A DNA stretch of 64,000 nucleotides, from the NCBI RefSeq assembly GCF_001719615.1, contig NZ_MDVX01000011.1:1-64000 (forward strand), read 5' to 3'. The first letter of the stretch is position 1. Every line of letters starts with the position of its first letter. Below are positions 1 through 64,000 of this stretch, piece after piece. A program made the position numbers and the translations under genes. The notes below the pieces were generated by a model. The model searched no databases, was not told the DNA's origin, and worked only from the letters and a program-made list of their open reading frames with translations. Origin of the DNA: Neptunicoccus sediminis. Its GTDB lineage: Bacteria > Pseudomonadota > Alphaproteobacteria > Rhodobacterales > Rhodobacteraceae.

Positions 1-1212
1 GTGGAATTGCAGATCAGGGGCGGGAGCATCCTCCATCACGGTCAGATAGCCGCCCCCTTCCCCGATGTTGGAGGTCAGCAACCCCATCCCCTTGCCCAGC
101 AGTTCCGCCTGTTCCGGCTCTTGCGCGTGGGCCAGTGTTACGGGTTGCGTACACACATGCGCCACTGGAGCCATGAGGTGATCTTGCAGGTTCTTGCCCA
201 CACCGGGTAGATCATGGGCCACGGAAATGCCAAGGCTTTCCAAAGCGTCCTTCGGACCGATCCCCGAAAGCATCAGGATTTGCGGCGACCCGATCGCACC
301 AGCGGAAAGGATAACTTCCGCATCGGCCATAACCTCGTGTATTTCGTCGCCCGCTTTGAAGCGTACGCCGGTGCAGCGCCCGTCCTGCAGGATCAGGTTC
401 TGCACATGGGCTTCTGCCTGAATCGCCAGATTGTCCCGTTCCAGCGCAGGATGCAAAAACGCCACCGCTGCCGAATTCCGCATGCCGTTCTTTTGCGTCA
501 CCTGATACAGCCCAAAGCCTTCCTGATCGCGACCCGCGTTAAAATCGGACTGCGCCGGATAGCCTGCTTCGACAGCGGCATCGACGATGGCCAGCGACAC
601 CGGATTTGGATCGCGCAGATCAGCCACATTCAAAGGTCCGCCCGTGCCGTGGTTGTCATCCGCGCCCCGTTCGTTGTTTTCGGACCGTTTGAACAGGGGC
701 AACACGTCCGCGTAGCTCCAGCCCGGATTATCCTTGCCCCACGCGTCATAACACGCCGGATTGCCGCGCTTGTAGATCATTGCGTTGATCGAACTGCTGC
801 CGCCAAAGACCTTGCCCCTTGGCATATATAGCTGCGTGCCGTCGGCGTGTTCCTGCGGGGTAGACATATAGGCCCAGTCAAGCGGTGTCTGGAACAGGTT
901 CGGAAAAGCGGCGGGAATGTGAATAAACTGGTTCTCATCCGCAGGTCCGGCCTCTAGCACCAGCACGGTTTTATCTGCATCTTCGGACAGGCGCGCAGCC
1001 AGCGCACAACCGGCAGAACCTGCGCCGATGATAACATAATCATACCGTTCAGCGGCTTGTGCTTTGGCATGACCCGCACCAAGCGCAAGCGGTGCGCTTA
1101 CAGCAACGCCAAGGGCGGCAGATGTGCGCATGAAATCGCGGCGCGAGATTTTGCCCGCCGCAAACGCACGGGCGACGGATTCTTGTTTGGATGTTTTTTT
1201 ACGAATGCTCAT
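1..1212 (-). CDS. GMC-family FAD oxidoreductase, Tat-exported, partial
   Basis: Glucose-methanol-choline oxidoreductase cut off by the window edge: 404 codons are visible and the C-terminus is missing. The N-terminus carries a twin-arginine signal (SRRDFM, Arg24-Arg25) followed by an Ala-rich stretch, so the enzyme is probably exported folded to the periplasm. A Rossmann FAD motif GAGSAG lies at about residues 63-68. Both GMC signatures are visible: GKVFGGSSSIN and GAIGSPQILMLSGIGP. Start ATG at 1212 has a good ribosome site (GGGAGGAG) about 6 nt upstream. Family members oxidise alcohols, choline or polyols with a quinone or cytochrome acceptor. The substrate here is not evident. It faces the same way as the otn operon but is separated from it by 345 nt, so joint transcription is uncertain. 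Confidence 0.9.
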   Translation of the reverse strand, partial: MSIRKKTSKQESVARAFAAGKISRRDFMRTSAALGVAVSAPLALGAGHAKAQAAERYDYVIIGAGSAGCALAARLSEDADKTVLVLEAGPADENQFIHIPAAFPNLFQTPLDWAYMSTPQEHADGTQLYMPRGKVFGGSSSINAMIYKRGNPACYDAWGKDNPGWSYADVLPLFKRSENNERGADDNHGTGGPLNVADLRDPNPVSLAIVDAAVEAGYPAQSDFNAGRDQEGFGLYQVTQKNGMRNSAAVAFLHPALERDNLAIQAEAHVQNLILQDGRCTGVRFKAGDEIHEVMADAEVILSAGAIGSPQILMLSGIGPKDALESLGISVAHDLPGVGKNLQDHLMAPVAHVCTQPVTLAHAQEPEQAELLGKGMGLLTSNIGEGGGYLTVMEDAPAPDLQFH

Positions 1213-1557
1213 GTGTGACTCCTCCCAGTCAATTTTTTGATCGGGACCGCCCCTCCACTGACAATCGCAGATCATGTAGAGAGTTGAGCAGAAATTTAGG
1301 GCATTTGTCCAGTTTTTTTGCGCGACACTAAAGGGCGGTCGTTAACCCGCTGTTTGGGATGAAGAAAATGTGAAAAGACTGCTCTCGCGCCGGAATATCC
1401 GGCACGCGTCTGACAAGTCGGTTGGAGGGTTACAGGGTCCAAACGGTCAGGGGATAACCGCCTGACCTGCCACACTACCGCGAATTAAGCGCACCGATTC
1501 TGAATGGATCGGGACTGGTATGCAACCTGCCCGGTGTCAAAGACGGGTACAGTGCCG
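1213..1557. other. Intergenic region with a hairpin
   Basis: This 345-nt gap lies between the end of otnI and the start of the GMC oxidoreductase, both leftward. It holds a perfect 7-bp inverted repeat, GGTCAGG at 1445-1451 and CCTGACC at 1461-1467 with a 9-nt loop. The repeat may end the otn transcript, but no T-run follows it. The part nearest the GMC gene should carry that gene's promoter. I could not pick a convincing -35/-10 pair and see no small gene. Confidence 0.5.
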
Positions 1558-2340
1558 CTAACGACCGGAGAGGTGTTTCATCCAGCCGAGACCGGCCTTG
1601 GTTGTGGTTTCGGGCTGATATTCCGCCCCGACCAAACCGTCATACCCGCAGTCAGCGATCCGCTGTAACAGCCAGCGATAGTCGATTTCGCCGTGATCCG
1701 GCTCTGCCCTGTCGGGGACTGCCGCAATCTGGATGTGACCGATTTTCGGCAAAAGACGCTCCAGCGTTTTGGCCAGATCGCCCTGCATGATCTGCATGTG
1801 ATAGCAGTCAAACATGATCTTCAGATTGGGCCGTGCCAGCGCGTCTATGATCCGCTCTGCGTGGGGTATTGTGGACAGATGATACCCGTCCACATCGCGG
1901 GTGTTGATCGGTTCGATCAGAACAGTGATCCCCTCAGCTTCGGCCAGATCACAGGCGTGGTTGAGGTTCGCGCGAAAGCAGTCTTCCGCCGCTTGGCCAC
2001 CATCCGTGCGCCCTGCCATGACATGCACCGCCTCTACCCCTGCCGCAGCCGCATAATCCACGGCGCGGGCGATCTCGCTGCGGGCTTCCGCGACACGGTC
2101 CGGCAGCGCGGCAAGCCCGAAATCCCCCGCACTGCGGTCTCCGGGCCAGGTGTTGAGACCCAACATCCGCAGGCCGGTTTCTGCAAGCGCCTCTTTCATT
2201 TGCGCTGGCAATGTGTCGTACGGGAAATGGCATTCCACCGCATCAAAAGCCGCAGATTTAGCCGCGCGGATGGCTTGGGGGAGGTCCATTTCTGTGAATA
2301 AAAACCCCAGATTGGCTGAAAATCGTGTCACGCGTCCCAT
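1558..2340 (-). CDS. otnI: 2-oxo-tetronate isomerase (hydroxypyruvate isomerase family)
   Basis: TIM-barrel isomerase of 260 residues, the usual length for Hyi/OtnI proteins. Family marks include LIEPINTRDVDGY and MFDCYHMQIMQGDL, which supply metal-binding Glu, Asp and His residues. In the known D-erythronate/L-threonate pathway OtnI interconverts 2-oxo- and 3-oxo-tetronate before phosphorylation. It is the last gene of the operon and overlaps the end of otnC by 13 nt, which suggests coupled translation. The name rests mainly on the adjacent otnC, otnK, ltnD and denD. Alone it could be a hydroxypyruvate isomerase. A second Hyi-like gene lies at 57151-57930. Confidence 0.87.
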   Translation of the reverse strand: MGRVTRFSANLGFLFTEMDLPQAIRAAKSAAFDAVECHFPYDTLPAQMKEALAETGLRMLGLNTWPGDRSAGDFGLAALPDRVAEARSEIARAVDYAAAAGVEAVHVMAGRTDGGQAAEDCFRANLNHACDLAEAEGITVLIEPINTRDVDGYHLSTIPHAERIIDALARPNLKIMFDCYHMQIMQGDLAKTLERLLPKIGHIQIAAVPDRAEPDHGEIDYRWLLQRIADCGYDGLVGAEYQPETTTKAGLGWMKHLSGR

Positions 2341-2975
2341 TCCACTTCAAATTTAGTGACCAGCGCCTGAACCTGATCATCTGTTAACGCCCTTGCGTTC
2401 AGTCCGCGCAGCATCAGGGCGAGCCTTGCAGTGTCTTCCAGTTCCTCAACCGCATTGCAGGCGGCCTCTACATCCTTACCGGCCACCACAGGCCCGTGAT
2501 TGGCCAGCATGACCGCAGAGCGTTTGCCCGCAAGTCCGCGCACCGCATCCCCCATCGCCGGATCACCGGGCATAAAATAGGGCAGCAATCGTACCTTGCC
2601 GAGCTTCATAATGCCATAAGGGGTCAGCGCCGGCAGAAAGTTGTCAGGGTCCGCATCGGGCAACATCGACAGGGCCACAGAATGGCAACTGTGCAGATGC
2701 ACCACCGCGCCGGCTGTGCTGCGGGTGTCGTAAAAAGCTTTGTGCAGGGGCATTTCCTTGGTCGGTTGATCGCCACCGATCAGGGTGCCTTCGGCATCAA
2801 AACGGGACAGTCGCCCCGGATCAAGCCGCCCGAAACTGGTCCCTGTAGGCGATACCAGCAAGCCGCCGTCTTCGGTGCGCGCCGAAATGTTGCCGGTGCT
2901 GCCGCCTGTCAGACCACGGTCGAAAATGGATTTGGCCAGTAGGCAGATATGCTCTCGCAGCGCTTTTTCCTGCAT
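2328..2975 (-). CDS. otnC: 3-oxo-tetronate 4-phosphate decarboxylase (class II aldolase family)
   Basis: Class II aldolase/adducin-fold protein of 215 residues. The Zn-ligand region HLHSCHS and the downstream ANHGPV motif are visible, as in fuculose-phosphate-aldolase relatives. In the OtnK-OtnC pathway it decarboxylates 3-oxo-tetronate 4-phosphate to dihydroxyacetone phosphate, which enters central metabolism. Its start shares one base with the otnK stop and its end overlaps otnI by 13 nt. The family alone could also mean ribulose-phosphate epimerase or fuculose aldolase activity. The neighbouring DUF1537 kinase makes OtnC the best reading. Confidence 0.9.
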   Translation of the reverse strand: MQEKALREHICLLAKSIFDRGLTGGSTGNISARTEDGGLLVSPTGTSFGRLDPGRLSRFDAEGTLIGGDQPTKEMPLHKAFYDTRSTAGAVVHLHSCHSVALSMLPDADPDNFLPALTPYGIMKLGKVRLLPYFMPGDPAMGDAVRGLAGKRSAVMLANHGPVVAGKDVEAACNAVEELEDTARLALMLRGLNARALTDDQVQALVTKFEVEWDA

Positions 2976-4210
2976 CAGTTTTGTCCCAACACATTTGCTG
3001 CTTTTTCAAAGTAATCCTGCGTGCCAAAGTTACCGGATTTCAGCGCGATGACCAAATCATTGCTGGCCCGCAACGCCGGAACGCCGGGGTCAATTTCGGG
3101 TCCGATTTCCAAGGTTTCGATGCCAAGCGCTTCAACCACAGCGCCAGAGGTTTCCCCCCCCGCAGTCAGGATACGCGACACGCCCAGTTCTGCCAGACAG
3201 ACGGCGGTTTGCCCGAAAAAGCTTTCCAGTGCATTGGCTGCTGTTTGGCTGCCGAATTTTTCCTGCACCGCTGCCACGTCATCAGGATCAGCAGAGCTAT
3301 AGGCGAGGGGAAGACCCTCTGCCGCGAACAGCCACTGTGCGGTGGCTTGCGGGGTTTGTGCGCCGCTGATCACATCGGCCGGATCAATTTTCAGGCTCGG
3401 GTGGCGGGCGATGTGATAGGCAATCTGCCCCCGCGTTGCTACGGAACAGGAACCGGACAGCACCGCCGCCTTGCCAGTTTGCGGAGTCCAAGGCACCTCT
3501 GACGGCGCGATACCGAAATTCGCGGGCAGGCCAAGCGCCACACCGGACCCGCCTGTAATCAGCGGCAAGCCTTTGGCGGCTTTACCGATTTCCATCAGGT
3601 CACTGTCCCGCAATGCATCGACGATCAGCATGCGATGACCTGCGTTGTGCTCGGTAGCCATGCAGTCTCGGATCGCAGCGGCCCCGTCAAAGACCACGCT
3701 CGCGGGCACATGCCCGACAGTGTTCTTGCTTTGCGCGGCCATCAGACGGCGCAGGTTTGCATCCTTCATCGGCGTCAGGGGGTGGTTTTCCATGCCGCTT
3801 TCGTTCAACAGCATGTCCTTGACGAAAAGATACCCCTGATAGACCGACCGCCCGGCCCCCGGAAACGCCGGACAGACAATCACGTTATGGGCATCAAGCG
3901 CATCGGCCAGCGCATCGGCGACAGGGCCGATATTGCCCTCGGCTGTGCTGTCAAAGGTGGAACAGTATTTGAAGAAAATCTGCGCGCAGCCCTGTGCTTG
4001 CAACCATGCCAAAGCCTCTAGCGATTGGCAAATCGCGTCCTGCGGGTCAATGGAGCGGGATTTCAGTGCAACCACACCGGCCTGAACATCCGCGCCGGCA
4101 GGGTCTGTTGGCACGCCGCTATACTGCACCGTGCGCATACCCGCCTTGGCCAGCGTGTTTGCCAGATCGCTTGATCCGGTGAAATCATCGCCTATACAAC
4201 CCAGTAACAT
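2975..4210 (-). CDS. otnK: 3-oxo-tetronate kinase (DUF1537 four-carbon acid sugar kinase)
   Basis: Four-carbon acid sugar kinase of 411 residues. The N-terminal domain begins with IGDDFTGSSDLAN, and KYCSTFDST follows at about residues 103-111, both typical of DUF1537 kinases. The C-terminal nucleotide-binding half contains Gly-rich loops (SGSCSVATRGQ and TAGGETSGAV). OtnK phosphorylates 3-oxo-tetronate at C4 using ATP in the cytoplasm. Start ATG at 4210 shares one base with the end of ltnD and the stop shares one base with otnC. This tight packing supports one pathway unit. Confidence 0.93.
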   Translation of the reverse strand: MLLGCIGDDFTGSSDLANTLAKAGMRTVQYSGVPTDPAGADVQAGVVALKSRSIDPQDAICQSLEALAWLQAQGCAQIFFKYCSTFDSTAEGNIGPVADALADALDAHNVIVCPAFPGAGRSVYQGYLFVKDMLLNESGMENHPLTPMKDANLRRLMAAQSKNTVGHVPASVVFDGAAAIRDCMATEHNAGHRMLIVDALRDSDLMEIGKAAKGLPLITGGSGVALGLPANFGIAPSEVPWTPQTGKAAVLSGSCSVATRGQIAYHIARHPSLKIDPADVISGAQTPQATAQWLFAAEGLPLAYSSADPDDVAAVQEKFGSQTAANALESFFGQTAVCLAELGVSRILTAGGETSGAVVEALGIETLEIGPEIDPGVPALRASNDLVIALKSGNFGTQDYFEKAANVLGQN

Positions 4211-5094
4211 TATTCATCCCCCGGAAGTTTCACGCCGCCCTGACGGGCGAAATATTTTGCGATAGCCGCGTCGTCTTCATCGCCAAGCCCTGCCGCAGAA
4301 GCGGCCCTGAACTGTTCCAGTGCATTGGCCGAAACCGGCACTGGCAGATCGGATGCGGCTGCAATTTCCCCGACAATGCCCAAATCTTTCAGCCAGATGT
4401 CCACCTTGGAGCGGGGCGTGTAATCGCCTTCCACCACATGGGGGCCCCGGTTTTCAAACATCCACGATGTTCCCGCAGACACTGAAACCACATCCACCAC
4501 CTGCGCAGGGTCGAGCCCTTGGGACGCGCCAAAGGCCAGCGCCTCGCCCATTGCGGCGATATGCACCCCCGCAAGAAGCTGGTTCACTGCTTTCATCGCA
4601 GACCCGGGCCCCGCGCGATCCCCCAGACGGTGCACGGTTTCCGCCATTGCCGCCAGCGCAGGTTCTGCCGCTGCGAAGGCCGCTTCCGATCCCGAGGCCA
4701 TGATGGACAAGCGACCTTCAGCCGCCTTCACCGCGCCGCCGGAAATAGGCGCATCGAGATACAGAAGACCAATATCCTCTGCCTCGGCTTCCATCTCGCT
4801 GGCAAAGGCCGGAGCGACAGTGGCGCAGGAGATGATCACCCCGCCCTTGCGCAACCGCGCCGCAGCACCATTTTCCCCGAACAAGGCAGCGCGGGTCTGA
4901 TCCGCATTGAGAACGGTACAGACCACCACATCCGCAGGGGTATCACCCTTGGCAAACGGTTTGCCCCCAGCCTCTGTCAGCAGATCGACGCGGGCAGCGG
5001 CGGGATCAAACCCGCGCGTTTCAAATCCGGCGCGTACAAGGCTTGTGGCCATCCCCAGCCCCATCGAGCCAAGACCTACACAATCAATCAACAT
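4210..5094 (-). CDS. ltnD: L-threonate dehydrogenase (beta-hydroxyacid dehydrogenase family)
   Basis: NAD-dependent beta-hydroxyacid dehydrogenase of 294 residues. It opens with a Rossmann motif (GLGSMGLGMA), followed by the family substrate-loop motif DAPISGGAVKAAEGRL and the catalytic-lysine region GSAMKAVNQLLAG. LtnD oxidises L-threonate to 2-oxo-tetronate, which OtnI then isomerises. Sequence alone fits 3-hydroxyisobutyrate or tartronate semialdehyde reductases too. The otnK/otnC/otnI context decides the name. It starts 3 nt after the end of dctM. Confidence 0.87.
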   Translation of the reverse strand: MLIDCVGLGSMGLGMATSLVRAGFETRGFDPAAARVDLLTEAGGKPFAKGDTPADVVVCTVLNADQTRAALFGENGAAARLRKGGVIISCATVAPAFASEMEAEAEDIGLLYLDAPISGGAVKAAEGRLSIMASGSEAAFAAAEPALAAMAETVHRLGDRAGPGSAMKAVNQLLAGVHIAAMGEALAFGASQGLDPAQVVDVVSVSAGTSWMFENRGPHVVEGDYTPRSKVDIWLKDLGIVGEIAAASDLPVPVSANALEQFRAASAAGLGDEDDAAIAKYFARQGGVKLPGDE

Positions 5095-5097
5095 CCG

Positions 5098-6378
5098 TTA
5101 CCCTCCAAAAATCCATTGCACCGGCCACAGCGTGATTGCGGGTACGTAAGTAATCACCATCAATGCGGCGAACACCGTCAGCACGAACCAGATCAGTTGC
5201 GGAATGATCTTTTCCACCTTCAACTGCGCGACCGAGCAGGCCGCGAACAGGTTTACCCCAAGGGGCGGTGTGATCATCCCCAGAGCGAGGTTCACCACGA
5301 TAATCAGTCCGAAATGCACGGGATCCACCCCGTAGCTGAGCGCAATGGGCGTCAGGATGGGGGCAAGCACAAGGATCGCCGCCGAGGTTTCGATGAACAT
5401 ACCAACGATCAGAAGAAGGATATTTACAGCCAGAAGAAAGGCGATGCGGCTCTCGAAAATTTCCTTGAACCACTGGGCGATTTCATTGGGCAGGCCGGAG
5501 CGTGTGATCAGAAAGGAAAACAGCGATGCGGCGGAAATGATGATCATAATCGCAGATGTCGAAATCACGGTTTTTTTCAGGATTCCGGCCAGATCGGCAA
5601 ATTTCAGTTCCTTATACAGCCCCATGCCAACAATCAGGGCCGCCGCCACCGCCGCAGCACTGGCTTCGGTCGGGGTGAAAATGCCTGTGTAAATGCCGCC
5701 AAGGATCACCACGGGAACCAGCAGCGCAGGCAAAGCGGCTTTCAGCGCGGCCCCAGGACTGGCGCGGCCCATGCCGTCATCCTTGCCGATGCCCCTTATG
5801 CGGCAAATCACAAGCACCAGTGCCATCAGCGAACCGGCAACGACAACGCCCGGACCAAGCCCCGCGACGAACAGTTTGCCGATAGAGGTGTCAGTGGACA
5901 CGCCGTAAAGGATCAGCGGGATTGACGGCGGGATCAGCACGCCCAGTTCCGCAGAAGACGCCTGAATAGAGGCCGCCAGTGGTTTGGGGTAGTTGTGCTT
6001 CACCATCGCGGGAATAAGGATTGCACCAATGGCAAAGGTGGTTGCCACGGACGATCCGGAGACCGACGCGAACAGCATGCAGGTCAGCACGCAGGTACAG
6101 GCCAGCCCGCCCTGAATCCCCCCGACCAGCGATTTGGCCAGTTCCACCAGACGGTGGGAAATTCCCCCTGCCGACATCAGGTTCCCCGCCAGAATAAATA
6201 GTGGAATCGCCATCAACGGGAAGCTGTCGATGCCGGTAAACATACGTTGTGCAATCAGCAGCAGGGGCAGACGGCCCTCTGCCTGAATGCCGATGATCGA
6301 TGCCAGACCGATCGAAACCGCAATCGGCACGCCAAGGACGAACAGGATTGCAAGGGAAAGACCAAGAGCGCTGTTCAC
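5098..6378 (-). CDS. TRAP transporter large permease (DctM type), otn operon
   Basis: Large membrane subunit of a tripartite periplasmic transporter, 426 residues, strongly hydrophobic with about a dozen membrane segments. It drives sodium- or proton-coupled uptake of an organic acid handed over by the periplasmic DctP. I chose the GTG at 6378 because it overlaps the dctQ stop by 4 nt and begins directly with a membrane segment (NSALGLSLAILFVLG). A longer open frame to 6564 would add 62 non-hydrophobic residues that overlap dctQ. Inferred substrate is threonate and/or erythronate. Confidence 0.93.
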   Translation of the reverse strand: MNSALGLSLAILFVLGVPIAVSIGLASIIGIQAEGRLPLLLIAQRMFTGIDSFPLMAIPLFILAGNLMSAGGISHRLVELAKSLVGGIQGGLACTCVLTCMLFASVSGSSVATTFAIGAILIPAMVKHNYPKPLAASIQASSAELGVLIPPSIPLILYGVSTDTSIGKLFVAGLGPGVVVAGSLMALVLVICRIRGIGKDDGMGRASPGAALKAALPALLVPVVILGGIYTGIFTPTEASAAAVAAALIVGMGLYKELKFADLAGILKKTVISTSAIMIIISAASLFSFLITRSGLPNEIAQWFKEIFESRIAFLLAVNILLLIVGMFIETSAAILVLAPILTPIALSYGVDPVHFGLIIVVNLALGMITPPLGVNLFAACSVAQLKVEKIIPQLIWFVLTVFAALMVITYVPAITLWPVQWIFGG

Positions 6379-6881
6379 AGGGCGTCCTCCTCTTTGCGGG
6401 CCACCAGCCAGTCCCCTTGGACAGCGCGGATGATGGCACCCAGAATAGCGATAAGAATAAAGCCCGATCCGATGGGCAGCGCCGCATAGACCCAGGCGAT
6501 TGAGATTTCCAGTGCCGACAGGCTTTGCGGAATGACCCGCAGGGTCATCAGATACCCCTGCCACAGCAGGAAAGAGAAAAAGATCAGCGAGCCGATGCTC
6601 GCCAGCACGTATAGCGCAAGACCAAGGCGCGGAGGCAGGGAGTTCTGGATCATATCAACAGAAATCATCGCCCCGTGCTTAAACGCCACTGCCACCCCCA
6701 GAAACACCGACCAGATCATGGCTGAACGGGTGATCACCTCGGACCATGTGGAGGGGGCGCCAAAAACAAAGCGGGTGATGACCTGATAAAGTGCCAGACT
6801 GGCAGCGATCACCAGAAAGGCGATGGAGAGCCTGAGCGCGACTCCTGTCGTAAAGTTTTCGAGGCGCAGGAAATAGCGCAT
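6375..6881 (-). CDS. TRAP transporter small permease (DctQ type), otn operon
   Basis: Small TRAP membrane subunit of 168 residues with four predicted membrane helices. It partners the DctM protein encoded immediately downstream, with which it overlaps by 4 nt. The N-terminal part contains the family's W-x-E-V-I-T-R-S-A-M stretch after helix one. It is separated from dctP by 72 nt containing a strong hairpin at 6915-6943. Confidence 0.9.
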   Translation of the reverse strand: MRYFLRLENFTTGVALRLSIAFLVIAASLALYQVITRFVFGAPSTWSEVITRSAMIWSVFLGVAVAFKHGAMISVDMIQNSLPPRLGLALYVLASIGSLIFFSFLLWQGYLMTLRVIPQSLSALEISIAWVYAALPIGSGFILIAILGAIIRAVQGDWLVARKEEDAL

Positions 6882-6914
6882 GTCGGAGCCTCTTGGATAT
6901 TTTGGGAAGGGACA

Positions 6915-6943
6915 GGCAGGCGCGGTTCGGACCCGCGCCTGCC
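6915..6943 (-). other. Intercistronic hairpin between dctP and dctQ
   Basis: Perfect 11-bp inverted repeat (GGCAGGCGCGG at 6915-6925, complement at 6933-6943) with a 7-nt loop, between the end of dctP and the start of dctQ. No T-run follows on the minus strand. A partial terminator or mRNA-stabilising role that raises DctP over DctQM is more likely than full termination. The other two TRAP operons in this window have a hairpin at the same place. Confidence 0.7.
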
Positions 6944-6953
6944 GTTTTGACGA

Positions 6954-7925
6954 TTACTCGACGTTCTGGATACGTGTCACCAGCTCGGTGCCGTATTTGT
7001 CGGTGTAAACCGCGTAAGCCGGCTCTGCCAGTTTGGCGAAGGGGGCTTTATCTACATCGGTGATCACTTCCATGCCGTTTTCACGCAGCAAGGCGACGCC
7101 TGCTTCTTCCAGACGGTTCACTTCCGCCCGTGTTGCCGCGGCGGATGCTTTTGCTGCTTCTGCAAACCAGCCCTTTTGCTCGTCTGTGAGGCCGTCCATC
7201 AGGATCGGAGAAGCCAGAACAACCGCAGGGGAATAGACGTGTCCGGTCAGGGATACGTGGTTTTGCACTTCCCAGAACTTGGAGGATGTGATCACGGTTA
7301 CAGGGTTTTCCTGACCGTCAACAACCCCTTGTTGCAGCGCTGTGAAAAGTTCGGGAAAGGCCATCGGGGTTGGGGATGCGCCCATGCCGGAGAAGGCTTC
7401 CATGTGGACCTTGTTTTCCATTGTGCGCAGCTTCAGACCGTCCAGATCGGCAGGTGTTTTCACCGCGTGCTTGGAATTGGTCACATGGCGAAAACCGTTT
7501 TCAGACCAGGCCAGACCGACAAGCTGGTTCTCACCGATCTTGGCCAGCAATTCCTGACCGATTTCCCCGTCGAGCACCTTGCGTGCGTGGTCATAGCCAC
7601 GGAACAGGAACGGCAGGTCGAGCGCGAAAACTTCGGGAACAAAGTTGCCAAGCGGTCCGGTGGAGGTGATCACCACATCCATAGAGCCGATTTGAAGACC
7701 CTCGATCATGTCACGCTCACCCCCAAGCTGACCTGCCGGAGCTTGCGTGCCGGTGAATTCGCCGCCCGAAAGTTCTTCGAGTTTTGCGATGAAGGCATCT
7801 GCGCCGACACCGTAGTGGGACGTGGGCGACAAAGAGTGGCCGATCACGATGGATTGCTCCGCCTGTGCGGGTGTGAAGCTCAGCGCGGTGAGCGCAGTTG
7901 CCACTGCGAATACGGTATGTTTCAT
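6954..7925 (-). CDS. TRAP transporter periplasmic binding protein (DctP type), otn operon
   Basis: Extracytoplasmic solute receptor of 323 residues. A classical signal peptide ends near the Ala-rich TPAQA. The DctP fold follows, with recognisable segments such as LGGERDMIEGLQIGSMD and a conserved Arg region LDGLKLRTMENKVH that binds the substrate carboxylate. The mature protein captures a small organic acid in the periplasm and passes it to the DctQM pair. Its position between denD and ltnD points to erythronate or threonate as ligand. It is 74 nt downstream of denD. Confidence 0.92.
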   Translation of the reverse strand: MKHTVFAVATALTALSFTPAQAEQSIVIGHSLSPTSHYGVGADAFIAKLEELSGGEFTGTQAPAGQLGGERDMIEGLQIGSMDVVITSTGPLGNFVPEVFALDLPFLFRGYDHARKVLDGEIGQELLAKIGENQLVGLAWSENGFRHVTNSKHAVKTPADLDGLKLRTMENKVHMEAFSGMGASPTPMAFPELFTALQQGVVDGQENPVTVITSSKFWEVQNHVSLTGHVYSPAVVLASPILMDGLTDEQKGWFAEAAKASAAATRAEVNRLEEAGVALLRENGMEVITDVDKAPFAKLAEPAYAVYTDKYGTELVTRIQNVE

Positions 7926-7999
7926 TTTGGTTCCTCCAATGGTATTAATGTCTTAGGGTCTTTGTGACGCGTGGTGTAATATGAACGCGCCCCTCCCAG

Positions 8000-8974
8000 T
8001 CAGGCCGGTTGGCCCATCTCATCCTCGAGATAAATCCTGATGATTTCCTCGAAAGAATTCTCGGCACGGAACCCTGTTTCAAGGGCACGTACGGTGTCAA
8101 AATCACGGGGCCAGCCCGCAACGATGCTGGCAATCGTCGCATCGGGTTCACGGCGGATCAGGGCGACGGCCTCGTCTCCGGCCACTGCGCGCAGGGCCTC
8201 GATCTGTTCGGCCACAGTTGCAGACACGCCGGGCATGGTCATGCAACGTTGCGCGCCTAGCGGGGCCGTGTCCATTGTTGCGGCATGTTCGATATACCCA
8301 ACAGCCGCGCGGGGGCTGGCAAACCAGTGGCGTACGTCATCGTCAACCGGCAGGATTGCTTCCTGACCGTTCAACGGCTCTCGCAGGATACCCGAGAAAA
8401 AGCCGGACGCGGCTTTGTTCGGTTTGCCCGGGCGGATGCAGATGGTGGGGAAACGGATACCGACTCCGTCCAGAATACCGCGCCGCGAATAATCGTTCAG
8501 CAGAAGTTCGCCCATCGCCTTTTGCGTGCCATAGCTGGTCAGCGGCGTGAGGTTGAAATCGTCGGAAATCTTGCTCGGGAAAGGTGCGCCGAATACGGCC
8601 AGCGACGAGGCATAAATCATCCGTGGACAATAATCCGGCAGTGCCGCAATCGCCTCCAGCAAGGCCCGTGTACCGTCCAGATTGACGCGGTAGCCTTTGT
8701 GCATATCGGCCTCGGCCTCTCCGGAGACAATCGCTGCGAGATGCACGATCACATCCGGCTTGTCAGCGACCAGCTTGGCAGCAACTCCGGCTTCGGTCAG
8801 GTCTGCGGCATAGGACACGCGCGGGCCTTTGAAATCGCTGGCGACGTCGGGTGCAACCACATCCACCAGCGTCAGGGCGTCGACCCCCTGCCCGCCAAGT
8901 GCACCAGTTTGCGCGATACGTTCTGCCAGCTTGCGGCCGATCATGCCCGCAGCGCCAATGATGGTAACTTTCAT
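8000..8974 (-). CDS. denD: D-erythronate dehydrogenase (extended SDR)
   Basis: NAD-dependent epimerase/dehydratase-fold protein of 324 residues. The Rossmann motif GAAGMIG is at residues 7-13 and the catalytic Tyr-x-x-x-Lys is in TSYGTQKAMGE. In the published four-carbon acid sugar pathway DenD oxidises D-erythronate to 2-oxo-tetronate, the same intermediate that LtnD makes from L-threonate. Having both dehydrogenases lets one kinase and one decarboxylase serve two substrates. The start overlaps the regulator gene upstream by 4 nt. Confidence 0.87.
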   Translation of the reverse strand: MKVTIIGAAGMIGRKLAERIAQTGALGGQGVDALTLVDVVAPDVASDFKGPRVSYAADLTEAGVAAKLVADKPDVIVHLAAIVSGEAEADMHKGYRVNLDGTRALLEAIAALPDYCPRMIYASSLAVFGAPFPSKISDDFNLTPLTSYGTQKAMGELLLNDYSRRGILDGVGIRFPTICIRPGKPNKAASGFFSGILREPLNGQEAILPVDDDVRHWFASPRAAVGYIEHAATMDTAPLGAQRCMTMPGVSATVAEQIEALRAVAGDEAVALIRREPDATIASIVAGWPRDFDTVRALETGFRAENSFEEIIRIYLEDEMGQPA

Positions 8975-9723
8975 TCGGAAGCCTTCTTTTGTGTTGTCGC
9001 AAGCACGGCCCGCGTGCTGTCGTAGATTCGTCTTTCGTGAACGCCCAAGCCATTGGCCAGCGCATCCGCATCCCCCGCCTGTAACGCGGCAAGGATGACG
9101 CGATGATCCGCGATGCTTTGGGCGATGGCGCCGGGTGCACCGATTGCACGGCGGCGGTGATCCAATTGGTATGAATAAAGGGTCGTGGCGAGATCGGATA
9201 AAACCGCATTGCCACAGGATTGGTAAACGGTTGTGTGAAACGCACGGTCGGCAATCAAAAAGCGCACTGGATCGCCCGTTGCAGCTTCTTGTGCGTCGAT
9301 CAGCTTTTCAATGGCAGCCAGTGTTTCCGGCTTCACCCGTTGTGCCGCCAATCGCGCCACACGTTCTTCCACCATCAGGCGGCCTTCGTGTACGTCTTCC
9401 AGCGCGTATTCCGTGACCAGACCGTTGAAGAAAGCGGACAGGCCAAGCCCGCCGACATCATCGGACACGACCTTGGTGCGCGCGCCCTGCACAACGGAAA
9501 CGATTCCTTTGGTGGACAGGATCAACAAAGCGCCGCGGATGGTTTCGCGGCTGACACCCATTGTAGAGGCCAGTTCCCGCTCGCTTGGCAAGGCATCCCC
9601 GACGTTCAGCACACCAGAGGCAATCAGCGTTGCAAAACGCTCTGCCACCTCATCCTTGACGGAGCGGTGCGTGACCTTCTCCAAAGGGGTATTCTGTCCA
9701 GCCAAAAGAGCGTTTTCGCCCAT
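8971..9723 (-). CDS. FadR-type GntR transcriptional regulator, likely otn repressor
   Basis: GntR-family regulator of 250 residues. The N-terminal winged helix (residues about 20-85) includes LPSERELASTMGVSRETIRGAL. An all-helical FCD ligand domain follows with His residues (FHTTVYQ, DHRVIL) that usually bind a metal with a carboxylate effector. It is the first gene of the leftward otn operon and overlaps denD by 4 nt. Operator-like repeats lie directly upstream at 9742-9786, so autoregulation with relief by threonate, erythronate or an oxidised derivative is a reasonable inference. Confidence 0.9.
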   Translation of the reverse strand: MGENALLAGQNTPLEKVTHRSVKDEVAERFATLIASGVLNVGDALPSERELASTMGVSRETIRGALLILSTKGIVSVVQGARTKVVSDDVGGLGLSAFFNGLVTEYALEDVHEGRLMVEERVARLAAQRVKPETLAAIEKLIDAQEAATGDPVRFLIADRAFHTTVYQSCGNAVLSDLATTLYSYQLDHRRRAIGAPGAIAQSIADHRVILAALQAGDADALANGLGVHERRIYDSTRAVLATTQKKASE

Positions 9724-9741
9724 CCGAGTCCTCCGCCAAAG

Positions 9742-9786
9742 ACCAGTTGCACACCAACTGGTCTGGTTACTAGACCACTAGACCAG
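9742..9786 (-). promoter_or_regulatory. Operator cluster for the FadR-type regulator
   Basis: Just upstream of the regulator start are three overlapping repeat arrangements. ACCAGTTG and its complement are spaced by 5 nt (9742-9762). CTGGTCT and its complement AGACCAG lie at 9758-9764 and 9780-9786. A tandem direct repeat ACTAGACC covers 9769-9784. The TGGTC/GACCA core fits the TGGT-N-ACCA style of GntR/FadR operators. The sites cover the place where the otn operon promoter must lie. Confidence 0.65.
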
Positions 9787-9844
9787 AGCGGAGTCAAACG
9801 GATTCAAACGAGCAGAGGACTGGAATTTACGTCGGTCACATCCC

Positions 9845-10909
9845 CTAGCCGTCCCGACGGAACACAGCGCCGGTTTTTGTGGCCAGAAATGAGTCCAGCG
9901 GAATGTCTTCCTGTTTGAGAAACCCGCTTTGTCGCAATGTGCCATCGCGCACCATTTCCATGACCGCCACGACAGAACAGGTGGTGGTCCATGCGATTGC
10001 CGTGCGTGTCGATCCTGCCAGTTCGCGGGGCTTGTAGGCGCGCACGAATTCTTCGCGGGCCAGATCGGCGCCGCGCCATCCTTCAGCGGCGGCGTGGACG
10101 TAAACCACATCATCGCGCACCGGCGGTTTTGCATTCACAAGGATTTCGCCCGCTTCCTTACGCCGCTCCCGCATCAGCAGTTCATGAAAGAAAAAGTTCA
10201 TCTGCGCTGCGTGGCCGGGGTAACGCATGGTCTTGTAATCCATATTCGGCACACGCCCGAGGTAGGTCTCGCACATGGTCCCAAGCCCGCCGGAGGTGGT
10301 GAAGGCTTCCAGTTCGACGCCGTTAATATAGTGCTTTTCCATCCACTCCATCGCGGAGACGGATTTGATCTCGCCGTTCTCCAGAACTTCGCAGTCGTTC
10401 AGGTATTCGTTGACCACCCCTTCGGGCGACCAGTTAAAGGAATACCCCATCAGCCCCGTCGGGTTCTGCGGCAACGCCCCGACCCGCATTTTACAGGACC
10501 GGCAATCATCCAGTCGCGCGATCAGGTCGGCACCGACAATCCCGATGAACCCCGGCGCCAACCCGCATTGAGGGGCCATCAAGCGGTTAGAGGATTTTGA
10601 CATTTCCAGAATAGCCTTGGTGGTCGGCACGTCTTCGGTCAGATCAAAATAATGTATATTCGCTGCCAGTGCGGCGCGGGCAAGCTTGGCATTCAGATGA
10701 TAAGGCAGGCAGGACAGTACCGCGTCCACCTCGTTGAAGGCCGATTTGATCGCGGCATCATCCTGAACATCCGTGGCACGCACCTCAAACGGCAGCTCCC
10801 GATTATTCATGCGCAGGTCATGGGCGATGACAGTAAACCCCGCATCGTGGAGCAACTCCGCCGCCAGCGTTCCGATTTTTCCCAATCCTAAAACCGCGAT
10901 TGTTTTCAT
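9845..10909 (-). CDS. Saccharopine dehydrogenase-like oxidoreductase
   Basis: Protein of 354 residues with an N-terminal Rossmann domain (GLGKIG at 8-13) and the VLSCLPYHLN stretch typical of the saccharopine dehydrogenase/lysine 6-dehydrogenase family. The later APGFIGIVGADL segment fits the same fold. Members act on lysine, saccharopine or related amino acids with NAD(P). It is transcribed away from an Lrp-type regulator 156 nt upstream, a common arrangement for an amino-acid-responsive pair. The exact substrate cannot be fixed from sequence alone. L-lysine 6-dehydrogenation is one candidate. Confidence 0.8.
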   Translation of the reverse strand: MKTIAVLGLGKIGTLAAELLHDAGFTVIAHDLRMNNRELPFEVRATDVQDDAAIKSAFNEVDAVLSCLPYHLNAKLARAALAANIHYFDLTEDVPTTKAILEMSKSSNRLMAPQCGLAPGFIGIVGADLIARLDDCRSCKMRVGALPQNPTGLMGYSFNWSPEGVVNEYLNDCEVLENGEIKSVSAMEWMEKHYINGVELEAFTTSGGLGTMCETYLGRVPNMDYKTMRYPGHAAQMNFFFHELLMRERRKEAGEILVNAKPPVRDDVVYVHAAAEGWRGADLAREEFVRAYKPRELAGSTRTAIAWTTTCSVVAVMEMVRDGTLRQSGFLKQEDIPLDSFLATKTGAVFRRDG

Positions 10910-11065
10910 GATGTTCTGTCCTTTAACCCTATGGCGGGTTTTTCCCCGCCTGCCTGTTTTCCGCCCCTAAGCTCAAACATTCCGGCGTTAGACAAAAGAC
11001 ACATATTTATAGCAATTCGCCAGATTATTGGCATAATGTCAGAACGATAGAGGACAGGACCGGAT

Positions 11066-11488
11066 ATGGACGACACGGATCAGAGGCTTTTGACCCTGCT
11101 TGCCACAGATGCCCGCGCCAGTGCGAGCGATCTGGCCGCGCAGTTAAACGTATCGCGCGGAACGGTGCAGAACCGGATCGGGCGGATGCAGGATCAGGGG
11201 ATTATCAAACGCTTCACGGTTGAGCTGGGCGATGGGCCGCAAGACCGGCAGATCAGCGCCTTTACCCTGATCCGTGTCGCGGCAGATGATGGAAAACTTG
11301 CCATCGCAACTCTAAAGCGGATCGAAGGGGTGATGGATATTTCCACCCTGAGCGGTGAATTTGATCTGGTGGTGGAATTGCGCACCGGCTCCCTGCGGGA
11401 GCTGGATAGCTTGCTCGACAAAATACGCGCGATCAAGGATGTGGCCCAAACCCAAAGCCATATTCGCCTGATGACGGTGGCCCGCTAA
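11066..11488 (+). CDS. Lrp/AsnC-family transcriptional regulator
   Basis: Lrp-type regulator of 140 residues. An N-terminal helix-turn-helix (about residues 1-50, with SASDLAAQLNVSRGTVQNRI) precedes a RAM/ligand-binding domain containing LSGEFDLVVELRTGS. The length is close to the family norm for short members. It is divergent from the saccharopine dehydrogenase-like gene and probably controls that gene and itself in response to an amino acid. It ends 7 nt before the convergent RES toxin gene. Confidence 0.92.
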   Translation: MDDTDQRLLTLLATDARASASDLAAQLNVSRGTVQNRIGRMQDQGIIKRFTVELGDGPQDRQISAFTLIRVAADDGKLAIATLKRIEGVMDISTLSGEFDLVVELRTGSLRELDSLLDKIRAIKDVAQTQSHIRLMTVAR

Positions 11489-11495
11489 TCTCGGA

Positions 11496-12200
11496 TCAAT
11501 CCACCCGAAACACAGTGCCATCCCCCGCGTCACGGATAAGATCAACGGTAGCTCCGTCCCAATGATAGTCCAGATGCCGCCCCTGCACCGGCGGCGCGGC
11601 CAGATCGGGGTAAAACAATCCGGCGCAATCGCCTTCACCGCGTACACTCGGGTAGACGATACCTGAGCCGCCCGCGGCCCGCACCGCTGCGCCGAAATTC
11701 TGCGCCACCTGATAGCTGTCAGGGTTAAGCAGCGCATCCGCCCCCTGCCCCCGCAGATCGTAAAGATCGGCGTGCACATCCAGTATCAGTTCGCGGAATT
11801 GGGATGTCCAGCCCGGCGGTTGTGCCGTAGCCGCCATGAACCGCGCGTGGTGGTGGATTGTCTCGTAAACCGCCGTTTCAAAATCGTCTGCTACGTAGAG
11901 CACACCACGACGGCCGTCTGAAAACCGGCTGGGTCGGTCGGTGCTGGTATGGGTGAAAGGGGCCATCAGATAGCTGGCGCCCGGCCCCCCGACACGGCGG
12001 TTGGCGGGGATCAGGTCCAGATTTCCGATGGTTTCCATCAGTCGGGGATTGGTTTTCTGCTCGGCAGAGATCAGCAGCGGCCAGTCCTCGGGGGCGGCGA
12101 TGTCTTCAAACAGATCAATCGGGGGATAGACGCTGCGGATGATCCGCACCGCGCCGGTCCAGTCAATCCGGTTCACGGGGACATCCTGCGGCAAGATCAC
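11496..12200 (-). CDS. RES-domain toxin (predicted NAD+ phosphorylase)
   Basis: RES-domain protein of 234 residues, the toxin of a type II toxin-antitoxin pair. The conserved Arg (RPSRFSDGRRGVLY), Glu (AVYETIHHH) and Ser (VYPSVRGEG) that name the family are all present. Characterised family members (Res, MbcT, ParT) deplete or modify NAD+ or ADP-ribosylate targets. It overlaps the antitoxin gene upstream by 4 nt, as expected for coupled expression. No frameshift or missing residue is seen, so it looks intact. Confidence 0.9.
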   Translation of the reverse strand: MILPQDVPVNRIDWTGAVRIIRSVYPPIDLFEDIAAPEDWPLLISAEQKTNPRLMETIGNLDLIPANRRVGGPGASYLMAPFTHTSTDRPSRFSDGRRGVLYVADDFETAVYETIHHHARFMAATAQPPGWTSQFRELILDVHADLYDLRGQGADALLNPDSYQVAQNFGAAVRAAGGSGIVYPSVRGEGDCAGLFYPDLAAPPVQGRHLDYHWDGATVDLIRDAGDGTVFRVD

Positions 12201-12607
12201 CAGGCGCCGCGCTCTGCATCAAGGTAGCGGCGCACGCGCATCAGGTCTGTCAGTTCACCACCCAGCATCACAGAAAGTGCCGACTGGCCGTTGAACGCTG
12301 CATTGTCGGCTTTGATCCAGTCGTAACCCCGTTGCGGTTCACTGAACAGCAGGCGCAGGGCTTTGTGGATGCCAAGAAGATTGGACAACCGCGCCTTGGT
12401 GTCCCGATCCAGCCGCCCAAGCTGCCCCGATTTCCAGCGACGATAGGTTCGCACCGGAAGATCGAGCAGTGTCGCGGCCTCCTCATCAATCACGCCCCAT
12501 TTTTCAAACAGGGTCAAAACCGCACGCAACATCGCGGCAGCCTCGGCATCGGTGATCGGGTCGGGCGCAAAATCCTGCGCTTTGGTTTCCAACTGGTGCA
12601 GCGCCAT
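12197..12607 (-). CDS. Xre/MbcA/ParS-family antitoxin
   Basis: Antitoxin of 136 residues. The central region ATLLDLPVRTYRRWKSG is a helix-turn-helix. The C-terminal half (LSNLLGIHKALRLLFSEPQRGYDWIKADNAAFNGQSAL) is the toxin-binding domain that normally plugs the RES active site. It precedes the toxin gene with a 4-nt overlap. A ribosome site (AAGGAGG) lies about 7 nt before ATG 12607. A palindromic operator sits at the promoter, so negative autoregulation is expected. Confidence 0.92.
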   Translation of the reverse strand: MALHQLETKAQDFAPDPITDAEAAAMLRAVLTLFEKWGVIDEEAATLLDLPVRTYRRWKSGQLGRLDRDTKARLSNLLGIHKALRLLFSEPQRGYDWIKADNAAFNGQSALSVMLGGELTDLMRVRRYLDAERGAW

Positions 12608-12621
12608 TGAGGGCCTCCTTT

Positions 12622-12650
12622 ATGGCATTATATAGCGCATATAATGCCAT
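12622..12650 (-). promoter_or_regulatory. Palindromic operator/promoter of the RES-Xre module
   Basis: Perfect 12-bp inverted repeat (ATGGCATTATAT and its complement) around a 5-nt centre. On the minus strand the downstream arm contains TATAAT (12633-12628), a plausible -10 about 7 nt before a start point near 12621. The antitoxin ATG is at 12607. Binding of the antitoxin to this palindrome would directly block the promoter. Confidence 0.8.
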
Positions 12651-12668
12651 TTGGCAAGATCCGCTCTC

Positions 12669-13943
12669 CTATCCCGCCTTCGCCGCCAGCGTTTCCGGCG
12701 GGTGATAGGCGTCATAGGCGCGCTGGATCGCGATTTGATCCGCAACATATTTCGCATCATGCCAGACTCCCCAGATAAAAGAAGATCCGCGACGGGACTG
12801 CCACGGCAAGCCGACAAAATAGACGCCCCGTTCGGGTGAGACACCGCGCTGGTGGATCGGTTTGCCGTTGTCGTCAAAGGCGTCAATTTCGAGCCAGCCA
12901 TAGTCCACCGAAAATCCGGTAGCCCAGATGATCGACGTAATGCCAGCCTCTGCTAAATCCAGTTCTGTGATTGGATCGGTCAGACAAGCCGGATCAGGCC
13001 AGCGTTTGCGCTCTTGCGGGTCTTCGGGCAGGTCAAGCCCGTGACGTGTCACATAGGCGTCCGCCTCATCCAGAACTGATGCGTGGTTCGCATCACCCCG
13101 CGCAACGTTCTCGATTAGATCAGGGGCAAAGTACAGCTTGCCGTCCTCAAACCGCTCGGTCCGCCCGACAAGCCGCATTCCACCCGCAGCAAACCGGCGG
13201 AAATCCACGGTTTTGCCGCCCTTGGCGCCGCTTACCGCGATGGTGACATGTTCGGTTCCCGGCCCGGGTGTCTGCATATCCCATTTGCCCAGCACGCCGA
13301 GCCACCACACGAAATCCCGCCCCCGATAACTGCGGGGCGGACGGTCGTGGGGACCAACAGAAAGATAAACCTGACGACCGGAATCCATCAGTTCCTCTGC
13401 GATTTGCGCACCGGACGAACCTGCCCCGACCACCATAACGGCCCCTTGGGGCATCTGGTCGGGATTGCGGTAATCGTGAGAGTGGATTTGCGTCAGCCCC
13501 GCGCTTTGCGGCACCAGTTGCGGGATCAGCGGTTTCTGGAACGGTCCGGTAGCAGCGACGATCCGTTTGGTTTCAATCTCTCCTGCGCTGGTCTCGACCA
13601 GAAAGGCGGAGCCGTCGGCCGTGCGGCATGCGCGATTGACCTCGACGCCACAGCGCACGGGGGCGTTGATCTGTTTGGCATAGTCCACAAAATAATCCGC
13701 CACGCCTTCTTTTGGCACAAAAGCCTCGGGGTCATTTCCCGCAAATTCGCGGTTGGGAAAACGGTCATGCCATGCCGGTCCGTTGGCCACCAGAGAATCC
13801 CAGCGCGCAGTGCGCCAGCGTTCTGCGATGCGGTCCCGCTCCAGAACAATGTGATCCACCCCAAGCGCACCGAGATGTTCGCTCATGGCGATTCCGGCCT
13901 GACCGGCACCAACAACCAACGTGTCTGTCTTTTCTACGGGCAT
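12669..13943 (-). CDS. FAD-dependent monooxygenase, CzcO/FMO-like
   Basis: Flavin-containing monooxygenase-like protein of 424 residues. It has an FAD motif VVGAGQAG near the N-terminus, a second dinucleotide motif VVGAGSSGAQIAEEL for NADPH around residue 160, and a C-terminal WATGF motif. Such enzymes oxygenate N- or S-containing or ketone substrates. I chose ATG 13943, which has AAAGGA upstream; an in-frame ATG at 13979 is possible. The gene is divergent from ridA across an intergenic region with two LysR-type boxes. This ties it by inference to the amine cluster. Confidence 0.82.
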   Translation of the reverse strand: MPVEKTDTLVVGAGQAGIAMSEHLGALGVDHIVLERDRIAERWRTARWDSLVANGPAWHDRFPNREFAGNDPEAFVPKEGVADYFVDYAKQINAPVRCGVEVNRACRTADGSAFLVETSAGEIETKRIVAATGPFQKPLIPQLVPQSAGLTQIHSHDYRNPDQMPQGAVMVVGAGSSGAQIAEELMDSGRQVYLSVGPHDRPPRSYRGRDFVWWLGVLGKWDMQTPGPGTEHVTIAVSGAKGGKTVDFRRFAAGGMRLVGRTERFEDGKLYFAPDLIENVARGDANHASVLDEADAYVTRHGLDLPEDPQERKRWPDPACLTDPITELDLAEAGITSIIWATGFSVDYGWLEIDAFDDNGKPIHQRGVSPERGVYFVGLPWQSRRGSSFIWGVWHDAKYVADQIAIQRAYDAYHPPETLAAKAG

Positions 13944-14028
13944 TCCGGCATCCTTTGTCCTTTTTGGCAATGAGGGCACCCTAGGCGGCGGGCCGGAAGC
14001 TGAAAAACAGTAAATCTTGCAGCATTGC

Positions 14029-14043
14029 TTAGGCTGAAGCTAA
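14029..14043. promoter_or_regulatory. LysR-type box 1 (TTAGG-N5-GCTAA)
   Basis: Inverted repeat TTAG-N7-CTAA in the intergenic region between the divergent monooxygenase and ridA genes. It contains the T-N11-A pattern of LysR operators and matches boxes at 14080, 16340 and 18646. Confidence 0.6.
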
Positions 14044-14079
14044 ATCGACTGCCCGCGTGAACGGCTCTGATCTGCTTTA

Positions 14080-14098
14080 GATTAGGCAACAGCTAATC
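14080..14098. promoter_or_regulatory. LysR-type box 2 (GATTAG-N7-CTAATC)
   Basis: Perfect 6-bp inverted repeat with a 7-nt spacer in the same divergent promoter region, centred about 53 bp from box 1. Paired LysR recognition and activation sites are often arranged at such distances. Confidence 0.65.
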
Positions 14099-14211
14099 GG
14101 GGGTGAGGCACTCCGTACTTTTCGCCGCAGGATAATCCCATATTGCTAAGGCCATAGTACGCAGGGGACTGGGTGGACCCGCCCCCGCCTGTCAGTTGCA
14201 GAGGATCTTTC

Positions 14212-14628
14212 ATGGCCCACACACGTATTCGCAAATTCAACACCTCGGACACCTACCCAGAACAGAAACTCGACAATGATCTGTGTCAGGCGGTGGTCAC
14301 TGAGGGCGGCAAAACCGTCTGGTTGCGGGGGCAGTGTCCGCAAAATCTGGACGATGCCAAAAACATCGACAGCCACGATCCGGTTGAACAGACCCATAAG
14401 GTCATGCAGAACATCCGCCAGCTTATTCAGGAAGCCGGCGGCGAGATGGAGCATCTGGTCAAAGTGGTGGTCTACATCACCGACGTGCGCCACCGCGAGG
14501 CGGTTTACCGCACGATGGGGGAATACATCAAAGGGGTGCATCCGGTGTCAACGGGTCTGGTGGTACAGGCACTGGCGCGGCCCGAATGGCTGGTGGAAAT
14601 CGACGGCACAGCGGTGATACCGGAATGA
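14212..14628 (+). CDS. RidA/YjgF/UK114-family protein
   Basis: RidA-fold protein of 138 residues. RidA enzymes hydrolyse reactive enamine/imine intermediates to ketones plus ammonia. The ARPEWLVEI segment near the C-terminus carries the Arg that corresponds to the catalytic Arg105 of classical RidA. Start ATG 14212 follows GAGGAT; a longer frame from 14173 would read through the leader. It overlaps the DUF1028 gene by 4 nt, a pairing seen in many proteobacteria. Its place in an amine oxidation cluster fits a role in clearing imine products. Confidence 0.9.
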   Translation: MAHTRIRKFNTSDTYPEQKLDNDLCQAVVTEGGKTVWLRGQCPQNLDDAKNIDSHDPVEQTHKVMQNIRQLIQEAGGEMEHLVKVVVYITDVRHREAVYRTMGEYIKGVHPVSTGLVVQALARPEWLVEIDGTAVIPE

Positions 14629-15299
14629 CCTTTTCGCTTGTTGCCCGCTGTCCTGATACCGGCATGTTCGGTGTTGCCATTTCATCATCCTCTCCGGCGG
14701 TTGCGGCGCGGTGTTCTTATGCCCGCTCCGGTGTCGGTGCGGTCGCCACGCAAAATGTCACCGACCCGAGCCTTGGCCCCCTTACGCTTGATCTGATGGG
14801 ACAAGGGCTTGGCGCGGAAAAGGCAATTGCGCAGGTTAAGGCGCGGGGGAAGTTCATCGAATACAGACAAGTGCTCGCCGTGGATTATGAAGGGCGCACG
14901 GCCATTCACTCCGGTCCGAACTCTCTTGGCATCTGGACGCAGGCGATGGCTGAAAATGTTGCGTCCGGGGGCAATCTTCTGTCCAATGACACGGTGCCGC
15001 AGGCCATCGTGGACGGCTATCTTGCAGCGACGGGGCATATCGGGGATCGCCTAATCGCCGCGATGCGGGCAGGTCTGCAAGCAGGGGGCGAAGCCGGACC
15101 CGTCCATTCCGCAGGCATGATGATTGTGGATAAGGTCAGCTGGCCCGTTGCCGATCTGCGCTGCGACTGGACCGATGAATGCCCGATTGAAAATATCGCC
15201 ACCGCTTGGGAGATCTACAAACCCCAGTTGGACGCCTATGTGCAGCGCGCACTTGATCCGCGTGAGGCCCCGTCCTACGGGGTGCCGGGAGACGATTGA
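14625..15299 (+). CDS. DUF1028 family protein (Ntn-hydrolase-like)
   Basis: DUF1028 protein of 224 residues. It begins MTFSLVARCPDTGMFGVAISSSSPAVAARC, the hallmark N-terminus of the family, with the Gly-rich VGAVATQNVTDPSLG after it. The fold is related to N-terminal nucleophile hydrolases and the biochemical role is poorly defined. The start codon overlaps the ridA stop (ATGA), so I take ATG 14625 rather than an upstream in-frame codon. Co-occurrence with RidA and amine or peptide catabolic genes suggests hydrolysis of an amide intermediate, but this is inference. Confidence 0.9.
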   Translation: MTFSLVARCPDTGMFGVAISSSSPAVAARCSYARSGVGAVATQNVTDPSLGPLTLDLMGQGLGAEKAIAQVKARGKFIEYRQVLAVDYEGRTAIHSGPNSLGIWTQAMAENVASGGNLLSNDTVPQAIVDGYLAATGHIGDRLIAAMRAGLQAGGEAGPVHSAGMMIVDKVSWPVADLRCDWTDECPIENIATAWEIYKPQLDAYVQRALDPREAPSYGVPGDD

Positions 15300-15392
15300 G
15301 CGCTGAAAGCGGTGTCTTCCCCTTGCAAAATCCCGCCCTTATAACAGGGGCATACCCGCTGCGCGATGCAGCGTTTGAGGACTGGAAACCCC

Positions 15393-16334
15393 ATGCTGAG
15401 ATTCACCCTGCGCCAGCTTGAGTATTTTGTTGCCGTTGGCGAAATGGGCAGCATCGCTATGGCGGCTGAAAAGGTGAATGTGTCCTCGCCGTCTATTTCC
15501 GCCGCTGTGAACCAGCTTGAAAAAGAGTTCGGCCTGCCCCTGTTTGTGCGCCAGCATGCACAAGGCCTGTCCCTGACGCTGGCAGGGCGCGAGATGATGA
15601 AGCAAGCCAAGCTGGTGCTCGACAATGCCGAAAAGCTGGTTGATCTGGCGGCGGATGTGTCGGGCAATGTGCAAGGGCCGCTGTCCATCGGTGTTCTGCT
15701 GACCTTTGCGCAGATGGTGGTCCCTGCCCTGCGCGCGAGTTTTGAGGCGCTGTTTCCCGATGTGCGCGTCACCCAGCACGAACTGGATCAGGCGCAGATT
15801 TTCAGCAAATTGCGGCGCGGCGAAATCGACATTGCCTTGACCTATGATCTGGACCTGCCGGGAGATCTGAAATTCCAGCCGGTTGCCACCCTGCCGCCCT
15901 ATGCGATCCTGCCGCCTGATCATCCCCTTGCGGGTCGCGCCAGTGTCAGTGTCGATGACCTGTTGCCCTATCCGATGGTGCTGCTGGATCTGCCGTTCAG
16001 TTCGGAATATTTTCTGTCATTTTTCGGGGCATCCGGTCTCAAACCAAAGGTGGCGGAACGCACGCGGGATATGGCGGTGATGCGCAGCCTTGTGGCCAAC
16101 GGCTTTGGGTTTTCCATCGCCAATGTGCGCCCCTTGAACGATCTGTCGCCCGATGGCAAACCCCTGCGGTTTGTGCCGCTCGACGGAGAGGCCAGACCGA
16201 TGCAACTGGGGTTGTTGGCGTCAAAGGATGCGGATAGCGCCAGCGTAATCCGTGCCTTTATGCAGCACTGTCTGACCGAATACCGCGACGGGCGCTTGCC
16301 CGGTTTGAACGTCACCTCTCTGCACAGCCCCTAG
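15393..16334 (+). CDS. LysR-family transcriptional regulator of the amine cluster
   Basis: LysR regulator of 313 residues. The N-terminal winged helix-turn-helix (LRQLEYFVAVGEMGSIAMAAEKVNVSSPSIS) is followed by a periplasmic-binding-protein-like effector domain starting near residue 90. It lies inside the ridA-DUF1028-flavoprotein-pot cluster on the same strand. Four inverted repeats with the LysR T-N11-A pattern occur in promoter regions of that cluster, so it is the obvious candidate to bind them. The predicted start ATG is 15393; a codon at 15366 would extend it by 9 unlikely residues. Confidence 0.92.
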   Translation: MLRFTLRQLEYFVAVGEMGSIAMAAEKVNVSSPSISAAVNQLEKEFGLPLFVRQHAQGLSLTLAGREMMKQAKLVLDNAEKLVDLAADVSGNVQGPLSIGVLLTFAQMVVPALRASFEALFPDVRVTQHELDQAQIFSKLRRGEIDIALTYDLDLPGDLKFQPVATLPPYAILPPDHPLAGRASVSVDDLLPYPMVLLDLPFSSEYFLSFFGASGLKPKVAERTRDMAVMRSLVANGFGFSIANVRPLNDLSPDGKPLRFVPLDGEARPMQLGLLASKDADSASVIRAFMQHCLTEYRDGRLPGLNVTSLHSP

Positions 16335-16339
16335 CCGGA

Positions 16340-16354
16340 TTAGGCGCGGCCTAA
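16340..16354 (+). promoter_or_regulatory. LysR-type box 3 (TTAGG-N5-CCTAA)
   Basis: TTAG-N7-CTAA inverted repeat 6 nt after the lysR stop and about 80 nt before the flavoprotein start. The position suits activator binding for the downstream gene. Confidence 0.6.
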
Positions 16355-16434
16355 GCAGCGGTTTTGCAAGCCAGACTGTTGCCCGCTTCACGCCAAGGCT
16401 AATCTGCGCGCAATTGCAGCCTTAGGAGGTGCCC

Positions 16435-18504
16435 GTGCGCGATCCCCGTTATGATATTCTGTTTGAGCCGATGGACATCGGCCCTGTAACTTCCAAAAAC
16501 CGTTTCTATCAGGTCCCTCATTGCAACGGCGGCGGGTATCGTGACCCGTCTGCAGCGGCAGCGATGCGCGGGATCAAGTCCCAAGGCGGCTGGGGCGTGG
16601 TGTTCACCGAACAATGCGAGATGCACCATACATCGGAAATCACCCCCTTCATCGAATTGCGGCTTTGGGAAGATAAAGACATCCCCCAGTTGCGCAAGAT
16701 GTCGGAAAAGATGAAGGAACACGGGGCGCTGGCGGGTATCCAACTGGCCTACTCCGGTATCAACGGGCCGAACCTTTATAGCAAAGAGGTTCCGCTGGCG
16801 GTGTCCGCCATGCCGATCCGCACCTTTACCAATGATCCGGTGCAGGCCCGTGCGCTCGACAAATCCGACATCCGAGACCTGCGACGCTGGTTTGTGAATG
16901 CGGCCAAACGCTCCAAAGACGCGGGCTTTGACCTGATCTGTCTTTACGGGGCGCACGGGTTTGGCATCTTCCAGCATTTTCTAAGCCGCGCCACAAACCA
17001 GCGCAGCGATGAATACGGTGGCAGTCTGGAAAACCGTGCACGTTTCGTAAACGAGGTCATCTCGGACATGCGCGATGCGGTGGGGGATACGATGGGGATC
17101 ACCCTGCGGGTCAGTTTGGATGAAACCATCGGGGATCTGGGCTTTTCCAACGCCGAAGTGCGCGACTTTATCGAAATGAACCGTGACCTGCCGGACCTTT
17201 GGGATCTGGCGCAGGGCACGTGGGAAGATTGCTCCGGCCCGTCACGGTTCAAGGAGGAGGCTGCGCAGGAACAACTGGTGCGGGGCATTCACGATCTGAC
17301 CGAAAAACCGATCGTCGGGGTCGGTCGGTTCACCTCTCCGGATGTTATGGCCAAAATGATCCGCAGCGGCACGCTGGACTTTATCGGCTGCGCCCGTCCC
17401 TCCATTGCCGACCCGTTCCTGCCCAAAAAGATCGAGGAAGGCCGCATCGAAGACATCCGCGAATGTATCGGCTGCAATATCTGCATCACCGGTGACATGA
17501 CCATGTCCATCAGCCGTTGCACCCAGAACCCGACCTTTATGGAGGAATGGCGCAAGGGCTGGCATCCCGAACAGATGAACGCCAAAGGGGGCAGCAGTTC
17601 CGTGCTGGTCGTGGGCTCCGGTCCGGCAGGACTTGAGGCGACCCGTGCTTTGGCGGAACGGGGCTATGATGTGGCACTGGCCGAAGCCAAGACGGTTCTG
17701 GGCGGTCGCGTCACCCGTGAACGCCAGCTTCCGGGCCTAAGTGCTTGGGGCCGTGTGGTGGATTACCGCGAATACCAGATCAGCCAGAAACCGAATGTGG
17801 AAACCTATTTTGACAGCGCGCTCGACGCGGGCAGCATTCTGGAATTCGGCTTTGAAAATATCTGCATCGCCACCGGCGCAAACTGGCGCGACGACGGGGT
17901 TTCACGCCAGCATGTGGTGCCGATGGCTATTGACAGGAATATGCCGGTTTATACGCCGGATCACATCATGGATGGGAAAATCCCCTCGGGTAAAGTCGTG
18001 ATTTACGACGATGACCATTACTATATGGGCGGCGTGCTGGCCGAACTTTTGGTCAATGCGGGCTGTGAGGTTACGATCATCACCCCTTCGGCCTATCTGT
18101 CAGACTGGACGGTTAACACGTTGGAACAACATGCGATCCACAAAAAACTGGCGGGTATGGGGGTGAATGTTGTGCTGAACCGTGGCGTCATCCGGATTGC
18201 GGCGGATCATGTGGTGTCCGACTGCGTCTACACCGGCACGGAGCAAAATTTCGACTGCGGGTCTGTGGTCATGGTGGCCAGCAAGCTGGAAAACAACGAA
18301 CTTTACCACGCCCTTAAATCGCGGGAGTCTGAATGGGCGGATGCTGGGATCAAATCGGTGCAGATCATCGGGGATGCCAATGCCCCCGGACCGATTGCTT
18401 GGGCCACATATGCCGGACACCGTTATGCACGGGAACTGGACGGGGAAGACATCGCAGACGCACTGCCCTTCCGCCGCGAAATCACCGAACTGGCGGTGGA
18501 CTAA
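16435..18504 (+). CDS. Trimethylamine dehydrogenase-family FMN/4Fe-4S flavoprotein
   Basis: Three-part flavoprotein of 689 residues: an FMN TIM-barrel of the Old Yellow Enzyme type, a 4Fe-4S site (CIGCNIC then Cys 11 residues on, near 345-360) and C-terminal dinucleotide-binding domains (VVGSGPAGLEA). It aligns closely by eye with trimethylamine dehydrogenase. Counting from GTG 16435, Cys30 falls on the residue that covalently binds FMN. The aromatic-bowl positions differ: residue 60 is Gln instead of Tyr and residue 105 is Ala instead of Trp. A different secondary or tertiary amine, such as an N-methylated amino acid or polyamine, is therefore more likely than trimethylamine. The ribosome site AGGAGG lies 6 nt before the GTG, and LysR box 3 lies upstream. 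Confidence 0.85.
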   Translation: MRDPRYDILFEPMDIGPVTSKNRFYQVPHCNGGGYRDPSAAAAMRGIKSQGGWGVVFTEQCEMHHTSEITPFIELRLWEDKDIPQLRKMSEKMKEHGALAGIQLAYSGINGPNLYSKEVPLAVSAMPIRTFTNDPVQARALDKSDIRDLRRWFVNAAKRSKDAGFDLICLYGAHGFGIFQHFLSRATNQRSDEYGGSLENRARFVNEVISDMRDAVGDTMGITLRVSLDETIGDLGFSNAEVRDFIEMNRDLPDLWDLAQGTWEDCSGPSRFKEEAAQEQLVRGIHDLTEKPIVGVGRFTSPDVMAKMIRSGTLDFIGCARPSIADPFLPKKIEEGRIEDIRECIGCNICITGDMTMSISRCTQNPTFMEEWRKGWHPEQMNAKGGSSSVLVVGSGPAGLEATRALAERGYDVALAEAKTVLGGRVTRERQLPGLSAWGRVVDYREYQISQKPNVETYFDSALDAGSILEFGFENICIATGANWRDDGVSRQHVVPMAIDRNMPVYTPDHIMDGKIPSGKVVIYDDDHYYMGGVLAELLVNAGCEVTIITPSAYLSDWTVNTLEQHAIHKKLAGMGVNVVLNRGVIRIAADHVVSDCVYTGTEQNFDCGSVVMVASKLENNELYHALKSRESEWADAGIKSVQIIGDANAPGPIAWATYAGHRYARELDGEDIADALPFRREITELAVD

Positions 18505-18516
18505 GCATCACTCAAC

Positions 18517-18543
18517 CACAGGGGGCGGCATCCGTCCCCTGTG
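18517..18543 (+). terminator. Hairpin after the flavoprotein gene
   Basis: Perfect 8-bp stem (CACAGGGG and complement) with an 11-nt loop, 13 nt after the stop codon. No T-run follows, so it may be a weak or factor-dependent terminator or an RNA-stabilising element. Confidence 0.45.
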
Positions 18544-18645
18544 CCGCGTTAAGGGACGGGCCGGGCTTTGGACGCGCGACAATCATCGATTCCAAAAGCG
18601 ATTGAATTCAATGCATTGCGCACTGGTTCCGCCCGATTATGCGGC

Positions 18646-18662
18646 ATTAGGTTTTCCCTAAT
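18646..18662 (+). promoter_or_regulatory. LysR-type box 4 (ATTAG-N7-CTAAT)
   Basis: Perfect 5-bp inverted repeat with a 7-nt spacer, about 85 nt before the start of the ABC transporter operon. It shares the TTAGG-N5-CCTAA core with the other three boxes. Confidence 0.65.
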
Positions 18663-18745
18663 ACGGGCTGAGGGAGACAATTCTTACCAACTGCTCAAGC
18701 CTCTCTTACTGTCCTTTTCAACACCACCGCCACCGGGGAGCGCCT

Positions 18746-19837
18746 GTGTCTTTAGAAAATCCGAACGCCATTGAAGTCCGCGAAGCCGTCAAGCGGTATG
18801 GCGATTTTACTGCTTTGAAAACTATCTCTCTGTCCATCAAGGACAATGAATTTTTCACCCTGCTTGGTCCTTCGGGCTGTGGTAAAACCACGCTTTTGCG
18901 GATGATTGCGGGGTTTGAGGATGTGACCGAAGGGGCGATCTATCTTTATGATGAGGAAATCGCCGGTCTGCCGCCCCACAAACGCCCCGTGAACACGGTT
19001 TTTCAGAACTACGCCCTGTTCCCCCATAAGACCGTGCTCGACAATGTGGCTTTCGGACTGCAAATGCGCGGAAACTCCAAAGCTGACTCCCGCAAACGGG
19101 CGGGCGAGATGCTGGAACTGGTGCAGCTGTCGCAATTTGCAGGCCGCAAGCCTTCGCAGTTGTCGGGGGGCCAGCAGCAAAGGGTCGCACTGGCCCGCGC
19201 ATTGGCCCCGCAGCCAAAGGTTCTGTTGCTGGACGAACCATTGTCGGCCCTTGATCTGAAACTGCGCAAGGCGATGCAACTGGAATTGAAACACCTGCAA
19301 CGGGAAACCGGCATCACCTTTATTTTTGTGACCCACGATCAGGAAGAAGCCCTGACCATGTCCGACCGGATCGCTGTCATGTCGTCGGGCGAATTGCAGC
19401 AACTGGGGGACGCCAGAGAGATTTACGAAAGCCCGCGCAATATGTTTGTCGCGGATTTCATCGGAGAAACCAACCTGTTGGGGGTGTCGGTAGACCGCGT
19501 GGAAGCCGGACAGGCGGTGTGTCATCTGGGGGGTGGTCACGCGCTGACCTGTGCAGCGGTCGAAGACGTGGCTGCCGGATCGGATGTCCATCTTTCGGTC
19601 AGACCGGAGCGACTGTTCCTGACCCCCGAAGCGGAATCCGCCGATGGCATGAAGGCCACTGTGCGTGAGAATATCTTTGTGGGTACCGACATCACCACCC
19701 TTGTGGATCTGGCAGACGGACCGCAATTCACCATCCGCACCTCTAATTCGGAGCGGGGCAACAAACGTATCTTTGAACCCGGCACCCCCGTATTCGTTAA
19801 CATGGAGCATGGGGCCGCACGGCTCTTGGTAGACTGA
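18746..19837 (+). CDS. potA: ABC transporter ATPase, spermidine/putrescine type (PotA)
   Basis: ATP-binding subunit of 363 residues. The Walker A GPSGCGKTT is at 41-49, the signature is LSGGQQQRVALARAL, and Walker B is LLLDEPLSALD followed by the H-loop FVTHDQEEA. A C-terminal TOBE region begins near residue 285. It couples ATP hydrolysis to import of cationic organic compounds. The start is GTG 18746, supported by GGGGAG upstream. It shares one base with the following permease gene. The acetylpolyamine amidohydrolase downstream suggests an N-modified polyamine as cargo. Confidence 0.92.
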   Translation: MSLENPNAIEVREAVKRYGDFTALKTISLSIKDNEFFTLLGPSGCGKTTLLRMIAGFEDVTEGAIYLYDEEIAGLPPHKRPVNTVFQNYALFPHKTVLDNVAFGLQMRGNSKADSRKRAGEMLELVQLSQFAGRKPSQLSGGQQQRVALARALAPQPKVLLLDEPLSALDLKLRKAMQLELKHLQRETGITFIFVTHDQEEALTMSDRIAVMSSGELQQLGDAREIYESPRNMFVADFIGETNLLGVSVDRVEAGQAVCHLGGGHALTCAAVEDVAAGSDVHLSVRPERLFLTPEAESADGMKATVRENIFVGTDITTLVDLADGPQFTIRTSNSERGNKRIFEPGTPVFVNMEHGAARLLVD

Positions 19838-20766
19838 TGGCAGGCGGCGCAACTTCAGGCGGCAGTGCCGTCACCGACACCTACAAAGAAGCCCGCAACT
19901 GGCTGTTGCTTCCGGCATGGATCACGCTCGGCTTTTTGGTGCTGGCGCCGGTCCTTTTGATGCTGGTCTATTCCTTTCTGACCAAAGAATTCAGGGGCGG
20001 CGTCATTTGGGAATTTTCACTGGCGGCCTATGACCAGTTTTTCTTTGACCGTGGTCTCTTCGGGGATGATCCCGCGCAGATCGAGTGGACCTATATTGCG
20101 ATTTTCTGGCGCTCTATCTGGCAGGCGGGGGTGGCAACGCTTCTCAGTCTCGCCATCGGGTTTCCGACCGCCTATTTCATCGCCACGCGGCCTGAAAAAC
20201 AGCGCGTGATCTGGGTGTTTCTGATCACGATCCCCTATTGGGTGAACCTGCTGATCCGAACCGTTTCTATGCGGTTTCTGTTACGCGACGAGGGGCCTCT
20301 GAACTCTTTCTTCATGGCCACAGGGCTGGTGGATGGTCCGATTCATATGATCAATACAAATTTCGCGGTGCAGGTCGGGCTGTTCTATTCCTATCTGCCC
20401 TTCATGGTGCTGCCAATCTATGCCGCGGTGGAGCGCTATAATTTCACCCTCAGCGAAGCGGCGGCGGATCTTTATGCCAACAAATGGATCACCCTGCGCC
20501 ACATCGTGTTGCCCGCAGTGAAACCGGGGGTGGTTGCGGGCTGTATTCTTGTGTTCGTGCCCTCGCTGGGGTCGTTTCTGGCACCTGATCTTCTGGGGGG
20601 TGCGAAGAATTTCATGATCGGCTCTTTGATCGAAGAGCAGTTCAAAGGCAACGCGGGCAACTGGCCCTTTGGTGCGGCAGCGTCGATGATCCTGCTGACG
20701 ATGGTGCTGATTATTCTGGTGATCTATGCACGGGCGCAGGCCCGCAGCGACAAAGAGGCGGGCTAA
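19837..20766 (+). CDS. potB: ABC transporter permease (PotB-like)
   Basis: Inner-membrane permease of 309 residues with about six membrane helices. The coupling EAA-type loop is visible (SEAAADLYANKWITLRHIVLPAVKPGVVAG). It forms the translocation channel with the PotC-like protein encoded 3 nt downstream. Its start overlaps the potA stop by one base, so the first residues (MAGGATSGGS) are set by that coupling. Confidence 0.92.
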   Translation: MAGGATSGGSAVTDTYKEARNWLLLPAWITLGFLVLAPVLLMLVYSFLTKEFRGGVIWEFSLAAYDQFFFDRGLFGDDPAQIEWTYIAIFWRSIWQAGVATLLSLAIGFPTAYFIATRPEKQRVIWVFLITIPYWVNLLIRTVSMRFLLRDEGPLNSFFMATGLVDGPIHMINTNFAVQVGLFYSYLPFMVLPIYAAVERYNFTLSEAAADLYANKWITLRHIVLPAVKPGVVAGCILVFVPSLGSFLAPDLLGGAKNFMIGSLIEEQFKGNAGNWPFGAAASMILLTMVLIILVIYARAQARSDKEAG

Positions 20767-20769
20767 GCG

Positions 20770-21579
20770 ATGGCAACACGCAGGTATGACATTAAATCCT
20801 ACTCCGGCTTTTTGCAGATCACGCTGCTTTGTCTGTTCGTGCTTTATGCGCCGCTGATCGTCGTAGCGGTCTACAGCCTAAACGCATCGGAATCCATCGC
20901 TGTATGGGAAGGGTTTTCCCTGCGATGGTATGCGGATGTGTTCACCGGCTCGGAAAGTGCAAAGTTCAAAGTGGCGGCGCGCAACAGTTTTGTCATTGCG
21001 ATTATCGCGGCGAGTGTGGCCACCACGATTGCGACCCTTGCAGCAACAGCCATGGTGCGCGGTGGTAAATTCCGGCTGCGCGCCTGGTCTTTCGGGTTGA
21101 TCTCCTTGCCGCTGATGGTGCCTGAAATCGTTACTGCGGTGGCCACGCTGATCTTCTTCAACTCCATCGGGTTTGAGCGGGGTTTGCTGACGATCCTGCT
21201 GGCCCATATCGCCTTTTGCATCCCCTTTGCCTATTTGCCGATCTCTGCGCGGATGCAGAGTATTGAGGACACTTACGAACAGGCGGCCCAAGACCTTTAT
21301 GCCACCAAACGACAGGCGTTTACCAAGATCCTCCTGCCGTTGATGCTACCGGGAATAATCTCGGGCTATCTGCTGGCCTTTATCATTTCCCTTGATGATT
21401 TCATCATCACGAACTTCGTCAAAGGGGCCGGCGTCGAGACCCTGCCAACAGCGATTTTCGGGGCAGTCAAACAGGGGATCAAACCCAATATCATGGCCAT
21501 TTCGACGATGCTTTTGGGCTTTTCCATCCTGATGGTGCTGATTTCCTATCTCGTCAGCCGAACCGACAAAAAACCTTAA
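20770..21579 (+). CDS. potC: ABC transporter permease (PotC-like)
   Basis: Second permease of 269 residues, again six-helix. Its EAA loop is [30 protein letters not shown], followed by the PotC-typical [15 protein letters not shown]. It begins 3 nt after potB and is followed by potD after 24 nt. Confidence 0.93.
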
Positions 21580-21603
21580 CCAAAACCAACAGTGGAGACA
21601 AAA

Positions 21604-22638
21604 ATGAAAAAACTACTTACCACCACCGCAGCCGCTACCGCGCTTTTGATGGGGGCGTCTGGGGCGCAGGCGGAAGGCAAACTGGCGATCTATCACTGGT
21701 TTGAATACATCCCGCAGGAGCTTCTGGACAAGTTCAGCGCCGAGCATGATGTAGAAGTCATCATGGATACCTACGATTCAAACGAGTCCATGCTCGCCAC
21801 GCTTAAGGCTGGCGCAATCGGTACCTATGATGTGGCGGTCCCGACCGATTACATGGTTTCGATCCTGATCTCAGAGGGTCTGGCCGATGAAATCGCGCCA
21901 GGTGAGTTGAAGAATATCGGCAACGTTAAGGATGCCTTCACCGATCCGGCCTATGACCCCGGTCTGAAACACTCAATCCCCTATCAGGGGGGCACAACCA
22001 GCTTTTCCGTCGATACCGCTGAATATGCCGGTGACGTGAACACCACGGATGTTATCTTTAATCCGCCGTCCGAATTGCACGGCAAGATCAACATTCTGGA
22101 CAGTCAGGGCGAGGTTCTGGCACTGGCTGCGGTCCACATGGGCATTCCGCAATGCTCTACCGACCGCGAACAGCTCAAGGCGCTGAACGCAATGCTGCAG
22201 GCGGCGAAACCCCATTGGGCGTCGTTTAACTCTGACACCGCCAAAGAGGTTCTGGCGGCAGGCGATGTCACAGTCGGGATGATCTTTAACGGCTATGCCG
22301 CCAAAGCCGCAGAAGCCCGCGACACGCTACAATATGCTTTCCCGAAACAAGGCTGGGTGAACTGGATGGACAGTGTTGTCCTGCTTAAAGATGCACCAAA
22401 CCGCGAGAATGCGCTGAAGTTCATGGATTTCCTGCTGGAACCGGAAAATATCGCAGCGGTCACGAATTTCGCGCGCTACCGCGATGTTGTGACGGGCAGC
22501 GAGGCGTTTCACGATCCGGCCCTTGCTCAGGAACCTGAAGGCAACCCGCCAGCGGGGATTGAAGGGGTTTTCGTGCAGGCCTGTGATGCGGAAACACAGG
22601 CGGTCTACGACAAGATCTGGACCAATCTGAAGAAATAA
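21604..22638 (+). CDS. potD: Periplasmic polyamine-type binding protein (PotD-like)
   Basis: Solute-binding protein of 344 residues. A signal peptide is followed by cleavage near SGAQA-EG. The mature protein starts KLAIYHWFEYIPQELLDKF, the PotD/PotF-style opening. Aromatic and acidic residues typical of polyamine binding are scattered through the cleft region (DTYDSNESM, VPTDYMVS). I chose ATG 21604, preceded by GTGGAGAC. It should capture the imported amine. A 7-bp hairpin with TTTT follows at 22650-22684. Confidence 0.9.
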   Translation: MKKLLTTTAAATALLMGASGAQAEGKLAIYHWFEYIPQELLDKFSAEHDVEVIMDTYDSNESMLATLKAGAIGTYDVAVPTDYMVSILISEGLADEIAPGELKNIGNVKDAFTDPAYDPGLKHSIPYQGGTTSFSVDTAEYAGDVNTTDVIFNPPSELHGKINILDSQGEVLALAAVHMGIPQCSTDREQLKALNAMLQAAKPHWASFNSDTAKEVLAAGDVTVGMIFNGYAAKAAEARDTLQYAFPKQGWVNWMDSVVLLKDAPNRENALKFMDFLLEPENIAAVTNFARYRDVVTGSEAFHDPALAQEPEGNPPAGIEGVFVQACDAETQAVYDKIWTNLKK

Positions 22639-22649
22639 AGTCAAGTCGG

Positions 22650-22684
22650 GGCGCGGATCGACCAACAGGCGAACCGCGCCTTTT
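22650..22684 (+). terminator. Hairpin between potD and the amidohydrolase gene
   Basis: GGCGCGG at 22650-22656 pairs with CCGCGCC at 22674-22680, followed by TTTT. It looks like a partial rho-independent terminator that could set transporter expression above the downstream enzymes, 20 nt before the next gene. Confidence 0.5.
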
Positions 22685-22703
22685 ACGGTATAGGGAATGG
22701 GCG

Positions 22704-23741
22704 ATGGAAACGATTTTCACAGAGAAGCACCGGCTGCGGGATGCCAAAACCGAACTCTTCGGCGGCGAGTTGGTGTCCCCCCATGAGCGGCCAAGCCGCG
22801 CGGAATATGTGATACAACGGGTGCGCGATGTTGCGCTGGGTCCGGTTAGTGTTCCGGCGGATTTCGGGCTCGACCCGATCCTTGCCATTCACAAACCGGA
22901 TTTTGTCAGTTTCCTGCAAACGGCTTGGGAACGCTGGCAGGACGCGGGTTTCAAGGGCGAGGCGATGCCGACCACATGGGTCGGGCGGCGCATGTCGGAC
23001 AAGCGCCCCAACTTTATCGAAGGTCAGGTCGGGTATTACGCGCTCGCCGGAGAAACCAGCATCAGCGGTGGCACGTGGGAAGCCGCCTATGCCAGCGCGC
23101 AAGTGGCGCTTACAGGGGCGGATCGCATTAACAAAGGTGCGCAAACCGTGTTTTCGCTGTGCCGTCCCCCCGGCCATCATGCCACGTCGGATATGTATGG
23201 CGGTTATTGTTTTCTCAACAACGCCGCGATTGCCGCGCAATTTTACCGGGATACGGGTGCCAAACGGGTGGCGATATTGGATGTGGATTTCCACCACGGC
23301 AACGGAACGCAGGACATCTTTTATGATCGGGATGATGTCTTGTTTGTATCGCTGCACGGGGACCCTCTGGAGACATTTCCCTATCAGCTTGGCCATGCCG
23401 ATGAACAGGGCAGCGGTGCGGGCGAAGGGTTTAACGTCAATTATCCCATGCCCCCCGACACGCCGTTTGCGGTCTGGCGTCAAGCGCTGGCCAAAGGGCT
23501 GGAGCGGATCGCAGCGCATGCGCCGGATGTGCTGGTTATCTCGCTTGGCGTTGATACCTTTGAAAATGATCCAATCAGTTTCTTTAAGCTAAAGAGCGAC
23601 GATTTCACTACGATGGGTGCCGATATTGCCCGCGCCGGATTGCCCACCCATTTTATCATGGAAGGCGGTTACGACGTGGAAGAAATCGGCGTGAACGCGG
23701 TGAATGTGCTACAGGGATTCATCGCGGAACGGGGGGCGTAA
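22704..23741 (+). CDS. Acetylpolyamine amidohydrolase (class II HDAC-like)
   Basis: Zn-dependent deacetylase of 345 residues, near the 341 of the Mycoplana enzyme. All catalytic residues are present at identical numbering: His158-His159 in RPPGHHA, Zn ligands Asp195 and His197 in DVDFHHGNG, Asp284 in GVDTFE, and Tyr323 in GGY. The opening resembles the acetylpolyamine-specific branch rather than histone deacetylases. Expected reaction is hydrolysis of N-acetyl putrescine, cadaverine or spermidine to the free amine and acetate in the cytoplasm. Its place after potABCD argues for uptake and deacetylation of acetylpolyamines. Confidence 0.9.
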   Translation: METIFTEKHRLRDAKTELFGGELVSPHERPSRAEYVIQRVRDVALGPVSVPADFGLDPILAIHKPDFVSFLQTAWERWQDAGFKGEAMPTTWVGRRMSDKRPNFIEGQVGYYALAGETSISGGTWEAAYASAQVALTGADRINKGAQTVFSLCRPPGHHATSDMYGGYCFLNNAAIAAQFYRDTGAKRVAILDVDFHHGNGTQDIFYDRDDVLFVSLHGDPLETFPYQLGHADEQGSGAGEGFNVNYPMPPDTPFAVWRQALAKGLERIAAHAPDVLVISLGVDTFENDPISFFKLKSDDFTTMGADIARAGLPTHFIMEGGYDVEEIGVNAVNVLQGFIAERGA

Positions 23742-23745
23742 GATC

Positions 23746-24519
23746 ATGCGCATCGGGGTTTGGCAGGATGAAACGCCTTCTGGCGGGGTCGCGGCGGCAC
23801 GGCAGGTAATCGCCACCGCGCTTGGGCAGGCGCAGGCAGAGGGGGTGGAGATTCTCGTCTTTCCCGAATGTTTCCTGACCGGATATTTCCGCGACGCACA
23901 GCAGGTCGCCCCCTGTGCTGGTGCAGTGACAGCAGAGGAAATCGCAGCGCTGCAAAATCTATGCGATGATACGGGCGTTGCCTTTGTGCTGGGCAGCTAT
24001 CTTCCGGTTCAGGACGCCACCGCAAACGTGGCTTTGGTCTTCCGGCCCCAGACAGGGACTCCGCTGACCTATCACAAACGCGCCCTTTACGGGGATTGGG
24101 AGAAATCTGTTTTTCAGGCGGGCCGCGGTCCGTTGCTTTTCGACTACAAGGGCAAAACCTTTGCGGTGCTGATATGCTTTGATGTGGAATTTCCCGAACT
24201 GGTACGGGAGGCAGCACAGCTTGGGGCGGAGGCGGTACTGGTGCCCACTGCCCTGATGGAGCCGGACCACTGGGTGCCCGATCTGATGGTCCCCTCCCGC
24301 GCCATCGAGAATAATGTGATGCTGGCCTATGCCAACCGCATCGGGGTTGAAGGGCACCTGACCTTCATCGGCAAAAGCCAGCTTTGCGATGCGGACACGT
24401 CCCACCGCGTTGTGCACAGCGAAACCGGAGTCGGATTGATCAGCGCAGAGTTGCAAGTGAACCCCGCAGCGACCGATTACCTCCGCGAGATCAACACGCA
24501 AGGATTGCCAAAACCCTGA
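23746..24519 (+). CDS. Nitrilase-superfamily carbon-nitrogen hydrolase
   Basis: Nitrilase-fold amidase of 257 residues with the complete catalytic triad: Glu41 (FPECF), Lys111 (YHKRALYG) and Cys144 (LICFDVEFPEL). A supporting Glu119 lies in DWEKS. Members cleave amides, N-carbamoyl compounds or nitriles, and N-carbamoylputrescine amidase is one related branch. The start ATG 23746 lies 4 nt after the amidohydrolase stop; an in-frame upstream codon would sit inside that gene. As the last gene of the cluster it may hydrolyse an amide made during polyamine breakdown, but the substrate is unproven. Confidence 0.85.
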   Translation: MRIGVWQDETPSGGVAAARQVIATALGQAQAEGVEILVFPECFLTGYFRDAQQVAPCAGAVTAEEIAALQNLCDDTGVAFVLGSYLPVQDATANVALVFRPQTGTPLTYHKRALYGDWEKSVFQAGRGPLLFDYKGKTFAVLICFDVEFPELVREAAQLGAEAVLVPTALMEPDHWVPDLMVPSRAIENNVMLAYANRIGVEGHLTFIGKSQLCDADTSHRVVHSETGVGLISAELQVNPAATDYLREINTQGLPKP

Positions 24520-24577
24520 TGACGTCAGGAGGGGGCGGTCTACGGGGGCGGTTCTGCCATGAAACGCCCCGAACTGG

Positions 24578-25006
24578 CTACATCCATGCCAGTGTTGCCC
24601 CGATCAAAACCAGATACCGTCCCGCTTTGGCAGTGGTGACAAGCAAGACAAACGGCAGCAGCGGTTCGCGCATTATACCTGCCACCACCGTCAGGGGATC
24701 CCCGACAATTGGCAGCCAACTGCCAAGCAATGACCAGCGTCCGTAGCGGTGATACCACGCTTGCGCCTTAGCAAGCTGGCGGGGATTTGCAGGAAACCAG
24801 CGCTTGTCCTGAAATCGCAGCAGGAACCGCCCCAGATACCAGTTGATCACCGCGCCAAGAACATTGCCTATTGTGGCCACAATAAACAAAACCGCCACGG
24901 GATAATCCTGCGTCAGCAACAGCCCCACCAACACCGCTTCGGATTGAAGCGGCAAAATGGTAGCTGCGATCAGGGCGGCGGTGAACAGGCCGAGATAGGC
25001 AATCAT
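24578..25006 (-). CDS. YqaA/DedA-like small membrane protein
   Basis: Membrane protein of 142 residues related to the VTT/DedA family (YqaA type). It has an N-terminal re-entrant region ATILPLQSEAVLVGLLL, a GNVLGAVINWYLGRF motif, and SWLPIVGDPLTVVAGIMR near the C-terminal half. DedA relatives are linked to lipid transport and membrane homeostasis. It is convergent with the amidase gene and divergent from the membrane protein at 25211. Confidence 0.85.
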   Translation of the reverse strand: MIAYLGLFTAALIAATILPLQSEAVLVGLLLTQDYPVAVLFIVATIGNVLGAVINWYLGRFLLRFQDKRWFPANPRQLAKAQAWYHRYGRWSLLGSWLPIVGDPLTVVAGIMREPLLPFVLLVTTAKAGRYLVLIGATLAWM

Positions 25007-25141
25007 CCGGCGGCTGCCGTCGGGGTATTTCGGGGTTTCAACATATCTTCACAAGGCTGCGGGTCGCCCACTCCCTACCCTCTAAGCACCTGCGATACCA
25101 CAGAAACCTTAAGCTGTCGAAAAAGTTATCCACAGGCAGAG

Positions 25142-25166
25142 GGAACCATTTTGCGCCCCGAACGTT
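25142..25166 (+). promoter_or_regulatory. Candidate EcfG-type general stress promoter
   Basis: GGAAC at 25142-25146 and CGTT at 25163-25166 are separated by 16 nt. This matches the GGAAC-N16/17-CGTT promoter of alphaproteobacterial ECF15/EcfG sigma factors. The start point would be near 25173, about 38 nt before ATG 25211. Confidence 0.6.
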
Positions 25167-25210
25167 CTTTTCCCGAGCAGAGGTTCAATAAAAACCGGAA
25201 AGGTAAGAGT

Positions 25211-25705
25211 ATGGCTTTGCAGGCGGATTATTCACAAACACCCGATCAGGACAACACGAGCAATCACAAAACGGATGAGGGCGGTGCAGTGCGCTTTGCC
25301 ACTTTGGTTGTGATTTCTACGGGTGTCATGTTTGGCATTATGCACATGAACTCCTTCGCGCTCGATCACATGCAGGGGTCGCAAACGCTGCTGTGGCTGG
25401 CGGTTTACATCGGCGGCTCGGCGGCGCTGGTGTCTTTGGGGTTGCTTGCGGGTATATTCACCCACCCGAAGGCCAATATCGCAATTGTTGCCGGCTCTTT
25501 ATTGGCGCTCGGTATCGGGCTTGGGGCGGAGCGGTTCAACCCGTCAGCGCAGATGCTGGCCCAGACAGAGGCGGACAGCCAGTTGCGACAACAGGCCGAG
25601 AGCAACGCCCACCGCACCCAGATCGAAAAGATCGAAAGCTACGTTAAAGGCGCAAATTACAACATGCGTCCGGCACCTGCCGCTAACCTGACGGTGCCGG
25701 GGTAA
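25211..25705 (+). CDS. Small three-helix membrane protein, resembles DUF305-type N-terminus
   Basis: Protein of 164 residues with a polar N-terminus, three predicted membrane helices (about 28-48, 58-82 and 86-104) and a helical Gln/Glu-rich tail. The segment MHMNSFALDHM followed by two helices recalls the membrane part found in front of DUF305 domains, but the His-rich DUF305 domain itself is absent. Function unknown. ATG 25211 was chosen because the EcfG-like promoter at 25142 and the GGTAAGAGT leader place the start here. A longer upstream frame crosses that promoter. Confidence 0.75.
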   Translation: MALQADYSQTPDQDNTSNHKTDEGGAVRFATLVVISTGVMFGIMHMNSFALDHMQGSQTLLWLAVYIGGSAALVSLGLLAGIFTHPKANIAIVAGSLLALGIGLGAERFNPSAQMLAQTEADSQLRQQAESNAHRTQIEKIESYVKGANYNMRPAPAANLTVPG

Positions 25706-25708
25706 CGG

Positions 25709-27376
25709 TCACTTGTCCCGGTCCATTTTTTCAATCAACCGCGTTTCAAGCAGTTGACCGTCCCGATAAAGGATCGGATAGGCCACTGCTGAAACATGGC
25801 TGTTAAATTCTTTCAAAGCCCGCGTGGTTTCCAAGTGGATGTCGCTTGATTCAAAGCTTTTGGCGGTGCCCTCGCTCAACCGACGCAGGTGTTTCTTGCG
25901 GCTGCTGCGCTCCATCCGCGTCATCTCTGCCTTTTCCTCCAGCAGCAAACGGGCGCTTGCCAGATCATCAGACACCAGAACATTTGAGGCAAGTTTGAGG
26001 TTCGCCAGAACCCTTTCGTGCATGCTCACCAGTTCGGCCTGTCCTGCCACCGAAAAACTGATCCGGTCCTTGTTCTTTTCTTCGGCCAGCGGCAGCATCG
26101 TTTTGACGATAATATCCCCGGCCGATTTCAGCGCGATGGCGTATTCGGTCAGTTCGCGGGCCTGTTTGTTCTCCTTCTTGCGCAATGTGTCGCTTGGTAT
26201 CGCGGCGACATAGTGGCGGATACTGTCAAGCGCCCCGTTCAGCGCGTCATCCTCATTGGCAATATGAACCACGCGGTCCGCATCGTAATTGCCGTAAATA
26301 TCCATCACTGGCAGCATCATGCCTTCCAGAATTTGTGTCATCCGCAATGCTTCCCGCTTGAGCGAAGCCAGCGCGAGGCTGGGCGTCACGGGGGCCTGAT
26401 CGTCCAACACGCTGCGGTGCAGCACTGGCGTGACGGCTTCGGGGTCGATCTTGTCCGGCAAAAGCCGCAGCATCGGGGCTTCCATAAAGCGGCAGAAGGG
26501 CAGTACGGCCAGTTGCGCCAGATTAAAGGCGATATGAACATTCACCACCGTCTGCCCCGCCTGCCCGCTGGACAGCACAGCCAGCACTGGAAAGTTGTTC
26601 ACAAGGATCACCGCCAGAACAGCCCAACTGCCCCGAATTACCAGATTGGCCATCGGCACACGGCGGGATCGCGGAGACATGCCACGGCTGAGCCAGACAG
26701 GGATCACAGACGACCCGAGGTTTGCACCAAGAACCAGAGAGACGCCCGCTTCAACGGGAACGGCGCTCAGACTGACCAGCGTGACACACATCAGCACCAC
26801 CGCAAGGGACGAATGCATCACTAACGCCAGTGTCGCCCCGACGATGAAGGCGGTCACATAATCCTGCGCCAGATAGCCCGCAATTGCAGGCAGAAAATGA
26901 CTATCGCGGATCGGATCCATCGTTTCGCGCAGGAACCGCAAAGAGATCAGGATAAAGGCGATGCCTAGGATGATCCGCCCTGCCTGTTTGACGTTGCGAC
27001 TGCTGGAATGGATGAAAGACGCCCCGCCGATAGCCAGCAAAAGCGGCACCAGCCAGTCAAGCGGGAAGGACAGGATCTGGATCAGCAAGGCCGAGCCGAG
27101 ATCCGCCCCAAGTGTCATCGCCAGCCCCTGCCCGAAACCAAGCGCCGCAGTTCCGGCAAATCCGGCCACCAGCAGACCCACCGCGGCAGAGCTTTGCAGG
27201 ATGATCGCCAGCACAAGTCCGGTAGCAGATGCCCCCATCACATTAGAATTACGGGTCATTATGCGCTGGAACGAGGCTCCGAAGGCGCGTTCGATACCTG
27301 TGCGCACCAAACGTACCGCATAGAGCAGGAGCATGGTCGCACCGGCGAGATGGATGAGGAAAGAAAGAATAACCAA
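25709..27376 (-). CDS. Na/Pi cotransporter family protein with PhoU-like tail
   Basis: Transporter of 555 residues. The N-terminal half (about residues 1-310) has the duplicated NptA/PNaS membrane domain with repeats QSSAAVGLLVAGF and MHSSLAVVLM. The C-terminal 200 residues are soluble and helical, like PhoU domains (LTEYAIALKSAGDIIVKTML). It probably co-transports phosphate with sodium or exports phosphate, regulated by its own tail. It is convergent with the 25211 gene, ending 3 nt from it. Confidence 0.9.
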   Translation of the reverse strand: MVILSFLIHLAGATMLLLYAVRLVRTGIERAFGASFQRIMTRNSNVMGASATGLVLAIILQSSAAVGLLVAGFAGTAALGFGQGLAMTLGADLGSALLIQILSFPLDWLVPLLLAIGGASFIHSSSRNVKQAGRIILGIAFILISLRFLRETMDPIRDSHFLPAIAGYLAQDYVTAFIVGATLALVMHSSLAVVLMCVTLVSLSAVPVEAGVSLVLGANLGSSVIPVWLSRGMSPRSRRVPMANLVIRGSWAVLAVILVNNFPVLAVLSSGQAGQTVVNVHIAFNLAQLAVLPFCRFMEAPMLRLLPDKIDPEAVTPVLHRSVLDDQAPVTPSLALASLKREALRMTQILEGMMLPVMDIYGNYDADRVVHIANEDDALNGALDSIRHYVAAIPSDTLRKKENKQARELTEYAIALKSAGDIIVKTMLPLAEEKNKDRISFSVAGQAELVSMHERVLANLKLASNVLVSDDLASARLLLEEKAEMTRMERSSRKKHLRRLSEGTAKSFESSDIHLETTRALKEFNSHVSAVAYPILYRDGQLLETRLIEKMDRDK

Positions 27377-27486
27377 CTTGTTAAAATAACTCCGCTAATG
27401 TGGCCTGACCACTTATCACCTGACACTTAACTGTGCGGTTTTCAATGCTCTAGATCGGCTTGCAGCGGCGCTCGGCCCTATCCTGA

Positions 27487-27518
27487 CAAAAAAGCCGCCC
27501 CGGAAGGGACGGCTTTTA
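27487..27518 (-). terminator. Rho-independent terminator
   Basis: Stem AAAAGCCG(T)CCC / GGG(G)CGGCTTTT with a short TTCC loop and a run of six T on the minus strand. It ends the small membrane-protein operon 28425-27544. Confidence 0.85.
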
Positions 27519-27543
27519 GATTTTCAAAGGTGAAACGGGGGTT

Positions 27544-27615
27544 TCACACCAGCAGTACCAGCAGGATCACTATCCAAAGCGGGACGCCGATTAACCAGAG
27601 TAGTATCGCACCCAT
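27544..27615 (-). CDS. 23-residue hydrophobic membrane peptide
   Basis: Tiny reading frame starting ATG 27615 with a strong ribosome site (AGGAGG) about 8 nt upstream. It encodes one membrane helix (MGAILLWLIGVPLWIVIL... ending LLV). It follows the 229-residue membrane protein by 11 nt and is followed directly by a terminator, so it is the last gene of a small operon. Function unknown. Confidence 0.6.
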   Translation of the reverse strand: MGAILLWLIGVPLWIVILLVLLV

Positions 27616-27626
27616 CTGTCTTCCTC

Positions 27627-28316
27627 CTATGTCCAGCGGCCAAAGCGCCCGAAAACGCGGCCCTCGTCACGGTGTTGCCCGCCCATACCAGCGGCCCAAT
27701 AGGCACCGGAAGCAGCGATCAGCAGGGAGGCCCCTGCGATAAATGCAGAGATGACGGAATAAATCCGCGCAGTCTCGGCGGCTTCTTTGGCTTCGGCTTC
27801 GCTCATGTCGGTTGCGGCGGCGGCCTGTTGTGCAGGCTGCTCTGTCGCGGCTTCGACGTTCACAGCGTCATCGGCCACGGTTGCAGCCGCGGTGGCAACT
27901 TCGCTGGTAGCCTTAACCGCTGTATCCGCAGTCGAGCCCAGCAGAAACGCGCCGAGCAACAGGGCAACGCCCCAAACGGCCAGCCCGTGAATACCGTCAC
28001 GCACAGAGGCTTCGTCATCGTTTACCGGATCAATCCGGCGGCGCATCCGTCCCGCGATATATCCCCCGACCATAAAGCTGGAGATGGTGGTCCACAACAT
28101 CCAGGACCCCACTGCGATCATGGACGCCATTGCCGAGCCGTCACCCTCATAGGGGGAAACCAGCGACAATCCGAGGGCTGCGCCGAATGTGGTGAACACA
28201 AACGCGATACCCGATGCAACCACAGAGCCGGCGATAATGGACGACCAGTCCACATAGCTTCCGTCATGCTGGTAAGCGACGGGAGCAGCAGCCAAACCTT
28301 CAGTTCGTTCTGTCAT
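27627..28316 (-). CDS. Membrane protein with Ala-rich loop, function unknown
   Basis: Protein of 229 residues with about four membrane segments: near 22-50 (SSIIAGSVVASGIAFVF), 64-86, 105-125 (VWGVALLLGAFLLGS) and the C-terminal 190-212. Between the third and fourth lies an Ala/Glu-rich loop. The short basic stretch GRMRRRIDPVNDDEASVRDG follows helix two. I do not recognise a defined function; similar proteins are annotated only as hypothetical or membrane proteins. It lies between two tiny membrane peptides in an apparent operon read from the stress-type promoter at 28636-28660. Confidence 0.85.
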   Translation of the reverse strand: MTERTEGLAAAPVAYQHDGSYVDWSSIIAGSVVASGIAFVFTTFGAALGLSLVSPYEGDGSAMASMIAVGSWMLWTTISSFMVGGYIAGRMRRRIDPVNDDEASVRDGIHGLAVWGVALLLGAFLLGSTADTAVKATSEVATAAATVADDAVNVEAATEQPAQQAAAATDMSEAEAKEAAETARIYSVISAFIAGASLLIAASGAYWAAGMGGQHRDEGRVFGRFGRWT

Positions 28317-28350
28317 GTGCTTATCCTTTTATTAAAATGAATTGGCGACC

Positions 28351-28425
28351 TCAGCCGAGGCCGAGCAGTGAAAGAACAGCCAGTACAACGACGACCAGTC
28401 CGACAAGATAAATAATTCCGTGCAT
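28351..28425 (-). CDS. 24-residue hydrophobic membrane peptide
   Basis: Small frame starting ATG 28425 after GGAGAG, encoding a single helix (MHGIIYLVGLVVVVLAVLSL then LGLG). It is the first gene of the leftward operon, 34 nt before the 229-residue membrane protein. A longer in-frame extension to 28668 crosses the divergent promoter and is unlikely. Function unknown; such peptides often act on membrane complexes or stress sensing. Confidence 0.6.
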   Translation of the reverse strand: MHGIIYLVGLVVVVLAVLSLLGLG

Positions 28426-28629
28426 GTTAACTCTCCATTTAGTGGCTACGCCATTTCGGGGCGTAAAGTGCTCGTGGTGAATTAACGCGCAGCTCACTAA
28501 AAAGTTCCCAAAGGTGATTGGAAAGGGTTTGGCAACCACGCCAGACGGCGGAAAAGCGCAGGTTGTGCAGTGGAAAACAAAGGTAAAGCGGAGGATTTCC
28601 GCCAGTGCTGTGGCGTGGTGGATCAGGCC

Positions 28630-28655
28630 GGAACCAACGGGGGCGGTTGTCCGTT
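28630..28655 (+). promoter_or_regulatory. Candidate EcfG-type promoter for the PRC-barrel gene
   Basis: GGAAC at 28630-28634, 17-nt spacer, CGTT at 28652-28655. The predicted start point near 28662 is about 31 nt before ATG 28693, a sensible leader that contains the ribosome site. Confidence 0.65.
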
Positions 28656-28660
28656 GTTCC
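28636..28660 (-). promoter_or_regulatory. Candidate EcfG-type promoter facing left, overlapping the rightward one
   Basis: On the minus strand GGAAC (28660-28656) and CGTT (28639-28636) are 16 nt apart. This gives a second, oppositely facing stress promoter within the same dyad. It would drive the 28425-27544 operon with a leader of about 200 nt. Confidence 0.55.
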
Positions 28661-28692
28661 GGTACCAACGCTTAACAAAGGAGGATTATCAA

Positions 28693-29043
28693 ATGACCAC
28701 TTCATCCCACAGTCTGGTGTCTTCAACAGATGTAAACGGAACGAATGTCTATGGCTCTGACGGGACCAATATTGGCACGATTGATCACCTGATGATAGAC
28801 AAGCAATCAGGCAAGGTTGCCTATGCTGTGATGGGTTTCGGCGGGTTCTTGGGACTTGGCGAAGAACACCATCCGGTGCCTTGGGGCAAGCTGAAATATG
28901 ATCCGGCCAAAGATGGTTTTGTAGCCGATCTGACCGAGTTTGAAGTCAAGGGCGCACCGGACCGGCACGACACCTGGTATGCGGATCGGGACTGGGAGCG
29001 GCGCACCCATGATCACTACGGCGTGCCGACCTACTGGTTCTGA
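28693..29043 (+). CDS. PRC-barrel domain protein
   Basis: PRC-barrel protein of 116 residues. The core VYGSDGTNIGTIDHLMIDKQSGKVAYAVMGFGGFLGLGEEHHPVPW is the typical beta-barrel domain, followed by a charged tail (RHDTWYADRDWERRTHDHYG). Small stand-alone PRC proteins are common stress-induced proteins in alphaproteobacteria. ATG 28693 has AAAGGAGG about 10 nt upstream. The EcfG-like promoter immediately upstream fits general stress control. Confidence 0.9.
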   Translation: MTTSSHSLVSSTDVNGTNVYGSDGTNIGTIDHLMIDKQSGKVAYAVMGFGGFLGLGEEHHPVPWGKLKYDPAKDGFVADLTEFEVKGAPDRHDTWYADRDWERRTHDHYGVPTYWF

Positions 29044-29079
29044 CCCTTCTTAAGCCGACCTAAAATTCAGACAACTGGC

Positions 29080-29105
29080 AAACGGCCCCGTATCGGGGCC
29101 GTTTT
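29080..29105. terminator. Bidirectional rho-independent terminator
   Basis: 11-bp perfect stem AAACGGCCCCG with complement CGGGGCCGTTT and loop TAT, with T/A runs on both sides. It separates the PRC-barrel gene from the convergent thi operon. Confidence 0.9.
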
Positions 29106-29111
29106 ATTGTT

Positions 29112-29867
29112 TCAGCCACGGCGCGGCGACTCTCCGCCCGCGTAACGGGCCAGCCGTATGGCCAACCATCCCACCGCAATGTGCAGCAGAACCGTCAAAC
29201 AGGCGAGCACGATCAGGCTGGCAAACATCAGATCAATCTTGGCCCGCCCGTTGGCCAGCAGCATCAGATACCCCAACCCTTTGGACGCGCCGACCCATTC
29301 CCCGATCACGGCACCGATGGGCGCATAGACCGCTGCCAGCTTTAGTCCTGTGCCAAGACTGGGCAGCGCATTGGGGATCTGGATCTGGCGCAGGAACTCG
29401 TATTTCCCCGCCCCCATACTTTGCGCTAGATCGCGGTAGCCCTGATCTACGCGGGTCAGCCCGTCATAGAAAGCCGAAGTGACAGGGAAGTAGATGATAA
29501 GCACTGCCATCACGATCTTTGATCCCATCCCGTACCCGAACCAAAGCGTCAGAACCGGCGCCAGCGCGAAAACCGGAACGGCCTGTGTAAAAACAAGGAT
29601 CGGCAGCATGATCCGCTCGGCACTGCGGGAAAGTGCGAGTTGAATGGCCGTTGCCACCCCGAGCAGGGACCCAAACACCAGACCGAGCGCCACCTCGCTG
29701 GCGGTGACAAGCGCATTTTCCGCAATGACAGCGCGACTGTGCCACATCGCCTGCGCCACCCGCAGGGGTGAGGGCAGGATAAAATGGGGCGCATCGGTCA
29801 GGATCACCAGCCCCTGCCACAGACCCAAACCGACCGCAACCGCCAGAACTACATCCAGAACCCTCAT
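29112..29867 (-). CDS. thiX: ABC permease for thiamine pyrimidine precursor (ThiX-like)
   Basis: Inner-membrane permease of 251 residues with the SsuC/TauC-type fold. The coupling loop is visible as ARSMGAGKYEFL-like text (QSMGAGKYEFLRQIQIPNALPSLGTGLKLA). It forms the channel of the ThiXYZ importer for the formylaminopyrimidine or HMP precursor of thiamine. It is the last gene of the thi operon and overlaps thiZ by 4 nt. Confidence 0.85.
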   Translation of the reverse strand: MRVLDVVLAVAVGLGLWQGLVILTDAPHFILPSPLRVAQAMWHSRAVIAENALVTASEVALGLVFGSLLGVATAIQLALSRSAERIMLPILVFTQAVPVFALAPVLTLWFGYGMGSKIVMAVLIIYFPVTSAFYDGLTRVDQGYRDLAQSMGAGKYEFLRQIQIPNALPSLGTGLKLAAVYAPIGAVIGEWVGASKGLGYLMLLANGRAKIDLMFASLIVLACLTVLLHIAVGWLAIRLARYAGGESPRRG

Positions 29868-30589
29868 GCGGGCACCCCGCGCAGATGGTCAAGCAGACGG
29901 GACTGACAGGCCAGCGTCTCGGGGTCGTGCAAACTGCGCAGCGGCGGGCTGGCTGGTACAGGCCAGTGCTGCGCACCATCCGACGATAAAACAACGATCT
30001 GATCTGCAAGCCGCGTTGCCTCGGCCGGATCATGGGTGACAAGAAGAACCGTCCGCCCCACCAGCATCTCTGCCGCAAGCTCTTGCATATCTGCCCGTGT
30101 ACCCGCATCAAGCGCTGAAAAAGGCTCGTCCAGAAACACAACGGGGCGGTCCTCCATCAAGGTGCGGGCCAGTGCTGCACGCTGGCGCATCCCCCCCGAC
30201 AGCGCAGCAGGTTTCGCCGCCGCCCGATCCGACAGACCGACGCGGTCAAGCAAGGCGCGGGCGCGGTGCAGGTCGGGGGACACACCCCGCAGCCGAGCGC
30301 CGATGCAGATGTTTTCCAACACACTCAGCCACGGCAGCAGCAGATCGGATTGCGCCATATACCCGATGCGCCGGTCCAGCGGTGCGCCGTCAGTGGCAGT
30401 GATGCTGCCTTCAAACGCCCCGCCGGTTTCCAGCCCGAGGATCAGCCGCAGGATGGTAGATTTGCCCACACCAGAGCGCCCCAACAGGCAGGTCCATCGC
30501 GCGGCAGGCAGGTCCAGTTCGGCCGAAAACAAAAGCTGCCCGTTCAACTTGTGCCGCCCTGACAGACGTATCCCCGGAGGCTGGTTCAT
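29864..30589 (-). CDS. thiZ: ABC ATPase for thiamine precursor uptake (ThiZ-like)
   Basis: ATP-binding subunit of 241 residues: Walker A GRSGVGKST at about 37-45, Q-loop MAQSDLLLPW, signature LSGGMRQRAALARTL, Walker B VVFLDEPFSALD and H-loop VTHDPAEA. I chose ATG 30589, which overlaps the tenA stop as ATGA. A much longer open frame to 31090 runs antiparallel in register through tenA and is not coding. It overlaps thiX by 4 nt. Confidence 0.88.
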   Translation of the reverse strand: MNQPPGIRLSGRHKLNGQLLFSAELDLPAARWTCLLGRSGVGKSTILRLILGLETGGAFEGSITATDGAPLDRRIGYMAQSDLLLPWLSVLENICIGARLRGVSPDLHRARALLDRVGLSDRAAAKPAALSGGMRQRAALARTLMEDRPVVFLDEPFSALDAGTRADMQELAAEMLVGRTVLLVTHDPAEATRLADQIVVLSSDGAQHWPVPASPPLRSLHDPETLACQSRLLDHLRGVPA

Positions 30590-31269
30590 TGCGGCGAGAG
30601 CCCCATTTGCCAGAAGCCGACCTCTAGTGCGGTGGCTTTGGTGAACCGCGCCTGAACGGATGCGCGGCGCGGCGAAGCGGTGAAATCCCCGATGCGGCGC
30701 GCGACGGCGGCATCCAGCATCTCCCCCACTGTGGTGCAAACGTTTTGATAGGCCGGGTCCGCATAGGTCGCGATCCATTCGCTGTACGGTGTATCCGCAG
30801 AATTCTCTGTCGCCAGTCGCAGGCCAATTTCGCCGTATCCCATCACACAAGGAGCAAGGGCTGCGATCAGGTCGATGAAATCCCCTTGTAGCCCTGCGTC
30901 CAGAACATAGCGGGTGTAGGCAAGGTTCGCATCCGCCTCTGCCGCATTGAACAGCGCGGATTCGTCGATACCAGCGGCGGCGCAGGTTTTTACATGCAGC
31001 GCCATCTCGTGATTGACCAGCGCATCGACCGTTTGCGCACAGACCCGCATCTCTTGCTGGGTTTCGGATTTCACCACCCCCAGCGACCACGCACGGGCGA
31101 AATGCACCAGAAACACATAATCCTGCACCAGATAATGTATAAAGGATTCCCGCGGCAGGCTGCCGTCCTTTAACCCCTCTACAAATGCGTGGCGGGTGTA
31201 ATCTGTCCAGGTCTGGCCTGCGCCTGTGCGCAGCAGTCCGAAGGTTTTTCCGTAATCAGGCGCGCTCAT
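30586..31269 (-). CDS. tenA: TenA-family thiaminase II / aminopyrimidine aminohydrolase
   Basis: TenA protein of 227 residues with the helical fold hallmarks FIHYLVQDYVFLVHFARAW and the YSEWIATYADPAYQN segment. In bacteria TenA hydrolyses aminopyrimidine breakdown products of thiamine to HMP, a salvage reaction. Pairing with ThiXYZ is the known import-and-salvage set for formylaminopyrimidine. It overlaps thiY upstream and thiZ downstream by 4 nt each. Confidence 0.92.
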   Translation of the reverse strand: MSAPDYGKTFGLLRTGAGQTWTDYTRHAFVEGLKDGSLPRESFIHYLVQDYVFLVHFARAWSLGVVKSETQQEMRVCAQTVDALVNHEMALHVKTCAAAGIDESALFNAAEADANLAYTRYVLDAGLQGDFIDLIAALAPCVMGYGEIGLRLATENSADTPYSEWIATYADPAYQNVCTTVGEMLDAAVARRIGDFTASPRRASVQARFTKATALEVGFWQMGLSPQ

Positions 31270-32204
31270 TTTACTGTCACGTCGATTGCAATTGCAGGGA
31301 CAGGGTTTTGCGACGGGATCAGATCGGCGTCCTTCAGAAAACGTTCAAAGGCTGCATAGCGGCCCGCATCCATCGCAGTCGGGCGCAGCGCGAAACGGGG
31401 CACGGTGTCCACCCAAGCGCGGGCGTTCAGCTCGTCCTGCAACTCAGCCGACGTTCCGGCAAAGATCTCCCAGCTTTCGGTCGGGTGGTTCACGATATAC
31501 TGTGTGGCTTTCTCGGTCGCGGCCAGAAAACGCGCGATCATGTCCTTGTCCATCGTGTCGGAGTTGGCCACATAGATCAGCTCGTCATAGGCGGGGAGAC
31601 CCTGTTCCTCGACAAAGAAACACTTGCCTTTGACACCTTCAATATCCATCTGGTTCAACTCAAAATTACGATAGGCGCCAATCACTGCGTCCACCTGCCC
31701 CGACATCAGAGAGGGCGACAGGGACCAGTTTACATTCACCATTTCCACATCATCCAGCGACAAACCGTTGTGGCGCAGGATCGCCCCGAGCACGGCTTCC
31801 TCCACGCCGCCCACAGAAAACCCGACCTTCTTGCCTGCCAGATCAGCCGGAGATTTGATCGGACCGTCGTCCAGCGCCAGCAGACAGTTCAGCGGTGTCG
31901 CCACCAGCGTGCCAACCCGTTGCAGCGGCAGGCCCTCATGGATTTGAAGGTGCAGTTGCGGTTGGTAGGAAATCGCCAGATCGGCCTTGCCCGCGGCCAC
32001 CATTTTCGGCGGATCGGACGGATCGGCAGGGGCAACAATTTCGACTTCTAGGTTTTGATCGGCAAAATAGCCTTTTTCCTGCGCAACGATAACCGGCCCG
32101 TGGTCGGGGTTTACGAACCAGTCCAAAAGCAGCGTCATTTTATCCTGCGCCAGCAGGGGTGAGGCTGTCAGGGTCAGGACCGCAACAAGGGAGGTCAGTT
32201 TCAT
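31266..32204 (-). CDS. thiY: Periplasmic thiamine-precursor binding protein (ThiY-like)
   Basis: NMT1/THI5-like solute-binding protein of 312 residues. A signal peptide ends near LLAQD. The mature protein starts KMTLLLDWFVNPDHGPVIVAQEKGYF, the classical ThiY opening, and has the CFFVEEQGLPAYDEL region. It binds the formylaminopyrimidine or HMP precursor in the periplasm. Start ATG 32204 follows AAGGTAATACC. It is encoded between thiF and tenA. Confidence 0.9.
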   Translation of the reverse strand: MKLTSLVAVLTLTASPLLAQDKMTLLLDWFVNPDHGPVIVAQEKGYFADQNLEVEIVAPADPSDPPKMVAAGKADLAISYQPQLHLQIHEGLPLQRVGTLVATPLNCLLALDDGPIKSPADLAGKKVGFSVGGVEEAVLGAILRHNGLSLDDVEMVNVNWSLSPSLMSGQVDAVIGAYRNFELNQMDIEGVKGKCFFVEEQGLPAYDELIYVANSDTMDKDMIARFLAATEKATQYIVNHPTESWEIFAGTSAELQDELNARAWVDTVPRFALRPTAMDAGRYAAFERFLKDADLIPSQNPVPAIAIDVTVK

Positions 32205-32208
32205 GGTA

Positions 32209-33195
32209 TTACCTTTCGTTTTCCGGCGTGTCGCCAAGAGCTATTAAACAGATGTCGCCGTCCCAGTAGGACCGCAGGTGTGTCGCCGCATTCCAGGCCC
32301 GCAGGCCGGAGCGACAGGCAAAGACGGCCCGTTGACCGCTTTGTGGTTTCGGATTTTCGGCAGCAAACTGCGCCACCGACAGACGCTGCGCAGTGGGGGT
32401 GACGGTGGCGGGTGCCTCGTCCTCGCCGCGCAGGTCCACGACGAAATCTGTATGTGTAATTTGCGCTGCCGCGATAAACGTCAGCTCCGCGTCCGGTTCA
32501 GGTGCTGTATCAAAGCGAAAACCGCCGCTGTGAAAACGCTGCATGTCAAAGCTGATCACCTGCCCGAGCGGTGAGGGCATTTGCCCGATCATCACTCCCA
32601 ACGCCATCTGTGCCTGCGCAGCCCCGATCATCCCCACAACAGGCCCCATCACACCGGCAGTGGCGCAGGTGGCGGCGCGGTCCGGCAAGTCGGGAAATAC
32701 CGCGCGAAGCGATGGCGCTGTGCCACAAAAGCCACCAACATATCCGGCAAAACCGAGAACGGAGGCGCTGACCAGCGGAACGTTGAGGCGCAGGCAGGTA
32801 TCCGATAACACATAGCTGACAGCAAAACTGTCGGCACAATCCAGAACCAAAGTGCTCTGCCCCACCAGTTCTATCGCATTTTGCGGGTCGAGCACTTTGA
32901 CAAGCGGGATAATCGTGCAATCCCCGTTCAAACGGCGCAGTGTTTTTGCAGCGGCTTCGGCCTTTGGTCTGCCTGCATCTTCCTGCCGGAACAGGGTCTG
33001 GCGGTGCAGGTTCGACAGGGAAACCGTATCGCTATCCACCAGCGTGATGTTCCCCACTCCGGCCCCGACAAGGTATTGCAGCACCGGTGCGCCCAGCCCC
33101 CCTGCCCCGATCACCAGAACACGGGCCGCACGGATGGCCGCCTGCCCCTCTGCGCCCACTTCGGGCAGGATCATCTGTCTTTCATACCGGTTCAT
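32209..33195 (-). CDS. thiF: ThiF/MoeB-type adenylyltransferase with C-terminal rhodanese-like domain
   Basis: E1-like protein of 328 residues. The N-terminal 240 residues have the ATP motif GAGGLGAPVLQYLVGAGVG and DSDTVSLSNLHRQTLF. The C-terminal part (about 245-325) resembles a rhodanese domain with FACRSGLRAW supplying a likely persulfide Cys. It would adenylate the C-terminal Gly-Gly of ThiS and perhaps also deliver sulfur. The usual CxxC zinc pairs of MoeB/ThiF are not obvious. Start ATG 33195 overlaps the thiE stop (ATGA). Confidence 0.87.
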   Translation of the reverse strand: MNRYERQMILPEVGAEGQAAIRAARVLVIGAGGLGAPVLQYLVGAGVGNITLVDSDTVSLSNLHRQTLFRQEDAGRPKAEAAAKTLRRLNGDCTIIPLVKVLDPQNAIELVGQSTLVLDCADSFAVSYVLSDTCLRLNVPLVSASVLGFAGYVGGFCGTAPSLRAVFPDLPDRAATCATAGVMGPVVGMIGAAQAQMALGVMIGQMPSPLGQVISFDMQRFHSGGFRFDTAPEPDAELTFIAAAQITHTDFVVDLRGEDEAPATVTPTAQRLSVAQFAAENPKPQSGQRAVFACRSGLRAWNAATHLRSYWDGDICLIALGDTPENER

Positions 33196-33788
33196 CGGGT
33201 GGCCGCCAGCCATGCACGGACGCGGTCCTCGGGGCTGGCGTTCAGGGTGATGTCTGTCACCGCCGCCACCACATCCGCGCCCGCGTCAAAGGCGCCTGAT
33301 GCGCGCTCAATAGACATGCCACCAATGGCAATCAGGGGCGTGTCCCCGATCCGGTCACGCCACTTGGTAAGCCGTTCAACCCCCTGTTCATGCCATTTCA
33401 TCTGTTTCAGAATGGTCGGGTAAATCGGTCCAAGCGCGATGTAATCTGGTTTCAGGTCCAAAGCGCGGTTCAGTTCAGCCCTGTCATGGGTACTGATCCC
33501 AAGCCGCAGTCCCGCTGCACGGATGGCGGCAATATCTGCGGTGTCCAGATCCTCCTGCCCCAGATGCAGCCAGTCGCAGCCTTCCTCGATCGCGATTTGC
33601 CAGTAGTCGTTGATGACCAAAGCGCAATCATGGGCCGCACAAACCGCTTTCGCACGGCGGATCTGATGGCGGATTTCATCAGGGGTTTGATCCTTAATCC
33701 GCAGTTGCACCAGCTTGATCCCAAGGGGCACCAGCCGTTCCAGCCAGTCGGCGCCGTCAAAGATGGGGTAAAAACGGTCGAGTTTCAT
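33192..33788 (-). CDS. thiE: Thiamine phosphate synthase
   Basis: ThiE of 198 residues, TIM-barrel. Recognisable parts are [12 protein letters not shown] near the N-terminus, [24 protein letters not shown] and the phosphate-binding end IALGPIYPT with IAIGGMS. It joins HMP-PP and thiazole phosphate to thiamine phosphate. It overlaps thiF and thiG by 4 nt each. Confidence 0.93.
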
Positions 33789-34558
33789 GACAGAAACGCC
33801 TTTCCGATTACGGGGGTTGAAGGGGCGGCCATGTCGCGGGGTTCCATCGGGTCCGCAGCGGCGGCAAGCTGGCCTGCGCGGATTGCGGTGGCAAAGGCTT
33901 CGGCCATTGCGGCGGGGTCTCCGGCCTTGGCAACAGCAGTGTTCAGCAGCACCGCATCAAACCCCAGTTCCATCGCTTGGGCTGCCTGTGACGGCAGGCC
34001 CAGACCCGCGTCAATGACCAGTGGCACGTCGGGAAAATGGGCCCGCATGGCCCGCAAGCCGAACAGGTTGTTCAACCCCAGACCCGACCCGATGGGCGCC
34101 CCCCAAGGCATCAGAACCTCGCAGCCGGCGTGCAGCAGACGGTCCGCCACCACCAGATCTTCGGTGGTGTAAGGGAAGACCTGAAAGCCGTCTTCGGTCA
34201 GGATACGCGTGGCCTCCACCAGCCCGAAGACATCCGGTTGCAGGGTGTCCTCCTCGCCAATTACCTCAAGCTTGATCCACTTCGTATCAAATACTTCCCG
34301 CGCCATATGGGCGGTTGTGACAGCCTCTTTCACGCTGTGACATCCAGCGGTATTGGGCAGGATATGCACGTCCAGCGCACGGATCATCTGCCAGAAGTCC
34401 TGCCCCGCCCGATCCTGTCCGCTTTCACGGCGCAGGGATACGGTGGCAACGCTGGCACCGCTGCGCCGGAAGGCATCCGCAAGGATCGCAGGGGACGGAT
34501 ATTGCGCCGTGCCCAGCATAAAGCCGTTGGCAAGGGTGGTTCCATAAAAATCGAGCAT
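33785..34558 (-). CDS. thiG: Thiazole synthase
   Basis: ThiG of 257 residues. The family motifs [14 protein letters not shown] (with the Schiff-base Lys region) and [17 protein letters not shown] are clear, ending with [21 protein letters not shown]. It builds the thiazole ring from deoxyxylulose phosphate, the ThiS thiocarboxylate and dehydroglycine supplied by ThiO. It starts 3 nt after the thiS stop. Confidence 0.95.
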
Positions 34559-34561
34559 GTC

Positions 34562-34759
34562 CTAACCCCCCTGCATCGGGGCGAGCACTTCAATCCGGTC
34601 GCCATCGTTCAGGGATTGCGCGGCCCGTAACGCGGCTGGCACAAATTCACCGTTCACGGCCGTTGCGATTTTCGCGCCGGTGAACCCTTGTTCTTGCAGC
34701 AATCCGTCCAGCATTACCGCCTGCGTTTCGATCATTGCGCCGTTAAGTTGCAGTTTCAT
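34562..34759 (-). CDS. thiS: Sulfur carrier protein ThiS
   Basis: Ubiquitin-like sulfur carrier of 65 residues ending in the essential Gly-Gly. The start overlaps the end of thiO by 17 nt. It is adenylated by ThiF and carries sulfur to ThiG. Confidence 0.93.
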   Translation of the reverse strand: MKLQLNGAMIETQAVMLDGLLQEQGFTGAKIATAVNGEFVPAALRAAQSLNDGDRIEVLAPMQGG

Positions 34760-35738
34760 CCATCACCTCCGGTGTTGTGTTGTCAAAAATCCGCTCTGTC
34801 ACCATTCGCGCCAGCGCTGGCGCCAGAAGAAAGCCGTGCCGGTACAACCCGTTAGCGCGGATCAGGTTGCCGCTCTGACGGATACGGGGAATATTGTCGG
34901 CAAAGGCAGGGCGGCTATCGACGCCGATCTCCAGCACCTCGGCCTCGCCAAAGGCAGGGTTGAGGGCATAGGCCGCGCTGAGCAGTTCCAGCAGGGCGCG
35001 GGCTGTTACATGTCGGCCCGCCTGACCTTCGATCATCGTTGCGCCCAGCATAAAAACCCCGTCACCACGCGGCACGATATAAAGCGGGATGCGCGGGTGC
35101 AGCAGACGGATCGGACGGGACAGAGACACGTCAGGACAGGAGAGCACCAGCATTTCGCCTTTAACGCCGCGCAGGTCCGGCAGATCGGCGCGGGCCTGAA
35201 ACCCGCGACAGTCCACCGTCAGGCCACGGGTGGCATGGTCCGCAGGGTCGGCATCGGCCTCAACGAACTCCGCACCGTCCGCAAGAACCGAAGCCCGCAA
35301 CCGTTGCAGGGCTTCGCGCGGGGCCAGATGGGCCTCACTCTCAAAGAACAGCCCCTTGGAAAAACGGCCGCCCAGATCGGGTTCCAGTGCGTCGATCTCG
35401 GGCGCCGAAACCTCACGAAATCCGCTGGTGCGGCGGGCAAAGCGGGTCAGCTCTGATCGGTCCCGCGCTGGCGAAACGACCAATGACCCGTGACGGTGGA
35501 CTGCCTGCGTTTTGGCCTCCCACCAATCGGCCGCTTCCTGACCCAGCCGCACCACAGGTTCCTCGGCACTTTCCCCTTCGCAAAAGGGGGCGAGCATTCC
35601 GCCCGCCCACCATGAACAGGCCGCCGGACCAAGGTCGCGCTGGCGGTCGATGAGGGTTACACGCGCCCCGCGATCCAGCAGGGTGCGTGCCACACAAAGC
35701 CCTGCCACACCCGCGCCGATGACGGTGACATTCTTCAT
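34743..35738 (-). CDS. thiO: Glycine oxidase ThiO
   Basis: FAD amino-acid oxidase of 331 residues. FAD motif GAGVAGLCVARTL is near the N-terminus and a second DAO-type stretch (DCRGFQARADLPDLRGVKGEML) follows. It makes dehydroglycine for ThiG by aerobic oxidation of glycine, the alternative to ThiH. Start ATG 35738 overlaps the thiD stop; a TTG two codons upstream is less likely. Confidence 0.92.
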   Translation of the reverse strand: MKNVTVIGAGVAGLCVARTLLDRGARVTLIDRQRDLGPAACSWWAGGMLAPFCEGESAEEPVVRLGQEAADWWEAKTQAVHRHGSLVVSPARDRSELTRFARRTSGFREVSAPEIDALEPDLGGRFSKGLFFESEAHLAPREALQRLRASVLADGAEFVEADADPADHATRGLTVDCRGFQARADLPDLRGVKGEMLVLSCPDVSLSRPIRLLHPRIPLYIVPRGDGVFMLGATMIEGQAGRHVTARALLELLSAAYALNPAFGEAEVLEIGVDSRPAFADNIPRIRQSGNLIRANGLYRHGFLLAPALARMVTERIFDNTTPEVMDETAT

Positions 35739-36544
35739 GTCCAATAGCCGTGGAAATGGTGCACCGGACCATGCCCCGCCCCGATATAAAGCCGGTCTGC
35801 CGCTTTTATCGCCGCATGCAAATAATTGTGCGCCGCTGTCACTGCGCCGGACAGTTCAGAACCTTTGGCGAGATGGGCCGCAATCGCAGCGGAATAGGTG
35901 CAGCCGGTGCCGTGGGTGTTGCGGGTGCGCACACGAGGCGCTGAAAGGGTCAGCGGCGCACCCCCTTGTGCGATTAAAACATCCGTACAGGTGTCACCGC
36001 TGGAATGTCCCCCCTTCATCAATACGGCCTGCGGGCCAAGCGCGCTCAGAGCCTTCGCCTGCTCAGCCATTGCTTGCGGAGTCTCTGCCTCTGCTACACC
36101 AAGCAGTGTTGCCGCTTCTGGCAGGTTCGGGGTCAACACAGTTACGAGGGGCAGGATTTTGTCGCGCATCGCATTGATCGCAGCGTCTTGCAGCAACGCA
36201 TCGCCGGATTTTGCAATCATTACCGGATCAACCACAATCGGCCCTTGGAAACCGGAAAGCTGATCTGCCACCGCATCAATAATGCGCGGTGAAAACAACA
36301 TGCCAAGCTTGATCGCATTCACCGGAAGGTCTGCCAGAACTGTTTCGATCTGCGCGGCGACCACATCGGCAGGCACCTCATGCACCGCAGTCACTGCTTG
36401 CGTGTTCTGCGCGGTGATTGCGGTGATCACGCTCGCGCCGTAAACGCCATTGGCGGAAAACGCTTTCAGGTCGGCCTGAATGCCTGCCCCACCACCACTG
36501 TCGGAACCTGCAATGCTAAGGGCTATGGGTGTTTTGCCGGTCAC
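35735..36544 (-). CDS. thiD: Hydroxymethylpyrimidine/phosphomethylpyrimidine kinase
   Basis: ThiD of 269 residues starting from GTG 36544 with GGAGAC 8 nt upstream. The ribokinase-like motif SIAGSDSGGGAGIQADLKAF is near the N-terminus, and the C-terminal NTHGTGCTYSAAIAAHLAKG holds the catalytic Asp/Gly anion hole region. It phosphorylates HMP twice. It is the first gene behind the TPP riboswitch. Confidence 0.95.
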   Translation of the reverse strand: MTGKTPIALSIAGSDSGGGAGIQADLKAFSANGVYGASVITAITAQNTQAVTAVHEVPADVVAAQIETVLADLPVNAIKLGMLFSPRIIDAVADQLSGFQGPIVVDPVMIAKSGDALLQDAAINAMRDKILPLVTVLTPNLPEAATLLGVAEAETPQAMAEQAKALSALGPQAVLMKGGHSSGDTCTDVLIAQGGAPLTLSAPRVRTRNTHGTGCTYSAAIAAHLAKGSELSGAVTAAHNYLHAAIKAADRLYIGAGHGPVHHFHGYWT

Positions 36545-36618
36545 TGGTCTGTCTCCATCGTTAAACGGGATGACCAGCGAAAGAAAGGACTGCGGGCGGT
36601 GTTCGCCTGTGCAGTGTA

Positions 36619-36700
36619 CCCGTTCCCTACGCCGGTATGACCCGGATCAGGTTCGACGGGTCGGTGCGAACACCTCTCAGCCCGATGTGGGCTCCCCGAC
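36619..36700 (-). ncRNA. TPP riboswitch (THI element)
   Basis: On the minus strand all conserved blocks are present in order: CGGGGAGCC, the pyrimidine-sensor CTGAGAG, GAACCTGATC, and the closing CCGGCGTAGGGAA. It sits 75 nt upstream of thiD. Binding of thiamine pyrophosphate should switch off the thi operon, probably at translation, since no clear terminator stem with a T-run follows. Confidence 0.95.
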
Positions 36701-36792
36701 GGATAAAATTGTCTGCGCCAATGGTTAGGACAGTTCGCACTGCCTTGCAATGGGCAATTCGGACCGATGTTCCGACCCTTCATTCTGCTGTT

Positions 36793-37572
36793 TCAGGCGG
36801 TCAGTCCGCCGTCCACTTTCAGGGACTCCCCTGTGATATAGGCACTGTCATCGGACCCTAGAAACAAGGCCGCCCGCGCCACATCCCATGCGCTGCCCTG
36901 ACGGCCCATAGGGACCATCGCGGCACGGCGGCGGGCCAGTTCTTGGGGGTCGGTTTGCGAATCCACAAAGGCTGTTACATGGGGCGTGTCGATGACACCG
37001 GGCAGAATCACATTGGAACGGATCTGGTAGCTGGCGTTTTCGCGGGCGACAGAGCCGGCAAAGCGCACCAGCGCCATTTTGGACACTTCGTAGGACACAT
37101 AGCTGTAGGGCGCGGAATACACCGCCGCCAGCGAAGAAACATAAATCAGCGATCCGCCGCCCTGATCCCGCATCAGGGGCAGCACCGCGCGGGTCATCCG
37201 CAGAGCGCCTGTCAGGTTGATGTCAAACACACGGTCCCAATCGGCATCCGTTGTTTCAAGCACGCCACCTTGCTGGCTGATCCCCACGTTATAGTCGAGC
37301 ACATCAAGCCCGCCCCAGAGTTCAACAGCCCGCGCAGCAACCTGTTGCCCTGACGCTGCATCCGTCACATCCACAACAAAGGTTTCAGCGATGCCGCCCT
37401 TCGCGCGGATCAAGTCGGCGGTTTCCTCGGCAGCCTCTGCCACGCGGTCCACACACAGCACTTTCGCGCCTTCCCCTGCAAACAAAACGGCGGTGGCCTT
37501 TCCGTTGCCCCAGCCCGCGCCGGAAGATCCTGCGCCGATAATGGCGACCCGTTTGCCCTTGAGCCGGCTCAA
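36793..37572 (-). CDS. SDR-family oxidoreductase
   Basis: Short-chain dehydrogenase of 259 residues. Its cofactor loop is unusual (IIGAGSSGAGWGNGKATA) but keeps the Gly spacing. The catalytic Ser is in IYVSSLAAVY and Tyr/Lys in SYVSYEVSKMALV. The C-terminus SAYITGESLKVDGGLTA is typical. It overlaps the TRAP dctM gene by 4 nt and is the last gene of the TRAP/ThDP operon. It likely oxidises or reduces the imported hydroxy- or oxo-acid. Confidence 0.9.
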   Translation of the reverse strand: MSRLKGKRVAIIGAGSSGAGWGNGKATAVLFAGEGAKVLCVDRVAEAAEETADLIRAKGGIAETFVVDVTDAASGQQVAARAVELWGGLDVLDYNVGISQQGGVLETTDADWDRVFDINLTGALRMTRAVLPLMRDQGGGSLIYVSSLAAVYSAPYSYVSYEVSKMALVRFAGSVARENASYQIRSNVILPGVIDTPHVTAFVDSQTDPQELARRRAAMVPMGRQGSAWDVARAALFLGSDDSAYITGESLKVDGGLTA

Positions 37573-38936
37573 TTCCCCAACACCTTACCCGGAAGCCACA
37601 TGGCCAGTTCCGGTTGCCAGATCAGGATGAACAGCACCGCAACCTGCAACAGAACGAAGGGAATAATACCGCGATAAATGTCGCGCATTTCCACAAGATT
37701 CCCAGCCGCACCTTTCATGTAGAACAGCGCAAACCCGAAGGGCGGCGTCAGGAAGGAGGTTTGCAGGTTCACCGCGACAAGAATGGTAAACCAGTAGACC
37801 AGATCCTTCTTGTCAATGTGATCCCCGAGATCCATCAGATCGACGATCGGGGCGAAAATCGGCAACAGGATCAGGGTGATTTCGATCCAGTCAAAGAAAA
37901 AGCCGAGCACAAAGACCATGATCATCATCATGAACAACAACGCCCAATCCCCGAGGTTCAGGCTGCGGGCAAGTTCAACGATCAGATCATCCCCGCCTAC
38001 TTTGCGGAAGATGTAGGAAAACGCAGTGGCGGTGGCAAAGATGAAGAACAACAGCGCAATGGTGCGCAGGGAACTGTCGGTCGCCTCGCCCAGAACGTTC
38101 CAGGTAATGCGGCCCCGGATCAGCCCCAGAAACAGCGCCGCAAAGGCCCCTACGCCGGAGGCTTCGGTCGGGCTGGCAAACCCACCGATAATAGAGCCGA
38201 GCACGGCGACGATCAGGATCAGCGGAAAGGAAACCGAAACCAGCGCCTCGCGCCAGAGACCCGATCTCTCTTGCGTGGTCAGGCCACGGGGCACGGGTGT
38301 TTCACTGGGACGCAGGATTGAACGGGTCACAAGGTAGATCAGGTAAATCGCTGCAAGAAACAGACCGGGCAGGAAAGCGGCCACGAACACTTTGGCAAGG
38401 TTCAGGGACAACAGATCCGACATGAACACCAGCATCACAGAGGGCGGGATAAGAATGCCAAGTGTTCCTGCGCTCGCCACGGCTCCGGTCGCAAGGGGTG
38501 CGGAATATCCCGCCCGCATCATGGTTGGCAGGGCCATAACTGTTAGCATGACAACCGATGCCCCGATGATCCCTGTAGCAGCGGCCAGAATTGTTCCCAT
38601 CAGAACCACCGCCAGCGCCAGACCGCCCGGCACCCGCACCAGCAGCTTTTGCAGGGTCAGCAGCAGGTCTTCGGCAATGCGGGTTTTTTCCATCACAACG
38701 CCCATGAAGATAAACATGGGCGCAGCCACCAGCACCGCGTTGTCAATCACCCCGCCGTAAATCCGCGTCGGCACAAGGGACAGATGCACGAACCGCATCT
38801 CGCCCAAGGCAAGGGCGATGATGGCAAAGATCAGCGTCACAGCCGCCAGTACAATCGGCACCGGCAAGGCTGTGAACAGCCCTGCGATCAGGCTTAGAAA
38901 CATGATCGCGGGCAGGAATTCGGTCAGCGTTTCCAT
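37569..38936 (-). CDS. TRAP transporter large permease (DctM type), ThDP cluster
   Basis: Large TRAP membrane subunit of 455 residues with about a dozen membrane segments and the family stretch ASAGTLGILIPPSVMLVFMSDLL. It belongs to the longer branch found with 2-oxoacid and chloroaromatic-type receptors. It overlaps dctQ by 13 nt upstream and the SDR gene by 4 nt downstream. Confidence 0.93.
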   Translation of the reverse strand: METLTEFLPAIMFLSLIAGLFTALPVPIVLAAVTLIFAIIALALGEMRFVHLSLVPTRIYGGVIDNAVLVAAPMFIFMGVVMEKTRIAEDLLLTLQKLLVRVPGGLALAVVLMGTILAAATGIIGASVVMLTVMALPTMMRAGYSAPLATGAVASAGTLGILIPPSVMLVFMSDLLSLNLAKVFVAAFLPGLFLAAIYLIYLVTRSILRPSETPVPRGLTTQERSGLWREALVSVSFPLILIVAVLGSIIGGFASPTEASGVGAFAALFLGLIRGRITWNVLGEATDSSLRTIALLFFIFATATAFSYIFRKVGGDDLIVELARSLNLGDWALLFMMMIMVFVLGFFFDWIEITLILLPIFAPIVDLMDLGDHIDKKDLVYWFTILVAVNLQTSFLTPPFGFALFYMKGAAGNLVEMRDIYRGIIPFVLLQVAVLFILIWQPELAMWLPGKVLGN

Positions 38937-39475
38937 AGGCCTCTTTCAAGGAAGGTCTTTGTAATCAGATCGGGGCGTTTCAGCGTGGCCAGAATGCGCA
39001 GGGCCACGGCAGTGCATCCGGCAACGGTCAGCAGGGCCGAAATCGGCACGGCGGATTTGATGATCCAGCGATGGGGCAAGCCGCGCCCGCCGTTGGCGCC
39101 CTCACCCCGCTCAAACGCGCGGGCGGCAAATTCATAGCCGTGCCATGCAATAAACAGAAAGAAAGGAATGACCAGCAGCACCACCACCCAGAATTCCAGC
39201 CAAAGCCTAAAGCGCGGAGTCATCTTGGCGGCAACAACATCAATGCGCACGTGGGCGTCACGGGTATAGGCATAGCCGAATGCAAACACCGCAATAACCC
39301 CGTGAAGGTGCCATTCCAGTTCCTGCAACATGGTTGATCCGGTCGAGAAGAACTTGCGCCCGATCACGTCATACATGATCACACCGACCAGAACGAAGAG
39401 CAGCACCGCCGCCAGCCGTGCGGCCCAATCGCATATAGTCGTCAGCGCCGAGGCGATTTTCAGACTGGTGTGCAT
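38924..39475 (-). CDS. TRAP transporter small permease (DctQ type), ThDP cluster
   Basis: Small TRAP subunit of 183 residues with four membrane helices. The conserved ML-Q-E-L-E-W-H-L-H region follows helix one (TMLQELEWHLHGVIAVF). It pairs with the overlapping dctM product. Confidence 0.9.
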   Translation of the reverse strand: MHTSLKIASALTTICDWAARLAAVLLFVLVGVIMYDVIGRKFFSTGSTMLQELEWHLHGVIAVFAFGYAYTRDAHVRIDVVAAKMTPRFRLWLEFWVVVLLVIPFFLFIAWHGYEFAARAFERGEGANGGRGLPHRWIIKSAVPISALLTVAGCTAVALRILATLKRPDLITKTFLERGLWKR

Positions 39476-39494
39476 CTTCCCCCCTATCGTTATT

Positions 39495-39524
39495 CCGGTC
39501 CGGCGGCTCCCCCCACCGGACCGG
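39495..39524 (-). other. Intercistronic hairpin between dctP and dctQ
   Basis: Perfect 9-bp stem CCGGTCCGG / CCGGACCGG around a 12-nt loop in the 66-nt gap between the second dctP and dctQ. It is placed like the hairpins of the other two TRAP operons. Confidence 0.7.
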
Positions 39525-39541
39525 TTATTCGGTTTACTGAC

Positions 39542-40573
39542 TTACTTCAGATAACCGATGTTTTTCCATTCGGAGTAATTCTCGCGGAACGTCTGGATGC
39601 TTTCCCAAGTGGTTTTGAAATCCTCATCCGCTGCGGATTTTTCGGCGGCTACTTCGGTCCATGCGGCTTCGTAAGCGTTCAGAATTTCCTCTGGCCATTC
39701 GTGAACGATCACACCGTTTTCAGCCTGCATTTTCGCCAGAGGCTCCAGTTGCACCGCTTCGCCTTCGGCCATCGTTTTCAACACTTGCGCTTCGCAGGCG
39801 GTTTCGATGATAGCGCGTTCCTGATCGCTCAGGTCGTTCCAGGTATCCAGATTGATGATCACGCTCAGGAAGCTGGTTTGCTGATGCCAACCCGGGAAAT
39901 AGTAGTGTTTGGCGTGGTCATACATGCCAACCATATTATCAAGGAACGGAAAGCCCAATTCCGCACTGTCAATCGCACCGGTATTCAGTGCAGACATTGT
40001 ATCGGCCAACCCCATTGACTGGGCCTCTACGCCAAGCTTGCCCATCACGGACGCGCCAAGGCCAAAGAAGCGCATCTTCTTACCCTTCAGATCATCCAGC
40101 GATTTGATTTCGTCGCGGAACCAGCCAGAGGCTTCAGGCACCAGCGTGGAACAGTGGATGGTTTTGATGTTGTATTTGGACTCGGTCATTTCGGACCATT
40201 TTTCCTGACCGCCGCCGTAATACCACCAAGCGGCATATTCCTTGATGTCAGGACCAAAAGGGAATGTGGTGAACAGCGGTGCGGCAGGCACCACGCCTTC
40301 GGCAAATCCGATGGAATACCATGAACTTTCAACGGCACCTGTGGACACGGAATCCCAGACCTCGCCTGTGGAAACAATCTCGCCGGGTGCTTTCACGTCG
40401 AACTTGATCCCCCCTGCTGTCAGCGTGTCTACCCGCTCGGATACATCCCACGCCGGTTTGCCGAGCAATGGCAGGGACTGCGGAAAAATCGACTGCATTT
40501 CGATGTCCTTGGCCCCTGCGGTTCCAGCCAGTAACGCGGCAGCACAGGCTGCCAGTGTAAAGTTGCGTTTCAT
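39542..40573 (-). CDS. TRAP periplasmic binding protein, TakP-like (possible 2-oxoacid receptor)
   Basis: Solute receptor of 343 residues with signal peptide ending near AGTAGA-KD. The segment GKKMRFFGLGASVMGKLGV and the aromatic IHCSTLVPEASGWF region recall the TakP/mannitol-chloroaromatic branch of DctP proteins. TakP binds 2-oxoacids. With thiamine-diphosphate enzymes next to it, a 2-oxo or hydroxy acid ligand is a fair inference. ATG 40573 follows GAGGAGATCAAT. Confidence 0.88.
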   Translation of the reverse strand: MKRNFTLAACAAALLAGTAGAKDIEMQSIFPQSLPLLGKPAWDVSERVDTLTAGGIKFDVKAPGEIVSTGEVWDSVSTGAVESSWYSIGFAEGVVPAAPLFTTFPFGPDIKEYAAWWYYGGGQEKWSEMTESKYNIKTIHCSTLVPEASGWFRDEIKSLDDLKGKKMRFFGLGASVMGKLGVEAQSMGLADTMSALNTGAIDSAELGFPFLDNMVGMYDHAKHYYFPGWHQQTSFLSVIINLDTWNDLSDQERAIIETACEAQVLKTMAEGEAVQLEPLAKMQAENGVIVHEWPEEILNAYEAAWTEVAAEKSAADEDFKTTWESIQTFRENYSEWKNIGYLK

Positions 40574-40617
40574 ATTGATCTCCTCCCAATCAGTTAAAGT
40601 CGTTTGTCTGTCGTGTA

Positions 40618-42354
40618 TCAGGCCACACGGTCGCCTTTCTTCACCTGTACCGTCCGGTTGTCCACTGCGGGCAGCATTTTCGCCGGATCGCGCGTCACCA
40701 TCACGTCGATCACGCTTGGCCTGTCTTTTTCCGCAAAAGCCGCTTTCAGCGCATCCGCGATTTCTGCGGGGTTCTCCACCCGAATGCCGTGGCATCCCAT
40801 CGCATCGGCCAGTTTTGCATAATTCGTTTCCGCCAGATCAGAGCTTTGGTAATTCCCTTCCCCGTACATCAAATGTTGCAGCGCCTTTACATATCCGGAC
40901 GCGGCATTGTTCACGACGATCACTGTGACGCCCAATTTCATCCGCCGCGCTGTCTCAAGCTCTCCAAGTACCATGTTAAAGCCGCCATCGCCGGTCAACC
41001 CCACAACCACCGCATCGCGGTTGGCAAGCTGGGCGCCCATTGCCCCGGGCAGCCCGTACCCGATAGAGGCAAAGCCGCGATCCGGCACAAAAGTGCGCCG
41101 CGCTTTTTTGGAATTGAACAACAAGCCGCCCCAATGCGCCGCAAAACCGCCATCGGCAATCAGGTGGCCGTCTTCGGGCAGGTGGGTGTTCAACTCGGTA
41201 ATCAGACGCGCCATGTTGATCGGCGTTTCTTCGGAATACAGCCGCTCTGCTGCGACCTCGTCATGCCAGACCTGCATTTTGGCAGGGATTTCCGCCAGAT
41301 AGTCCACCCGCGCCTTGCGTTGCTGTTCTGCGCTATCCGAAAGCGCATCGCACAGATCGTTCAGACCTTCCCGCGCATCCCCCCACAGCTTCACGGTCGG
41401 TTGATAGGTGCGGCCCATTTCCTCGGCCACGTTGTCGAGATGGATCACCGTTTGGCCTGCTGTGGGGATGGTAAACCGCTTGGTCGCAATCTCGCCCAGC
41501 TTGCAGCCTGCCACGATGATACAATCAGACGCCGCGATCAGATCATTGGCAATCCGGTCGTAGCGCCCGAACAGTCCGGCGGACAAATCAGAGGTACAGG
41601 CAATCGCGCCCTTGCCGCTCATGGTGTGGGCAACGGGGATGCTGTTTTCCTCGGCAAAGCGGGTGACGGCTTCGGTTGCCTGAGAGATATGGATACCACC
41701 GCCGCACAAAAGGATCGGGCGTTTGGCCGCGGCGATCAGTTTTGCGGCTTTCGCCAGCGGTTCCGCCGCAGGGCGGCACCGGATGGCAGGGGCAGATTCA
41801 TGGGCGGGATCTACCTCGAAATCGGAGTCTTCAAACCCGTAAAGCCCGTGGGCAATGTCTTCGGGCACATCCACGATCACCGGACCGGGGCGACCCGAAG
41901 TGGCCACCTCAAAGGCGCGGCGCATGATTTCGGGGATGCGCTGGATCGCCTCGACCCGCAACAGTTCCTTACAGGCAGGGCGCAGAATTGCGACCTGATC
42001 AGTTTCCTGCGTCATATTCTTGCCAGCGTGATCCCGCTGCGCATCGCCAATGATCGCAACCATCGGGCTGCCCGCGTTCAGTGCCTCAACCAGTCCGGTC
42101 ACAAGGTTCGTCGCCCCCGGCCCCAGTGTGGCATCCACCAGACCGACCCGCCCCGAGACCTTGGCATAGGCATCTGCGGCAAACACCGCACAGCGTTCGT
42201 CGTTGATCAGATTGTGGTCCAGCCCCAGACGCCGCGCTGCATCATAAAACGGAAGCAACTGAAAGCCACCCATGCCAAACATCGGTCCTGCGTTATGGGC
42301 CAGCAACATCCGGACGAGCGCCTCGCCCCCTGTCATTTCATTGGTATTACTCAT
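40618..42354 (-). CDS. ThDP-dependent enzyme, acetolactate synthase/benzoylformate decarboxylase fold
   Basis: Thiamine-diphosphate enzyme of 578 residues in three domains. The catalytic Glu is in NDERCAVFAADAYAKVSG. The ThDP/Mg motif starts GDGGFNMVLGELE and ends NN about 28 residues later. Candidates are acetolactate synthase, a 2-oxoacid decarboxylase or a C-C lyase. The FAD-binding loop of true acetolactate synthases cannot be judged by eye. It overlaps the E1 beta gene by 4 nt and probably acts on the acid imported by the TRAP system. Confidence 0.85.
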   Translation of the reverse strand: MSNTNEMTGGEALVRMLLAHNAGPMFGMGGFQLLPFYDAARRLGLDHNLINDERCAVFAADAYAKVSGRVGLVDATLGPGATNLVTGLVEALNAGSPMVAIIGDAQRDHAGKNMTQETDQVAILRPACKELLRVEAIQRIPEIMRRAFEVATSGRPGPVIVDVPEDIAHGLYGFEDSDFEVDPAHESAPAIRCRPAAEPLAKAAKLIAAAKRPILLCGGGIHISQATEAVTRFAEENSIPVAHTMSGKGAIACTSDLSAGLFGRYDRIANDLIAASDCIIVAGCKLGEIATKRFTIPTAGQTVIHLDNVAEEMGRTYQPTVKLWGDAREGLNDLCDALSDSAEQQRKARVDYLAEIPAKMQVWHDEVAAERLYSEETPINMARLITELNTHLPEDGHLIADGGFAAHWGGLLFNSKKARRTFVPDRGFASIGYGLPGAMGAQLANRDAVVVGLTGDGGFNMVLGELETARRMKLGVTVIVVNNAASGYVKALQHLMYGEGNYQSSDLAETNYAKLADAMGCHGIRVENPAEIADALKAAFAEKDRPSVIDVMVTRDPAKMLPAVDNRTVQVKKGDRVA

Positions 42355-43325
42355 GCGGGTTCATTCTCCATCATGTCTTGCGCGGCTGTTGCAATCATCG
42401 GTGCAGTGACCCGCATTTGATCTTCAAGGTTCGGCGCATAGGCGATCAGCCCGCGCGGGCTGCCCAGACGTTTGGGCAGGGTTTTCATCGGGATATTCTG
42501 GGCCACGGTCGCCACCACTTCGGCCCCGAAGCCGGCAACTGACACCGCTTCATGGGCCACCAGCAGACGACCCGTCTTGCGCACGCTGTCAAACACCGCC
42601 GCCTTGTCCCAAGGCCAGAGGCTGCGCAGGTCCAGCACCTCGGCCTCTATGCCTTGACTGGCCAGCGTATCGGCCGCTTCTGCGCAAAGGTTCGCGGTGT
42701 GGGACCAAGACACCAGCGTCACATCGCGCCCAGAACGGCGCAGGGCCGCCTTGCCGAAGTCCACAGACTTTGTGGTATCCACTTCTCCTTCGTGCGACCA
42801 GATGTTCTTGTGTTCCAGATAGACCACCGGATCATCACAGGCGATGGCGGCTTTCATCATGGAATAATTGTCCTGCGGCGTCGCTGGACAGCAAACCACA
42901 AGGCCCGGAATATGGGTGTACCAGCTTTCAAGTGATTGGGAATGCTGCGCTGCCGAAGACCGCCACATGCCCATAGGCTTGCGGATCACCATGGGCGCAC
43001 GGCTTTGACCGCCAAACATAAACCGCGCCTTGGCGATCTGATTCACCAGCTCGTCCGTGGCACAGAGCGCGAAATCCGCAAAGCGCATTTCCACGATCGG
43101 GCGGGTGCCTGCCATTGCCGCACCAAAAGCCGCGCCCATAATCGCCGCTTCGGAGATTGGCGCATCGGAAATCCGCTGCGGGCCAAATTCTTCCACCAGT
43201 CCGGTATATTGTTTGAACACACCACCACGGCCCAGATCCTCGCCCACGCACCAGACCGTTGGATCGTCGCGCATGGCTTCGGCTACGGCCAGTTTCGCGG
43301 CATTGGCATAACTCATCACTGGCAT
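42351..43325 (-). CDS. 2-oxoacid/acetoin dehydrogenase E1 beta subunit
   Basis: E1 beta subunit of 324 residues. Recognisable family text includes VWCVGEDLGRGGVFKQYTGL, RISDAPISEAAIMGAAFGAAMAGTRPIVEM and a transketolase C-terminal domain. It forms a heterotetramer with the E1 alpha subunit encoded just upstream (1-nt overlap). No E2 lipoyl or E3 gene is in the cluster. Confidence 0.92.
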   Translation of the reverse strand: MPVMSYANAAKLAVAEAMRDDPTVWCVGEDLGRGGVFKQYTGLVEEFGPQRISDAPISEAAIMGAAFGAAMAGTRPIVEMRFADFALCATDELVNQIAKARFMFGGQSRAPMVIRKPMGMWRSSAAQHSQSLESWYTHIPGLVVCCPATPQDNYSMMKAAIACDDPVVYLEHKNIWSHEGEVDTTKSVDFGKAALRRSGRDVTLVSWSHTANLCAEAADTLASQGIEAEVLDLRSLWPWDKAAVFDSVRKTGRLLVAHEAVSVAGFGAEVVATVAQNIPMKTLPKRLGSPRGLIAYAPNLEDQMRVTAPMIATAAQDMMENEPA

Positions 43326-44320
43326 CAGAACGCCTCCTGCAGGGGGGAGCCGATGTCTTGCACATCGGCAAAGGCTGTTTCATCCGCAGGCCACGGCGCT
43401 TCCCGCGCTGCATCAAGGGCGCGGTCCATTTCTGCGCGGGCCTCCTGTGCCAGCCCGTCCAGTTCATCCGTGGAGACACCCGCCTCGGCAAGGGCTTCGC
43501 GCAGGCGGGCAATCGGGCAGGTTGTGGCCTGCATCCGCTCTGCCTCCCCTTCGGGTCGGTAGGTGGCGGGATCGAAATAGGTGTGGCCACTGATCCGGTA
43601 GGTCTTGGCCATCAGAAACTCCGGCGTTCCGGTTTCGCGGATACGCGCTGTGATCTCTGCCGCTGTCGCCGCCAGTGTTGTCACATCATTCCCATCCGCC
43701 TCGGTGGTGCGCAGGCCAAGGGCGCGGGCGCGGTCGGCAATGCTGCCAGAGGTCATGTCACTGGTCAGGGTAGAGGCAGAATACTGGTTATCCTCACAGA
43801 CAAACAGGATCGGCAGATTGAACACCCCTGCCCAGTTCACGCCTTCCAGAAACGGCCCCCGATTAGAGGCGCCGTCCCCGAAGAAACAGACCACAATCTG
43901 ATCCCCGCCAAGAAGTTTGATCCCGTGGGCTGCCCCCGCCGCAATGGTGATATTGGCACCGACAACGCCATTTGCGCCCAGCATCCGCACCCCGAAATCC
44001 GCGATATGCATGGACCCGCCCTTGCCGCCACAACAGCCGCCCTCGCGCCCCAGCAGTTCCTTCATCATCGCATCCGCCTGCGCACCTTTGGCCAGCGTAT
44101 GGCCGTGGCCGCGGTGGGTGGACAGGATGTAATCGTCGCGCCGCAGATTCTCGATGATCCCTGTCGCCACCGCTTCTTGTCCGATGGACAGATGGATCGC
44201 GCCAAGCACCAGTTCCTCGTCTATCGCAGCGCGGCAGGCGGTTTCCTCAAAGGCGCGGATACGTTCCATCATGCGCAGACGGTCCAACCCCGCCTTTTGA
44301 TCGAAATTTGGCAGGCTCAA
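43325..44320 (-). CDS. 2-oxoacid/acetoin dehydrogenase E1 alpha subunit
   Basis: E1 alpha subunit of 331 residues. The ThDP motif GDGASNRGPFLEGVNWAG ends in CEDNQYSASTLTSDMT. THRGHGHTLAKGA and GKGGSMHIADF are typical of the acetoin/pyruvate dehydrogenase alpha chains. It overlaps the regulator upstream by 4 nt and the beta gene by one. Substrate not fixed by sequence. Confidence 0.93.
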   Translation of the reverse strand: MSLPNFDQKAGLDRLRMMERIRAFEETACRAAIDEELVLGAIHLSIGQEAVATGIIENLRRDDYILSTHRGHGHTLAKGAQADAMMKELLGREGGCCGGKGGSMHIADFGVRMLGANGVVGANITIAAGAAHGIKLLGGDQIVVCFFGDGASNRGPFLEGVNWAGVFNLPILFVCEDNQYSASTLTSDMTSGSIADRARALGLRTTEADGNDVTTLAATAAEITARIRETGTPEFLMAKTYRISGHTYFDPATYRPEGEAERMQATTCPIARLREALAEAGVSTDELDGLAQEARAEMDRALDAAREAPWPADETAFADVQDIGSPLQEAF

Positions 44321-45096
44321 AGCAAACCCTCCTGATCCAGAATTGTAAATTTATCTGACAACACCTCGACCTCGCGGCGCAGCAGGGGGATCAATTCCCC
44401 TTCGATCCGCGCGGTGCTCATCCGTTCGTTGATTGCGCCGATGCCGAAGGCCGCACAGACCCGTCCGCTTTTGGTCAGGATCGGCAGGCCGACCGCGCTC
44501 ATCCCCGGCACGGGAATAGAGGGGTTCAGCGCGTAACCGCGACTGTGAAATTCTTCGGCCAGCGCCTCTGCCCGTTCCGGGGTGTAATTGTATTCTGCCA
44601 TCCATGCGACATTGGCCCGCGCTGCTGCGCGGCGTTTGGGTTTGTCCGTCACCGCATATAGCGCCTGACCCGATGCGCCGACCCCAAGGGGAAGGCGGCT
44701 GCCCGCGTCCAGTGTCAGGGTACGGATCGGAAATGCGCCCAATTCGCGGCAGACACAGATCGAGGCGGCCCCTTCGGGGGCGGACAGGAACACGGTATCC
44801 TCGCAAGCGTCGGCAATGCGGCGCATGCTGCGCTTGGCCAGTGCCGCCAGATCGGAACGGTTCGCCATCCGCGCCAATGACGCCAGCGCATGGCCAAGGT
44901 GATATTTCCGCGTGTCAGGGTCCTGATAGACATAATTTACAGCCAGTAGCGAGGCGAGCACGCGGTGCGTGGTGGTTTTGGTGAATTCGGTCTGCGCCAT
45001 AATCTCGGTCAGGCTCGCCCCCAAGGGCTGGGACGCCAATGCACCAAGCACAATCCGTGCCCGTGCGATCGAACCTACCGGCGCCTCCGTTGTCAC
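44317..45096 (-). CDS. IclR-family transcriptional regulator
   Basis: IclR regulator of 259 residues. The N-terminal winged helix (SLTEIMAQTEFTKTTTHRVLASL) is followed by the ligand domain with LPLGVGASGQALYAV and NPSIPVPGMSAVGLPIL. It is the first gene of the ThDP/TRAP operon (4-nt overlap with E1 alpha), and probably regulates both that operon and the divergent 45189 gene. GGAAC direct repeats in the promoter region are candidate operators. Confidence 0.92.
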   Translation of the reverse strand: MTTEAPVGSIARARIVLGALASQPLGASLTEIMAQTEFTKTTTHRVLASLLAVNYVYQDPDTRKYHLGHALASLARMANRSDLAALAKRSMRRIADACEDTVFLSAPEGAASICVCRELGAFPIRTLTLDAGSRLPLGVGASGQALYAVTDKPKRRAAARANVAWMAEYNYTPERAEALAEEFHSRGYALNPSIPVPGMSAVGLPILTKSGRVCAAFGIGAINERMSTARIEGELIPLLRREVEVLSDKFTILDQEGLL

Positions 45097-45123
45097 GATT
45101 TATCCCTCCCCATTCCTTTTATC

Positions 45124-45149
45124 GGAACGTTTGTTTTGATAGTAGGAAC
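45124..45149. promoter_or_regulatory. Candidate IclR operator (GGAAC direct repeat)
   Basis: Two GGAAC elements at 45124-45128 and 45145-45149, 21 bp apart (two helical turns), with an inverted TTCC at 45113-45116, in the 92-nt gap between divergent genes. IclR proteins often bind GGAAC/GTTCC half-sites. Confidence 0.4.
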
Positions 45150-45188
45150 ATATTGCGGGCGGCTGTCAAACAAAATATCGTTAACCGC

Positions 45189-45980
45189 ATGACTTCAGAG
45201 CTTCGATTCTATGACTCGATTACCGATGCGGACGCAGATGCGCAGGGCCAGATCGGGATCAGCGGTTCCCATGGCGGACTGTTTGCAGCCGCCTGTGCAT
45301 CGCGCGCAGGGTTGCGGGCTGTTGTGCTGAATGATGCAGGCATTGGCCTCCATGACGCTGGTATTGCAGGGGTGCAGGCGCTGGCGGATCAGGGTATGGC
45401 CGCCTGTGCGGTAGACTGTACGAGCGCGGAAATCGGATCGGCGCGGGACAGTTTTGAAAATGGTTTTGTGTCTTATGCCAATCCACTTGCCATACGTCTG
45501 GGGGTACGCACCGGACTGTCGGTGAAAAACGCTGCGACATTGCTTGTTAACGCGCCAGAGCCTACCGGAATTATGGCCGCTGTTCCCGAATCAAGGAACC
45601 TAATCAGGGTCGGAGATATGGAGGTGCTAAGCGTCGATTCCGCCTCTCTCATCACACCAGAGGACGCAGACCGCATTATCGTAACAGGGTCACACGGCGG
45701 GTTGATCGGGGGAGATCCGGCGCGGGCCTGCAAAGCCGCCGCACGGTTTGTCAGCTTCTCTGACGCAGGCATCGGTAAAAACGCCATCGGCCTGTCCCGC
45801 CTGCCCGCGCTCGACCAGCGGGGCATTGCGGCAGTGACACTCGATTGCCAGACCTGCGAGATCGGCAACAGCGCATCAGCATTGCAAACCGGATTGGTCA
45901 GTGCGACCAACCGCACGGCAGAGGCCCTTGGAATACAGCGCGGGATGCCCCTGAGCGACGCGATCCGCCAGTTAGCCTAA
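45189..45980 (+). CDS. Tandem-duplicated protein of unknown family
   Basis: Protein of 263 residues made of two related halves of about 110-120 residues. Each half has, in order, GSHGG (ISGSHGGL / VTGSHGGL), DAGIG (LNDAGIG / FSDAGIG), a D-C-x-x-x-E-I-G strand (AVDCTSAEIG / TLDCQTCEIG) and a G-x-VS-x-x-N segment before a LGV/LGI turn. I do not recognise the family. No signal peptide or membrane segment is seen. ATG 45189 was chosen; a frame from 45039 would run back through the divergent IclR gene. It is divergent from iclR and overlaps the convergent hpaI by 4 nt. Confidence 0.8.
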   Translation: MTSELRFYDSITDADADAQGQIGISGSHGGLFAAACASRAGLRAVVLNDAGIGLHDAGIAGVQALADQGMAACAVDCTSAEIGSARDSFENGFVSYANPLAIRLGVRTGLSVKNAATLLVNAPEPTGIMAAVPESRNLIRVGDMEVLSVDSASLITPEDADRIIVTGSHGGLIGGDPARACKAAARFVSFSDAGIGKNAIGLSRLPALDQRGIAAVTLDCQTCEIGNSASALQTGLVSATNRTAEALGIQRGMPLSDAIRQLA

Positions 45981-46756
45981 CCGTTGCGCAGCTTGGCCGC
46001 TGCTTGCGCACTTGCCCGCATGTTCCGCGCAAACAGGGTCACGTCTATTTCCGTGGCAATGAATGTTGCGCCCAGATCACGGCACTGTTGCTGCAACTCT
46101 GTATCCAGCGTCAGGATACCCGCAGCCTTGCCGCTCGCCACGATCCGCTTCATGGCATCCAGCACGGCCTCTTTCACCGCCGGTGCACCTGCCTGTCCGA
46201 TGTAGCCCAAATCCGCCGCCAGATCTGACGGACCGATGAACACGCCGTCCAGACCCTCAACCGCCAGAATATCATCCAGCGCCTCCATACCCTTCTGGTT
46301 CTCCACCTGTGCGAGCAGGCAAATTTCCTCCCGCGCGGTGGTCAGGTAATCCGCGATCCCCGAAAAATCGGAGGCACGGGCCAGTGCGGAACCCACCCCG
46401 CGCAGCCCGTGGGGTGGATAGGTCACAGCAGCCACAAGTTCGCGCGCCTGCTCCGCCGTTTCCACCATCGGCACCAGCAGGCTTTGTGCGCCAGCGTCCA
46501 GCAGCTGCTTGATCATCCAGACCTCACCGATGGGCGGGCGGACGACCGGAAGGGCAGGCCGCCCCGCAATCACCTGCAATTGCGCCACAATAGAGCGCAG
46601 GTCGTTGGGCGCGTGCTCCCCGTCTATCAGAAGCCAGTCAAACCCCGCCCCCGCGCTAATCTCGGCAATATAGGGGTCGGCCAGACCGAGCCAGCAGCCG
46701 AGTTGCAGCTCGCCGTCTTTCAGGGCCTGTTTGAAAGTGTTCTTGGGGGCTGGCAT
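45977..46756 (-). CDS. hpaI: HpcH/HpaI aldolase (2,4-dihydroxyhept-2-ene-1,7-dioate aldolase)
   Basis: Class II pyruvate-dependent aldolase of 259 residues. LLIDGEHAPND near the N-terminus, LVPMVETAEQARELVAAV and the metal-binding LAQVENQKGM with FIGPSDLAADLG are characteristic. In homoprotocatechuate breakdown HpaI splits the last intermediate to pyruvate and succinate semialdehyde. It is the last gene of the hpa operon, 9 nt after hpaH. Confidence 0.92.
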   Translation of the reverse strand: MPAPKNTFKQALKDGELQLGCWLGLADPYIAEISAGAGFDWLLIDGEHAPNDLRSIVAQLQVIAGRPALPVVRPPIGEVWMIKQLLDAGAQSLLVPMVETAEQARELVAAVTYPPHGLRGVGSALARASDFSGIADYLTTAREEICLLAQVENQKGMEALDDILAVEGLDGVFIGPSDLAADLGYIGQAGAPAVKEAVLDAMKRIVASGKAAGILTLDTELQQQCRDLGATFIATEIDVTLFARNMRASAQAAAKLRNG

Positions 46757-46765
46757 TGGCGTTTC

Positions 46766-47566
46766 CTATTCAAATGTGACGCTGACAGAGCCGAACCCGG
46801 CGAAATCGGCGGTTATTTCAGACCCTGACGGGCATTCAACAGGCCGGATAAAACTGCCTGACAGAATGATCTGACCCGGTTCAAGGCTTTGCCCGTATTG
46901 CGCCATGCGGCGGGCCAGCCAGACAACGCTTTCTACCGGATCGTTGAGAACCCCTGCCCCGAGTCCTGTTTCCTCTACCTCTGCATTGCGCGAAGTGATC
47001 GCCCCGACCCAGCGCAGATCAAAGGCGTCCACCTTGTGCCGCTGCGCCCCGAGCACAACACCCGCGTTGGCGGCATTGTCGCTGATGGTGTCGAACACCT
47101 TGCGAGTCTGTCCGGTTTCAGGGTCCGCGCGCAAAATGCGCGTATCAAGGATTTCCAGCGCGGGGGCAACATAATCGGTTGCCGCCAGAACTTCATCGCG
47201 GGTTACATCCGCGCCACCGATTGCGGTGTTCAGGACAAAGGCAATTTCCGTTTCAATACGAGGCTGGATAAACCGGCCCTTGGGCACTATTGCGCCGTCC
47301 GCAAAAACCATATCGTCGAACAGGATTCCGCTGTCGGGAATGTCTATGTTCAACGCGGATTGCATCGCCTTTGAGGTCAAGCCGATTTTCCACCCGACAA
47401 CCTTGCGCCCCTGTTCCAGTTTGGCGCGATAGATTGCGTTCTGAATGGCATAGGCGTCATCCATGCCCATTTCGGGAAAGGCTTTGGTCAGCAGGCCAAT
47501 CTGTTGGCCAGTCGCTTCAGCCTGCAACAGATCGGTCGCCGCCTGTGCGTGATCTTCAGGGGTCAT
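46766..47566 (-). CDS. hpaH: 2-oxo-hept-4-ene-1,7-dioate hydratase
   Basis: Hydratase of 266 residues in the FAH-fold 2-keto-4-pentenoate hydratase family. VVGWKIGLTSKAMQ, EIAFVLN and the C-terminal GQIILSGSFIRPVECPSGSEI are typical of HpaH. It adds water to the decarboxylated ring-cleavage product. It overlaps hpaG by 4 nt. A paralogue is at 56369-57154. Confidence 0.92.
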   Translation of the reverse strand: MTPEDHAQAATDLLQAEATGQQIGLLTKAFPEMGMDDAYAIQNAIYRAKLEQGRKVVGWKIGLTSKAMQSALNIDIPDSGILFDDMVFADGAIVPKGRFIQPRIETEIAFVLNTAIGGADVTRDEVLAATDYVAPALEILDTRILRADPETGQTRKVFDTISDNAANAGVVLGAQRHKVDAFDLRWVGAITSRNAEVEETGLGAGVLNDPVESVVWLARRMAQYGQSLEPGQIILSGSFIRPVECPSGSEITADFAGFGSVSVTFE

Positions 47567-48417
47567 TGTACTTCGTCCTCAATCGTATTGCGCAGGGTGC
47601 CGATCGTGTTCACCTCTACCTCTACCACGTCGCCGGGTTTCAGGTATTGCGGCGGATCAAGCCGGGCACCTGATCCGGTCGGCGTTCCGGTGACGATAAT
47701 ATCGCCGGGCTGCAAGGTCATGAAAGTGGAGATATATTCGATCTCGCGCCGGATCGGGTGCATCATGCGGGAAAGCACATCGTCCTGACGCATCTCTCCG
47801 TTAACGCGGGTAATGATGCGGGCGTCATCCAGTTGCGCCGCATCGGTGAACGGCACCAGCCATGGCCCGATGGCGCCAGAATTGTCCCAGTTCTTGCCCT
47901 GCGTTACGTTGAATTTCGCGTGGCGCACCCAGTCACGGATAGTGCCTTCATTACAGATCGTCAGCGCTGCGATATGATCATAGGCATCGGCCTGTGCGAT
48001 CCGCCGCCCCCCTTTGCCGATGACGATGGCCACCTCGCCTTCATAATCAAGCTGCGGGCTTTCGGGCGGGCGGACCAGCGGGCGGTTGTGGCCTGTGAAA
48101 CCGCTGGCAAAACGGGGAAACAGCGACATATATTTCGGCTGCTCCGATCCGTCTTTATATTCCGCGTTCCGGTCGGGGAAGTTCACCCCGACACACAGGA
48201 TACGCGGCGCATTGGGTAGCACCATTTCGAACTGGTATTCGGTATGGCTTGGCCTGCGTCCCTGCGCGTCCTCTGCCAATTCGCCCAAACCACCCGCTTT
48301 GATCGCATCCAGCAGGGTCGGCCATTCCGGGAAAGTGTCGTTCAGAGGGATCATTCCGGCATCCGTCACTGCGCCGTAATATGTGTTTCCCTGCGATGTG
48401 TAGGTTGCAAAACGCAT
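47563..48417 (-). CDS. hpaG: Fumarylacetoacetate hydrolase-family enzyme (HpaG-type decarboxylase)
   Basis: FAH-family protein of 284 residues with one catalytic domain: CVGVNFPDRNAEYKD, the metal ligands in LDYEGEVAIVIGKGGRRI, and GDIIVTGTPTGSGARLDPPQYL. In this operon it fits the decarboxylation of 5-oxopent-3-ene-1,2,5-tricarboxylate. Classical enterobacterial HpaG is a two-domain fusion, so this single-domain form relies on separate HpaF for isomerisation. Confidence 0.87.
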   Translation of the reverse strand: MRFATYTSQGNTYYGAVTDAGMIPLNDTFPEWPTLLDAIKAGGLGELAEDAQGRRPSHTEYQFEMVLPNAPRILCVGVNFPDRNAEYKDGSEQPKYMSLFPRFASGFTGHNRPLVRPPESPQLDYEGEVAIVIGKGGRRIAQADAYDHIAALTICNEGTIRDWVRHAKFNVTQGKNWDNSGAIGPWLVPFTDAAQLDDARIITRVNGEMRQDDVLSRMMHPIRREIEYISTFMTLQPGDIIVTGTPTGSGARLDPPQYLKPGDVVEVEVNTIGTLRNTIEDEVQ

Positions 48418-48428
48418 GGATGTCTTCC

Positions 48429-49412
48429 TTATGGCGCGATGATCGGGCTTGCTTGGATGTCGGAGTCGCGGGTGTCGGCACCGACAAAACTCGTACCATG
48501 CTCAAACCAGCTGCGCGGTGCGGCAGCCCCCCAAAGCGTCTGGCGTTGCGGGTCTTTGAGATCCCATTTGATCGGTTCCATATCCGGATCGACCGTCTGG
48601 TAATCCGAACAGTAGATTTCGATCCGGTGCCCGTCAGGATCAAGAATATAAAGGAAGAAAGCGTTCGAGATGCCGTGCCGTCCCGGCCCCCGTTCGATGT
48701 TGTCCACATAGCCCGTGGTCGCCATCAGATCGAGCAGGTCAATGATGTTGAGCGGTGTCGGAACCCAGAAGGCAACGTGGTGCATGCGCGGTCCGGTGCC
48801 ATTGGTGAAAGCCATATCATGCACGCCGCCCTTGCGGTGCATCCACGCCGCCCAAAGCTTTTTGCTCTGCTCATCCTCGGTGTATTCGGTTACGCGAAAG
48901 CCGAAATCGTTGTAGAACGCAACCGAGGCGTCCACATCCGGCGAAAAGCAGTTGAAGTGGTCGATGCGCAGCGGCTTTACCCCGCGATAAAGCGCATATT
49001 TCTGGTGGATCGGCTCCAGACGGTCCATCTTGTGATAGAACTCCAGCGGGATGCCGATGTTGTCAGAGGTCAGCAAGGTACGGCCCTGATAGGGGCGCTC
49101 CACCCATTCGGTCGGGCGACCTTTCGCCTTGAAGTAGGTTTCTGCCTTGTCGAGATCGTCTTCGTCAAAGGTTTTGAATCCCATCACTTCGACCGTGCCG
49201 GGCTGGTCGGATTTTTGCAGGATAATGCAGTGATGCCCCCGCTCTTCCATCGCACGCAGATAAACGTGGGTGTCGCTTTCATCCGTCACCTGAAGGCCGA
49301 GGATTTCGGTGTAAAACGTCTTGGACGCCGCCAGATCCTTCACGTTCAAGCAGACGTGGGACAGACGGATGGTGTTGAAATCGGGGTAGAGATTTGGTGC
49401 GGGTACAGGCAT
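48429..49412 (-). CDS. hpaD: 3,4-dihydroxyphenylacetate 2,3-dioxygenase
   Basis: Type I extradiol dioxygenase of 327 residues with two VOC modules. Iron-ligand regions are RLSHVCLNVKDL (first module), LRIDHFNCFSPDVD and GPRMHHVAFWVP (second module), and the Glu near HRIEIYCSDY. It cleaves the ring of homoprotocatechuate between C2 and C3. It sits 11 nt upstream of hpaG and shares one base with hpaE. Confidence 0.92.
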   Translation of the reverse strand: MPVPAPNLYPDFNTIRLSHVCLNVKDLAASKTFYTEILGLQVTDESDTHVYLRAMEERGHHCIILQKSDQPGTVEVMGFKTFDEDDLDKAETYFKAKGRPTEWVERPYQGRTLLTSDNIGIPLEFYHKMDRLEPIHQKYALYRGVKPLRIDHFNCFSPDVDASVAFYNDFGFRVTEYTEDEQSKKLWAAWMHRKGGVHDMAFTNGTGPRMHHVAFWVPTPLNIIDLLDLMATTGYVDNIERGPGRHGISNAFFLYILDPDGHRIEIYCSDYQTVDPDMEPIKWDLKDPQRQTLWGAAAPRSWFEHGTSFVGADTRDSDIQASPIIAP

Positions 49413-50923
49413 CAGTTTGCTCCCAGTTTGGTAATTTTATGCTGTCCGGTGGCGAAACCGATGTGTTTTTGTTCCATGTAGAATTCAAAAGACCAATCGC
49501 CGCCATCGCGCCCTATACCGCTGGACTTTACGCCGCCGAACGGGGTTGGCAGGTGGCGCACGTTTTCCGAATTTACCCAGATCATGCCCGCCTCCAGCTT
49601 GTCCGTAAAGCGCAGGGCGCGGGTGAGATCATTGGTCCAGACATAGCCGGTCAGACCGTATGGAATGTCATTTGCGATTTGCAGGGCTTCATCTTCGGTG
49701 CTGAACGGAATGGATGTCAGAACTGGGCCAAAGATTTCTTCCTGCGCGATCCGCATCCCGTTGTTCGCATCGGTAAACAGGGTCGGGCGCACGAAATAGC
49801 CTTCATCCCCGACAGCTTCCCCGCCGGCGGCCACGGTCGCGCCATCCTGTTTGGCAATCTCAAAGTAGCTGGTGACTTTGTTAAAATGTTCCTCCGTCAC
49901 CAGAGGCCCGATCTCTGTCGCGGGATCGAGCGGATGGCCCACTTTGATCCGGTTCACCCGCTCGATCAATTTGGCCTCAAAGTCTTCGCGAATGGTGTCC
50001 TGAACCAGCAGGCGAGAGGAGGACGTGCAGCGTTCCCCGTTGATCGAGTAGATCATGAAAATCGCAGCATCAAGCGCACGGTCCAGATCCGCATCGTCAA
50101 AGACGATCACGGGATTCTTGCCGCCCAGTTCCAGATGGTTGCGTTTAAGCGTATCCGCCCCCTGTTTGGTGATCAGGCTTCCGGTGCGGCTTTCGCCCAC
50201 AAAAGCAATCGCCTTGATCTTGGGATGTTCACACAGGGCTTTGCCAGCCTCTTCGCCAAATCCGTTCACCGTATTCAGAACACCCGCAGGAAGACCCGCT
50301 TCTTCCGCGATTTCCACCAGCAGGCGCGCGGTCAACGGAGAGGCTTCGGCTGGTTTATGCACCACCGTACAACCAGCCGCCAGCGCCGGTGCAATCTTCC
50401 ATGTGGACAGCATGAAAGGCGTGTTCCACGGCGTAATCACCCCCACCGGACCGATCGGAACGCGGGTGGTTATGTTCATCAGCGTCGGGGATTTCAGGTG
50501 CTGCCCGTCCCGCGCCTGTACCACCTGATCGGCAAAATAGCGAAAGTTTTCGGCCCCGCGCAGGGCGGCTTTGGACATGAATTTATAGGCTTGTCCCGTG
50601 TCCCAGCATTCGCAAAGGGCGATTTCCTCGGCCCGCGCCTCGATCCCTTCTGCAATCCGGATCAGAATTTTCTTGCGCTCCAGTGCTGGCAGGTCGCGCC
50701 AGTCCGCAAAGGCTTTATTTGCCGCGTTTGCTGCCTTATCTATATCGGCCGCCGTGCCATGGGCCACGTCACAGATCACGCTTTTGTCCACGGGAGAGGT
50801 AGACTGGAACACGCCACCGCTTCCAGCGGTGTCCTGTCCGGCAATCCGGTTGGCAATGCCACCCTCGCGAAAACGTTTCAGATAGCCGTCAAGTTTCCGG
50901 ATATTGTCTTCAAGCATGCTCAT
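49412..50923 (-). CDS. hpaE: 5-carboxymethyl-2-hydroxymuconate semialdehyde dehydrogenase
   Basis: Aldehyde dehydrogenase of 503 residues. ELGGKNPVIVFDDADLD carries the catalytic Glu and NGERCTSSSRLLVQ the nucleophilic Cys; NAD-binding text VGESRTGSLI precedes them. The length fits HpaE. It oxidises the ring-cleavage semialdehyde to 5-carboxymethyl-2-hydroxymuconate. It is encoded 10 nt after hpaF. Confidence 0.93.
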   Translation of the reverse strand: MSMLEDNIRKLDGYLKRFREGGIANRIAGQDTAGSGGVFQSTSPVDKSVICDVAHGTAADIDKAANAANKAFADWRDLPALERKKILIRIAEGIEARAEEIALCECWDTGQAYKFMSKAALRGAENFRYFADQVVQARDGQHLKSPTLMNITTRVPIGPVGVITPWNTPFMLSTWKIAPALAAGCTVVHKPAEASPLTARLLVEIAEEAGLPAGVLNTVNGFGEEAGKALCEHPKIKAIAFVGESRTGSLITKQGADTLKRNHLELGGKNPVIVFDDADLDRALDAAIFMIYSINGERCTSSSRLLVQDTIREDFEAKLIERVNRIKVGHPLDPATEIGPLVTEEHFNKVTSYFEIAKQDGATVAAGGEAVGDEGYFVRPTLFTDANNGMRIAQEEIFGPVLTSIPFSTEDEALQIANDIPYGLTGYVWTNDLTRALRFTDKLEAGMIWVNSENVRHLPTPFGGVKSSGIGRDGGDWSFEFYMEQKHIGFATGQHKITKLGAN

Positions 50924-50933
50924 GTCAGCTCCT

Positions 50934-51323
50934 TCAGTCGGCTGCGGTCAGATGGTCGCGGATGGTTCCGCATTTCGGGGAAAGCGCGGCATCAATATCG
51001 CGCATTTCGGCAGAAAGGGCGATGGAACGGGTCGCCATTGCGGGGGCTAGAAAATCTTTCATCGCCTCGAAAATTCGCGCAATTGCGTCCTGCTTCACGT
51101 CCAAGGTACGCCCTTCGCGCAAGCGCACGGAAAGATCGACAAACCCGTGTTTTGCATCCCCATCCGCAATGGCAAAGTGATCGACGCGAATGGCCCGAAC
51201 GCGGATGCCCGCAAGCGGGAAGGTGTCAATGCCAGCAGCCGTTGCGCGAACCGCCTCACACAATGCGCCCATGTCCACTACATCTTCGAGATTAGCGGAA
51301 TATTCTATGTGAAAATGCGGCAT
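50934..51323 (-). CDS. hpaF: 5-carboxymethyl-2-hydroxymuconate delta-isomerase
   Basis: CHMI-family isomerase of 129 residues (E. coli enzyme 126). Start ATG 51323 gives the expected MPHFHIEYSANL, with Pro as the residue after Met that acts as catalytic base in this tautomerase superfamily. An upstream in-frame codon is therefore rejected. It is the first gene of the hpa operon. Confidence 0.9.
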   Translation of the reverse strand: MPHFHIEYSANLEDVVDMGALCEAVRATAAGIDTFPLAGIRVRAIRVDHFAIADGDAKHGFVDLSVRLREGRTLDVKQDAIARIFEAMKDFLAPAMATRSIALSAEMRDIDAALSPKCGTIRDHLTAAD

Positions 51324-51338
51324 GATTGTCCTTAATGC

Positions 51339-51359
51339 GTTAATTATTGTTCTGTTAAC
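51339..51359 (-). promoter_or_regulatory. Inverted repeat upstream of the hpa operon
   Basis: GTTAA-N11-TTAAC, 16 nt before the hpaF start. It is AT-rich in a GC-rich background and placed where a repressor such as a MarR-type HpaR could bind. No regulator gene adjoins it. Confidence 0.4.
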
Positions 51360-51488
51360 TAAATGGCGTTTTACTGTCAACCCTCACCGCCGGTATTTCC
51401 CTCTACTAGATGCCAGTCCTGACAGGCAATCAACAGCGGCCTGCGACAAAATTTCTGCGGGTCCGCGCCAAAAAAAGATGCGCGTCAC

Positions 51489-51519
51489 TTGACCTTCCCC
51501 CACTGGAAGCCCCTATTTA
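51489..51519 (+). promoter_or_regulatory. CueR-like copper promoter with 19-bp spacer
   Basis: -35 TTGACC (51489-51494) and -10 TATTTA (51514-51519) are separated by 19 nt, the long spacer typical of MerR/CueR promoters. The spacer carries the dyad CTTCC-N6-GGAAG, closely resembling the E. coli copA promoter core. The expected start point is at or next to ATG 51526, implying a leaderless mRNA. Confidence 0.75.
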
Positions 51520-51525
51520 TTGTCA

Positions 51526-51885
51526 ATGAAAACCGTGATCTGCCTGATACTCAGCCTTGTGCTGGCCCTCACAACGCTGACCGCTGCGTCGGAGCTGCGC
51601 GCATCGGCGGCTGTCAGCGGCATGGCACAGATGGATCACGCCGCCAATGCCGGAACCAGCGCAGAGTGCGTTGGCTGTGATCCGGCACAGGCGGACAGGA
51701 TGCCGGCCTGTGAGGACGGCTGTCCGGTGAATTGTATGGCAGGGGGCCTTGGGGCCTGCACCCTTGGCGCGGGTCTGACGTTTCTGACCGCGCCCCCGAA
51801 CGGGCAGGCACAGTCCGGTGAAAGCCCGCGACAGTCCGGCATGACTGCCCCGCCAGATCCTTTCCCGCCAAGATCCAGTCTTTGA
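51526..51885 (+). CDS. Secreted Cys-rich protein of the copper locus
   Basis: Protein of 119 residues. A hydrophobic signal peptide (MKTVICLILSLVLALTTL) is followed by a region rich in Met, His and Cys: MAQMDHAAN, ECVGCD, ACEDGCPVNCM. The Pro-rich tail is of low complexity. I do not recognise the family. Metal binding in the periplasm is likely from composition. There is no ribosome site before ATG 51526, and the CueR-like promoter places the mRNA 5' end about there. It is followed by the multicopper oxidase after 88 nt. Confidence 0.72.
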   Translation: MKTVICLILSLVLALTTLTAASELRASAAVSGMAQMDHAANAGTSAECVGCDPAQADRMPACEDGCPVNCMAGGLGACTLGAGLTFLTAPPNGQAQSGESPRQSGMTAPPDPFPPRSSL

Positions 51886-51973
51886 ACCTGACACCGCCGC
51901 CCCCGTTGGTGGCATTTTACAGCGCGGCTTTGATGCTGGAAGCGCGCGTTTCTGACAGTTCAAGGACGAACAT

Positions 51974-53398
51974 ATGTTCAAGACTCAATTCCTCAACCGG
52001 CGGCAGTTTCTGGTCTCCGGTGCAGCCTTTGCTGCCTCTATGCAAACAGGTGCCGCCGGGACCGCCGCGCCTGCTGCCCCCCCGATCACACTGCGCGCTG
52101 CCGCAGGTCAGGCCGCGCTCCGCCCTGCGCCGTTCGGCATGACACCCGTGTGGCAGTATAACGGTTCTGTTCCGGGCGCCGAAATCCGTGTGCGTCAGGG
52201 CGAACGATTGCGGATCGAAGCGCAGAACCAACTGCCTGCGGACACGACGATCCATTGGCATGGCATCCGAACACCAAACGCAATGGACGGTGTGGCAGGG
52301 CTGACGCAAGCGCCAATCAAATCGGAGGATAAGTTCCTCTATGAATTTGACGCGCTTGATGCCGGAACATTCTGGTACCATCCCCATCACAACAGCGCCG
52401 AACAGGTGGCCCGCGGTCTTTATGGTCCGCTCATCGTTGAAGAACACGATCCGATCCGCGTGGATCGAGAGGTCACGTGGATGCTGGATGACTGGCGTCT
52501 GACAGAGGACGGCGCGATCGCCGGCGGCTTTGGTGCGATGCATGACGCCGCGCACGGCGGGCGGATGGGCAATACAGTGACGATCAACGGCAGGATGGCG
52601 CAACAGTTTGCTGTCAAACCCGCAGAGCGTATTCGTCTGCGGTTGATCAACGCCGCCAATGCGCGGATTTTCGGTCTGGATTTCGGGGCACTGTCGCCTG
52701 TTGTCATCGCGCTCGACGGGCAGCCGGTGACGCCCCATACACCGGACAGCGGCGTGGTTGTGATCGGGCCTGCAATGCGGGTGGATCTGGTGCTGGACAT
52801 GACCGGCCCCGCCGGAGCGGTGATGCCGGTGACGGACGTGTTCTACAACCGGATGGAATACAAACTGGTGGATCTGGTCCATGACGCCACCCCCCTGCGC
52901 AACACGGTGCCCGACTGGTCTATGGAACTGGCACCGAACCCTTTGTCTGAACCCGATCTGGCCAAAGCCACACGCCACGAGGTGATCTTTAACGGCGGAA
53001 TGATGGGTCAAGGCATGATGGGTGGCGGCATGATGTCGATGATGAACCAGATGCGACAGGGCAATATGTGGTTTATCAACGGTGTCGCCGCAAAAGGTCC
53101 GGTGAAGGAGCCGTTCCTGACACTGGCACAGGGGACCTCTCATATTCTGAGCATGGAAAACCGCACGGACTGGCCCCATCCGATCCATTTCCACGGTCAC
53201 AGCTTTCGCGTAATCGCGCGGAACGGACAAGCGACCCGCTATCAGGAATGGCAGGACACGGTTATGATGGCTCCTGACGAAAAAGTGGACATCGCCTTTG
53301 TCGCAGATAACCCGGGCGACTGGATGTTTCATTGCCACATTCTGGAGCATCAGGCCGCAGGTATGATGGGCGTAATCCGCGTTGCGCCGCAAGCCTGA
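51974..53398 (+). CDS. Multicopper oxidase, CueO/CopA-like
   Basis: Tat-exported multicopper oxidase of 474 residues (NRRQFLVSG at residues 8-16). Copper motifs are HWHG (94-97), WYHPHH (134-139), HPIHFHGHSF (about 400) and HCHILEH (about 452) with an axial Met nearby. A Met-rich insertion around residues 341-360 (MMGQGMMGGGMMSMMNQM) resembles the Cu(I)-binding region of CueO. It probably oxidises Cu(I) to the less toxic Cu(II) in the periplasm. Confidence 0.93.
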   Translation: MFKTQFLNRRQFLVSGAAFAASMQTGAAGTAAPAAPPITLRAAAGQAALRPAPFGMTPVWQYNGSVPGAEIRVRQGERLRIEAQNQLPADTTIHWHGIRTPNAMDGVAGLTQAPIKSEDKFLYEFDALDAGTFWYHPHHNSAEQVARGLYGPLIVEEHDPIRVDREVTWMLDDWRLTEDGAIAGGFGAMHDAAHGGRMGNTVTINGRMAQQFAVKPAERIRLRLINAANARIFGLDFGALSPVVIALDGQPVTPHTPDSGVVVIGPAMRVDLVLDMTGPAGAVMPVTDVFYNRMEYKLVDLVHDATPLRNTVPDWSMELAPNPLSEPDLAKATRHEVIFNGGMMGQGMMGGGMMSMMNQMRQGNMWFINGVAAKGPVKEPFLTLAQGTSHILSMENRTDWPHPIHFHGHSFRVIARNGQATRYQEWQDTVMMAPDEKVDIAFVADNPGDWMFHCHILEHQAAGMMGVIRVAPQA

Positions 53399-53458
53399 CC
53401 TTTTGAACTTAAGAAAACTCTGTCGGGACGATCCGGCAAAACCGAAGGAAACATTAAG

Positions 53459-53938
53459 ATGAACGTTCAACCCACCAAATCCCGCCGACTGACACATCTG
53501 GGAACTGCGGCTGCCACGCTCGCGTTGTTCGGCGCTGTGGCTTTTGTCACCCTACCCTCTGACGTGTCAGCCGATGAGGTCAAACTTTATAAAGATCCGT
53601 CCTGTGGATGCTGTGAACTCCATGCTGAGTATCTGCAAGAACACGGATTTGACGTAGAGATCATTCCCACCCACGACCTGAGCGAAATCAACCGCAAGGC
53701 CGGTATCGCTGAAGGTTTGCAGGGCTGTCACACGGCCATTATCGGGGATTACGCGGTCAGTGGACACGTCCCTGTAGCGGCTATCGAAAAGATGCTGACC
53801 GAAAAACCGGACATCGCCGCGATTTCCTTGCCGGGGATGCCGCAGGGCTCGCCCGGTATGGGGGGGACCAAGCAGGAACCCTTTACCATTTACAGCATGA
53901 AAAAGGGTGCGGCACCGCAGGTTTACATGATTGAGTAA
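53459..53938 (+). CDS. DUF411 metal-binding protein
   Basis: Exported DUF411 protein of 159 residues. After a membrane signal segment (about 18-35) comes LYKDPSCGCCELHAEYL with the CxCC metal motif, then GLQGCHTAIIGDYAVSGHVP. DUF411 proteins are regularly encoded with copper oxidases and efflux systems. Here it follows the multicopper oxidase by 60 nt. Likely role is periplasmic copper handling. Confidence 0.9.
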   Translation: MNVQPTKSRRLTHLGTAAATLALFGAVAFVTLPSDVSADEVKLYKDPSCGCCELHAEYLQEHGFDVEIIPTHDLSEINRKAGIAEGLQGCHTAIIGDYAVSGHVPVAAIEKMLTEKPDIAAISLPGMPQGSPGMGGTKQEPFTIYSMKKGAAPQVYMIE

Positions 53939-54005
53939 ATCTGGATCACGAAAAATTCTGCGAAGGGTTCGGCACTGGCGCAGGGTTGGACCCTACAGGA
54001 CTGAC

Positions 54006-54034
54006 TTGTCTGTCATAATAGTTTTACATATCCA
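54006..54034 (+). promoter_or_regulatory. Possible sigma-70 promoter for the arsenic pair
   Basis: TTGTCT and TATCCA are 17 nt apart, ending about 48 nt before ATG 54083. It is a weak match. No ArsR gene or clear ArsR operator is recognised nearby. Confidence 0.35.
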
Positions 54035-54082
54035 TGCCATAAACTCCGCGCGCGACCGGCGGATCAGGAATGGATTGAAGCG

Positions 54083-55081
54083 ATGACGACATATGCAATC
54101 AACGGCTTGGGCCGGATGGGGAAACTGGCGCTGCGCCCGCTGCTGGAAAAAGGGGCAAAGATTGCCTTTGTAAATGATGCAGAAGGCGATCCGACCATGC
54201 ACGCCCACCTGTTGGAGTTTGACTCCGTACACGGTCGCTGGCCTGCCGAATTTTCTGCGGACGACAGTGCAATCATCATCGACGGCACCCGCATCCCCGT
54301 CACCAAGACCCGCACGCTGGAAGACCTTCCGCTGCGTGGTGTGGATGTGGTCATAGATTGCACCGGCGCTTTCAAAACCGAGGCAAAGCTCGCCCCCTAT
54401 TTTGAGGCGGGCGTTAAGAAAGTCGTGGTGTCTGCGCCCGTCAAGGACGGGCCGACCGCCAATATCGTCTACGGGGTGAACACCGACGCGTATGACCCCG
54501 AAACCCACCGGATCGTGACAGCGGCAAGCTGTACCACCAATTGTCTTGCACCCGTCGTAAAGGTTCTGCTGGAAGGGATCGGGATCAAACACGGCTCTAT
54601 CACCACGATCCACGATGTCACCAACACACAAACAATCGTCGATCGCCCTGCCAAGGATTTGCGGCGGGCGCGTTCTGCCCTGACGAACCTTATTCCAACG
54701 ACCACCGGATCAGCCACGGCGATCACGTTGATCTATCCGGAACTGAAGGGCAAGCTGAACGGACATGCGGTCAGGGTGCCGCTGTTGAATGCTTCCATCA
54801 CCGATTGCGTGTTCGAGATGGCCCGCGACACGACGGTAGAAGAGGTTAACGCCCTGTTCCAAACCGCCGCCGAAGGGCCGCTTGAGGGTATTCTTGGCTA
54901 TGAAACGCGGCCTCTGGTGTCATGCGATTATACCAATGATCCGCGCAGCGCGATCATCGACGCGCCGTCCACAATGGTTGTGAACGGCACGCAGCTGAAG
55001 GTTTATGCGTGGTATGATAACGAATACGGCTATGCCCACCGGCTGGTGGATGTGGCGCTGATGGTGGGCTCTTCGGTGTGA
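54083..55081 (+). CDS. ArsJ-associated glyceraldehyde-3-phosphate dehydrogenase
   Basis: GAPDH of 332 residues with the active-site [10 protein letters not shown] (Cys150) and the NAD-binding start [15 protein letters not shown], where GLGRMG replaces the usual GFGRIG. It overlaps arsJ by 4 nt. In the known system this GAPDH uses arsenate to form 1-arseno-3-phosphoglycerate, which ArsJ exports and which then falls apart outside. Glycolytic use cannot be excluded, but the coupled arsJ makes arsenate resistance the better reading. Confidence 0.9.
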
Positions 55082-56343
55082 CACGGGCTGCCGGTTTTTC
55101 CGCTTATGTTACGGTAACGGCGGCCTATTGGGCGTTCATGCTGACCGATGGTGCCTTGCGAATGCTGGTGCTGTTGCACTTTCACACGCTGGGGTTCTCG
55201 CCGGTGCAACTGGCCTATCTGTTTGTGCTCTACGAAATCGCAGGGGTTGTTACCAATCTGTCTGCCGGCTGGATTGCAGCGCGGTTCGGGCTGACCTCGA
55301 CACTTTATGCGGGGCTGACCTTGCAGGTGGTTGCGCTGCTCGCGCTGACGCAACTGTCACCGGCCTGGTCGATCACAACCTCGGTGATCTTTGTGATGCT
55401 GGTGCAGGGTCTTTCGGGTGTCGCCAAGGATTTGTCGAAAATGAGCGCGAAAAGCGCGGTCAAAGTGCTGGCCCCTGACGGCGACAGCGGTCTGTTCCGC
55501 TGGGTGGCACTGCTGACAGGTTCCAAAAACGCGGTCAAAGGGGCGGGGTTCCTGCTTGGGGCGGCCTTGCTCGGACTGGCCGGATTTACCGCATCGGTTC
55601 TGGCAATGGCGCTGGTGCTGTTTATCATTCTGATCGCCGTTTTAGTGGCCATGCCCAAAGGTCTGCCAACGGGACGCCGCGATGCAAAGTTCCGCGAGGT
55701 TTTTTCCAAGAACCGCAACATAAACTGGCTGAGCGTGGCCCGTCTGTTCCTGTTCGGAGCCAGAGATGTCTGGTTCGTAGTCGGCATCCCGATCTATTTC
55801 TATGCCGTCCTGTCCGACGGCAGCGACGCGGGAAATCGCGCTGCCTTTTTCACCATCGGCAGTTTCATGGCGGTCTGGACCATTCTTTACGGCATCGTTC
55901 AGGGCAGTGCGCCGCGCATCCTGAACGCCGCGACCCGCAACAGATCAGACCTGCTGGTGCTGGCGCAGAAGTGGGTCGGGGTGCTTTGCGTGGTGCCTGC
56001 AATCCTCGCGCTGGTTCTTTGGCTGGCGGAAGAGCCTGCACCGCTTCTGACGGCAACGGTGGTGATCGGCCTGTTGGTCTTTGGTGCGATCTTTGCGGTC
56101 AATTCGGCGTTGCATTCGTTTCTGATCCTCGGCTTTACCGATACGCAGCGGGTGACGATGGATGTGGGCTTTTACTATATGGCAAATGCGGCGGGGCGAT
56201 TGGTGGGCACGCTGCTGTCAGGTCTGACCTATCAGCTTGGCGGCATAGCGGCCTGTCTGGCCACAGCCGCTCTGATGCTGGCCCTCAGCTGGCTGGCCAC
56301 AGGGCAATTGCGCGACGACCAACGCCCGCAGGCAGCCCCCTAA
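55078..56343 (+). CDS. arsJ: Organoarsenical efflux MFS transporter ArsJ
   Basis: Major facilitator protein of 421 residues with about twelve membrane helices. Features of the ArsJ group include the soluble loop [42 protein letters not shown] between helices. It starts with a GTG-type codon overlapping the GAPDH stop by 4 nt. It exports 1-arseno-3-phosphoglycerate. Confidence 0.9.
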
Positions 56344-56368
56344 AGAGCACACCTGCCCGACCGATTGA

Positions 56369-57154
56369 TCAGCCGAGCGTTAACGTCACGCTGCCAAGAC
56401 CGGACATGGACACCTCGATCTCTCCGGTGCCCTCGTGATACCAGATCGGGCTGTGGGTGCCGCACATCACAATCTGTCCGGCCTCCAGCGCATATCCCCG
56501 CGCTGCCAGATGGTTGGCCAGCCACGTCACAGCGCTTAGCGGGTCTTGGGGTGCCGCGCCGGTGACATCATGCTGGACCTCTCCGTTGATGCGCAAAACC
56601 GTGCGGATCGCCGCAGTATCAAGCGCTCCGGGTGGAACACCCGGCCCGCCGGTCACAGCCCCCGCGTTGGAAATATTCTGGGCAATGGCATCGGGAATAT
56701 GGGTGTTGGGCATATCTGTTTGCCGCATGTCGAGCAGTTCGATCCCCGGCACGAAACGCGCAATCGCAGCCGCGACCTGATCGGATGTAAACGGCGCTTT
56801 GTCTACTGCCAGCGTGTCCTTCATCACTGCGACAATTTCCGGCTCAAAGGCAAACTGGGAATAATCCGCCGCCGTCAACGCAACACCGGAGTCCTTACGT
56901 TGCTTGGAAAACACCCGCCCCGTGGCGGGTTCCTTCAGCTTGAAACGCTCCATCAGTGCTTGGGAATTTGCCGCGATCTTCCAGCCTGCAACCGGCCCGA
57001 AAACCTCGGGGTTTTCATAATGACCGGTCAGGAGGTCCTGAATTTCATAGGCAGACTCCACGCTGCGCGGCGGCGTTTCGCTATAGGGTTTGAACGGCAC
57101 GCCCGATTGCACATCTCGCAGGATATTCTGCGCCAGTTTTTCGTTCAACGTCAT
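56369..57154 (-). CDS. 2-keto-4-pentenoate hydratase-family protein
   Basis: FAH-fold hydratase of 261 residues: VAGWKIAANSQALMERFKL, FAFEPEIVAVMKDTL and GQIVMCGTHSPIWYHEGTGEIEV. It resembles the hpaH product but differs in the substrate loop. It overlaps the Hyi-like isomerase gene by 4 nt, so the two form a leftward operon divergent from the IlvD/TRAP operon. Substrate unknown; a hydroxy- or oxo-acid dehydration product is plausible. Confidence 0.85.
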   Translation of the reverse strand: MTLNEKLAQNILRDVQSGVPFKPYSETPPRSVESAYEIQDLLTGHYENPEVFGPVAGWKIAANSQALMERFKLKEPATGRVFSKQRKDSGVALTAADYSQFAFEPEIVAVMKDTLAVDKAPFTSDQVAAAIARFVPGIELLDMRQTDMPNTHIPDAIAQNISNAGAVTGGPGVPPGALDTAAIRTVLRINGEVQHDVTGAAPQDPLSAVTWLANHLAARGYALEAGQIVMCGTHSPIWYHEGTGEIEVSMSGLGSVTLTLG

Positions 57155-57930
57155 GTCAACATCCTTTTGAATTCGGGCATCCAGTCCAGCCCTTTGGTCG
57201 TATGGGTTGCAGGGTTATATTCAGCCGAAACCGCACCTGCGTAGCCGGTGTCGCGCAGCGCGTTCAAGGCTGCGGCAAAGTCCACTGTACCCGAGCCCGG
57301 TTCATGGCGTCCGGGGGTGTCGGCAAATTGCACATGGCCGATGTGCGCTTTGGCCTGCGCGATGGCTTCGGGCAGGTCCGGTTCCGTTATTGCCATGTGA
57401 TAAAAGTCAAATTGCAGCGCGAGGTTCGGGTGGGACAGATCGTTCAGAATTTCCAGTGGTTCGGAAAGTCCGGTCAGGAAAAATCCCGGCACATCCCCGC
57501 GATTTACCGGCTCTATCATCACCTTGACGCCAATCCCTGCCATAATATCTGCGGTGTAGATGAGGTTGCTTTTGAACACCTCCAGACACGCCGAACGGGA
57601 CGCATCTTGCGGCGGACGTCCGGCCAGCACATTAACCTTGCGCACCTTCAAAGCCTCTGCCTGTTGTGCGCAGCTTTGCACCGCCGCGCGGTAGGCCGTC
57701 TGTTGGTCCGGCAAACAGGCCAGCCCCACCGCATCATTCGGTCCGCGCGGCACATTGATCAGTTCAACCAACATGCCGCTTGCTGTACTGGCAGCAGCAA
57801 TTTTTGCGGTATCTGCGGGGTCGGGAAACTGGATTTCCACACCCTCAAACCCCGCTTTCGCGGCGGCGGCCAAGCGCTCCGTCAATGGCAGTTCGGTGAA
57901 CATCATGGAGATATTGGTGATCAGTTTCAT
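57151..57930 (-). CDS. Hydroxypyruvate isomerase-family TIM-barrel protein
   Basis: Sugar isomerase/epimerase-fold protein of 259 residues with VMIEPVNRGDVPGFFL, LQFDFYHMAITEPDL and AEYNPATHTTKGLDWM. These match the OtnI-like protein at 1558-2340 in order, though they are clearly diverged. It probably isomerises a short 2-oxo/3-oxo acid. It is the first gene of the leftward pair. Confidence 0.85.
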   Translation of the reverse strand: MKLITNISMMFTELPLTERLAAAAKAGFEGVEIQFPDPADTAKIAAASTASGMLVELINVPRGPNDAVGLACLPDQQTAYRAAVQSCAQQAEALKVRKVNVLAGRPPQDASRSACLEVFKSNLIYTADIMAGIGVKVMIEPVNRGDVPGFFLTGLSEPLEILNDLSHPNLALQFDFYHMAITEPDLPEAIAQAKAHIGHVQFADTPGRHEPGSGTVDFAAALNALRDTGYAGAVSAEYNPATHTTKGLDWMPEFKRMLT

Positions 57931-58028
57931 CGCTAAACCTCGAATTCAATATTGACACAAAACGGGATTCGGGTGTCTTGTTCAAGAATAAACCTTCTAC
58001 TTTGCAACTTTCTTTGAGGTTCCTACTG

Positions 58029-59753
58029 ATGGCGTCCCCCCCGAAAAAGCCCCTCCGCTCTCGTATTACGACCGACGGTCTGGACCGCAGCCCCCATCGG
58101 GCGTTCATGCACGCGATGGGGCTGGATGATGCGGCCATCGCCAAACCTATGGTCGGGGTTGTCAGTCAAAAGGGGGAAACGACCCCTTGCAACATGACCC
58201 ATTACACGCAGGTGGAATACGCCAAGGAAGGCGTCACTATGGCTGGGGGCACACCACGGGAATTTACCACGATTTCCGTGTCGGACGGTATCGGGATGAA
58301 CCACGAAGGAATGAAGTTCAGTCTGGTCAGCCGCGAGTTGATTGCGGATAGTATCGAGGCTGTGATCCACGGCCATGCCTATGACGGTGTGGTCGGTTAT
58401 GGCGGTTGCGACAAGACATTGCCGGGCGTCATCATGGGGATGGTGCGCTGTAATGTGCCTTCGGTGTTTGTTTACGGCGGATCGGCGCTGCCCGGTCGTT
58501 TTCAGGGCCGCGATGTCAGCGTTCTGGACACGTACGAAGCTGTCGGCGCGGTGCAGGCCGGCACCATGACAGAGGACGAACTGACCCAATTGGAAGAAGC
58601 CTGCAAGCCCACGATCGGGTCTTGTGCGGGGCAGTTTACCGCCAACACAATGGCAATGGTGTCCGAGGCTTTGGGCCTGACGGTGCCCAATTCCTCTATG
58701 ATCCCCGGTGTTTATTCCGAACGTAAGGGCGTCGGCCACCGCGCCGGCGCACTGGTGATGGACATGATCGAACGGGGCGGCCCCCTGCCCCGCGATATTG
58801 TTACCCGCAAGGCGCTTGAAAATGCCTGCGCCATTGTGGCGGCAACCGGCGGATCGACCAACACGGCACTACATATCCCTGCCATCGCGAATGAGGCGGG
58901 TATCCCCTTTACCGCCGATGATGTGGCCGAGGTGCTGCAACGCACGCCCTTTATCGGCAACCTGCGGCCGGGCGGAAAATATCACGCCAAGGATGTTTAC
59001 GAAATCGGCGGCGCGCATGTGGTGATCAAGGAACTTATCGCCAACGGCTTTATGCACGGCGATACACTGACGGTCACAGGCCGCACCCTTGCTGAGGAGG
59101 TTCAGGACGCCCCTGCTCCTGACGGGGAAATCATTCGTCCGGTTAAGGATGCGATCATGGAATCCGGTGGTGTCGTGGTGCTGAAAGGCAACCTCTGTCC
59201 TGACGGTGCTTTGTTGAAGGTGGCCGGGTTGAAGTCCCTGACCTTCACCGGAACCGCCCGCGTGTTTGAAAGCGAAGACGATGCGGTAGAGGCGGTTCAC
59301 ACCCGTGACTACAAGGAAGGTGAAGTCCTGATCGTGCGCAATGAAGGCCCTGTCGGTGGTCCGGGCATGCGCGAGATGCTGGGGTTGACGGCGCTGATTT
59401 ACGGTCAGGGCATGGGCGAGAAAGTGGCGCTGCTGACGGATGGACGGTTTTCGGGCGCAACGCGGGGCATGTGCATCGGTCACGCCGCCCCCGAAGCCGC
59501 GACAGGCGGACCGATGGGGCTGGTTGAAAACGGAGACACAATCACCATCGACGGTGCAGCCGCAACGATTACCCTGAATGTGTCGGACTCTGAACTGGCA
59601 GAGCGCCGCAAGAACTGGCGTGCGCCGGAAACCCGCCACAAGGCAGGACTGCTGTCGAAATACGCCGCAACCGTCGGACAGGCCCACAAGGGGGCCGTGA
59701 CCCATGCAGGAAACGCGCAATGGCCGGACTCCCGCCGGAAAGGAATGGAATAA
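58029..59753 (+). CDS. IlvD/Edd-family dehydratase
   Basis: Dihydroxy-acid dehydratase-family protein of 574 residues. The three Fe-S cysteines are visible at Cys54 (TTPCNMTHY), Cys127 (GGCDKT) and Cys199 (IGSCAGQFTANTM); DGRFSGATRGMCIGH lies near the C-terminus. It could be biosynthetic IlvD, but its place in front of a hydroxyacid dehydrogenase and a TRAP importer makes a sugar-acid dehydratase equally likely. ATG 58029 is chosen; an upstream in-frame codon lies in the divergent promoter. Confidence 0.9.
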   Translation: MASPPKKPLRSRITTDGLDRSPHRAFMHAMGLDDAAIAKPMVGVVSQKGETTPCNMTHYTQVEYAKEGVTMAGGTPREFTTISVSDGIGMNHEGMKFSLVSRELIADSIEAVIHGHAYDGVVGYGGCDKTLPGVIMGMVRCNVPSVFVYGGSALPGRFQGRDVSVLDTYEAVGAVQAGTMTEDELTQLEEACKPTIGSCAGQFTANTMAMVSEALGLTVPNSSMIPGVYSERKGVGHRAGALVMDMIERGGPLPRDIVTRKALENACAIVAATGGSTNTALHIPAIANEAGIPFTADDVAEVLQRTPFIGNLRPGGKYHAKDVYEIGGAHVVIKELIANGFMHGDTLTVTGRTLAEEVQDAPAPDGEIIRPVKDAIMESGGVVVLKGNLCPDGALLKVAGLKSLTFTGTARVFESEDDAVEAVHTRDYKEGEVLIVRNEGPVGGPGMREMLGLTALIYGQGMGEKVALLTDGRFSGATRGMCIGHAAPEAATGGPMGLVENGDTITIDGAAATITLNVSDSELAERRKNWRAPETRHKAGLLSKYAATVGQAHKGAVTHAGNAQWPDSRRKGME

Positions 59754-60640
59754 TGCAGCATACGCCAACAGTCGGATATATCGGAACCGGGTTGATGGGC
59801 GCGCCTATGGCGACCCGCCTGATTGATGCAGGTTATGACGTGACGGTCTGGAACCGCACCGCGGCCAAGGCGCAACCGCTTGTCGAAAAAGGCGCGACAA
59901 TGGGCAAGGACGCCGCAGATGTGGCAACCCGTTCGGATATCGTCTTTATGTGCCTTACAGACACCAAAGCGGTAGAGGCCGCGGTGTTCGGTGACAATGG
60001 CGTGGCAAGCGGCGCGAAATCAGGCTCGGTTCTGGTGGATTTCTCCTCCATCCAACCCGAAGCCACCCGCGCTATGGCCAAACGGCTGAAGGAAGAGGCC
60101 GGAATGGACTGGATCGATGCGCCGGTATCGGGCGGTGTTCCCGGCGCCGAGGCGGGCACGCTGGCGATCATGGCCGGCGGGGAACAGGATGTGTTCGACA
60201 GGGTCGAAGACGTAGTGCTGAAAATGGCAGCGCGTTTTACCCTGATGGGGCCGTCCGGCGCGGGGCAGACCACAAAACTGTGCAATCAGGTCATTGTCGG
60301 CTGCACCATGAATATTCTCGCCGAGGCCGCACGGCTTGCCACGAATGCAGGGGTGGATGCGAACCGACTTCCCGAAGCGCTCGCCGGTGGGTTTGCGGAT
60401 AGCAAACCCTTGCAGATTTTCCTGCCCCGTATGGTGAACGCCCAGCACGAACCGCCACTTGGTCATGTGGAAACCATGCTGAAAGACCTTGATTCCGTTT
60501 GCGAACTGGCGAAATCATGCGGTTCGCCGGTGCTGTTTTCCGCACTGGCCGCCGAACAGTTCCGATTGCTAAGCGCACGGGGCGGCAAAGAGGCAGATGC
60601 GCTGGAGATTTATAAACTGAGCGGACCAAGCAAGCTATAA
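59753..60640 (+). CDS. 3-hydroxyacid dehydrogenase (GarR/HIBADH family)
   Basis: Beta-hydroxyacid dehydrogenase of 295 residues: GYIGTGLMGAPMATRLIDAGY, DAPVSGGVPGAEAGTLAIMAGG and GAGQTTKLCNQVIVG with the catalytic Lys. Relatives reduce tartronate semialdehyde or oxidise 3-hydroxyisobutyrate. The start shares one base with the dehydratase stop. Confidence 0.9.
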   Translation: MQHTPTVGYIGTGLMGAPMATRLIDAGYDVTVWNRTAAKAQPLVEKGATMGKDAADVATRSDIVFMCLTDTKAVEAAVFGDNGVASGAKSGSVLVDFSSIQPEATRAMAKRLKEEAGMDWIDAPVSGGVPGAEAGTLAIMAGGEQDVFDRVEDVVLKMAARFTLMGPSGAGQTTKLCNQVIVGCTMNILAEAARLATNAGVDANRLPEALAGGFADSKPLQIFLPRMVNAQHEPPLGHVETMLKDLDSVCELAKSCGSPVLFSALAAEQFRLLSARGGKEADALEIYKLSGPSKL

Positions 60641-60692
60641 CCGCTCTGACAACAGGCACTTTTATTGTACCAAATCAACAAGGGAGACTGAA

Positions 60693-61739
60693 ATGAAAAT
60701 ACTCGCAACCTTCGGACTGGCGCTGGCATTGGCGGCAGGGTCGCTTCCGGCCACGGCGCAAGACTCCAAGACACTGCGCGTGGGCTCGTGGCTTCCGCCC
60801 CATCATCTGATTGTCGCAGGCATCCTGAAGCCTTGGGCCGCTGCGATTGAGGATGAAACCGGCGGATCGCTGAAATTCGAGATCATGACCTCGGCGCTTG
60901 GCCCGCCGCCCGCACAGTTCGATCTGCTGCTGGATCAGGCGTTTGACGTCGGCTACGGCGTTTCCGGCCATAACGCGGGCCGGTTCACCATGACGCAAGT
61001 CATGGACCTGCCCTTTATGTCGCCCGACCCTTGGGCCGGTTCCGCAGCGGCGTGGCTGACCTACGAGAAATACGGGGCCGACTACGGCGAACATGACGGC
61101 GCCCATGTTGTGGGGCTGTTCACCCACTCCAACCCGAATATCAATATGGCCAAGGGCCGTGTGGATACGCTTGAAGACCTGAAAGGCAAGACCATCCGCG
61201 TTGGCGGCAATGTGACGGGGCGGATCATGTCCGAACTCGGGGCATCCCCTGTGCAACTGCCTCCGACCGAAGCCCAGACCGCCATGTCGCGCGGCGTTGC
61301 GGACGGGATTACCTTTCCGTCTGAATCCATCGACTTTTTCGGCATCACGCCGGTTATTTCGTCGATCACCCGCATTCCCGGTGGTCTTTACACAGATACT
61401 TTCTGGGTCGCTTTCAATCAGGACACATGGGACAGCCTGAGCGAGTCCGAACAGGCCGCTGTCAACAAACATTCAGGCATGGCCATTGCGATGCTGTCGG
61501 GGTTTGCGTGGACAAACGGCGACAAACACGGTGAGTCCAAGCTGAACGAAAAGGGCGTCGAATTCGTCACCCTGCCCGAAGCGGATGTGACCTCGGCCCG
61601 TGAAACGCTAAAGCCGCTGGAAACCGAATGGTTGGCACAAGCCAAGGAAAAGGGCTTTGACGGCGAGGCGATCCTGTCCTACGCCCGCGACATGGTGCAG
61701 AACTACCGCGCCGACACGCAAGTAAACGTGGTCAAGTAA
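60693..61739 (+). CDS. TRAP transporter periplasmic binding protein (DctP type)
   Basis: Solute receptor of 348 residues with signal peptide ending at PATAQD. The Arg-containing segment LKGKTIRVGGNVTGRIM binds substrate carboxylate in this family. AAGGGAGAC precedes ATG 60693. Substrate unknown; it should be the acid processed by the dehydratase and dehydrogenase upstream. Confidence 0.92.
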   Translation: MKILATFGLALALAAGSLPATAQDSKTLRVGSWLPPHHLIVAGILKPWAAAIEDETGGSLKFEIMTSALGPPPAQFDLLLDQAFDVGYGVSGHNAGRFTMTQVMDLPFMSPDPWAGSAAAWLTYEKYGADYGEHDGAHVVGLFTHSNPNINMAKGRVDTLEDLKGKTIRVGGNVTGRIMSELGASPVQLPPTEAQTAMSRGVADGITFPSESIDFFGITPVISSITRIPGGLYTDTFWVAFNQDTWDSLSESEQAAVNKHSGMAIAMLSGFAWTNGDKHGESKLNEKGVEFVTLPEADVTSARETLKPLETEWLAQAKEKGFDGEAILSYARDMVQNYRADTQVNVVK

Positions 61740-61746
61740 ATCCCTG

Positions 61747-61776
61747 TCTGCGGCATCCCCGAACGGGTGCCGCAGA
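61747..61776 (+). other. Intercistronic hairpin between dctP and dctQ
   Basis: Perfect 9-bp stem TCTGCGGCA / TGCCGCAGA, extended inside by CCC/GGG around a short loop, 7 nt after the dctP stop. It is the third TRAP operon in the window with a hairpin at this position. Confidence 0.7.
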
Positions 61777-61800
61777 TGCCCTCCCCAAGTCGAGACCGTA

Positions 61801-62313
61801 ATGACATCTGCAATCTCCGTCTTTGACAGGCTTTGCCTTGCCCTTGCATGGCTCTCTGGTCTGATCGCGTTTTTCGTCATGTCCGTCACCTTCGCAGGGG
61901 TGGTGATGCGATACGGATTGCGCAGCCCGCTGGCGGGCGGGTTTGAGATGATCGAGATCGGCATGGGGCTGATCGTCTTTACCGCCGTGCCGCTGATGAT
62001 CCGGCGCCGCAGCAATATCGCCGTAACCATTCTTGTGGATCGCTTCCCGCCCGCGCTGTTGCGGGCTACCGGTTTCATTTCCGACCTGACCGGCGCTGTG
62101 CTGATGGGGTTCATCGCGTGGCGGGTCTGGTTACAGGGGGAACGGTTGCTGACCTACGGAGAGGTCACAATGGAACTGCGGGTGCCAAAAGGTCTGATCG
62201 CACAATCCATGTCGGTGCTGCTGGTCGTGGCCGCCATTGCCTTTCTGCTCTGCGCAATCGAAGCCTTTTTGCGCAGCCAATCGGTCCAATCCAATAATCC
62301 GGGGAGCCTCTGA
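61801..62313 (+). CDS. TRAP transporter small permease (DctQ type)
   Basis: Small TRAP membrane subunit of 170 residues with four helices, including FAGVVMRYGLRSPLAGGFEMIEIGMG after helix one. Shares one base with the dctM start. Confidence 0.9.
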   Translation: MTSAISVFDRLCLALAWLSGLIAFFVMSVTFAGVVMRYGLRSPLAGGFEMIEIGMGLIVFTAVPLMIRRRSNIAVTILVDRFPPALLRATGFISDLTGAVLMGFIAWRVWLQGERLLTYGEVTMELRVPKGLIAQSMSVLLVVAAIAFLLCAIEAFLRSQSVQSNNPGSL

Positions 62314-63614
62314 TGGGCGTTTGGGAAATTGCCACGATCTCTTTTGCAGGCGTGTTTGTGCTGATGATGGGCGGGATGCCTATTGCGCTGGCCATGCTGC
62401 TGGTTGGGCTTTCGGGCATCTGGATCAACCTGTCGGAACGCACCGCGATGGGGATGATCGGACAACTGCCGATCAACGCCACCATGTCCTATGAACTCTC
62501 GGTGCTGCCGATGTTCATCCTGATGGGGGTATTTGTAACACGGGCGCGCATGTCCGAAGACCTTTACCGACTGTGTCACGGGTTTGTCGGCCATATGCGC
62601 GGCGGGCTGGCAGCGGCGACGATCCTTGCCTGTGGCGGATTTTCCGCCCTCAGCGGGTCCTCCCTTGCCACGGCTGCAACAATGGCCAAAGTCGCGGTGC
62701 CTGAAATGCGGCGTTACGGGTATAAGGACGGGTTCGCGGCCTCGGCTGTGGCGGCGGGGGGGACCCTTGGCATCCTGATCCCGCCTTCAGTTATCCTTGT
62801 GCTCTACGGCATTGCCACGGGAACCGACATCGGCTCACTGTTCATTGCCGGTATCCTTCCCGGTATCCTTGCGATCCTGTTGTATCTGGCGGCGATCCGC
62901 GTCGCCGCGCAGCTTGATCCGGAACGCGCCCCTGCTGCACCCCGTGCCGGATGGGACGTGCGTTTACGCTATCTGCGCAGCGTCGGGCCGATCCTCTTGC
63001 TGTTTATCGGGATCATTGGCGGGCTCTATAAAGGTGTGTTCACCCCGACCGAGGCAGGCGGTGTCGGCGCCACAGGAGCGCTGGCCTTTGCGCTTTGGCG
63101 GCGGTCTTTGTCCTGGCGCGATCTGGTGGAGTCCCTTGTGGAGACTGTCCAGACCACCGCGAGCCTGTTTCTGGTGTTGATCGGCGCATTGGTCTTTTCC
63201 AATTATATGAACCTGATCGGCCTGCCGTCTGCCCTGTCCGACCTGATTACCTCGCTCGGGTTGGGTCCGATGGCGGTCATTCTGGCGATCCTTGTGATTT
63301 ACCTGTTTTTGGGCATGTTCATGGAGAGCCTCTCGATGATCCTGCTGACCATTCCGATTTTCTTTCCGATTGTCACGCAACTGGGCTTTGAACCGGTCTG
63401 GTTCGGAATTTTTGCGGTGATGGTGACAGAACTCTCGCTGATTACGCCGCCGGTGGGCTTGAACCTGTTCGTCATCAAATCGGTCATCGACGATCTGTCG
63501 GTGGGCGAGATGTATCGGGGTATCCTGCCGTTTGTTCTGGCCGATATTTTGCGGATCATCATTATCATCGGCTTTCCCTGGATTGTGATGGTCCTGCCGG
63601 AAATGGCGAGGTGA
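62313..63614 (+). CDS. TRAP transporter large permease (DctM type)
   Basis: Large TRAP subunit of 433 residues with about twelve membrane helices; AAGGTLGILIPPSVILVLYGIATGTDIGSLFIAG and FTPTEAGGVGATGAL are DctM hallmarks. It is co-translated with dctQ and followed by a MarR gene 2 nt downstream. Confidence 0.93.
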   Translation: MGVWEIATISFAGVFVLMMGGMPIALAMLLVGLSGIWINLSERTAMGMIGQLPINATMSYELSVLPMFILMGVFVTRARMSEDLYRLCHGFVGHMRGGLAAATILACGGFSALSGSSLATAATMAKVAVPEMRRYGYKDGFAASAVAAGGTLGILIPPSVILVLYGIATGTDIGSLFIAGILPGILAILLYLAAIRVAAQLDPERAPAAPRAGWDVRLRYLRSVGPILLLFIGIIGGLYKGVFTPTEAGGVGATGALAFALWRRSLSWRDLVESLVETVQTTASLFLVLIGALVFSNYMNLIGLPSALSDLITSLGLGPMAVILAILVIYLFLGMFMESLSMILLTIPIFFPIVTQLGFEPVWFGIFAVMVTELSLITPPVGLNLFVIKSVIDDLSVGEMYRGILPFVLADILRIIIIIGFPWIVMVLPEMAR

Positions 63615-63616
63615 CT

Positions 63617-64000
63617 ATGGCAAAGCTTCAAAAATCGGCCCATGCGGACGATGCCCCGCTGGAGTACGGAACGGATGTTGCACCCGATGGGGCATCCATT
63701 GATCAGGGTCTGTTACAGGATTTCATGGGCATGTATCTGCGCCGCGCCTATGAAGTGGCCTATGAGGATTTCCGCCGCCGGCTTGGCAAGGATGCGATGC
63801 AGCCGGGCTATTTCACCATCCTGACGCTGATCGTGCGCAATCCCCGCATCAGCCAGACCCAGATCGGTGCAGCCTCGGCGCGGGATAAATCTAGCGTGAC
63901 CAAGGCTTTGCGGGCAATGGAGGATGCAGGACTGATACAGCGGCTGCGCTCGGGCAGCGACCGGCGCATCCATCTGAGCGTGGCAACCGAGGAGGGTATC
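63617..64000 (+). CDS. MarR-family transcriptional regulator, partial
   Basis: The first 128 codons of a MarR-type regulator that runs off the window. The winged helix is visible (SQTQIGAASARDKSSVTKAL then EDAGLIQRLRSGSDRRIHL). It starts 2 nt after dctM, so it is co-transcribed with the TRAP operon. It may control that operon, or an aromatic pathway such as hpa, since MarR proteins often answer to aromatic acids. Confidence 0.88.
   Translation, partial: MAKLQKSAHADDAPLEYGTDVAPDGASIDQGLLQDFMGMYLRRAYEVAYEDFRRRLGKDAMQPGYFTILTLIVRNPRISQTQIGAASARDKSSVTKALRAMEDAGLIQRLRSGSDRRIHLSVATEEGI

Follow-up and report, generated by a model that had tools for sequence, protein, structure and literature searches.

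Gene content of the locus

The window (the whole 64-kb stretch of Neptunicoccus sediminis DNA that was analysed) contains a LysR-type regulator gene that is linked to hin-type catabolic genes and located among four copies of a short palindrome, the box (Table 1). The best solved relatives of the regulator are 3fzv (2.1e-53) and 6m5f (3.8e-53). The flavoprotein that a preliminary description of this DNA had labelled "TMADH-like" is, judged by homology and by its residues, a histamine dehydrogenase: it matches the Rhizobium sp. enzyme (PDB 6DE6) over nearly the full length with 1244 bits and 3K30 with 813 bits, and all 19 residues listed for the active site, docking or tunnel of the Rhizobium enzyme are present in it. 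Among them are Cys30 (6-S-Cys-FMN), catalytic Tyr171, His174, Asp265, and residues of the pocket and the tunnel; position 567 is Leu when aligned across a four-residue gap. The residue list, and the description of the Rhizobium enzyme as more histamine-specific, come from one article (PMC10180351). The window protein differs from that enzyme in the four-residue gap, which lies near 518, and its histamine specificity is predicted.

The monooxygenase reading frame has a possible start at 13979, and the ATG at 13943 agrees with the predicted transcript. The genome gives no DUF1028 match at E<=0.001 other than the protein of the cluster. The acetylpolyamine amidohydrolase-like and nitrilase-family genes have no box of their own and probably belong to the pot transcript. 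An aldehyde dehydrogenase and an M20 amidase, which the pathway would be expected to have, are absent from the window cluster; their nearest genomic homologues (55% and 50%, respectively) lie outside it.

Table 1. Predicted features of the cluster, with positions in the window
Feature	Position	Strand	Remarks
Flavin monooxygenase, HinF counterpart (putative imidazoleacetate monooxygenase)	12669..13943	-	operon order
Predicted weak -10, box 1	13983-13978	-	TAGGGT; conserved distance; 3/6 consensus bases
Operator box 1	14029..14043	-	minus strand TTAGCTTCAGCCTAA; R1 18.3 bits; candidate operator of monooxygenase gene
Operator box 2	14082..14096	+	TTAGGCAACAGCTAA; R1 30.8 bits; candidate operator of ridA-DUF1028, probably LysR
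Predicted weak -10, box 2	14141-14146	+	TATTGC; 3/6 consensus bases
RidA-family protein, HinL counterpart	14212..14628	+	operon order
DUF1028 protein, HinH counterpart	14625..15299	+	operon order
LysR-type regulator, predicted box binder, HinK counterpart	15393..16334	+	Pfam HTH_1 and LysR_substrate
Operator box 3	16340..16354	+	TTAGGCGCGGCCTAA; R1 25.1 bits; candidate operator of histamine dehydrogenase
Predicted weak -10, box 3	16400-16405	+	TAATCT; 3/6 consensus bases
Histamine dehydrogenase (6-S-cysteinyl-FMN/4Fe-4S type)	16435..18504	+	homology
Operator box 4	18647..18661	+	TTAGGTTTTCCCTAA; R1 26.1 bits; candidate operator of potABCD, probably two next genes
Predicted weak -10, box 4	18707-18712	+	TACTGT; 3/6 consensus bases
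ABC transporter ATPase, PotA-like; predicted histamine or amine importer	18746..19837	+	
ABC permease, PotB-like	19837..20766	+	named by position; follows potA in relatives
ABC permease, PotC-like	20770..21579	+	named by position; follows potA in relatives
ABC solute-binding protein, PotD-like	21592..22638	+	
Acetylpolyamine amidohydrolase-like	22704..23741	+	6phr 472 bits; without own box
Nitrilase-family amidase	23746..24519	+	Pfam CN_hydrolase; without own box

A rare palindrome between genes

A window scan found TTAGGNNNNNSCTAA at four places, where 100 dinucleotide shuffles gave 0.01 on average, and the looser TTAG-N7-CTAA at the same four places only, against a chance mean of 0.11 and a shuffle maximum of 1. 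The preliminary description had put four boxes here, all intergenic and among the genes given above, and both points hold. Two of its intervals (14080-14098 and 18646-18662) mark the right sites but span the exact cores plus flanking palindrome, and its estimate of about one chance occurrence in 64 kb was too pessimistic, given the shuffle results. The G after TTAG and the G/C before CTAA that it took as conserved are common but not required. Both boxes that it placed in the divergent region are present but are not equivalent: the one at 14029 faces the monooxygenase gene and the one at 14082 faces ridA.

Genome-wide (3,862,086 bases, 72 contigs), TTAGGNNNNNSCTAA occurs at five places, four of them in the window. 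The fifth (C31:27954) looks like a chance match because it ends within the stop codon of one open reading frame, 1 base before the next start codon. TTAG-N7-CTAA has nine occurrences in the 3.86 Mb: the four boxes, C31:27954, C55:399550 (preceding a gene for a Rieske oxygenase), C60:15932 (with an open reading frame about 100 bp downstream) and two copies of TTAGAATnATTCTAA (C31:31820 and C59:15034). TTAGAATnATTCTAA was also found in one of 80 related loci (L091) and TTAGCATCATTCTAA in two (L040, L045); these sites have the outer arms of TTAG-N7-CTAA but resemble iron-regulator boxes. A scatter of matches through the genome, the outcome that the preliminary description had set against its reading, was not seen.

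Conservation in related loci

The 80 loci (1.52 Mb) were selected by LysR similarity and are related to each other. Among them TTAG and CTAA are separated by seven bases 125 times, in 68 loci; the remaining spacings between 3 and 13 bases occur zero to two times each. Of 2,560 combinations of arms and spacer, TTAG-N7-CTAA has the highest observed/expected ratio. (The three TTAGAATnATTCTAA and TTAGCATCATTCTAA sites are within the 125 matches and were left out of a count of 118 boxes.) Placement was counted in 79 loci (L033 omitted) over the 350 bp upstream of each gene, using tblastn matches above a per-gene identity cut-off that started no more than 40 residues from the beginning of the query; six regions truncated at the end of a locus were excluded (three for the monooxygenase and one each for DUF1028, potC and LysR). 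The box precedes the monooxygenase gene in 37 exact and 23 one-mismatch cases of 62, the histamine dehydrogenase gene in 31 and 6 of 46, and potA in 30 and 3 of 34. Upstream of operon-internal genes, in control regions that are mostly coding DNA, no box with up to one mismatch was found within 350 bp (potB 0/34, potC 0/34, potD 0/37, DUF1028 0/68, aldehyde dehydrogenase 0/28). The exact box is absent from 12 of the 79 loci. Where gene order differs among relatives, the boxes travel with their genes, and they are kept where the cluster is kept, as the preliminary description had asked of relatives.

In one set of loci, TTAG-N7-CTAA is present in 9 of 16 from Alphaproteobacteria and 2 of 20 from elsewhere. 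Upstream of 18 non-alphaproteobacterial monooxygenase genes there was no exact match and one one-mismatch copy; other common stretches could be picked out there by eye, with no palindrome standing out. Residue 32 of the recognition helix is Ser or Pro in the eight LysR proteins of alphaproteobacterial box loci that were compared and Gln in most others. This parallel with box presence is only a hint: an earlier scan was itself seeded on VSSPSIS, and there are exceptions (Pro/Ser without a box in L180, L181 and L188; Ala in L189; Gln with one box each in L169 and L175).

Promoter architecture

LysR-type regulators usually recognise a site near -65. The best -10-like hexamer begins 51-54 bp from the box centre in 56 of 59 promoters (28/31 for histamine dehydrogenase, 28/28 for potA), so the box centre would fall near -65 of the inferred transcription start. 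Between the box and the -10 lies a second conserved element, GCT-N5-A, followed by CTTT or CTTA at -35. The features of the class that were found are the helix-turn-helix and substrate-binding domains of the protein, the interrupted T-N11-A palindrome with its fixed spacing, and a -65 site with a second element. The -10 hexamers in the window match the consensus at only 3/6 bases, which speaks against the LysR reading.

A promoter model, R1, was trained on other genera, with the window and L033 excluded. It was built on a gapless alignment (A3, 47 sequences); because A3 was restricted to sequences that align without gaps, R1 represents the well-behaved part. A MAFFT alignment of 63 sequences (A2) was set aside, several minus-strand monooxygenase promoters having shifted in it to a neighbouring one-mismatch box (TTAG-N7-CCAA). 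At E<=10, R1 matched five places genome-wide, the four window boxes (each oriented towards its gene) and the unlinked Rieske oxygenase promoter, all of which precede predicted regulon genes; there was no site at the aldehyde dehydrogenase and M20 homologues. Over 61 genomes at E<=0.012, matches were found in six, all among the 12 that carry the LysR gene, and none in the other six of the 12. In the stretches read from LysR-bearing genomes without a match, the monooxygenase gene is preceded by an exact box in two and by a one-mismatch box in two; in another (G012) the stretch read had no exact box, and none was seen ahead of the Rieske gene. In three genomes where no LysR was detected there was a single weak match each (E 0.03-0.08 over the 61 genomes).

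The Rieske oxygenase gene on C55 is unlinked to the cluster and has the same promoter module; in many relatives it is located within the cluster. Two close species retain its box, one of them with a mismatch. The best solved relatives of the protein are carnitine monooxygenases. In other genera the corresponding oxygenase is of HpaB type, accompanied in some loci by RidA-DUF1028 but no monooxygenase.

Comparison with known regulons

In classical LysR activator promoters (BenM/CatM, CbbR) a T-N11-A palindrome lies near -65 and a second element towards -35. The promoters described here share both traits and differ in the TTAG/CTAA arms and in the target set. Homarine catabolism was the first guess at the pathway, prompted by the existence of a homarine operon, and was dropped as unnecessary once the histamine dehydrogenase and the hinFLHG order appeared. 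The homarine paper is cited in PMC13390433.

The histamine regulon of the LysR-type regulator HinK has been described in Pseudomonas putida U and P. aeruginosa PAO1, with imidazole-4-acetate reported as the HinK ligand (PMC8231116). The hinFLHG order given there equals monooxygenase-RidA-DUF1028-M20, an operon found in 14 of 20 non-alphaproteobacterial loci; the enzyme sets were matched by order rather than by Hin sequences. Both systems have a LysR regulator, and aldehyde dehydrogenase and class-III aminotransferase genes in some relatives fit the roles described for HinD and HinC. There are also differences: here the first step is a predicted histamine dehydrogenase, a predicted ABC importer stands in place of the HinA permease, a Rieske (or HpaB-type) oxygenase is added, and loci from outside the Alphaproteobacteria contain TTAG-N7-CTAA no more often than chance predicts (a comparison made through hin-like promoters). 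The cluster is probably the alphaproteobacterial counterpart of the HinK regulon, with its own operator. A search of the literature, which covered neither bioRxiv preprints nor the majority of subscription papers, turned up no operator of a histamine LysR regulator in Rhodobacterales; this is no proof that none has been published.

A model for regulation and its alternatives

The sites, their conservation, orientation and spacing, and the predicted regulon membership were computed. The boxes are very probably recognition sites of the LysR protein, and its predicted targets very probably form a histamine catabolic regulon that includes the unlinked Rieske gene. The single LysR regulon with a T-N11-A box that had been proposed is supported by the comparative evidence, but it extends beyond the cluster. 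We infer DNA binding and activation by LysR, as well as the transcription starts, the inducer and the enzyme steps. LysR would recognise TTAG-N7-CTAA about 65 bp upstream of each controlled transcription start, and the box with GCT-N5-A and CTTT/CTTA would have the layout of a recognition site plus activation site. Its targets would be the potABCD importer, histamine dehydrogenase, the HinF, HinL and HinH counterparts and the Rieske oxygenase. The analogy with HinK makes imidazole-4-acetate the probable inducer; a breakdown product of histamine would then switch on import and further breakdown. LysR probably boosts its own supply, since its gene follows ridA-DUF1028.

The boxes could be LysR operators of a pathway for some other amine (polyamine, acetylpolyamine, agmatine or a methylated amine), with histamine dehydrogenase as a side enzyme. 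The PotABCD-like importer, the acetylpolyamine amidohydrolase-like gene and the carnitine monooxygenase relatives of the Rieske protein would suit this, as would enterobacterial plasmid stretches that carry related LysR, RidA, DUF1028 and monooxygenase-like genes and no annotated histamine dehydrogenase. However, all 19 listed residues of the Rhizobium enzyme, described as more histamine-specific, are kept and the monooxygenase-RidA-DUF1028-M20 set agrees with the hinFLHG order, and we consider another amine rather unlikely. That another regulator owns the boxes is much less probable still: genes for a GntR and an Lrp protein are located no more than 5 kb from box 1, and a LuxR gene adjoins in some relatives (a global regulator is a further candidate), but by tblastn the Lrp and saccharopine-dehydrogenase-like neighbours occur only in L033 of the 80 loci, against boxes in 68, only a minority of loci have LuxR relatives, and a T-N11-A palindrome near -65 is a LysR-type layout. 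Chance or a compositional artefact has a negligible probability: the first-stage pattern was defined after the sites were seen, but the shuffles, the N7 spacing bias, the R1 genome scan and the control upstreams all speak against it.

Implications

Under the LysR-histamine reading, the Rieske or HpaB-type protein might be a second oxygenase for N-methylated imidazoles, for example methylhistamine and methylimidazoleacetate, which it would either demethylate or open; we regard this proposal as a long shot. If it were true, marine bacteria would consume host-derived histamine derivatives, products of animal histamine metabolism, under one LysR switch. For the histamine dehydrogenase family, studied for food testing, the analysis proposes a regulator and an inducer that can be tested. 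It assigns to probable histamine catabolism the genes that carry the annotations polyamine transporter, FAD oxidoreductase and DUF1028, and the prediction of an unlinked regulon member captures a Rieske gene that gene neighbourhood alone would miss. More broadly, the operator and promoter layout is now sharply defined for a predicted LysR regulon of many marine Rhodobacterales and some Rhizobiales.

Box counts and conservation

The preliminary description had claimed four copies of a box in the window, and the pattern is there at the positions it gave: TTAG-N7-CTAA occurs at four places and at none other in the 64 kb, against a chance mean of 0.11. A scan of the whole 3.86 Mb genome for TTAGG-N5-SCTAA found 5 places, 4 of them within the window, and the looser TTAG-N7-CTAA found 9, 5 of them outside. 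Two of those outside are palindromes that look to us like iron-regulator boxes, whose outer arms are those of the putative LysR box.

TTAG-N7-CTAA places in the genome, with strand in the promoter-model search
Place	Position	Strand	Sequence	Setting
Window	14029-14043	minus		faces monooxygenase
Window	14082-14096	plus		ridA
Window	16340-16354	plus		histamine dehydrogenase
Window	18647-18661	plus		potA
Outside	C55:399550			upstream of Rieske oxygenase gene
Outside	C31:31820-31834 (L006 11821)		TTAGAATnATTCTAA palindrome	~100 bp upstream of ferritin-like gene (Pfam)
Outside	C59:15034-15048		TTAGAATnATTCTAA palindrome	
Outside				fifth TTAGG-type site; ends within stop codon
Outside	C60:15932			~100 bp upstream of ORF

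Loci that encode relatives of the LysR protein were drawn from the genomes of species; the set comprises the 80 best of 563 confirmed loci (titles mostly Rhodobacterales, 1.52 Mb), and these related loci are not independent samples. TTAG-N7-CTAA occurs in them at 125 places in 68 loci; each spacing of 3-6 or 8-13 between the two arms gives 0-2 places, and of all 256 x 10 combinations of arms and spacer the pattern has the top observed/expected ratio. Once the near-identical Amylibacter cionae locus (L033) is excluded, the box is kept in most loci: at least one exact copy not of the iron type was found in 67 of 79 loci and none in 12. Upstream of other operon-internal genes (mostly coding DNA in the case of these controls), no box at one mismatch or fewer was seen within 350 bp of potB (0/34), potC (0/34), potD (0/37), DUF1028 (0/68) or ALDH (0/28). 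The boxes travel with their genes despite altered order or strand, as in loci that carry the dehydrogenase or the pot genes on the other strand.

Boxes within 350 bp upstream of cluster genes in the 79 loci
Gene	Exact box	One mismatch	Remark
Monooxygenase	37/62	23/62	
Histamine dehydrogenase	31/46	6/46	
potA	30/34	3/34	
Rieske	11/27	4/27	
ridA	13/69	5/69	often downstream within operon
M20	4/57	4/57	
LysR	1/78	2/78	

Beside the cluster, window positions 8971-11488 hold a GntR/FCD regulator, a saccharopine-dehydrogenase-like gene and an Lrp-type regulator; of the 80 loci, L033 alone gave tblastn matches to the latter two. At 11496-12607 (minus strand), a RES-domain toxin-like gene adjoins an Xre/MbcA/ParS-type antitoxin gene (Pfam).

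Promoter layout

Box-aligned promoters of 31 histamine dehydrogenase and 28 potA genes carry, downstream of the box, a GCT-N5-A element and then, at the -35 position, CTTT or CTTA. In a search 38-71 bp from the box centre, the first base of a -10-like hexamer fell at 51-54 bp in 28/31 and 28/28 promoters, respectively, which would put the box centre near -65, the usual recognition-site position for LysR activators. At this distance each of the four window promoters has a hexamer with 3/6 consensus bases, which would be expected if they depend on an activator, though it is no proof of that.

Genome-wide search and the unlinked Rieske gene

A sequence-only model of 49 positions, built from 47 promoters of other genera (window and L033 excluded), gave 5 matches at E<=10 in the window organism's genome (150/394 first-look candidates scored): the four window boxes and C55:399547-399588. 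The fifth belongs to a lone Rieske oxygenase gene (G000:C55:399550-400774; L119, 7551-8775), flanked by unrelated genes and unlinked to the cluster, with the same operator-promoter module as the cluster's. The probable start codon of this gene lies 90 bp downstream of the box centre, and the gene product is 72% identical to the L034 Rieske protein, which is encoded between monooxygenase and ridA. In the two closest species the gene is 90-91% identical, with an exact box in one and a one-mismatch box in the other; in the more distant G012 (Rieske 77%) no box was seen upstream of it. Under stricter filters, with the LysR gene called at E<=1e-50, the model matched at E<=0.012 in 6 of 61 genomes, all among the 12 with the LysR gene; the other six of these 12 gave no match, and three genomes without it gave one each (E 0.03-0.08). 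In G001, one of the six genomes with a match at E<=0.012, the match lies upstream of a Rieske gene on a different contig from the LysR gene.

Probable histamine pathway and predicted operator

The 16435-18504 protein scores 1244 bits to the Rhizobium sp. histamine dehydrogenase 6DE6, 813 to the Nocardioides enzyme 3K30 and 535 to trimethylamine dehydrogenase. The closest solved structures to the window LysR are 3fzv and 6m5f, which we take to be probably HinK. PMC10180351 lists 19 residues of the active site, docking or tunnel, all of them identical in the dehydrogenase.

PMC8231116 and PMC6467879 describe a Pseudomonas hinFLHG operon, in which HinF is an FAD monooxygenase (EC 1.14.13.5) and HinG acts as an amidase or peptide-bond hydrolase. 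They give HinD as an aldehyde dehydrogenase, HinC as an aminotransferase and the LysR regulator HinK as responding to imidazole-4-acetate. By order and enzyme class, hinFLHG may be equated with a monooxygenase-RidA-DUF1028-M20 set, found on one strand in 14/20 non-alphaproteobacterial loci fetched with DUF1028 (best-scoring 36 of 48 matching places outside the window). ALDH and M20 genes are not in the window cluster; homologues in other parts of the genome (55% and 50%) gave no site with the model.

Within the same DUF1028 set, the box occurs in 9/16 alphaproteobacterial loci but only 2/20 others, by rough estimate the chance level. Shinella, Rhizobium gallicum and a record labelled Roseateles also have it upstream of histamine dehydrogenase, monooxygenase or potA genes.

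On two enterobacterial plasmids (L198, CP057278.1 30063-46995, and L151, from Pantoea), a related LysR (47-48%) is accompanied by monooxygenase-like, RidA, DUF1028, ArgE-like and ABC genes and extra enzymes; histamine dehydrogenase annotation is absent from both stretches, and a Pantoea plasmid locus has neither exact box nor model match. Of 240 plasmid records whose LysR match reaches E<=1e-40, 106 are Klebsiella. In L152 (4731-6263) the position of the Rieske gene is occupied by an HpaB-type hydroxylase; in L166, L168 and L170 such a hydroxylase accompanies RidA-DUF1028, without monooxygenase in the stretch read.

Judged from sequence, the window boxes are real and mark a single predicted LysR regulon, so that the preliminary reading was right in substance. 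This regulon would most likely be a histamine-catabolic activator circuit, like the HinK regulon of Pseudomonas in kind but with its own alphaproteobacterial operator.
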